In this document: positions 1-35,547 of the stretch, one piece after another
Layout: the number at the start of each line of letters is the position of its first letter
Position numbering within the stretch: the stretch's first letter is position 1
Assembly: GCA_902727985.1 (NCBI GenBank)
Contig: CACVAY010000047.1
Location: forward strand, 1-35,547
Length of the DNA: 35,547 nt
Reading direction: 5' to 3'
Source of the DNA: an uncultured Thiotrichaceae bacterium
GTDB lineage: Bacteria > Pseudomonadota > Gammaproteobacteria > Thiotrichales > Thiotrichaceae
The notes under the pieces: generated by a model
Database searches by the model: none
What the model was told of the DNA's origin: nothing
Seen by the model: only the letters and a program-made list of their open reading frames with translations
Translations under genes and position numbers: made by a program

Positions 1-594
1 TGAGACCACGCGATTACCCACAGCAGCAAACATCCGCTTAACTTGATGAAATCTTCCTTCAATAATCGTCAACAAAACCTCATGAGTATTGATAAACTCT
101 AGCTTGGCGGGCAAGGTTGGTTTTGCTTCCCCTTGTAACTGGATGCCCTGAGAAAACTGCAACGCCACATTTTCTGCGATCGGTCGAGACAATCTAACGC
201 GGTATACTTTTTCACACTGCATCTCAGGTCTAGTGATATTAAATGACCAGCGCCCGTCATCTGTTGCCAGCACTAAGCCCGTGGTATCAGCATCCAATCG
301 CCCAGCAATGTGCAGCTCAGAGACATTCTCAATATCCACATGATTAAAAACAGAAGGATAGACTTCATCAATATTCGAGCAAATGGTATCAGCCGGTTTG
401 TGAATAAGGATATATCGAGATTCTCTTGGTACTAGCTTCTCACCACTGAGCTTCACTTCATTATTCTCATGAACCTGTTTGGCCTCATTAAAAACCACCT
501 CATCATTAACATGCACTGCCCCATCATGAATGCTTTGCATGGCATCATTTCTTGTTAGCTGAGTACTTTTACAGATAAATTTATCAAGTCGCAT
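1..594 (-). CDS. rsuA: 16S rRNA pseudouridine(516) synthase RsuA, 3'-truncated by window edge
   Basis: Converts uridine 516 of 16S rRNA to pseudouridine during small-subunit assembly in the cytoplasm. The reading frame starts at an ATG at 594 and stays open to base 1, giving 198 codons. RsuA of E. coli is 231 residues, so roughly the last 35 are outside the window. The N-terminus (MRLDKFIC, then TQLTRNDA) is the S4 RNA-binding domain. The catalytic motif GRLDADTTGLVL is visible, with the catalytic Asp at residue 101, almost exactly the family position. The last visible residues, FAAVGNRVVS, match the conserved RsuA/RluB-type segment near the C-terminus. The GRLDADT form and the S4 start favour RsuA over RluB/E/F. 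No partner gene is visible; the next gene (704-1762) is on the same strand about 110 bp upstream. Confidence 0.93.
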   Translation of the reverse strand, partial: MRLDKFICKSTQLTRNDAMQSIHDGAVHVNDEVVFNEAKQVHENNEVKLSGEKLVPRESRYILIHKPADTICSNIDEVYPSVFNHVDIENVSELHIAGRLDADTTGLVLATDDGRWSFNITRPEMQCEKVYRVRLSRPIAENVALQFSQGIQLQGEAKPTLPAKLEFINTHEVLLTIIEGRFHQVKRMFAAVGNRVVS

Positions 595-703
595 GATATA
601 AAAATATAAATGAGTGTAAACACTTTACAGAAAGACGCAGGTAATGCATCAGTTAAACAAGTGTTTTATGTAGTTATCGACGACGCGACAGTTGAGGCTG
701 GAC

Positions 704-1762
704 TCAAAACAGAAGCGTCAATCGCCCACCAAACTGATCTGATTCTCTCAACTCCTCTTCATTCTGATCTTCAGCCAACTCGGCTTTATAATCATTGTGT
801 AAATATTCTAGCGAGGCGCTCACTTGTTTGTGCAGATGCCAAGTTGCCACTATCCCTAGCTGTTTCTCAGGAGCGTCTTCAATTTCATGACTACCAGCAA
901 GACGTAATGCCCATTCGAACGTTTCACGTGGGTAGTGAGCGAATTCCATATTCCAAGCGGCGGGCTTGTTTCGATCCTCATCAAATTCGTTGAATGGTTT
1001 TAGTGCTCCCGTATATTCAGCGGTGATTTCAACATCGCCAAACTCGTATGCCCCATACATACCGATACCATCAACGCGTCGCGCATATTGGTTTCGACTT
1101 TCCTGTAAATCGACTTCATCCGCATCCGCTAGATCTGATTGATAGCCCAGTCCAAGAGTTAATCCTTCCAAAGCTTGTAGTTCCGTAGAAACGCCCCAGT
1201 CAATATTATTGGAAGAGGATTGTTTTTCAGCATCACCATCATAAACGAAAAGAGCCAACTCCACCTTCTCCGTTGCTTGGTAGTTAAGCACAGCCGCCTT
1301 TGCCTGTGTTTCAGAAAACTCGGTAGGTGCCCCCGTAATGAAATGGGAATAGTATTCACCCACGGGCAAGTATAATTTACCCAACTCCAATTCCATAGGG
1401 TCAAGATCAATAATCACAACAGCTTCGTCTACACTCAATTTTCCTTTGTCATCATCGAATCCAATGGTCACCTCGCTCGTTAGATATTTGCTTGGATTAA
1501 AAAATAGCTCCACATCCAAAGACTTTGAGAAATCATCTTGCTTTGAATGTTCGTTTTCAACGGAGGTAAAACGCTGCTTGCTTTGCTCTATCTCAGCCAG
1601 CGTTGACAGCGAAAACCACTTTGTAATTTTATAACGTTGTGCTGCTTCGCGCTTTTCATCACGTGTTGTGTAGTTGCGACCGTTATCTTCCGCCAATACG
1701 GGAGAAAATAATAGACTGAAAGCAACACTAAATAGGCTTGCGTATGTGGCACTCGGTTTCAT
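704..1762 (-). CDS. LbtU-family siderophore/outer-membrane porin
   Basis: Predicted outer-membrane beta-barrel of 352 residues. I start it at the ATG at 1762, because that gives a clean signal peptide (MKPSATYASLF...SPVLA, cleavage before EDN). The longer frame begins at a TTG at 1792. The mature protein has a short Lys/Arg-rich linker and then alternating amphipathic strands rich in Asp, Glu, Tyr and Gly. It ends in LTLLF, the terminal Phe expected of BAM-assembled barrels. The overall pattern (ELELGKLYLPVGEYYSHFI, GLGYQSDLAD, GMYGAYEF) resembles the LbtU family, whose founder takes up legiobactin in Legionella. There is no TonB box or plug domain, as expected for that family. The substrate is inferred and no siderophore biosynthesis gene is nearby. 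It sits alone between rsuA and a decayed reading frame. No strong ribosome binding site is visible at either candidate start. Confidence 0.72.
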   Translation of the reverse strand: MKPSATYASLFSVAFSLLFSPVLAEDNGRNYTTRDEKREAAQRYKITKWFSLSTLAEIEQSKQRFTSVENEHSKQDDFSKSLDVELFFNPSKYLTSEVTIGFDDDKGKLSVDEAVVIIDLDPMELELGKLYLPVGEYYSHFITGAPTEFSETQAKAAVLNYQATEKVELALFVYDGDAEKQSSSNNIDWGVSTELQALEGLTLGLGYQSDLADADEVDLQESRNQYARRVDGIGMYGAYEFGDVEITAEYTGALKPFNEFDEDRNKPAAWNMEFAHYPRETFEWALRLAGSHEIEDAPEKQLGIVATWHLHKQVSASLEYLHNDYKAELAEDQNEEELRESDQFGGRLTLLF

Positions 1763-1838
1763 TGGCAATGGCCTGTAAGAATAAACTGTCAATATATACG
1801 GCGTATTACTACGCTGAATATTCTGCCCATGAGTGTAC

Positions 1839-2155
1839 TCACTTTACAGAAAGTTCTACCAAGGCTTCACGATTAGCGGGGTAGTCATCGTCATAGAAGT
1901 AACGCTCTCCCATCATGATGAATGTTCGATCAAAGCCAATCGAGATATACTAGCTCAAGCCTTTAGCAATCTCATTGAAAATGTACCCCATTGAAAAAGA
2001 CGGGCTAGTGAATACGCATGACATCCATGTGACCTGTTAATGCAATCGTAGTATCCGATATTCGGCTTTCAGCTACAGAAAATTACGGTGAAAAGTGATA
2101 GCGCTTGTGAACACATTATAACCAGCATATGACCATACCACTCGACCTGCTTGCA
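1839..2155 (-). pseudogene. Degenerate coding remnant of unrecognised family
   Basis: On the minus strand an ATG near 2155 opens a protein-like frame (MQAGRVVWSYAGYNVFTSA...). The coding look then moves to a second frame (VAESRISDTTIALTGHMDV) and to a third (TSPSFSMGYIFNEIAKGLS). The third frame is interrupted by a TAG and continues as YISIGFDRTFIMMGERYF and DDDYPANREALVELSVK to a TGA at 1839-1841. The composition and the well-formed C-terminal end look like genuine protein rather than chance. This suggests a short gene broken by two frameshifts and one nonsense change. I do not recognise the family. It could also be chance open frames, so confidence is modest. Confidence 0.35.
2105..2133 (+). 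promoter_or_regulatory. Possible sigma70 promoter of nadK-recN
   Basis: TTGTGA (2105-2110), a 17-bp spacer, then TATGAC (2128-2133), about 75 bp upstream of the nadK ATG. Both hexamers match four of six consensus bases. Placement and spacing are right but the match is only fair. Confidence 0.3.
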
Positions 2156-2207
2156 TTTCACAGGGGAGTTTGTCAGTCTTCACCTTCACTTAAAGGAATA
2201 AGTTCCT

Positions 2208-3074
2208 ATGCGGGCATTTAAGACCATAGGTATTGTTTGCAAGCGCGACGATAGTCGACTTGTCTCTACCGTACGACGACTCATTGACCATCTCTCTACC
2301 AAAGGTTGTGAAGTCCTTGTGGATGACATTGGTGGGCAGTTATTGGGTATTGTAGGCGTCCCTCTGGAGACTTTTGCGCAGAGAGTTGATCTCGCTATTG
2401 TTGTTGGTGGCGATGGCACCTTGCTGCATGCAGGTCGATTTATGGCGAATCATGAAATCCCAGTTTTAGGGGTTAACCTTGGTCGATTAGGTTTCTTGGT
2501 GGATATATCCCCTGAAGATGTCGAAATGATTCTTGAGCAAGTTTTAGCCGGCAAGTATTACGAGGAAAAACGCACCTTACTTAAAGCCTCCGTATTTAGA
2601 GGGGAGCAATGCTTAGGTGAAAATGATGCTTTAAATGACGTAGTCATACATGTACGAAATGAAGTGCGTATGATTGAGTTTACCACCCATATCAATGATG
2701 CTTTCGTCAATACTCAGCGTGCGGATGGCATGGTAGTTGCTACACCAACTGGCTCCACCGCTTACTCATTATCAGGTGGTGGCCCTATTCTGCATCCGGA
2801 TCTTGATGCGGTAGTGTTAGTACCGATTTGCCCACATACCTTAAGCCATCGTCCTATTGCCATAAGTGCTGACAATAAAATCAAAATTAGCCTATGCGAT
2901 CAACGCAATAGTGAAGCCCGTGTTTCATTTGATGGTCAGTCACATATTGATATCACTCCCGGTGATCATCTGGTAATCCAACAAAAGCAAAAAAATCTTT
3001 GCCTGTTACATCCTGAAAATTATGATTACTACCATATTTTGCGTACCAAGCTCCGCTGGAGTATGCAACCTTAA
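2208..3074 (+). CDS. nadK: NAD kinase
   Basis: Phosphorylates NAD+ to NADP+ using ATP; it is the only bacterial route to NADP and acts in the cytoplasm. The 288 residues match the usual length (292 in E. coli). The family's GGDGT motif is at residues 67-71 (catalytic Asp69), LNDV near 142-145, RADG at 171-174 and PTGSTAYS at 180-187, followed by the Gly-rich SGGGP. The start ATG has AAAGGAA upstream. It is followed after 14 bp by recN, a common gammaproteobacterial arrangement, so the two are probably co-transcribed. Nothing looks damaged or unusual. Confidence 0.97.
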   Translation: MRAFKTIGIVCKRDDSRLVSTVRRLIDHLSTKGCEVLVDDIGGQLLGIVGVPLETFAQRVDLAIVVGGDGTLLHAGRFMANHEIPVLGVNLGRLGFLVDISPEDVEMILEQVLAGKYYEEKRTLLKASVFRGEQCLGENDALNDVVIHVRNEVRMIEFTTHINDAFVNTQRADGMVVATPTGSTAYSLSGGGPILHPDLDAVVLVPICPHTLSHRPIAISADNKIKISLCDQRNSEARVSFDGQSHIDITPGDHLVIQQKQKNLCLLHPENYDYYHILRTKLRWSMQP

Positions 3075-3088
3075 CCTTTAGGATTCCT

Positions 3089-4756
3089 ATGTTAAATCAT
3101 ATACATATCCGTAATTTTGCCATTATCGAAGAAGTGGAACTAGAACTTCACTCTGGCATGACAGTACTCACTGGAGAAACGGGTGCTGGTAAATCGATTC
3201 TGATTGATGCGATTGGCTTGGTGTTGGGTGATCGCGCCGATTCTGGTGTAGTGCGTCACGGTAGTGATAAGGCTGAGATTACACTGACTATTGATGTTGC
3301 CCACACAGCTTCCACAAAGCAATGGCTGGATGACAATGATATGAACGCCGATGATGAGTGCATCTTGCGTCGTATTATCACCAATAAGGGGAAATCTCGC
3401 GCGTGGATTAATGGCACACCGAGCAATCTAGGCATGCTGAAACAACTAGGCGAACAGTTAGTCGATATTCATGGACAACATGAACATCAATCTTTGATGA
3501 AACGCGAATTTCAACGCCAAATGCTTGATGATTTTGCGAATAATCACACGCTTCTCAGTAAAGTTGATAAAACCTTTAGCCAATGGAAAACGACACATCA
3601 ACGCTTGCAAGATATACTTTCGCAAAATGATGAATACCAAAGCCAAATCGATCTCCTCTCTTTTCAAGTGTCCGAATTGGAAAAACTGGGTTTATCCAAA
3701 AAAGAAATTATTGCGCTTGATAATGAACATGCACGTTTAACTAATGCTGATGAGTTATTGCAAACTTCTGGCTCTGTCACTCAAGCCTTATATAAAGATG
3801 ATCACTCAATATATTCACAACTCAGCCAAGTGATTCATTCTATTGAATCACAATTGGATAAAGACAAAGCCTTAAGCGAACCATTAGCAATGATTCAATC
3901 TGCGCAGATCCAACTACAGGAAGCTGCCGAAGACTTACGTCAATATCGAGATCATCTTGAAGCTAACCCACAATTATTGGATGAAGTTTCTAATAAGATC
4001 ACCGAAGTGCAGTCACTGGCACGCAAGCACCGTATTGCCCCTGAAGAGTTACCTGACAAACTGGAAGACTTTGTCACACAACTAACCGCTCTACAATCAG
4101 ATGACTATGATATTGAAACATTAACATCTCGTTTAGAGGCTGCAAAAGCCGATTATCTGAAGGTTGCACAGCAACTCTCCAAAAAGCGCCTCTCTGCGGC
4201 CAAGATCTTATCTAAGGGCGTCACCGAGGCCATGCAAGAATTGAGTATGCAAGGCGGGACATTTGCTATTACTGTTGAACAGGATAAAGAAGCAAGCTTC
4301 GCTGCTTATGGAATAGATCACATCGATTTTACGGTCAGTGCAAACCCTGGACAACCGCTTAAACCACTTGCCAAAGTTGCCTCAGGTGGCGAACTCTCGC
4401 GAATCAGTTTAGCTATTCAAATGATTGCCGCACAGCGATTAACCTTGCCTGCCTTGATCTTTGATGAAGTTGATACAGGCATTGGTGGCAGTACCGCTGA
4501 AATTGTGGGTCGAGAATTACGGAAACTGGGTGAGAACCGCCAAGTTTTATGCGTTACCCATTTACCACAAGTTGCCTCCCAATCTCATCATCATAATAAA
4601 GTCACCAAGGTCAAAGGTAACAATGCCACCTCTAACGGAATTATTACGCTTTCTGAAGAAGAGCGTGTTCAAGAGGTTGCACGTATGATGGGCGGTGTCG
4701 ATATTACAGAAAGCACCTTAAATCTTGCTAAGGAGATGATTTCAAATGCTGGTTAG
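3089..4756 (+). CDS. recN: DNA repair protein RecN (SMC-like ATPase)
   Basis: SMC-family ATPase that acts at DNA double-strand breaks with RecA in recombinational repair. The 555 residues are the usual RecN length. Walker A GETGAGKS is at residues 29-36, the ABC signature SGGELS at 432-437, and the Walker B/D-loop region LIFDEVDTGIGG has its Asp-Glu pair at 459-460. Between them lies a Gln/Lys/Glu-rich coiled-coil region (about 150-370), as expected for two head halves joined by an antiparallel coil. CVTHLPQVAS is the His-switch region. A ribosome binding site (AGGA) lies seven bases before the ATG. In many gammaproteobacteria recN is LexA-controlled; I see no clear LexA box in the 14-bp gap, so expression probably follows nadK. 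Confidence 0.97.
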   Translation: MLNHIHIRNFAIIEEVELELHSGMTVLTGETGAGKSILIDAIGLVLGDRADSGVVRHGSDKAEITLTIDVAHTASTKQWLDDNDMNADDECILRRIITNKGKSRAWINGTPSNLGMLKQLGEQLVDIHGQHEHQSLMKREFQRQMLDDFANNHTLLSKVDKTFSQWKTTHQRLQDILSQNDEYQSQIDLLSFQVSELEKLGLSKKEIIALDNEHARLTNADELLQTSGSVTQALYKDDHSIYSQLSQVIHSIESQLDKDKALSEPLAMIQSAQIQLQEAAEDLRQYRDHLEANPQLLDEVSNKITEVQSLARKHRIAPEELPDKLEDFVTQLTALQSDDYDIETLTSRLEAAKADYLKVAQQLSKKRLSAAKILSKGVTEAMQELSMQGGTFAITVEQDKEASFAAYGIDHIDFTVSANPGQPLKPLAKVASGGELSRISLAIQMIAAQRLTLPALIFDEVDTGIGGSTAEIVGRELRKLGENRQVLCVTHLPQVASQSHHHNKVTKVKGNNATSNGIITLSEEERVQEVARMMGGVDITESTLNLAKEMISNAG

Positions 4757-4769
4757 TTATAAACTAACC
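4751..4769 (+). terminator. Hairpin spanning the recN stop codon
   Basis: GGTTAGTT-ata-AACTAACC is a perfect 8-bp inverted repeat whose left arm contains the recN TAG stop. No U-tract follows, so this is not a standard intrinsic terminator. It may protect the 3' end or help separate recN from the convergent gene ending at 4834. Confidence 0.3.
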
Positions 4770-4833
4770 ATAGATAACTTTCTGCCAACACGTCGATCTA
4801 AGATAGGTGGAGCTGGAAATTTATCAATGCTCA

Positions 4834-6042
4834 TTACTTGCCGACGTTAAGCGCTGAACAGATACCACCTTCGAGCGGAATATTGTTGTTTTTGATATCT
4901 GGAGCATTGTTCTTGATTTCGAATGAGGTATACCAATTTTCAGCTTGTTGAGTAACTGATTGTTCTATATACCCCGGCTTTGAGGCATTCAGCCCCTTAC
5001 CTAGTATCAATGGTGCAGGATCAGTTTCTTTTACTAAACGACGACCTTTCGCTACACCCGTGACAATACGCATTCCCGTTGGAATCTGAAACTGGAGTGC
5101 ATAAACACCTGGCTCTGTTGTTTGCCAGACATAATGCCCTTTGCTACCATCTTCCAAGAGTGTTACTTTGTCGTTAGGGGAAACCATAAAACGAGTTATT
5201 CCTGGCACAACCTGGCGGCTACCGGCACAATAAAAATACCCCGAACCGGAGTACACCTTGCTATTGGTATCCTTAGGCTCCATGTAGGTGGATAGACGAG
5301 GTTTTGCAGGAGCTGTGGGAAGAATAACATTATTTAACGTCACGGCTGGGGCTTTTACATGCCCTGCCCCGCCTTTCTCTTCTTCTATGCTTTGGGTTTC
5401 TGGCGCGTCATCATCTGCCATGTTTGTGTTTGATACCATTCTCTTTTCTTGAGATGTATTCGGTTTTTGTACGATATCTGTTTTGCCATCATCATCATGC
5501 AGATCCGGCTTACCGTCCTTGTCTGAATCATGCAACATCAAGCTGTCAATAATGCCATCACCATTTTCATCAGGCATCTTTTTAATATCGGCATCAAAAA
5601 TATCATCTACCTTATCTTGATCAATATCTTGATAGCTAAGTTTTACTTCATGCGCATCAAGCAATTTATCACCGTCAGAATCGGTATCTAAATAGTTAGG
5701 TATGTTGTCCTTATCAAGGTCTTCACTTCCTTCTAATACAGTGGGGATAGTGTCTCCATCATCATCGAAGTCGACAACATCCAGACGACCATCGTTGTCG
5801 GTATCGAGTGGCGCATCGGGTGAACCTATTTCAACAAGGTCATTAATCCCATCACCATCAGTATCCGATAAATAGGGTGAGGATCCTAGCATATCCTCAA
5901 CACTATCAAGCACCCCATCTTTATCCCAGTCATCATCAGAATATGCAATATTGGCAAGCATAGAAAATGATATCGACAAGAGTAGAACAATACTGAGACG
6001 AGTGATTAAGGCGCTGTTCTTGGGAAAAGATAGATTCATCAT
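4834..6042 (-). CDS. Secreted protein with thrombospondin type 3-like calcium-binding repeats
   Basis: Predicted exported protein of 402 residues starting at the ATG at 6042 (a second ATG follows at 6039). The longer frame starts at a TTG at 6072 and only adds Lys/Asn residues. The N-terminus has a basic region and hydrophobic core (LITRLSIVLLLSISFSMLA) with likely cleavage after IAYS. Residues about 36-195 carry repeated Asp-rich loops: DKDGVLDSVED, DTDGDGINDLVE, DTDNDGRLDVVD, DTDSDGDKLLDAHE, DENGDGIIDS and DSDKDGKPDLHDDD. These match the D-x-D-x-D-G-x-x-D pattern of thrombospondin type 3/OmpA-type calcium-binding repeats. A disordered, acidic linker follows. The C-terminal domain of about 150 residues (from PRLSTYMEP) has only two Cys, in FYCAGS and GGICSAL, which could pair after export. 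I do not recognise that domain. Function is unknown; adhesion or envelope association is an inference. It converges on recN. Confidence 0.75.
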   Translation of the reverse strand: MMNLSFPKNSALITRLSIVLLLSISFSMLANIAYSDDDWDKDGVLDSVEDMLGSSPYLSDTDGDGINDLVEIGSPDAPLDTDNDGRLDVVDFDDDGDTIPTVLEGSEDLDKDNIPNYLDTDSDGDKLLDAHEVKLSYQDIDQDKVDDIFDADIKKMPDENGDGIIDSLMLHDSDKDGKPDLHDDDGKTDIVQKPNTSQEKRMVSNTNMADDDAPETQSIEEEKGGAGHVKAPAVTLNNVILPTAPAKPRLSTYMEPKDTNSKVYSGSGYFYCAGSRQVVPGITRFMVSPNDKVTLLEDGSKGHYVWQTTEPGVYALQFQIPTGMRIVTGVAKGRRLVKETDPAPLILGKGLNASKPGYIEQSVTQQAENWYTSFEIKNNAPDIKNNNIPLEGGICSALNVGK

Positions 6043-6332
6043 GTTTGGCTTATTTTTTTTATTCAGTTTCAAAGATATCTACGATCATTATTGCAAGGCA
6101 ACCCTTTCCAGCCAACAATGCTTGATCAGGTAAGTTCCTATTTATAAGCCCGATACGAACTACAAAAATATTTAATCATGCTAATAGATCCAGAGTTTTG
6201 ACACAAAAAAACTCCGATGAAACGCTGATTCGTAAACAGCTAAACACATGTGTTAAGGCTTCTGAGGCAGCTTTGTAAACTTTCTGGCCACTACTAAAAA
6301 ACTTTTCGTTTAGGGGGATAGCCTTCGATGAC

Positions 6333-6370
6333 ATCGGGTCTCTTGTATGTTGTACTACCCGATATTTTTT
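6333..6370 (+). terminator. Terminator-like hairpin in gene-free DNA
   Basis: ATCGGGT (6333-6339) pairs with ACCCGAT (6357-6363) across a 17-base loop and is followed by ATTTTTTC. The arm and the U-run on the plus strand fit an intrinsic terminator, yet no plus-strand gene lies upstream within several hundred bases, since the preceding gene is on the minus strand. The loop is longer than typical. Confidence 0.4.
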
Positions 6371-6551
6371 CGCGTATCAGAACAAAAAGCCGCTCAACAG
6401 TAACTATAAGCCATTCACAGAAATAACTAATGAGAAGATTTATAAAAAATTTTGCCAAGGCACGAAAACCTCATTAACAACAGTACGAGGTTAGTATTAA
6501 AGAAAAAATGAAATAAGAAGGAAAATACTTGGGGAATAAAGGAGTCTGAGT

Positions 6552-6586
6552 AATACCCCTAATTCTCATAAAGCCCAAGGGGTATT
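6552..6586 (-). terminator. Hairpin downstream of minE
   Basis: AATACCCC (6552-6559) and GGGGTATT (6579-6586) form a perfect 8-bp stem 13 bases past the minE stop at 6600. There is no U-run after it, so it may be a rho-dependent or 3'-end-protecting structure for the min operon. Confidence 0.35.
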
Positions 6587-6599
6587 GTCAAGTTTACAT

Positions 6600-6851
6600 C
6601 TACTTATCAGGAAGTGTTATATTCAACTCAAGCACATCATAGCCTTCACCATTTTCCACTTGAACCTTTACTTGGTCATCATCGATTGGCACATACTTTT
6701 TAATAACAGCCATCAGCTCATTACGCATTTGTGGCAAATAATCGGGACCATTCCGCCCCGAACGTTCATGCGCGATTAAAATCTGTAAGCGTTCCTTAGC
6801 TTTTGATGCTGAGGACCTATTCTTTTGACGAAATAAATCAAATAAACCCAT
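6600..6851 (-). CDS. minE: Cell division topological specificity factor MinE
   Basis: Stimulates MinD ATPase and drives the pole-to-pole oscillation that keeps MinCD away from mid-cell. The 83 residues match the family (88 in E. coli). The N-terminal amphipathic MGLFDLF is the membrane-targeting segment. The conserved MinD-contact helix AKERLQILIAHER is at about residues 18-30, and the dimerisation domain covers the rest (LPQMRNELMAVIKKYV..., VLELNITLP). It starts seven bases after the minD stop, the usual minCDE arrangement, so it is translated from the same message. Confidence 0.97.
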   Translation of the reverse strand: MGLFDLFRQKNRSSASKAKERLQILIAHERSGRNGPDYLPQMRNELMAVIKKYVPIDDDQVKVQVENGEGYDVLELNITLPDK

Positions 6852-6857
6852 ATCTTA

Positions 6858-7664
6858 TCATCCGAAAATCCGTTTAAAGAAACCTTTCTTAGCTTCATCA
6901 AGAAAGCGATGGGGTATATCTTCACCCAAGAAGCGTTTAACCACGTCATTATAGGCTTGCCCAGCAATACTTTTATCATCCAAAATGACTGGATTACCTT
7001 GGTTAGATGCCTGCAAAACAGCAGGAGATTCAGGTATGACACCAATAAGTGGAATTGCTAAAATATCAAGAATATCTTCAACACCCAGCATTTCGCCATC
7101 GCTAACCCGTTCGGCCGAATAACGAGTGATCAACAGATGCTCTTTTACTCTTTCACCCTGCTCAGCTTTTTTGGACTTACTTTGCAAGATACCAAGAATA
7201 CGATCAGAGTCACGTACCGATGAAACCTCAGGGTTAGTAACCACAATCGCCTCATCAGCAAAATACAGCGCCATAAAAGCACCTTTCTCAATGCCAGCTG
7301 GAGAATCACAGACAATATAATCAAATTCTTCGTCTTTTAATTCATTGATAACGCGCTCTACACCTTCCTTATTCAAAGCATCTTTGTCACGTGTTTGTGA
7401 AGCTGGCAAGATAAACAAATTCTCGACACGCTTATCTTTGATCAATGACTGTTTAAGCCCAGACTCACCATTTATAACGTTTACAAAGTCAAATACCACA
7501 CGACGCTCCACGCCCATGATAAGATCAAGATTACGCAAACCCACATCAAAGTCGATAACAGCTGTTTTAAAACCTTGTTGTGCGAGACCGGTAGCAATAG
7601 CGGCACTTGTGGTGGTTTTACCAACACCACCTTTACCTGAGGTGACAACGATTACTTTACTCAA
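6858..7664 (-). CDS. minD: Septum site-determining ATPase MinD (TTG start)
   Basis: Membrane-cycling ParA/MinD-type ATPase that recruits MinC and is cycled by MinE. The 268 residues are the usual length. The deviant Walker A KGGVGKTT is at residues 11-18 with both conserved Lys residues, and the switch-II segment is YIVCDSPAGIE. The C-terminal amphipathic membrane-targeting helix ends in KKGFFKRIFG. The start codon is TTG: the frame has an in-frame TGA just upstream and no ATG before the conserved N-terminus, while a GGAG ribosome binding site lies seven bases before the TTG. Alignment with MARIIVVTSGKGG of E. coli supports this start. A TTG start may keep MinD synthesis moderate. Confidence 0.96.
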   Translation of the reverse strand: MSKVIVVTSGKGGVGKTTTSAAIATGLAQQGFKTAVIDFDVGLRNLDLIMGVERRVVFDFVNVINGESGLKQSLIKDKRVENLFILPASQTRDKDALNKEGVERVINELKDEEFDYIVCDSPAGIEKGAFMALYFADEAIVVTNPEVSSVRDSDRILGILQSKSKKAEQGERVKEHLLITRYSAERVSDGEMLGVEDILDILAIPLIGVIPESPAVLQASNQGNPVILDDKSIAGQAYNDVVKRFLGEDIPHRFLDEAKKGFFKRIFG

Positions 7665-7782
7665 AGAATTTCTCCGGGGTTTTCATGAGGATTTATCCTG
7701 CACAATATAGCAAAAAGAACACTGACTTACCTGACTAATTTTCTATTAGCCTAGATTACAAAACGAAACATTTTTCTATAAA

Positions 7783-8514
7783 TCAGAATATTAACGGCTC
7801 AATATAAATGTGACCTTCATTCAGATAGATCATCGCTGACTTACCCGCCAAATCAGTTTCTGCTTCATCAAGTAACAAATATTGCCCTGCAATAGCGATT
7901 AATTCAGCCTGTAAATCTTTGCAGAAAATCCGCGCAGACGTATCACCATGCATCCCTGCGATGACACGACCAGATATTTTTCCATAAACATGTATAGAGC
8001 CTGCTGCAAGAAGCTCTGAACCCGCCCCGGAATGCGCTAACACAACAAGGTCGCCCTCAGGCTCAATCACTTGCTGACCAGAACGAACGGGGTAAGTGAT
8101 CACCGTCGTTTTAGTGGCAGGTAGATTATCCAGGTTATCGTCTGCTACTTGACTCTGCCTATTGTTGTCTTTTTCGTCTTCTTTGAGCTTACGTTCAGGC
8201 AATATGCCCCAGCCGGCTTTAACGGCACTAGCGGTAAATTCTTGGGCTATATTCCGCACAGCAACGGGAACAAAGCTCAACGCTTTGACACCTGTTAATA
8301 AACCGTCATATGAAAGTGTCGCCTGCTGGTCTTCATCAAGCTTACTGCAATCAACAATTAATGGGGTATCGATAAAAAAATGTGGAGCTTGTTCCACTCT
8401 CTCCTGCAACTCCTCAAGAATACTGGAAATGTCAGATGACTTTAATGACAAGACGTTCTGCATTGCCATTTCACCTTTTAGGTCAATATGTTGATTGTTC
8501 AATTTGCTAACCAT
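7783..8514 (-). CDS. minC: Septum site-determining protein MinC
   Basis: FtsZ-polymer antagonist that blocks division away from mid-cell when bound to MinD. The frame has 243 residues (231 in E. coli). I keep the ATG at 8514 although internal ATGs at 8469 and 8463 have a better ribosome binding site (AAAGG): residues HIDLKGEM align with the E. coli N-terminal strand IELKGSSF, so the N-terminal FtsZ-binding domain needs this start. A low-complexity linker (KLKEDEKDNNRQ) joins it to the C-terminal beta-helix domain, which has PVRSGQQV, DLVVLAHSGAGSEL, GSIHVYGKISGRVIAGMHGD, IFCKDLQAELIAIAGQYLL. These Gly-rich turns bind MinD. A 118-bp gap separates it from minD, longer than in many operons. Confidence 0.95.
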   Translation of the reverse strand: MVSKLNNQHIDLKGEMAMQNVLSLKSSDISSILEELQERVEQAPHFFIDTPLIVDCSKLDEDQQATLSYDGLLTGVKALSFVPVAVRNIAQEFTASAVKAGWGILPERKLKEDEKDNNRQSQVADDNLDNLPATKTTVITYPVRSGQQVIEPEGDLVVLAHSGAGSELLAAGSIHVYGKISGRVIAGMHGDTSARIFCKDLQAELIAIAGQYLLLDEAETDLAGKSAMIYLNEGHIYIEPLIF

Positions 8515-8532
8515 TATTTAGATCCAGTCAAC

Positions 8533-8562
8533 ATAGTAATACTTAACTAGATGTGTGAGCAA
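8533..8562 (-). promoter_or_regulatory. Possible minCDE promoter
   Basis: On the minus strand TTGCTC (8557-8562), an 18-bp spacer and TACTAT (8533-8538) lie about 20 bp upstream of the minC ATG. The hexamers match only four of six consensus bases each, so this is a weak candidate. Confidence 0.28.
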
Positions 8563-8670
8563 GCATTCTGCACAGCAATTGACACATCAAACAGTCATTT
8601 GGCAATAATGGGGAACTATAGTCTGAAATGTGACAATTAAATTCAGTTATCAAGCCTATATTTCACCCAT

Positions 8671-8694
8671 AAAAAAAGGCAGCCTAAGCTGCCC
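8671..8694 (-). terminator. Intrinsic terminator of the ATP synthase operon
   Basis: Read on the minus strand, GGCAGC-ttag-GCTGCC is followed by seven Ts. It lies 22 bp after the atpC stop codon. This is a textbook rho-independent terminator and marks the end of the atp transcript before minC. Confidence 0.92.
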
Positions 8695-8716
8695 CTTTTC
8701 AGAAAGATACAATAGA

Positions 8717-9139
8717 TTATTTAAGAGACTTACCAATCTTATGTAACATTTCAATTTGTGCTTTCGCTGCTTCTAGCTCAGTCTGTAAAGCTTCGTAATC
8801 AAGATCTTCTGGATCCTTACCTTCAAGAGCACGTTCGGCTGCTTCTTGGGCTTCCTGTGCTTTTGCAGCATCCAGATCTTCAGCACGTAATGCAGTGTCT
8901 GCAAGAACAGTCACAACATGAGGCTGTACCTCAAGGATACCACCAGCAACAAAGAGTGAATGTTCTTCACCACTGGCTATATAACGAAGTTCACCCGCTT
9001 TAAGCGTGGTAATCAACTGAGTGTGTCTAGGCATAATACCTAGATCACCCATGCCACCAGGAGCGAAGATCTCTTCTACAGTCCCTGAGAACAGAGACTC
9101 CTCTGCGCTTACTACGTCCAAATGCATTGTCATAGCCAT
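8717..9139 (-). CDS. atpC: ATP synthase epsilon subunit
   Basis: Small F1 stalk subunit that binds gamma and the c-ring and can inhibit ATP hydrolysis. The 140 residues match the family. The start MAMTMHLDVVSAE aligns with E. coli MAMTYHLDVVSAE, which fixes the ATG at 9139. The N-terminal beta sandwich contains LFSGTVEEIFAPGGMGDLGIMPRH and GGILEVQP. The C-terminal helical hairpin is Ala/Glu-rich (LDAAKAQEAQEAAERAL, ALQTELEAAKAQIEML). It is the last gene of the operon, 22 bp downstream of atpD. Confidence 0.97.
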   Translation of the reverse strand: MAMTMHLDVVSAEESLFSGTVEEIFAPGGMGDLGIMPRHTQLITTLKAGELRYIASGEEHSLFVAGGILEVQPHVVTVLADTALRAEDLDAAKAQEAQEAAERALEGKDPEDLDYEALQTELEAAKAQIEMLHKIGKSLK

Positions 9140-9161
9140 GACGCTTTCTCCTGATCGTTAA

Positions 9162-11434
<2,273 letters not shown>

Positions 11435-11449
11435 GGGAATTACCTCCCT

Positions 11450-12991
11450 CTACCATGTAGCATTGGATTTAAAATTATCCAACGCCGCACGCATCTGGTC
11501 AGCAATATCGTCACTGAAGTCACCTGTATCATTCAGGTTATCCAATAAGTCGGTATTGTTAGAACGGATGTGGCTTAACATAGCTGCTTCAAAATCACCT
11601 ACTTTAGCGACATCAACATCGTCCAAGTAACCTTCATTTGCTGCAAATAACGAAAATGCCAGCTCACCAGTCTTAAGAGGGCTATATTGAGCCTGTTTCA
11701 TTAAGTCTGTGACGCGAGCACCGCGACCAAGTTTGTTACGAGTCTCTTCATCGAGATCAGATGCGAACTGAGCAAATGCCGCCAATTCACGATACTGAGC
11801 CAAGTCAAGACGAATACCACCACCTAATTTCTTGATGATTTTCGTCTGAGCTGCACCACCAACACGAGATACTGAAAGACCCGCATCAATCGCAGGACGA
11901 ATACCTGAATTGAACAAGTCAGTATCAAGGAAGATCTGGCCATCTGTGATAGAGATTACATTCGTTGGTACAAATGCTGATACGTCACCTTCTTGTGTTT
12001 CAATGATAGGGTAAGCTGTCAAAGAACCTGTCTTGCCTGTTACAGCGCCATCAGTCATACGCTCAACATAGTCAGCGTTAACACGAGCGGCACGCTCAAG
12101 AAGGCGTGAGTGAAGGAAGAATACATCACCAGGATAGGCTTCACGACCTGGAGGACGACGTAGCAATAATGATACTTGACGATATGCCCAAGCTTGCTTA
12201 GTCAAATCATCATAAATGATCAGAGCATCTTCACCTTTATCGCGATAGTACTCACCCATGGTACAACCAGAGTAAGGAGCGATATATTGCATTGATGCTG
12301 GATCAGATGCGTTAGCAGCAACGATTGTTGTATATTCCATCGCGCCAAATTCTTCCAGCTTACGAGCAACACCAGCAACAGAAGATGCTTTCTGGCCTAC
12401 AGCAACGTAGACACATTTAACGCCTTTACCTTTTTGGTTAATGATGGCATCGATCGCGATAGCTGTTTTACCAGTCTGGCGGTCACCGATGATCAATTCA
12501 CGTTGGCCACGACCAACAGGCACCATTGAATCAAGTGCCTTGATACCAGTTTCCATTGGTTCATCAACCGATTTACGATCAATAACACCTGGAGCCTGAC
12601 GTTCAATTGGCATTGAGCCAGAGCTATCTACAGGACCTTTGCCATCGATTGGTGAACCTAGCGAGTCAACAACTCGACCAAGTAGACCTTCACCGACAGG
12701 CACTTCAAGAATACGACCAGTACATTTTGCTGTATCGCCTTCTTTAAGACCTTTATAGTCACCGAGTACAACAGCACCGACAGAATCACGCTCCAAGTTT
12801 AGAGCCAATCCGAAAGCGCCTGTTGAGAATTCAATCATCTCGCCTGACATTACCTCACCCAAACCATGGATGCGGACAACACCATCGATTACCGAAACGA
12901 TCGTACCCTCTGTGCTTGCTTCAGCGCTAACTTCGAAGCTATCAATTCGCTTCTTGATTAATTCGCTGATTTCAGTTGGGTTTAATTGCAT
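11450..12991 (-). CDS. atpA: ATP synthase alpha subunit
   Basis: Non-catalytic nucleotide-binding subunit alternating with beta in F1. The 513 residues equal the E. coli length. Walker A GDRQTGKT lies at about residues 169-176. The N-terminus [16 protein letters not shown] contacts delta. The [17 protein letters not shown] segment carries the conserved arginine that reaches into the beta catalytic site. It lies 12 bp after atpH. Confidence 0.99.
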
Positions 12992-13003
12992 TTATAAATC
13001 CTC

Positions 13004-13540
13004 TTATCCGTTCAAGGCGTGTGTCATTTTTTGCAAACGACCTTGAATCGAACCATCTATTACCATATCCCCTGCCCGGATGATCATGCCACCAAGAATT
13101 GACTTATCAATCTCTGTGGTAATCTTTACATCACGATCAAGGCGCGCTTTTAGTGCTGTTGCAATCTTATCTTTTTCTTCATCAGAGAGTTCACTTGTAG
13201 AGACAATAGTTGCCTCGATAGAACCCTCCTCTTCATCCTTCATTGCTTCAAACAATGTAGAGACTTGAGGAAGAATTTCGATACGGCCATACTCAGCCAA
13301 CAACTTCACTAGGTTTTGCTGCTTATCATCAATATTGCTTTCGCAAAGCTCGATGAAAGCTTCAGCCTTACCTTCGCGAGTAAGGGTTGGGGTGTCCAAT
13401 ACCGATGCCACGTTTTCATCGCTGGCAACTGCACCCATAAAAGAAAGCGCATCAGACCATTCGGTCAATGTGCCATTCTCTTTGGCCAGCTCAAAAACAG
13501 CTCTGGCATATGGACGGGCGGTAGTAGTTAGTTCAGACAT
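13004..13540 (-). CDS. atpH: ATP synthase delta subunit
   Basis: Peripheral-stalk connector joining the b dimer to the top of F1. The 178 residues match the family (177 in E. coli). The N-terminal six-helix domain starts TTARPYARAVFELAKENG. The C-terminal domain holds the conserved LGGMIIRAGDMVIDGSIQGRL segment, which is the best family marker. It starts 11 bp after the atpF stop and is co-transcribed with its partners. Confidence 0.97.
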   Translation of the reverse strand: MSELTTTARPYARAVFELAKENGTLTEWSDALSFMGAVASDENVASVLDTPTLTREGKAEAFIELCESNIDDKQQNLVKLLAEYGRIEILPQVSTLFEAMKDEEEGSIEATIVSTSELSDEEKDKIATALKARLDRDVKITTEIDKSILGGMIIRAGDMVIDGSIQGRLQKMTHALNG

Positions 13541-13551
13541 TATCTAATACC

Positions 13552-14022
13552 TTAGAGTTTAGCGACAAGATCATCTAGCACATCTTTATGTGTGCTAGCG
13601 TCAATCTCTTTGCCCAGAATTTTACTTGCTCCGGCAACAGCTAGTTCAGATACCTGGGTGCGCAGGCCATCTTTAGCACGATTGATTTCTTGTTCCAATT
13701 CAGCGTCAGCAGCTACTTTAATACGTGCAGCCTCTTCAACAGATTTGGTTTTCGCTTCTTCTACGATTTGACCGCTTCGAGTTTGTGCTTGAGCAATGAT
13801 GTCAGCAGCTTGTACTTTCGCTTCTTTCAATACATCGGCAGCACGCTCTTCAGCACGTCGCATATCTTCTTCACCTTTTTCAGAGGCAGCAAGACCGTCA
13901 GCAATTTTCGTGCGACGAGCTTCCATGACTTCTGATAAAGGTGCCCACATGTACTTGTTGACCAACCAGATGAGGATGGTAAACGCCAGTACCTGGGCGA
14001 TTAATGTGATTGTAATACTCAC
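13552..14022 (-). CDS. atpF: ATP synthase b subunit (GTG start)
   Basis: Peripheral stalk subunit: one N-terminal membrane helix and a long cytoplasmic coiled coil that holds F1 still. The 156 residues equal the E. coli length. The membrane helix is ITLIAQVLAFTILIWLVNKYMW. The hinge and start of the coil (RRTKIADGLAASEKGEEDM) follow, then Ala/Glu/Lys-rich heptads. The start codon is GTG at 14022: this matches the family N-terminus and has AGAGGA about ten bases upstream, and no ATG is available. It lies 67 bp after atpE. Confidence 0.97.
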   Translation of the reverse strand: MSITITLIAQVLAFTILIWLVNKYMWAPLSEVMEARRTKIADGLAASEKGEEDMRRAEERAADVLKEAKVQAADIIAQAQTRSGQIVEEAKTKSVEEAARIKVAADAELEQEINRAKDGLRTQVSELAVAGASKILGKEIDASTHKDVLDDLVAKL

Positions 14023-14089
14023 TTTAATTGTCCTCTTGAAACATTAAGATTCCTGAATAAATCCAGGGACACGATAGCTATCGTAAAAT

Positions 14090-14383
14090 CTACGCGCCAA
14101 GAGCTTTAATCGCAGCATCCAAAGCACCAACAAACGGGTTAGCGAATAGGAACCACATTGAGAATGCCAAGATGATGAATGGGAAAGACTCCATCAAACC
14201 AGCGAAGATGAACATATTAGTCATCAACTGTGGGCGCATTTCAGGCTGACGTGCAATACCTTCCAATGTCTTCGCACAGATTAAACCCCAACCAATAGCA
14301 GAACCAAGACCAGCAGCGGCCAAGATCACACCAACACCAACAGCTGTATAAGCGTAAATCATCGCAATCATATCAGGTGTCAT
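14090..14383 (-). CDS. atpE: ATP synthase c subunit, Glu-type with Trp32
   Basis: Proteolipid of the rotating membrane ring; each copy carries one ion per turn. The 97 residues make two membrane helices joined by the polar loop ARQPEM. The ion-carrying carboxylate is Glu65 in GLMESFPF, not the Asp usual in gammaproteobacteria. Ser66 follows, and the end [16 protein letters not shown] is longer than in E. coli (79 residues). At position 32, where sodium-type rings have Gln, this protein has Trp (AIGWGL), and the other sodium ligands (Thr67, Tyr70) are Phe and Ile. I therefore infer proton rather than sodium coupling. A strong AAGGAG site precedes the ATG. Confidence 0.97.
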
Positions 14384-14446
14384 TACTTTTCTCCTTAAAG
14401 AACTTAAAACTAAAAATTAAAAAACTAAAAATAAAAAAAATACAAA

Positions 14447-15319
<873 letters not shown>

Positions 15320-15733
15320 TCAGCTCTCAGTACGTTTCTGACGTTTTACCTGAGCAAACTGCGGAACTATGACACCAGTCATCCAAATGACAATCGCTGT
15401 CGCCACCACTGCTAATGGTGCAAGTTTAAGTAAACCTATGCCTAAAGCAAACAAACCGAGAAATAAGAAAAACCTTATCACCGCTGAAAGATAAAGGACT
15501 CCCATACCGCGCTTCGGATCTGTTTTTGCAATCTCATTAGCCTTTCTCATTGACCAACTAATGGTCCATGTAAGAAAGAGACTTACCAAGCCACCGTATG
15601 CTGCAGCATACGCATGCTCAGACTTCTGCATAGCAAATAATATAGCTACAATGACGAGCATTAAGATTAGCTGATACTTTCTTGCTGCCTTGGACTTTTG
15701 ATCAATTTCTTGATCAGCTGTTATCGCTCTCAC
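15320..15733 (-). CDS. atpI: ATP synthase protein I (AtpI, GTG start)
   Basis: Small membrane protein of 137 residues, known to assist c-ring assembly or stability in several bacteria. It has four hydrophobic segments (LILMLVIVAILFAM; AAAYGGLVSLFLTWTIS; YLSAVIRFFLFLGLFALGIGLL; AVVATAIVIWMTGVIV), typical of UncI/AtpI. The only sensible start is GTG at 15733, which lies 20 bp inside the upstream gene atpZ, so the two are probably translationally coupled. The identification rests on size, topology and position at the head of the atp operon. Confidence 0.88.
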   Translation of the reverse strand: MRAITADQEIDQKSKAARKYQLILMLVIVAILFAMQKSEHAYAAAYGGLVSLFLTWTISWSMRKANEIAKTDPKRGMGVLYLSAVIRFFLFLGLFALGIGLLKLAPLAVVATAIVIWMTGVIVPQFAQVKRQKRTES

Positions 15734-15947
15734 TGTTCTCTTTGTTTTCGTATTTTAAGATACCGTGAACCTTTTTCATGCCACCAATAAAACCGAGTAC
15801 GGCAAAGGACAGCATAAAAATAGGCGTCATATCTAACCACTGATCAACAAAATAGCCAATAATGAAACCGGAGATCACCATTGAGGCAAATATATTGCCA
15901 ACCCCTATTTGGAGTAGTGGAGGCTTGTGCGGTTTCTGGTCGTTCAT
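15714..15947 (-). CDS. atpZ: AtpZ/AtpI-family small membrane protein
   Basis: A 77-residue protein with two membrane helices (NIFASMVISGFIIGYFVDQWL and PIFMLSFAVLGFIGGMKKVH). It matches the PF09527-type F0F1-ATPase accessory family (AtpZ), with the conserved G-Y-x-D-x-W-L feature. In alkaliphilic bacilli AtpZ and AtpI form a calcium/magnesium transporter supporting the ATP synthase; whether that holds here is unknown. It is the first gene of the operon and its 3' end overlaps atpI by 20 bp. Confidence 0.85.
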   Translation of the reverse strand: MNDQKPHKPPLLQIGVGNIFASMVISGFIIGYFVDQWLDMTPIFMLSFAVLGFIGGMKKVHGILKYENKENSESDNS

Positions 15948-15977
15948 TTATTAATCATCACTGAATTATGGGATGCG

Positions 15978-16006
15978 ATTCTAGCATCCTGACAAACACT
16001 AAACAA
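15978..16006 (-). promoter_or_regulatory. Promoter of the atp operon with palindrome across the -10
   Basis: On the minus strand TTGTTT (16001-16006), a 17-bp spacer and TAGAAT (15978-15983) precede the atpZ ATG by about 30 bp. The hexamers match sigma70 well. A perfect inverted repeat GGATGC-N7-GCATCC (15971-15989) brackets the -10 box exactly, with TAGAAT in the loop, so a repressor bound there would block polymerase. Confidence 0.6.
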
Positions 16007-16048
16007 GCTAAGGAACATCTGAATATTAGAAAATGCTAAAACACTCTA

Positions 16049-16453
16049 TTAGCTTAATTTATTAATCAAGACACTCCGTTTTTTTAACAAAAACTTGGTC
16101 AAGAAATATGAAAAAACACCCAATATATCGGCAGCAATATCGGCCAATTCAAAACTGCGAAATTCTGTCATGCTCTGTAGCACCTCAATCATGCCACCAT
16201 AGAACACTAAAGGAACTCCCTTCCAAAACCATGAAGGTTTACGTGTTATCGCTAAATCCATTAGCATTGCAAAGCCAAAGAAAACAAGTACATGAAGCAA
16301 TTTATCATTCATATTTCCTAAAGCATACGAAGTCAAAGGCATGGTTGCCACATATACACCCAAGGTCATCAGAAACACAATTAAGAGACATGTACTTACT
16401 TTAAAAGCCCCCACTCCCCTCAGTTGTCGAATTGACAAAATGATTTTATGCAT
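16049..16453 (-). CDS. VanZ-like membrane protein
   Basis: Membrane protein of 134 residues with four predicted hydrophobic segments. The pattern NDKLLHVLVFFGFAMLMD followed later by YGGMIEVLQSM and RSFELADIAADILGVFSYF matches the VanZ-like family. The conserved H (HVLVFF), the E in MIEVLQ and the D in ADILG are in the usual places. Proteins of this family are linked to teicoplanin resistance in Gram-positives; in Gram-negatives their role is unclear, so no function is claimed. It starts 135 bp from uvrD, divergently, and lies about 100 bp upstream of the atp operon. Confidence 0.72.
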   Translation of the reverse strand: MHKIILSIRQLRGVGAFKVSTCLLIVFLMTLGVYVATMPLTSYALGNMNDKLLHVLVFFGFAMLMDLAITRKPSWFWKGVPLVFYGGMIEVLQSMTEFRSFELADIAADILGVFSYFLTKFLLKKRSVLINKLS

Positions 16454-16534
16454 GCCCTCAAAGCCCTATCTGCTAAACTGCATACATCATTACATATGCA
16501 CTATTTTGTAGCGATAATTTTCACTTATTTCTGA

Positions 16535-16575
16535 TATATATCATTAGCAATTACTATATATACCATTGGCAATTA
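16535..16575. repeat. Direct repeat pair upstream of uvrD
   Basis: Two 19-bp copies, 16535-16553 and 16557-16575, both of the form TATATAyCATTrGCAATTA, offset by 22 bp (two DNA helix turns) with two mismatches. They end 13 bp before the uvrD start and lie in the shared uvrD/vanZ-like control region. Confidence 0.6.
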
Positions 16576-16588
16576 ACAAGGTCTTTTT

Positions 16589-18766
16589 ATGGATGTTTCA
16601 CACATCATCGATTCTCTTAACGAACCTCAACGAGAAGCTGTGACTTGCGGCCCTAGCTCCCAATTAGTACTGGCAGGTGCAGGGAGCGGAAAGACGCGCG
16701 TTTTAGTGCATAGAATTGCTTGGTTAATCGAAGTCGAACAGATTCCCCCATTTGGTATTCTCGCCGTTACATTCACTAACAAAGCAGCCAGTGAAATGCG
16801 CGGACGTATTGAAGAACTTCTTGGAACACCTGCTGGTGGTATGTGGGTTGGAACATTTCATGGTTTAGCGCATCGTTTGCTGCGTAGACACTGGCAAGAA
16901 GCTGGACTGCCTCAGCAATTTCAAATTCTGGACTCTGATGACCAACTTCGCATGGTCAAAAGATCTATCCGCTCTTTAGATTTGGATGATAAACAATGGC
17001 CTCCCAAACAGTCACAATGGTATATCAATGCCCGAAAAGATGAAGGTATGCGTGCAGCACACATCGAAGATATGGGAGATGCTACTCTTCAACAACTAGT
17101 TAATATTTATAAAACTTACGAAACTTTATGTAAACGTGCCGGCGTCGTCGATTTTGCAGAGCTCTTACTTCGTTCACTGGAATTAATCCGTAATAACCCG
17201 GAACTCTTACAACACTATCAACAACGATTCAGACATATTCTTATTGACGAATTTCAGGATACAAATGAACTTCAGTATGCATGGCTACGCTTATTGGCAG
17301 GCACCAAAAACCCTGTTTTTGCCGTTGGTGATGACGACCAATCAATCTATGGGTGGCGCGGAGCGAAGATAGAGAACATCCAGAACTTTTCTAAAGATTA
17401 TCCTAATTCCCGTTTAGTAAAAATGGAACAAAACTATCGCTCCACCTCCACCATCCTTAATGCTGCCAATGCGATTATTGCGAATAACAGCAGCCGCTTA
17501 GGTAAAAGCTTATGGACTGAAGATGAACATGGCGACCCCATTAAACTCTATTCAGCATTTAATGAAATTGATGAAGCATCTTTCATTGCAGGACAAATAC
17601 AACGCTGGGTTGAACTAGGGAAACGCCGTAAAGATGCAGCAATTCTCTATCGCTCAAATGCACAATCTCGCGTTTTTGAGTCAACTTTCATTGAACAGGG
17701 AATTCCCTACCAAGTCTATGGCGGACAGCGCTTTTTCGAGCGTGCAGAGATAAAAGACGCACTTGCCTATCTACGCATTACGGTCAACCGTGATGATGAC
17801 ACCTCATTTGAGCGCATAGTCAACCACCCACCCCGTGGTATTGGAGAGAAAACAATTAGCACCTTGCGGGATCTTGCCCGATCAGAAAACTTATCTTTAT
17901 GGGAAGCCGCTAATAAATCTCTGCAACATTCACTACTCAATAACCGTGCTAAAACAGCTATCGAGAAATTTGTTGTTCTGATTAACGAACTCTCCAACGA
18001 AATTGATTCCTTAGTCTTAAACGAACAAGTAGGTCAAGTTATTGAAACTTCTTGCTTGAAGGATCATTACCTAAAACGCGAAGGTGAAGAAAAAGGTAAG
18101 AATCGCGGTGAAAACCTTGATGAATTAGTTTCCGCTGCGAGTAGTTTCAACTATAAACCCGAAGACGAACACGTAAACATGGATTTCCTCTCGGCTTTTC
18201 TGACCCATGCAGCCTTAGAGGCTGGGAATGCACAGGGTGACTCAGATGAAGATTGTGTACAAATGATGACGATGCACTCTGCTAAGGGGCTTGAATTTCC
18301 ATTAGTGTTTATTGGAGGGCTTGAAGAAGGCCTTTTCCCACATCAAAACTCGATTAATGAAGAGGGTCGCTTAGAAGAAGAACGCAGACTCTTCTATGTC
18401 GCTATTACTCGTGCGAGAAAACAACTATTCATTACTTACGCAGAACAGCGCCAACTCTACGGAAATACATTACTAGGTAGCCCCTCCCAATTTATTCGTG
18501 AAATTCCAAAAGAATTAATTGAAGAAATAAGGCCTCATATGAACGCATATTCCGCACCCAATACGCGTGCCTATGGTAATACAAGAGTTGTTGAAGAAAG
18601 CGCGTCAGGCTTTTCCTCAGGAGATTACATACACCATGAAAAATTTGGTGACGGCGTAATTATTACTATCGAAGGAAACGGCCAGTCAGCTCGCGTTCAA
18701 ATAAACTTTTCAAATGTTGGTAGTAAATGGCTTGTCATGGGTTATGCAAATTTACAAAAGCGATAG
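16589..18766 (+). CDS. uvrD: DNA helicase II UvrD
   Basis: Superfamily 1 3'-5' helicase that removes the excised oligomer and UvrC in nucleotide excision repair and unwinds nicked DNA in mismatch repair. The 725 residues match E. coli UvrD (720). The N-terminus MDVSHIIDSLNEPQREAV is close to the E. coli start and separates it from Rep and PcrA. Walker A AGAGSGKT is at 29-36, the Walker B DEFQD at 220-224, GDDDQSIYGWRG at 247-258, the motif V MTMHSAKGLEF near 562, and VAITRARKQLF is motif VI. The C-terminal Tudor-like region (KFGDGVIITIEGNG...) is also typical. In E. coli it is SOS-regulated; I see no good LexA box here. Confidence 0.97.
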   Translation: MDVSHIIDSLNEPQREAVTCGPSSQLVLAGAGSGKTRVLVHRIAWLIEVEQIPPFGILAVTFTNKAASEMRGRIEELLGTPAGGMWVGTFHGLAHRLLRRHWQEAGLPQQFQILDSDDQLRMVKRSIRSLDLDDKQWPPKQSQWYINARKDEGMRAAHIEDMGDATLQQLVNIYKTYETLCKRAGVVDFAELLLRSLELIRNNPELLQHYQQRFRHILIDEFQDTNELQYAWLRLLAGTKNPVFAVGDDDQSIYGWRGAKIENIQNFSKDYPNSRLVKMEQNYRSTSTILNAANAIIANNSSRLGKSLWTEDEHGDPIKLYSAFNEIDEASFIAGQIQRWVELGKRRKDAAILYRSNAQSRVFESTFIEQGIPYQVYGGQRFFERAEIKDALAYLRITVNRDDDTSFERIVNHPPRGIGEKTISTLRDLARSENLSLWEAANKSLQHSLLNNRAKTAIEKFVVLINELSNEIDSLVLNEQVGQVIETSCLKDHYLKREGEEKGKNRGENLDELVSAASSFNYKPEDEHVNMDFLSAFLTHAALEAGNAQGDSDEDCVQMMTMHSAKGLEFPLVFIGGLEEGLFPHQNSINEEGRLEEERRLFYVAITRARKQLFITYAEQRQLYGNTLLGSPSQFIREIPKELIEEIRPHMNAYSAPNTRAYGNTRVVEESASGFSSGDYIHHEKFGDGVIITIEGNGQSARVQINFSNVGSKWLVMGYANLQKR

Positions 18767-18811
18767 ATTTCGAATATTTAATCGTCCATCCAAGAGATAA
18801 TTTCCAGACAT

Positions 18812-18837
18812 AAAAAAGCCGCTTTCGCGGCTTTTTT
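18812..18837. terminator. Bidirectional terminator between uvrD and the PG-binding gene
   Basis: AAAAAAGCCGC-tttc-GCGGCTTTTTT is a perfect hairpin flanked by A and T runs, 45 bp past uvrD and 26 bp past the convergent gene ending at 18864. It can terminate both. Confidence 0.93.
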
Positions 18838-18863
18838 ATCAAACAATCATTAGCTTACGACTA

Positions 18864-20276
18864 TTATTGGATACCTAACTCTTCAAGCACTTTGATAGTT
18901 AGCCCACCACGAGGAAGACCTTTGTCACTTTGATATGCATTAACAGCATTCAATGTACCACGGCCGATGTTGCCATCAACGGTACCATTATAGAAACCTG
19001 CATCCTTAAGTGCCTGCTGAATCTTCTTATTAAGATCTTTTGTCATATTTGTCTGACATAGAACACGACGCCACTCCAGTTTCTCACCAGCAATTTTCAC
19101 ACGTTTCTCAACCGTTTTAGTTTCAGCCGGAATTTTAGTACGATTGACTTCAGCTGCACTTACAACTTTTTCAACCTTAATTACTTTAGTTTCAGCAGCA
19201 ACTTTAACTTCCTCTACAGAAGCAGGCGTTTCAACAACGAGTCTCTTAATCTTCTGGAATCTTGCTGGAACCTCTTTCAAACAAACCTGCATCCCCGTGT
19301 AGGTGCCCTCTCCTTCACTATCAGAAGCTCTCCAATAGAATTGAGCATCAGAGACTTTCTCTTTAACTTTAACAATCGTTGTTTCAGCAGCAACCTTTTC
19401 GACTTCTTGTGTAGCATCACTAACAAGCTTCTTAACAGATACCGCTTTTGTTTCTGCTGGAACTTCCGAGTCTTCAATTTGTGCCTCTGTCTTCAACACA
19501 TTCTTGATTAATGTTTCATACTTAGGTGGAACATTTACCAAACACATGATTTCACCGGTCGTATTGTCAATGCGCTCTACAAGACCAGAACCTTTCTTCC
19601 ATACTGCTTTAGCTGGCTCAATCTCGATAGTCTCTTCAGACTTTTCATAGACCGCTGGAACCAACTTTTTAACACCGTAAGATGCTTTAATGGTAACGGT
19701 TTCTTCTGAATCTTCGAATTCGGCTGCTTTAACAATAATATTGGAGGATTCCGCCTTAACTTCTACTTCTTTGTCTTTCTCAGCAAATTGTGCTGGTGCG
19801 TAATATTCACGGAAACATTGTCCAGGAGTAACGGTATCGATATCAATACCGTTAGACTTAGCTGCAACCAATAACGTCGGACTTGCAGGTAGTGCGCGCT
19901 TACCTAAAGACGTTACCCATTCATTTCTCGCAGCTTCAACTTCAACTTGCTCTTCTTCAGTTCTGAATTTTGTCGGGATAACTTTCAATGTCGTATGTGC
20001 AGGACTAATTTCTACTTCAGTTTCTTCCGTGTCGAATGACGCAGGAATAATTTCGATTGTTTCTTGCTCTGGGTTTACCTCGATTTCTTCTGGTCGAGTT
20101 TCAAACTGTGCAGGAACAATAACCTTGGCATAGCATTCCCCAGGCTTAGCATCCGGCAGAGTATTAGTAGCATCTACAGGAGAACTGCTAGTAGATGCAT
20201 CCTCTGCATACGATTGCATTGCAACAGATATCGCCATTGTCAAAACTGCCACAGAGGCAATGCGTTTGTTATTCAT
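18864..20276 (-). CDS. Exported repeat protein with C-terminal peptidoglycan-binding domain
   Basis: Secreted protein of 470 residues. A signal peptide (MNNKRIASVAVLTMAISVAM, cleaved near SYA/ED) leads into about four modules of 80-105 residues. Each begins with Cys and a V-P-A-x-F-E core (CYAKVIVPAQFE, CFREYYAPAQFA, CLVNVPPKYE, CLKEVPARFQ). It continues with short units of about 20 residues with PA and EEVEV/IEIEP, and ends with a Trp (RNEW, KAVW, QFYW, KLEW). A final domain of about 55 residues, from KDLNKKIQQALKDAG to VNAYQSDKGLPRGGLTIKVLEELGIQ, is a PG_binding_1-type peptidoglycan-binding fold. I expect a periplasmic or envelope protein anchored to the wall; the repeat role is unknown. 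AGGAG lies just upstream of the ATG. The Lys/Glu-rich, Val-rich repeats are unlike the neighbours in composition. Confidence 0.8.
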   Translation of the reverse strand: MNNKRIASVAVLTMAISVAMQSYAEDASTSSSPVDATNTLPDAKPGECYAKVIVPAQFETRPEEIEVNPEQETIEIIPASFDTEETEVEISPAHTTLKVIPTKFRTEEEQVEVEAARNEWVTSLGKRALPASPTLLVAAKSNGIDIDTVTPGQCFREYYAPAQFAEKDKEVEVKAESSNIIVKAAEFEDSEETVTIKASYGVKKLVPAVYEKSEETIEIEPAKAVWKKGSGLVERIDNTTGEIMCLVNVPPKYETLIKNVLKTEAQIEDSEVPAETKAVSVKKLVSDATQEVEKVAAETTIVKVKEKVSDAQFYWRASDSEGEGTYTGMQVCLKEVPARFQKIKRLVVETPASVEEVKVAAETKVIKVEKVVSAAEVNRTKIPAETKTVEKRVKIAGEKLEWRRVLCQTNMTKDLNKKIQQALKDAGFYNGTVDGNIGRGTLNAVNAYQSDKGLPRGGLTIKVLEELGIQ

Positions 20277-20362
20277 AAACTACTCCTAAAGTAATTTTTT
20301 TCGGTTGTTAATATTCTATGTAAAATATAAAACGACACTTTAAGCCACGTTTTGGTTAGGCT

Positions 20363-20391
20363 ATTATACATATTGATAGGGCAAGGTAAAC
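20363..20391 (-). promoter_or_regulatory. Likely promoter of the PG-binding repeat gene
   Basis: On the minus strand, GTTTAC (20386-20391), a 17-bp spacer and a perfect TATAAT -10 (20363-20368) lie about 87 bp upstream of the ATG at 20276. The -10 is strong; the -35 is weak. Confidence 0.45.
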
Positions 20392-20447
20392 ATGCTTATT
20401 ACGAAGGTATATTGACTTTAGTCCGCAAAGCATCCACTTACTGATAC

Positions 20448-20476
20448 TATTTACTTATCAAATAGATAAATAAATA
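20448..20476. terminator. AT-rich hairpin downstream of nuoN
   Basis: TATTTAcTTATC and GATAAaTAAATA form a 12-bp stem with one mismatch and a 5-base loop, about 24 bp past the nuoN stop. It is AT-only with no U-tract, so at best a weak end to the nuo transcript. Confidence 0.25.
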
Positions 20477-20499
20477 ATATAAGCGAGAAATTTATCTTT

Positions 20500-21939
20500 C
20501 TAAGTAGCCAAACTCATTCGAACGGCTTCTACACAGACCCCCATCAGTAAACCAGGAAAAATACCTAAGGCAAGCATTAACAACCCATTGATAGATAACA
20601 ATGATGTAAAACCTAAGTGCGCTTCCAAAGGTGCCTCATCTTTAGCCTTATCGAAGTACATATACTTGACAGCACGCAAATAATAAAACGCACCAATTAC
20701 AGACATAACAACAGCTACTATAGCCAACCATAGCAGGTTCGCCTCAAGAACCGCTTGTAAAACAGCCAGCTTCGCATAAAAACCGACCAAGGGTGGAATT
20801 CCTGCCATGGCGAACATGAATAACAACATCATAAACGCATACCAAGGATGACGATCATTAAGACCTTTAAGATCAGTTAGCTCTTCAGCTTCAAAGCCTT
20901 CACGACTAAGCAGGATAATAATAGCGAATCCCCCTAATGATGTAATAGCATAGGTAATTGCATAAAACATCGCCGCAGAATAACCTTGCTCATTGGCACT
21001 CAAGATTCCCATCAGGATAAACCCCATATGTGAAATCGTAGAATAAGCGAGCATCCTTTTGATATTGGTTTGGGCTATTGCCACGATATTACCAACAATT
21101 AATGACAACACCGCCAACAAGATCAGCATTTGCTGCCAACCAGCTGCACCAAACTCCATACCTTCAACCAGTAAACGTATCGTAATAGCAAAAACCGCAA
21201 GCTTTGGCGCTGTACCAATAAGCATAGTGACTGCCGTTGGTGCACCTTGGTATACATCAGGCACCCACATATGAAAAGGAACAGCGCCAAATTTAAACCC
21301 TAGGCCAGCAATAATGAAGGTTAAACCAAATAGCAATACAACATTCTGCATCACATTTTCATTCGCCACATAAGTAGCCACGCCATGTAAATCTATAGAG
21401 CCACTTAATCCATAAAGAATCGACATGCCGTAGAGTAAGAGACCTGAAGCAATTGCACCCAATACAAAATACTTCATTGCTGCTTCAGAAGCTCTGCCAT
21501 CATCTCGACGGAAAGCAACCAAAGCATATAAAGCCAGGGACATTAATTCTAAGCCAAGGTAGATCACCAACATGGTGTTCGCCGAAATCATAATCAACAT
21601 GCCAAGCGTCGCAAAAAGCCCTAGAGTATAAAACTCACCTTTGAACATAGAGCGCTTGCCGAGATAGTCCCGGGAATACACAAAGACCCCCATGATAATT
21701 ACCAGCACACTGATTTTCAGCAAACTTGCCATCTGATCTGCTACGAACATGCCATTGAAGGCTTCACTATTAGGCTCTGAAAGACGGGTAACAATAAGCA
21801 AAATCGTACTTATTAACACAACCTGTGCCATTACGTACGTCACAAATCGGTTTGATTTTTCAAGAAAAAGATCAAGCAACAACAAACCACAGGTTGCGGC
21901 TAGCAGGAAAATTTCGGGGGTAGCAACTGAATAATTCAT
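20500..21939 (-). CDS. nuoN: NADH-quinone oxidoreductase subunit N
   Basis: Antiporter-like membrane subunit in the proton-pumping arm of complex I. I start at the ATG at 21939 (479 residues), which has AGGAGAG upstream; the longer frame starts with TTG. About 14 membrane helices are expected for the family; GLELMSLALYALVAF, GFKFGAVPFHMWVPDVYQGAPT and LAYSTISHMGFILMG carry the conserved Glu, Lys and His. Last gene of the operon, 15 bp after nuoM. Confidence 0.97.
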   Translation of the reverse strand: MNYSVATPEIFLLAATCGLLLLDLFLEKSNRFVTYVMAQVVLISTILLIVTRLSEPNSEAFNGMFVADQMASLLKISVLVIIMGVFVYSRDYLGKRSMFKGEFYTLGLFATLGMLIMISANTMLVIYLGLELMSLALYALVAFRRDDGRASEAAMKYFVLGAIASGLLLYGMSILYGLSGSIDLHGVATYVANENVMQNVVLLFGLTFIIAGLGFKFGAVPFHMWVPDVYQGAPTAVTMLIGTAPKLAVFAITIRLLVEGMEFGAAGWQQMLILLAVLSLIVGNIVAIAQTNIKRMLAYSTISHMGFILMGILSANEQGYSAAMFYAITYAITSLGGFAIIILLSREGFEAEELTDLKGLNDRHPWYAFMMLLFMFAMAGIPPLVGFYAKLAVLQAVLEANLLWLAIVAVVMSVIGAFYYLRAVKYMYFDKAKDEAPLEAHLGFTSLLSINGLLMLALGIFPGLLMGVCVEAVRMSLAT

Positions 21940-21954
21940 CCTCAACTCTCCTGA

Positions 21955-23463
21955 TTAGTTCGGTAATTTAGACTGAGAAGCGTGATTGATAAGATGCTCA
22001 ATCGACACCCCCATTACATGGGTCAAAGGATCCGGCCACAGGCCGAGGAGCAATACAAAGAATGCCAGTACAGCAAGCATAAAAAACTCACGTTTATTTA
22101 CATCTTGAAGCAATGCAACTTCATCATTCGCAACACCACCAAAAATGGTGCGTTTCACCAACCACAGTGAATAAGCGGCACCAACAATTAAGGTAGTCGC
22201 TGCAAGGAAGGCAATCCAGAAACTGGCTTTAAAGCTGGCAAGAATAACCATGAATTCGCCTACAAAACCTGATGTACCGGGCAAGCCACTATTTGCCATC
22301 GCAAACAACACAAAGAACCCCGCAAAAATAGGCATTCTGTTTGCCACACCACCGTAGGCTGATATTTCTCGCGTATGCATTCTGTCATAAAGCACACCAA
22401 TCGAGAGGAACATCGCTCCAGAAATAAAGCCATGCGATACCATTTGCACCATGCCACCTTGCATCGCCAACACCGAGCCATCATAACTACCGGTATTCTT
22501 ATGAATAGCGAACATCAAGAAGAACCCCATGGTGACAAAGCCCATGTGAGCGATGGACGAATATGCAACAAGCTTCTTCATATCTTGTTGGACGAGCGCA
22601 ATAAATCCGATATAAACAATAGCTGTCAAAGACATTAGCATGATTAGCCACGTCAACTCTTCAGACGCATCAGGCACAATAGGCAATGAGAAACGCAAGA
22701 AGCCATAACCACCGATCTTCAACATGATTGCAGCAAGTATGATTGAGCCACCAGTAGGTGCTTCAACGTGCGCGTCAGGCAACCAGGTATGAACAGGCCA
22801 CATAGGGACTTTCACACCAAACGCCAAGAGAAATGATAGGAAAATCAGTATTTGCGCTGTCATCCCAATCTTCATGTGATGCATATCTGTAATCGCAAAG
22901 CTTCCACCTTGATTGTAAAGGTAGATCAGACTGATCAGCATGAAAACAGAACCTAAGAAGGTATAGAGGAAGAACTTGATCGTCGCATAAACACGATTCG
23001 CTCCACCCCAGACTCCAATAACAATAAACATTGGAATCAACATTGCTTCGAAGAATACGTAAAAGAGCATGGCATCTTGTGCAGCAAACACACCATTAAT
23101 GATGCCTTCCATAATAAGAAAGGCCGCCATGTACTGTGCGGGTTTCTTCTGAATAACTTCCCAACCCGCAATGACAATGATCATCGTAATAAAGGTATTC
23201 AGGAGAATCAAAGGCATAGACAGCCCATCGATACCAAGATGATAATGGATACCGAACGTTTGTATCCATAAACGTTTCTCTTCAAACTGCATAGCAGCTG
23301 TGGCTGCATCGAAACCTATCCATAATGGCAAACTCACCACAAAGGTAACGATAGAAACCACGAGAGCCATAGGTCGACACCAATGGTCACCAGCCATCAA
23401 AACCGCAATGCCGCCAACGATAGGTAACCAAATAAGTAGACTTAATAGTGCCCAATTATCCAT
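21955..23463 (-). CDS. nuoM: NADH-quinone oxidoreductase subunit M
   Basis: Second antiporter-like subunit of the membrane arm. The start is the ATG at 23463 (502 residues, MDNWALLSLLIWLP): an AGGAAT site sits eight bases upstream, and the longer frame begins at a TTG inside nuoL. Conserved features are FYVFFEAMLIPMFIVIGVWGG (Glu in the key helix), LAFGVKVPMWPVHTWLPDAHVEAPT and KKLVAYSSIAHMGFV. The gap to nuoL is 20 bp. Confidence 0.97.
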   Translation of the reverse strand: MDNWALLSLLIWLPIVGGIAVLMAGDHWCRPMALVVSIVTFVVSLPLWIGFDAATAAMQFEEKRLWIQTFGIHYHLGIDGLSMPLILLNTFITMIIVIAGWEVIQKKPAQYMAAFLIMEGIINGVFAAQDAMLFYVFFEAMLIPMFIVIGVWGGANRVYATIKFFLYTFLGSVFMLISLIYLYNQGGSFAITDMHHMKIGMTAQILIFLSFLLAFGVKVPMWPVHTWLPDAHVEAPTGGSIILAAIMLKIGGYGFLRFSLPIVPDASEELTWLIMLMSLTAIVYIGFIALVQQDMKKLVAYSSIAHMGFVTMGFFLMFAIHKNTGSYDGSVLAMQGGMVQMVSHGFISGAMFLSIGVLYDRMHTREISAYGGVANRMPIFAGFFVLFAMANSGLPGTSGFVGEFMVILASFKASFWIAFLAATTLIVGAAYSLWLVKRTIFGGVANDEVALLQDVNKREFFMLAVLAFFVLLLGLWPDPLTHVMGVSIEHLINHASQSKLPN

Positions 23464-23483
23464 AAATATGATTCCTAATAATC

Positions 23484-25481
23484 CTATGACGCACTTGTGC
23501 GATAAATAATCCAACTAATGAAAGCAAGAACACCTACGATCATTGAGAAAGCATAATGGTACATATAACCCGTTTGAATGCGTCTTACCGTGCCAGACAC
23601 TTTATTTACAAGCCATGCAGAACCGTTGACCAAAAGACCATCAATCAAGATTCGATCCCCTGCTTTCCATAAGACTTTGCCCAGAGACACAGCCCCACTT
23701 GCAAAAAACTTTTGATTAAAATCATCAACAAAATATTTGTTATCCAACAAGGTATGCAGCCAACGGAAACGTTTATAGAACCATGTGGCAATTTCAGGCC
23801 TACGCATATAAATAAACCAAGCAGAAACCAACCCCCCCATAGCCAACCAGAATGGAGGCATCATCAAACCATGCGTTATAAACCCAAATACACCGTGATA
23901 TGTCGCCTTCATTTCTGAGACCAGAGAGCCTTCCACGCCAACTCCAGCAATTGCCCCTTTAAAGAAGTCTCCGACTACCATTGGGTCTAACAGGTAACCT
24001 GCAAACACCGCTGGAATTGCCAAGGCTACAAGTGGCACCGTAACTACCCACGGTGATTCATGAAGGTGAGATTTTGTATGTTCATCCATGCGCTCTTCAC
24101 CATGAAACACGAGGAAAAACATGCGGAAACTATAAAACGCGGTAACAAAGACACCTAACAACACCATCCAGTAGGCAAATGTAGCCCCTGGAACATCCGA
24201 CATGTGAACCGCTTCAATAATGAGATCTTTTGAGAAGAAACCAGCAAATCCAGGGAAGCCAATCAAGGCCAAAGAGCCTATTAACGATGTCCAATAGGTA
24301 ATCGGCATATATTTCTTTAAGCCGCCCATCTTGCGAATGTCTTGCTCGTGATGCATCGCAATAATCACAGAGCCCGCTGCAAGGAACAATAAGGCTTTAA
24401 AGAATGCATGCGTCATCAAATGGAAGACTGCCGCCCCATAAGCTCCTGCTCCTAAAGCAACCGTCATATAACCCAATTGGGACAAAGTTGAATAGGCAAC
24501 AACCTTCTTAATATCATTCTGCACGATACCAATTAGGCCCATGAAGAAAGCTGTAATTGCACCAATCACCAAGACAAAACTCAATGCCGTAGTGCTGAGT
24601 TCATATAAAGGCGACATTCTTGCCACCATAAAGATACCTGCTGTAACCATGGTGGCGGCATGGATCAAGGCGGAGATTGGTGTCGGACCTTCCATTGAAT
24701 CAGGCAGCCAGACATGTAAAGGAACCTGGGCAGACTTTCCCATTGCCCCAACAAATAACAAAATACAGGTCACTGTCATGAGTGACCACTCGGTACTGCC
24801 AATGATATTGATTTTCGAATCAGCTAGTGCTGGCGCTTTATCAAAGACCTCTTGATAATCCATCGACCCGAAGTACATCAGTACCGCTGCAATACCTAAC
24901 AAGAATCCAAAGTCGCCTACACGATTCACCAGGAAGGCTTTCATATTGGCGTAAATAGCTGTATCACGCGTCGACCAGAAACCAATTAGTAGATACGACA
25001 CCAAACCCACAGCCTCCCAACCGAAGAACAGCTGCATGAAGTTATTCGACATCACCAGCATCAACATCGAGAAGGTAAATAATGAGATATAACTAAAGAA
25101 ACGCTGATAACTGTTGAATCCAGCTTGACTATCTTTCGGCCAATTATGCTCATCGTCAGACATATAGCCCATGGTGTAGACATGCACCATCAGCGACACG
25201 AATGTCACCACGACCATCATCATGGCCGTGAGATTGTCGATCATGAAACCGACATGGAACGAAATACCTTTTACCGCAGACCACGTGTAAAGGTTTTCAT
25301 TATACGTATTACCATCAAATACAATATGCTTAAGTACCACAAACGATAAGATGCATGAAATTGCAACACCCAGAATCGTAACAGTATGTGCGCCTTTTCT
25401 GCCTATTTTGGACCCAAAAAGACCCGCAATAATGGCACCTATAAGAGGAGATAGCGGGATTAAAAGATAGATTAATTCCAT
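23484..25481 (-). CDS. nuoL: NADH-quinone oxidoreductase subunit L
   Basis: Largest antiporter-like subunit, at the distal end of the membrane arm, with the long lateral helix. The 665 residues match the family (613-670). QLFFGWEAVGLVSYLLIGFW, MGKSAQVPLHVWLPDSMEGPTP and KKVVAYSTLSQLGYM carry the conserved Glu, Lys and His of the pumping channel. The C-terminal stretch after residue about 560 (RRPEIATWFYKRFRWLHTLL, NKYFVDDFNQKFF) is the lateral helix region. It starts two bases after the nuoK stop. Confidence 0.98.
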   Translation of the reverse strand: MELIYLLIPLSPLIGAIIAGLFGSKIGRKGAHTVTILGVAISCILSFVVLKHIVFDGNTYNENLYTWSAVKGISFHVGFMIDNLTAMMMVVVTFVSLMVHVYTMGYMSDDEHNWPKDSQAGFNSYQRFFSYISLFTFSMLMLVMSNNFMQLFFGWEAVGLVSYLLIGFWSTRDTAIYANMKAFLVNRVGDFGFLLGIAAVLMYFGSMDYQEVFDKAPALADSKINIIGSTEWSLMTVTCILLFVGAMGKSAQVPLHVWLPDSMEGPTPISALIHAATMVTAGIFMVARMSPLYELSTTALSFVLVIGAITAFFMGLIGIVQNDIKKVVAYSTLSQLGYMTVALGAGAYGAAVFHLMTHAFFKALLFLAAGSVIIAMHHEQDIRKMGGLKKYMPITYWTSLIGSLALIGFPGFAGFFSKDLIIEAVHMSDVPGATFAYWMVLLGVFVTAFYSFRMFFLVFHGEERMDEHTKSHLHESPWVVTVPLVALAIPAVFAGYLLDPMVVGDFFKGAIAGVGVEGSLVSEMKATYHGVFGFITHGLMMPPFWLAMGGLVSAWFIYMRRPEIATWFYKRFRWLHTLLDNKYFVDDFNQKFFASGAVSLGKVLWKAGDRILIDGLLVNGSAWLVNKVSGTVRRIQTGYMYHYAFSMIVGVLAFISWIIYRTSAS

Positions 25482-25483
25482 AG

Positions 25484-25789
25484 TTACCCCTTCATCTCAT
25501 CAAGTTCTTCAACATTAATCGTGCCACGATTTCGAAATAACACCACCAAGATAGCCAAACCGATTGCTGCTTCTGCTGCTGCCACCGTCAAAATAAAGAA
25601 TACAAACACCTGCCCTGCCATATCTTGCAAATAATGAGAAAAGGAAATGAAGTTAATATTGACCGCTAGTAGCATTAGCTCAATACACATCAATATAATC
25701 AAAACATTTTTACGATTAAGAAATATACCGGCAATGCTAATCGCAAATAGCAAGCCCCCAACGATCAAAAAATGCGAGAGTGGTATCAT
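25484..25789 (-). CDS. nuoK: NADH-quinone oxidoreductase subunit K
   Basis: Small membrane subunit of complex I with three helices. The 101 residues match the family (100 in E. coli). The start [15 protein letters not shown] aligns with the E. coli start. The conserved Glu in [13 protein letters not shown] (helix 2) and Glu in [16 protein letters not shown] (helix 3) form part of the proton path. It overlaps nothing but lies within two bases of both neighbours. Confidence 0.97.
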
Positions 25790-25790
25790 T

Positions 25791-26396
25791 CTAATCGCCT
25801 CCAGTACTTTCAGACTTCATCTTTACAATACGAACACGATCAGTGCTCTTCACTTTCACCTGATCACTAGGGTTTTGAGATTTGGTCGAAGGTGGACGCT
25901 TTCTATGGGTCAGCGTAATGGCCGCAATAATCGCTACCAGAAGAATCACCGCCGCAATTTCAAACGGATAAACATAGTAGGTATAAAGCTGTTCACCTAG
26001 CACTTCCGTATTGTTGTAATCAGCGGGCTGTGGCGTTGGTTTGGGAATATGCAAACTCTTATTGGTCAACACCATAACCATTTCCGCTGCAACAACAACT
26101 GCAACTAACAATCCTACAGGCAAATATTTGATGAAACCTTCGCGCATGACATCAATGTTTATATCTAACATCATGATGACAAAGAGGAACAGCACCATGA
26201 CCGCACCTACATACACCAAGATCAAAACAACACCTAGAAACTCTGCCTCAAGCATCACCCACAAGGCGGCACTATTAAAGAATGCCAAGATAAGAAACAA
26301 CGCGGCATAAACAGGATTTCTTACCGTGACCATACTCACTGCAGAAGCTAGTAAGACAGCAGACAATAAGTAAAATATGATTTGTTCAAAACCCAT
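25791..26396 (-). CDS. nuoJ: NADH-quinone oxidoreductase subunit J
   Basis: Membrane subunit of complex I next to NuoK, NuoA and NuoN. The 201 residues begin with [23 protein letters not shown] and include [28 protein letters not shown], the conserved helix whose twisting couples quinone reduction to pumping. A charged C-terminal tail ([15 protein letters not shown]) follows the last helix. It begins 21 bp after nuoI. Confidence 0.96.
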
Positions 26397-26417
26397 AGGT
26401 TTAACTATCTCTCTATA

Positions 26418-26909
26418 CTATCGGTAAGGGGCATCGGCAGCTTTATCCTGAGCCACCATCGTTTCATGTTTATCACCAAAGGCCAGCAATCGGTCTTTGG
26501 TTACAATATTCTCACCACGTTCTTCAAAGTGATACTCAAAGATTCTGGTTTCGACAATCGCATCAACGGGGCATGCTTCTTCACAAAAGCCGCAGTAAAT
26601 ACACTTAAACATATCGATATCGTAACGGGTGGTACGACGTGTTCCATCCTCACGTTCTTCAAGCTCAATATTAATGGCTAATGCAGGACAAACTGCCTCA
26701 CATAATTTACAGGCTATACAACGCTCTTCTCCATTGGGATAACGGCGCAGGGCATGATGTCCACGAAAACGCGGTGATATAGGAGTCTTTTCTTCAGGAT
26801 ATTGAATCGTAACTTTGGGAGAGAATAATCTCCGCCCTGTTACGCTCAAGCCTTTTAGCAATTCAAATAGCGTGAAAGATTTGATCCAATGTCTTAATGT
26901 ACTCGTCAT
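26418..26909 (-). CDS. nuoI: NADH-quinone oxidoreductase subunit I (two 4Fe-4S clusters)
   Basis: Ferredoxin-like subunit passing electrons through clusters N6a and N6b towards N2. I start at the ATG at 26909 (163 residues), which GAGGG precedes by seven bases; the longer frame merely reads into nuoH. Ligands are C64-x2-C67-x2-C70-x3-C74 and C103-x2-C106-x2-C109-x3-C113, both followed by Pro, as in 8Fe ferredoxins. The first ATG (26915) is too close to the ribosome binding site to be preferred. Confidence 0.97.
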
Positions 26910-26919
26910 CTCCATTCCC

Positions 26920-27987
26920 TCATGACAACCATGGCTGCCAGCCCAATGCAATCGCAATACCCAAACCGAAAATCCACACAAGTGTTACTGGAATCAATAT
27001 TTTCCAACCTAAGCGCATAATTTGGTCGTAACGATAACGAGGAAACGTTGCGCGAAACCACAAGTATAGGAAAATGAAGAATGCTGTTTTAAGTAACAAC
27101 CAATGAATACCATTACCTAACAACACACCAATAAAGGGTAGCTCGGTTAAGAAATCAACGCCTTGGAAAGGTGATAACCAGCCACCAAAGAATAAAATAG
27201 CGGCCAAGGCTGAAATAAGTAGCATATTCGCGTATTCAGCCAAGAAGAATAAGGCAAAAGCCATACCCGAATACTCAACATGGAAACCCGCTACAATCTC
27301 AGATTCACCTTCCGCCACATCAAACGGTGCACGGTTAGTTTCAGCAACACCTGAAATAAAGTAAACCAGGAACAAGCCAATCAACGGCCAAACAAACCAG
27401 TGAGTAATTCCTCCTGACTGGGCTTCAACGATCCCCGAAAGATTCATGGTTCCCGCTGCCATCAAAACACCTACCAGCGCAAAACCCATCGCGATTTCAT
27501 AAGAAACCACCTGTGCACCAGCACGCATGGCACTCAAAATGGCATATTTCGAATTTGATGCCCAACCTGCCAATATAATTCCGAAGACATCCAAGGAAGT
27601 AATTGCCAAAATAAATAACAAGCCAACATTAATATCGGCCAATACCATCTGCGCTTGAAACGGCATGACTGACCAGGCAACAAAAGCGGGCGCCAAGGCT
27701 AATACGGGCGCAAGGTAGAAAACAAAGCGACTGGATTTATTAGGAAGAATAACTTCCTTAAACATCAATTTGACAACATCGGCAATCGGCTGCAACCAAC
27801 CTTTAGGGCCTACCCTGTTGGGCCCCATCCGCACTTGCATATAGCCAATAACTTTACGCTCGGCATAAGTGGTGTATGCAACCGCTAAAATGAGTGGGAG
27901 TAATATGGCTACGATCTTAATAAGAATGACCAATACTGTCTGCACCCATTCAGGAAATGCGTTCCAAATTGATAAAACAAAATCCAT
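26920..27987 (-). CDS. nuoH: NADH-quinone oxidoreductase subunit H
   Basis: Membrane subunit at the junction of the arms, forming part of the quinone chamber. The ATG at 27987 (355 residues) overlaps the nuoG stop as TAATG; the longer frame starts at a TTG inside nuo[34 protein letters not shown] and [27 protein letters not shown] are the conserved quinone-channel loops, with their charged residues intact. About eight membrane helices are expected for the family. Confidence 0.98.
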
Positions 27988-30353
27988 TAGCAATCACCAC
28001 TTATTTCAAGAGTACCAAACGAAGCTCCTAAAATGCTGGATTTGTTCGTTGCAGCAAGTAACGATACGCATCCCTTAGGCACCTGATCATCTGACACAAG
28101 CGTCATAACCGCTCTGGCATCACCCTGTTTCACAGTCACCGCTTGGCACTGATCTAGCCCCATCGCTTGTATATCCTGTGAATTCATACTCACCGAATCA
28201 CGTTCTGTCGCATAGGTTTTTTGTAGGGATGTTGCCCGCTGGGTAACAGCATCAATAGAGAAGGCATGAAGATAGCTAATTTTTTGAAGTACGTTTGCCG
28301 GATTTGACAGTACTTCAGGTTTATCAAAGATTTCTGAACCTGAAAACTGGCGGGTATTATCGGGTTTACTCTCTACATTCGCATTGAATTCATCCAGAAC
28401 ATCCTGACTGCTCATGTACTCAAAACCATTAACACCCAGAACATTACCCATAACACGTAGCACTTTCCAACCAGGCTTCGAATCACCCCGTTGTTTAACA
28501 GCTGCACGATAACTTTGCTGTTTTCCTTCCGCGTTGATAAACGTTCCTGATGATTCCGAAGCGGTGGCGACAGGTAACAAAACATCAGCAACAGCTCGTA
28601 GTTTATCGCTAGCAAATGCGGTAAATGCAATCACCTTGGCATGATGCATCGCCCCTTCTGCAATCTGTGGGTTGGCACAGTCAAATTGTGGATCGACGTT
28701 ATAGAGAACATATGTTTTGGTCGCAGACATCAACATATCTGAGGTATGCCGGCCAATATCACCGGCATTTTCTCCACCAGCAACACGATGAGGAACCATC
28801 CCCGTTAACCATGCGCCAGCGGTATTTGCAGCTTCTGGCAAATACCCCAGTTTAGCACCAGAGCTCTTGGCCAGCACCGCAGCTAAGGCTCTCAAGGTCG
28901 CATAATGAGGGAAATTAACGACTTGGCTACCTAATACAACAAGTGACTTATCGCTGTTTTTTAATGCCTGACAAAGGCTTTCAAGAGAGTCATCTTTTTC
29001 ATTACTCAGTGCTTCAAGCTCTGAGGGTAAATCACCACAATAGCTAGCAATACTCGCCAAAGTATTCACCAGTCCAGCAGGGTCACGAATGAACTCACCA
29101 GAAACATCATAGTTATGCGTTAATGCATAAGGGTTAAGGAAAAAGACCTTCGCTCCTTTTGTTACTGCCTTACGTACCCGATGATTAATCATGGGTTGAT
29201 CACGACGAACATCAGAACCAATAAACAGGAATACTTTTTGTTCTTCTAAGCCTTCAATATCAGTGCCTAACCAAGGAAATTGTGGTTCCTTGCCCTGATC
29301 AGAAAAATCGATTTGGCGTAAGCGATGATCCAAATTGCTAATACCCTTGTTACGCATCAGCTTTTGTAATAAATATAACTCTTCAGTAGAAGAACTCGCT
29401 GAAGCCAACACACCCACTTCGTTAGGATCTGATGCTTCAAGCATTTCGCCAGCAGCTTCAAGAGCCGCATCCCATGAAACCGTATTCCATGAGCCATCAC
29501 TATTCTTGATCATGGGCTGAGTTTGACGGTCTTGGGCGTTCAAACCTTCATAACTGAATCTGTCGCGGTCTGAAATCCAACATTCATTGATTGCATCATT
29601 TTCTTGAGGTACAACCCGCATCACTTCATCTTGGAAAGAATGCAGAAACACATTCGAACCTACACAGTCATGAGAAGCGATAGAAGGTGCTTGAGCAATC
29701 TCCCACGCACGGGCTTTATAACGTGAAGGCTTTGCAGTTAAAGCACCAACGGGACAGATATCAATGACATTTCCTGATAATTCAGAGTCGAGACTCTTTT
29801 CAATATACGTCCCAATCTCCATCGACTCACTTCGACCTGTTGCACCCAACTCACGCATGCCTGCAATTTCTTCACCAAAACGAACACAACGTGTACATTG
29901 AATGCACCGTGTCATTTCAGTTTCAACGAGTGGCCCTATATCTTTGTCAGCAACAACACGCTTAATCTCAACATATGCCGAAGAATGATCACCATGGGAG
30001 ACAGAAATATCTTGCAACTCGCACTCACCCCCCTGATCGCAAATCGGGCAATCCAAGGGGTGATTGATGAGCAAGAATTCCATAATGGATTTCTGTGATT
30101 CAGCGGCTTTCACAGAATTGGTTAGTACTTTCATACCAGGCATAACTGGCGTTGCACACGCTGGCATTGGCTTAGGGGCTTTTTCGACTTCCACCAAACA
30201 CATTCTGCAATTAGCTGAGATTGAGAGCTTTTCGTGGTAACAGAAACGAGGAATATTAATACCCGCCCTATCTGCTACTTCAATAATCATCTTACCAGGT
30301 TCGGCTTGCAATTCTTGGCCATTGATTTCGATGGTAATTAGATCATCACTCAT
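27987..30353 (-). CDS. nuoG: NADH-quinone oxidoreductase subunit G
   Basis: Largest peripheral-arm subunit, relaying electrons through several Fe-S clusters. The 788 residues hold an N-terminal 2Fe-2S ferredoxin domain (Cys 38, 49, 52, 66), a His-Cys3 4Fe-4S site (His98, Cys102, 105, 111) and another 4Fe-4S site starting C150-x2-C153-x2-C156 with a fourth Cys in DICPVG. The rest is a molybdopterin-oxidoreductase-like domain that has lost the cofactor. It is shorter than E. coli NuoG (about 908). It overlaps nuoF by the four bases ATGA. Confidence 0.97.
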
Positions 30354-31633
30354 GATTTACCTCCGACCATACTGCGACCATATTTGACGTAATATTCAAA
30401 CTCATCGCGATAATGCTCAATGAAACTCCAAACGGGCATTGCTGCCGCCTCACCTAATGCACAGATGGTGCGACCTTCAATTTTATGTGCCACATCAACT
30501 AATTTTTCAATATCAGCCGTGGTTCCTTGGCCATTCACAATTCGCGTTAACATCCGATAGAGCCAACCAGTGCCTTCTCGACAGGGAGTACATTGACCAC
30601 AAGATTCTGAAAAATAAAAGCGAGATATGCGACGTAGTAACTGCACCATATCCGTCGAATCATCGATAACCATGACAGCGCCCGAACCTAAATAAGACCC
30701 CGCATGTTGGATGGAATCATAATCCATGGTGAGCTCCATCATCTTGTCTCCAGGCAAGACTGGAACTGATGACCCGCCAGGAATAACGGCTTTGAGTTTT
30801 CTACCTTTCCATACACCACCTGCCATCTCTAGCAAATCGGCAAAAGGTGTTCCCATTGGAATTTCAAAATTCCCAGGGTTCTCTAAATGACCAGACATAG
30901 AAAACAGTTTTTCACCGCCAGAGCCTTCTATGCCCTGCTCCATAAACCACTCACCACCACGAGTCAGAATCGTTGGGATGGAAGCGAGTGTTTCTGTGTT
31001 ATTGATTGTTGTTGGGCGACCATAAAGACCAAAGTTTGCAGGAAATGGGGGTTTAAAACGTGGCTGACCTTTTTTACCCTCTAAGGACTCAAGCAAGGCT
31101 GTCTCTTCACCACAAATATAAGCACCAGCACCCAACGAACCATAGAGATCGAAATCGATTCCAGTACCCTTGATATCTTTACCCAGATAACCAGCATCAT
31201 AGGCTTCTTTTAGCGCCTCTTCGAAATGAATGAAGGGTTCATCCATAAACTCACCGCGCAGATAGTTATACCCAACCGTAGCACCGATGGAATAACCAGC
31301 AATTGCCATACCTTCAATCAAAGCATGTGGATTAAAGCGTAAAATATCACGATCTTTACAGGTACCTGGCTCAGATTCATCTGAATTACAAACGATATAC
31401 TTTTGACCTGGCATTTTACGTGGCATAAAGCTCCACTTAAGACCTGTAGGGAAACCTGCTCCTCCACGTCCTCGTAAACCAGAACTTTTCACCTCTTCAA
31501 TGATATCGTCGGGAGACGTTTCTTCATCGAGAATTTTTTGCCATGCCTGATAACCACCGACCTTCAAGTAGCTTTCAAGGGTATGAGCTTTATCTCCGAA
31601 TTGTTTGGTTGTAAAGCAAACCTGATCAACCAT
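30350..31633 (-). CDS. nuoF: NADH-quinone oxidoreductase subunit F (NADH and FMN site)
   Basis: Entry point of electrons: binds NADH, FMN and cluster N3. Starting at ATG 31633 gives 427 residues; the frame could extend one codon to a TTG. The glycine-rich [13 protein letters not shown] is at 55-67 and the FMN-binding [15 protein letters not shown] follows. The 4Fe-4S ligands are C345, C348, C351 and C391. The start lies just downstream of the nuoE stop. Confidence 0.98.
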
Positions 31634-31637
31634 CAAC

Positions 31638-32144
31638 TCACTCCAGATTATCTAAAATCTCATCAACTTTTTCAGTGGTGAGATCAGTGTAATAAACATG
31701 ATTGACTTGCATCATCGGCGCACTACTACAGGCAGCAAGACATTCTTCTTCCTGTTTGATGAAAAACTTGCGGTCAGGTGTTGATTCACCCGTTTTCACA
31801 CCCAGTTTCGTTTCAATATGCTCAACAATTTCGTCCGAACCACGCAACATGCAAGACACATTGGTACAAACTGAAACGGAGTACTTAGCCGCAGCTTTCT
31901 CATCCGTTTCATACATCGAATAGAAACTAGCAACTTCATAAACCGCAATGTTATCGAGATCAAGATAGTCAGCTACCGCATCCATCTTTTCAATCGACAA
32001 ATAATGATCTTCATGCATCACCGCGCGCAATGCCGCTAATAATGCAGAACGTTTCTGTTCCGGGGGATATTTTGTTAACCAATGATCAATGTCTTCACGC
32101 TCGTAAGTTGAGAGCAAATCACTGGGTCTTGATAGCGTCGTCAT
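31638..32144 (-). CDS. nuoE: NADH-quinone oxidoreductase subunit E (2Fe-2S)
   Basis: Thioredoxin-like peripheral subunit carrying cluster N1a beside NuoF. The 168 residues match the family. The four ligands are C93, C98, C135 and C139 in the pattern C-x4-C...C-x3-C. The N-terminal helical domain includes [15 protein letters not shown] and VASFYSMY. Its ATG overlaps the nuoD stop in a TAATG. Confidence 0.97.
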
Positions 32145-33397
32145 TATCGGTCTACCTCACCAAATACAATGTCTTGTGTACCAATAATGGTTACCACATC
32201 TGCCAACATATGACCTCTCGCCATTTCATCAATTGACGATAAATGCACAAAACCAGGAGCACGTAACTTCACACGATAGGGTTTGTTCGCACCATCGGAA
32301 ACCAGATAACAACCAAACTCACCTTTAGGATGCTCAACGGCGGAATACACCTGCCCTTCAGGTAAGGTATAACCTTCAGTCGCGAGTTTGAAATGTTGAA
32401 TAAGCGATTCCATACCTGATTTCATATCAGTACGATTTGGTGGAGCAACTGCGCTGTCATCTAACATCACAGGCCCAGGGGTTGCTCTTAGCCAATCAAC
32501 ACACTGTTTAATGATTCGATTGGACTGACGCATTTCCTCAACACGCACTAAGTAACGATCGTAACAGTCACCTTCCACACCAACAGGTATATCAAAGTCA
32601 ACTTTATCGTAAGCTGCATAGGGTTGCTTTTTACGTAAATCCCATTCAATGCCTGAACCTCTAAGCATTGGACCAGAAAAGCCAAGTTGCTTAGCTCGTT
32701 CTGGAGTCACTACGCCAACACCAACTAAACGCTGTTTCCAAATTCGGTTATCTGTCAATAATGTTTCATATTCATCAACGCAGGCTGGGAAACGCCGTGT
32801 GAAATCTTCAATAAAGTCCAATACGGAACCCGACCGGGTTTCATTGAGTTTATTGACATCCTGCTTACTCTTCCAACGTGACTCCTCATAAAGCGGCATG
32901 CTATCTGGTAAGTCACGATACACACCACCTGGACGGTAGTACGTTGCATGTAAACGAGCACCAGACACTGCCTCGTATACATCCATTAAATCTTCACGTT
33001 CACGAAAGGCATAAAGGAACATCGTCATTGCGCCAACGTCCAAACCGTGAGCACCGATCCACATTAAATGATTTAAGATTCGGGTAATTTCATCGAACAT
33101 GGTTCGGATGTATTGCGCTCGAATAGGTGCTTCGATTCCCATCAATTGCTCTATTGCACGAACATAGGCATGTTCATTACACATCATCGAGACATAATCG
33201 AGACGATCCATATAACCAATACTTTGGTTGTAGGGTTTGGATTCGGCTAGCTTTTCAGTGCCACGATGCAATAAACCAATGTGTGGATCTGCTCGCTCTA
33301 TAACCTCTCCATCCATTTCTAGAACAAGACGTAATACGCCATGCGCTGCCGGATGAGCAGGGCCAAAATTCAAAGTGAAATTACGAATATCAGGCAT
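32144..33397 (-). CDS. nuoD: NADH-quinone oxidoreductase subunit D
   Basis: Peripheral subunit that with NuoB forms the quinone reduction site. The 417 residues match the free-standing NuoD of non-enteric bacteria. The N-terminal [21 protein letters not shown] holds the conserved His of the quinone pocket, and [12 protein letters not shown] and the C-terminal [14 protein letters not shown] are family signatures. Separate nuoC and nuoD contrasts with the fused nuoCD of E. coli. The ATG overlaps the nuoC stop. Confidence 0.98.
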
Positions 33398-34107
33398 TAA
33401 TCATCACCCTCAATCGGAGAAGAAATTGAATCATTTTCACGAATCACTCTTGGCACTAAAACTCGAGGCTCAATCGTTACAGGCTCATAGACAACCCGCT
33501 CTTCCTCTTCGTCATAGCGCATTTCAACATGCCCAACCAATGGAAAATCTTTTCTAAATGGATGTCCAACAAAGCCATAATCCGTAAGGATACGACGTAA
33601 ATCTGGGTGCCCAGAAAAAACAATACCAAATAGATCAAATGCTTCGCGTTCAAACCAATTAGCAGACGACCATACTTCAACAACAGAGTCGATAACCGGC
33701 ACATCATTATCACTACAGTAAGCACGGACACGAATACGATGATTGTTTTCAACTGATAATACATGATAAATAACGGCAAAACGCTCACCATCGTATTCTT
33801 CATACTCAGGAGCATCTTCAAAATTAAACCACTCGGAACCCGTTTGTTTTACGCCACGACTAAAGCCAGATCCTGATGCCTGTGTCTCCCATTCCGTACT
33901 ACCAAAAGACAGATAATCAATTCCCGACAAATCAACTAACTCATCACACAAAGTCGTATCATCATTAATAAGAAAATAAGATACCGCAAGAATATCTTCA
34001 GCTTTGATATTCAGCGTTAGCTCACCGTACGCAATTTCTGTAGAAATCAGCTTGTCGTTGAGCTTACCTTGGATATAAGTCTCTAAATGTTGCAACGATT
34101 CAGTCAT
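33397..34107 (-). CDS. nuoC: NADH-quinone oxidoreductase subunit C
   Basis: Peripheral connecting subunit (30-kDa subunit homologue) of 236 residues. The diagnostic stretch is [43 protein letters not shown], containing the 30-kDa family signature (E-R-E-x-x-D-L-x-G). Both ends are less conserved: the N-terminal region of about 60 residues is acidic. It begins six bases after nuoB. Confidence 0.97.
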
Positions 34108-34113
34108 TAATGA

Positions 34114-34593
34114 TTAGCCTCGTGCAATGGTATTCGTATTACGAATTTTATTTTGTAATTGAATAATGCCATATAACAATGCTTCAGCTGTCGGAGGACA
34201 GCCTGGCACATAGATATCTACCGGCACAATACGATCACAACCTCTAACCACAGAGTAGGAATAATGGTAATAACCTCCGCCATTGGCGCATGATCCCATC
34301 GAGATCACCCAACGAGGCTCAGCCATTTGGTCATAAACTTTACGTAGCGCAGGAGCCATCTTATTCGTTAATGTCCCAGCAACAATCATGACATCAGATT
34401 GACGAGGGCTGGGACGGAAAACGATACCGAAACGGTCAAGATCATAGCGAGAAGCACCCGCGTGCATCATTTCAACGGCACAGCAGGCTAAACCAAAAGT
34501 AACGGGCCATAACGAACCAGTGCGCGCCCAATTAATCAACTTATCAGCAGAAGTCGTTACAAAACCTTCCTTAAGAACACCCTCTATTCCCAT
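34114..34593 (-). CDS. nuoB: NADH-quinone oxidoreductase subunit B (cluster N2)
   Basis: Carries cluster N2, which reduces quinone. ATG 34593 gives 159 residues and lies inside nuoA (10-bp overlap); the longer frame starts at GTG 34614 with no family support. The N2 ligands are C37, C38, C102 and C132, including the tandem Cys pair in [22 protein letters not shown] closes the domain. Translational coupling with nuoA is likely. Confidence 0.98.
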
Positions 34594-34940
34594 TCTAACG
34601 CACCCTTTTTCCACTCATAGATAAAACCCACGATAAGAATAAGAAGAAATATTGCCATCGAGATCAAGCCAAACATGCCAATTTCATCAAGCACAATCGC
34701 CCACGGAAAAAGAAACGCAATTTCAAGATCAAAAATAATAAAGAGAATGGCAACGAGATAATATCTCACATCAAACTTAATACGTGCATCCTCAAAAGCT
34801 TCGAATCCACATTCAAAAGGGGCATCTTTTTGTGCGTATGCTTTTCTAGGGCCCAGCAACATACCAAGCACGAGCAACACCACTGCCAAACCAACGGCAA
34901 CTCCCATAAAGATAAGAATCGGCAGATAGGCCTCAACCAT
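34584..34940 (-). CDS. nuoA: NADH-quinone oxidoreductase subunit A
   Basis: Small three-helix membrane subunit, first gene of the operon. The 118 residues match the family. The loop YECGFE-type segment ([21 protein letters not shown]) holds the conserved Cys of the quinone-site loop, and the later [19 protein letters not shown] contains the conserved Asp-Glu membrane pair. AGGGAG lies five bases before the ATG. The upstream AT-rich region carries its likely promoter. Confidence 0.97.
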
Positions 34941-34981
34941 TAGAACTCCCTTAGATTATGCTGCACAGATCAAGCGAACAG

Positions 34982-35001
34982 GTATATGACTGCACATATA
35001 C
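34982..35001. repeat. Inverted repeat in the nuo leader
   Basis: GTATATG-N6-CATATAC, a perfect 7-bp inverted repeat, 40-60 bp upstream of the nuoA ATG and just downstream of the predicted transcription start. It could be an operator or an RNA hairpin. Confidence 0.6.
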
Positions 35002-35019
35002 ACTTGACCAACTCCCAAG

Positions 35020-35048
35020 AATATACACAACGGTAGTTGTGTACTCAA
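35020..35048 (-). promoter_or_regulatory. Likely sigma70 promoter of nuoA-N with operator-like palindrome
   Basis: On the minus strand TTGAGT (35043-35048), a 17-bp spacer and TATATT (35020-35025). The palindrome TACACAAC-ggta-GTTGTGTA (35024-35043) fills the spacer and touches both boxes. About 80 bp upstream of nuoA. Promoter hexamers are good matches with optimal spacing; function is inferred. Confidence 0.6.
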
Positions 35049-35071
35049 GCCACTGAACACAAATAATCTTG

Positions 35072-35085
35072 TTGACATACATCAC
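35072..35085. promoter_or_regulatory. FNR/CRP-like dyad upstream of nuo promoter
   Basis: TTGAC-ATAC-ATCAC matches eight of ten defined bases of the FNR consensus TTGAT-N4-ATCAA; it can also be read as TGTGA-N6-TCAAC, close to the CRP half-sites. It is centred about 65 bp before the predicted start of transcription, close to a class I activator position. Confidence 0.35.
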
Positions 35086-35443
35086 ATTCCCTATTAGGCG
35101 AAAACCAAAAAAACACATAAATTAAACGCCAAAAAACCCATTATAAGTATTAAATTTCAAACACTTAAAAGAACATTAAGTTAAACAATACTAAGAATTA
35201 ATTATTAATTTATTTTATTAGCTCATATAAAAAATAATTGATAGCCATCTAACTATTTAAACAATCAAACAAGCTAAACTTACAACCATTTCATTGGTGA
35301 AAATCAAATGTAAACCACTATACGAAAGATTATTTAATCGATATTAAATTATTATATTTCAGATGTTTGAGATAAATAGAAAACTCATAAAAGACACTAG
35401 CAATCAACACATAAACTCATAAACTCATAAAATAGACAGACAC

Positions 35444-35473
35444 AAAAAAGCCTGCTACTAAGCAGGCTTTTTT
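35444..35473. terminator. Intrinsic terminator near right edge
   Basis: AAAAAAGCCTGCT-acta-AGCAGGCTTTTTT, a perfect bidirectional hairpin. Most likely ends a minus-strand gene lying beyond the right edge, insulating the nuo control region from it. Confidence 0.9.
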
Positions 35474-35547
35474 AAAACTCCGATGTCTCTAGAGCACCTA
35501 TACACTGCGCGACAACCAAAAGTTAATGGAAGTAAACGTCTTCGCCA

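Follow-up and report, generated by a model that had tools for sequence, protein, structure and literature searches.

A putative wall-binding repeat protein of a Thiotrichaceae bacterium and its proposed fold as a long, repeat-paired beta-hairpin

The repeat gene, its product and its neighbours

The window analysed here, i.e. the whole stretch of 35,547 nucleotides from an uncultured Thiotrichaceae bacterium (contig CACVAY010000047.1), carries on its minus strand, at 18864-20276, a gene with an ATG start and a TAA stop encoding a 470 aa protein that consists of a signal peptide, four modules of 72-74 residues (each with three repeats of 23 residues) and, at the C-terminus, a PG_binding_1 domain (Table 1). 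The gene lies behind the nuo (complex I) genes, with ~220 bp separating it from a nuoN-like gene upstream on the same strand, and a convergent uvrD-like helicase gene meets it across a stem-loop. A terminator scan of the region listed none, this stem-loop included, and the promoter-like TTTACC-16-TATAAT site is weak because the region contains 7 such sites compared to 4.5 +- 1.9 in shuffled sequences.

Table 1 Features of the repeat-protein gene and its borders (window coordinates).
Feature	Position	Strand	Remark
Signal peptide, residues 1-24	20205..20276	-	signal peptidase I type site, judged by eye
Module 1, residues 48-121, C48...W120	19914..20135	-	three 23-residue repeats, acidic A type
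Linker, residues 122-153	19818..19913	-	predicted short helix 133-141; putative joint between two ribbons
Module 2, residues 154-227, C154...W226	19596..19817	-	three repeats, A type
Putative hairpin tip, residues 228-244	19545..19595	-	conserved, adjoins tip Cys 245
Module 3, residues 245-316, C245...W315	19329..19544	-	three repeats, basic B type
Linker, residues 317-331	19284..19328	-	putative joint facing the 122-153 linker
Module 4, residues 332-403, C332...W402	19068..19283	-	three repeats, B type
PG_binding_1 region, residues 409-470	18867..19052	-	right after C407, putative open hairpin end
Promoter-like TTTACC-16-TATAAT	20363..20390	-	~87 nt ahead of the start codon; weak
Stem-loop with A and T tracts	18812..18837		terminator-like in both directions; by eye

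The nuo region beside the repeat gene spans positions 20500-34940. Among the 80 relatives compared (see below), nuoL/M/N-like genes were found in the examined flanks of 14, while the neighbours of others included tpiA-secG-like genes, ABC transporter-like genes and more, all named by reading. In three Sulfurovum records (L084, L092, L107), the gene is located just before nuoA/nuoB-like genes with one gene in between. The repeat gene and the nuo cluster may be linked recurrently, or their proximity may be due to chance. A fixed operon partner was rejected, as the neighbours differ between clades, and the repeat gene behaves as a stand-alone gene. Two further minus-strand genes of the window were recorded: a 412-residue open reading frame (4834-6072) with no Pfam match at E <= 0.001, and a VanZ-like small protein (16049-16453) between the ATP synthase genes and the helicase gene, which scored 26.6 bits against a Pfam cut-off of 30.1 and thus stays below it. 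A search of the same genome identified no second repeat protein, only matches to the wall-binding domain.

The preliminary description of the locus, made from the sequence alone, had proposed a modular repeat protein with Cys...Trp modules, and this was borne out. BLOSUM autocorrelation peaked at a lag of 23 residues (z = 9.7; value 0.40 compared to a best of -0.13 over lags 5-109 in 300 shuffles), so that the sub-repeat length, put at ~20 residues in that description, has to be corrected to 23. The 12 repeats of the window protein scored 17.9-32.2 bits against a 23-residue profile built from its own family, window protein included. As the best single unit per shuffle averaged 7.9 bits and reached a maximum of 23.8 bits (200 shuffles), it is the periodic array of the window protein and not any single unit that exceeds chance. 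One module comprises three 23-residue repeats followed by a truncated short strand that carries the Trp; all four modules open with Cys and close with Trp plus one residue. The opening motif, described before as VPAxFE in every module, was found in module 1 (VPAQFE) and was looser in modules 2 to 4 (APAQFA, VPPKYE and VPARFQ), with a family consensus of about PAx[YF]. Similarly, a Cys does stand at the start of each module, but a fifth one, C407, downstream of module 4 had been overlooked. All five Cys (C48, C154, C245, C332, C407) and the four Trp (W120, W226, W315, W402) were computed as invariant in 78/78 aligned proteins, window protein included, so the pattern is indeed kept in homologues.

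The C-terminal domain, predicted earlier to bind the wall, matches PG_binding_1 (PF01471) with 35.7 bits against a Pfam cut-off of 23 (E 9.8e-9), and the family was detected in 78/78 aligned proteins at E <= 0.1 and in 150/171 relatives by our own profile, which argues for a wall-binding function of this end. A well-characterised domain was also looked for in the repeat part, and none was found in Pfam, NCBIfam or PDB sequences: no family reached its curated cut-off on the repeats (window protein, Pfam and NCBIfam; seven distant relatives, Pfam only) and no PDB sequence gave a convincing match. Weak or odd hits among the relatives included Pfam CEP76-C2 in 15/78 (best E 0.0024), NCBIfam NF047862 in 2/78 (best E 1.2e-5) and others, many of them in single or few members. 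Our literature searches returned nothing on the repeat family in the parts of the sources that they covered, and the passages retrieved from PMC11976967, on cable bacteria fibres, contain none on such a protein. Judged by these sequence comparisons, the repeat domain is not in the family libraries searched, and only the wall-binding end is already described.

Relatives and the equality of the two halves

A scan of named genomes reported 340 relatives, 80 of which were available for comparison. They came from Thiotrichaceae (Leucothrix, Cocleimonas and others; homologues occur in Leucothrix pacifica and Cocleimonas flava), Granulosicoccaceae and other Gammaproteobacteria, with further relatives in records titled Sulfurovum, Campylobacterales and Desulfobulbaceae; many stem from metagenome-assembled genomes (MAGs), and some record titles look wrong, e.g. 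an ‘Aquificaceae’ record at 57% identity. Repeat matches were obtained in 46/369 sampled genomes of the class (E <= 1e-8) and in 29/398 sampled genomes of the phylum (E <= 1e-6). Many distant relatives are two-module proteins, with an A-like followed by a B-like module, with or without the wall-binding domain. Two short relatives (L022, 187 aa; L024, 155 aa) have no evident signal peptide and no Cys at the start or tip, and keep a WKKGHG...ERID-like tip motif. Four Thiotrichaceae two-module paralogues (L028-L031) have a lipoprotein-like start and long low-complexity stretches.

Viral contigs yielded 18 candidate stretches with a single-protein query and 108 with alignment A2 as query, none of which was confirmed; plasmids searched with the P0001 and L027 proteins and phages searched with the L027 protein only gave no match, and the PHROGs matches listed were endolysin families only. 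A phage or plasmid origin was rejected on the basis of the viral contig, plasmid and phage searches.

The main alignment (A3) consisted of the window protein and 77/80 relatives, leaving out L034 and L057 (both truncated) as well as L035; A4 and A5 comprised 43/80 and 74/80 relatives, and an earlier search had supplied the 11 and 7 relatives behind A1 and A2, respectively. For counts over the family, 171 proteins were parsed into repeats under an entry rule of at least 4 repeats with two in a row, by which single-arm proteins are excluded. A further 56 loci contributed no separate protein to this set, many being the same genes fetched twice and others partial or degenerate. Cys and arm counts refer to 163 proteins (171 minus 6 truncated and minus 2 without a parse into halves), and all family counts are sequences, not independent events.

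The two halves of the protein differ in character. Across 102 four-module proteins, the mean net charge of the repeats was -7.6 in the first half and +10.4 in the second; the second half carried the higher net charge in 100/102 of these proteins, but only in 44/63 two-module proteins. Their repeat numbers, by contrast, were computed as equal in 161/163 two-armed relatives, with values of 2:2, 3:3, 4:4, 6:6 and 8:8, four-module proteins being counted as 6:6 and four 4:3 parses being set to 4:4 from a Cys spacing of 98. After clustering at 50% identity, the arms were equal in 35/36, compared to an average of 11.3 and a maximum of 23 in 20,000 shuffles. The two unequal cases were L128 (10:6) and L165 (4:6, with an in-frame TGA), and L189 is 4:4 in its open frame. 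At L128, two neighbouring repeat genes lie on the minus strand (1932-3236 and 3457-4218), one 4:4 and the other expanded to 10:6, which is the most evident departure from equal arms. At L165 (genome G597), two equal-scoring copies are located on opposite strands of one contig, both with the in-frame TGA and a shortened module 2; the locus is duplicated and perhaps decayed.

The equal-arm rule is limited to two-armed proteins, since four short proteins (L126, L199, L200, L201) have a single three-repeat arm and no second arm. CxxC pairs stand on either side of their lone arm, and this version of the repeat may bind metal or be bridged between chains.

Among the 63 two-module proteins, the first half was more A-like than the second in 55, suggesting that in most of the family the arm types predate the length changes and that both arms changed length together. 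The A/B order was absent in 8/63, and in 12/63 the second half was not B-like by absolute score. All 8 exceptions to the order (the two L128 genes plus six short proteins of the 3:3 type) come from genomes that do not belong to the class, and in these a recent duplication could be an alternative source of equal halves.

Covariation between the arms and predicted structure

Pairing between repeats was computed by covariation with a reduced alphabet, sequence weighting and average-product correction, and the effective number of sequences was small (43-63; 27 for the 4:4 set). In the 102 four-module proteins, the antiparallel arrangement (repeat r of arm A with repeat 7-r of arm B) ranked 1st of 720 and the parallel one 622nd, while in the two-module 4:4 set (n=35) they ranked 2nd and 17th of 24. 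The signal of the four-module set fell on the anti-diagonal p+p' 26-31, i.e. on the 12-residue strand; the 4:4 set was noisier, with sum 31 absent and other sums such as 15 standing out too. At the level of residues, the five best computed antiparallel registers were contiguous with either alphabet for modules M2:M3 (i+j 469-473, best 472) and M1:M4 (450-454, best 453), and no such run of five was found in the other four module pairs or among parallel registers. Single parallel offsets of homologous positions appeared at 106 (M1:M2) and at 87 (M3:M4), the latter with a z of 4.4 that is nearly equal to the 4.5-4.6 of the two registers in the full alphabet, and looser clusters (M3:M4 antiparallel 645-650; M2:M4 parallel 170-176 or 201-209) reached z up to 2.7. 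On bootstrapping, 472 was best in 60/60 and 450-454 in 59/60 replicates, compared to at most 28/60 for the commonest register in any control pair. Both registers were present in the most distant 70 sequences; the closest 32 relatives (Neff 7) recovered 453 for M1:M4 but not the M2:M3 register (top 496).

A continuous register predicts that the 7-residue strands couple one repeat along, at p+p' near 5-6, and peaks were found at 4 and 6 in both sets, with short-strand block means of 15.6 (four-module) and 23.2 (4:4) compared to -4.9 to 4.5 at three other offsets. This test was not fully blind, as three four-module couplings had already been seen and only the 4:4 set was a fresh test. In that set, two offsets, each on one repeat pair, exceeded the short-strand peaks (72.8 and 88.8), so that the short-strand coupling of the 4:4 set alone may agree with a continuous register but is not decisive.

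Of the top 40 couplings, 9 lay on the registers compared to 0.7 expected, most of the 40 lying elsewhere, and in general the strongest couplings contained 9 to 18 times more on-register pairs than expected; in both cases the data used for the count had also served to choose the registers. E211-K262, E220-K252 and R105-E349 are charge pairs. Aside from the covariation, residues of opposite charge faced each other across the arms most often, over the family, at exactly 472 (1st of 77) and 453 (1st of 81); in the window protein alone this charge complementarity is weak (23rd of 77 and 7th of 81, respectively). Overall, the modules probably do not run in series; the covariation suggests that M1 pairs with M4 and M2 with M3, antiparallel and in one continuous two-stranded register.

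AlphaFold2 (AF2) modelled the whole protein with a pLDDT of 70.0 and a pTM of 0.34, and residues 150-320 with 89.6 and 0.35. Strands of 7 and 12 residues alternate in the prediction, in line with the extended beta structure proposed earlier. No good match was found among solved structures (best Foldseek E 9.7e-4 with a TM of 0.19; best Z 2.8), and many of the nearest solved shapes to the 150-320 model were long hairpins of ring assemblies, a resemblance that appears to be one of shape only and weak. In the alignment to a cytolysin pore, 47 model residues spanning 2 to 169 were matched to a contiguous 47-residue stretch (rmsd 5.3-5.4). The two chain ends of the model are read as lying side by side, as a hairpin requires, the hairpin in this predicted model being deduced from the aligned ranges.

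The positions of the Cys and Trp residues fit the same registers. These place W226 opposite L246, W120 opposite L333, W315 opposite E157 and W402 opposite K51, so each Trp end strand comes to stand opposite a Cys start strand. The sum for C48 and C407 (455) is two off 453, and that for C154 and C332 (486) exceeds by two to four the sums of the covarying joint pairs R156-Y326 and Y158-Y326 (482-484); given the register uncertainty, both pairs would be near enough for a bridge. The first and last Cys are both kept in 155/163 relatives (156 with the L189 frame corrected). The tip Cys is absent in 5 relatives, all of which keep both end Cys, and the last Cys is absent in 6, in all of which an extra Cys sits just before the first. 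In L165 the last Cys lies beyond its stop, L198 adds an N-terminal Cys to the other three, the number of Cys in the tip region ranges from 0 to 3 across relatives, and both joint Cys are present in 101/101 four-module proteins. We infer from these patterns that disulfides may link C48 to C407 at the open end and C154 to C332 at the joint, with C245 free or locally paired at the tip. The disulfide staples suggested in the preliminary description stay plausible, though in a different sense, as the Cys would be brought together by the chain folding back. Heme binding, also suggested there for these residues, was rejected because none of the five Cys stands in a CxxCH motif.

A proposed wall-bound hairpin and its relation to known systems

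We propose that the exported protein folds as one giant antiparallel beta-hairpin of repeats, in which the chain would run out along modules 1 and 2 (acidic arm), turn at residues 228-244 (tip) and come back along modules 3 and 4 (basic arm). The 12-residue strand of repeat r in arm one would lie beside that of repeat 7-r in arm two, with the 7-residue strands continuing the register, and the two linkers would form a joint half-way along the hairpin. As each module-start Cys strand faces a module-end Trp strand, Cys and Trp would mark the four ribbon ends, with C48 meeting C407 at the open end and C154 meeting C332 at the joint in two disulfides, and C245 free at the tip. With modules 1 and 4 and modules 2 and 3 paired antiparallel, both chain ends would lie together, which speaks against the earlier picture of four modules in a row spanning the periplasm. 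The wall-binding domain would then hang from the open end, and the rod would project from the peptidoglycan or lie along it. A beta strand rises 3.3 A per residue; straight arms would measure ~24 nm per module pair, hence the actual molecule must be bent, run along the wall or self-assemble. A bare two-stranded ribbon of such length is unlikely to stay single, and side-by-side self-association of ribbons would be expected.

The folded-back, repeat-paired architecture is, in our judgement, very probable on account of the covariation, the arm equality and the Cys losses, each of which has its exceptions. Judging by export, the wall-binding domain and the rod shape, the protein most likely serves as a strut, spacer or tether of the envelope, and we infer a peptidoglycan-anchored, disulfide-stapled beta-rod acting as spacer or tether and perhaps self-assembling; this function is proposed tentatively, at somewhat less than an even chance. 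For the full explanation, an exported giant antiparallel hairpin that is stapled, bound to the wall and serves as structural spacer, tether or strut, we lean slightly in favour.

Ribbons lying side by side could also close into a wall-anchored beta-barrel tube or sheet serving as conduit or collar and not as a solid strut. This would agree with the hairpins of oligomeric barrels among many of the nearest solved shapes and with the outer ribbon edges, which have no consistent partner in the covariation maps. We consider it unlikely, however, as these shapes match only weakly (Z below 3), perhaps through no more than a long hairpin, both strand faces of the window protein are similarly rich in charged residues, and no partner gene is kept across clades. 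About as improbable is a domain-swapped antiparallel dimer, in which arm A would pair with arm B of a partner and the Cys bridges would join two chains. Covariation cannot separate intra- from intermolecular pairing, and the single-arm relatives would need pairing between chains, but the length of the tip does not vary (75 sequences align over 171 columns without a gap), a constancy in favour of a simple turn, and a hairpin seems to be present already in the AF2 model of the monomer.

A serial rod, with four independent beta modules in a row and the lone Cys of each linking neighbouring molecules, would suit the modular sequence with its linkers, the low pTM that leaves the arrangement open in the full model, and the four relatives with one arm only; it was rejected as highly improbable given the antiparallel M2:M3 and M1:M4 registers, the equal arms in 161/163 and the retention of both end Cys where the tip Cys is absent. 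A beta-meander, with each 23-residue repeat as its own small hairpin in a single-layer sheet, is compatible with the alternating 7/12 strands of the AF2 secondary structure taken alone, and was rejected as the least probable arrangement of all because the four-module set showed no clear coupling at the p+p' that local hairpins, inside one repeat or joining adjacent ones, would give.

The proposed hairpin matters in several respects. Repeat proteins usually stack neighbouring repeats, whereas in this protein the last repeat seems to be the partner of the first. Any repeat gained or lost by one arm would then have to be matched in the other, and relatives with 2, 3, 4, 6 and 8 repeats per arm suggest such joint gain and loss. 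The hairpin also gives the Cys/Trp pattern a simple meaning as ribbon ends and predicts specific disulfides, and a wall-anchored rod of evolvable length would bear on how envelope spacing is set. The repeat domain occurs in genomes titled as Pseudomonadota, Campylobacterota and Desulfobacterota, many of them MAGs. A bolder and rather doubtful idea is that of a widespread envelope class of equal-arm, Cys-stapled, in-register hairpins, fixed to the wall at the open end, that join edge to edge into a wall-anchored tube or sheet with a reach set by the repeat number. If true, the paired lengthening of both arms would be a molecular ruler of that spacing.

Compared to known systems, the closest likeness is found at the C-terminus. 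The PG_binding_1 proteins SleB (N-terminal domain, 6tci) and SltB3 (5ao8) share the fold of the C-terminal ~60 residues (Z 9.9 and 9.4, respectively), but this covers the last 13% of the window protein only, in which no hydrolase domain was found. HxsA, the His-Xaa-Ser repeat protein (TIGR03979), has the C-terminal region in common, with 78/78 members matching at E <= 0.01; however, the window protein scores 41 bits against a cut-off of 121.65, over residues 385-470 only, and falls outside that family. The phage phi29 collar and tail (6qz9) and the lysenin, aerolysin and cytolysin stems resemble it in their long two-stranded ribbon shape, but with weak scores and no sequence match, and no 23-residue repeats or wall-binding domain were noted in them; for the beta-pore-forming toxins (aerolysin, lysenin), only weak shape matches were obtained (Z below 3), with nothing in them to suggest a toxin.

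Among envelope proteins, Lpp is a coiled coil and OmpA a barrel. Like these and Pal, the window protein would combine a wall-binding part with an elongated or membrane-held part, which differs from theirs in being a repeat beta-ribbon with no outer-membrane part seen. The window protein has no lipobox Cys, nor any Cys before residue 48, and thus does not belong to the Lpp/Pal type, while a lipoprotein-like N-terminus (LxxC-like) was counted in 38/171 relatives with a loose pattern that includes false hits, and some relatives combine such an N-terminus with the wall-binding domain. G5/E and OspA were not among the fold-search matches listed, an absence that does not exclude kinship. The OspA single-layer sheet and the G5/E stalk of SasG are likewise extended, Glu/Lys-rich beta structures without a large core, but these are built from local strands or domains in series, whereas in the window protein it would be arms distant in sequence that pair.
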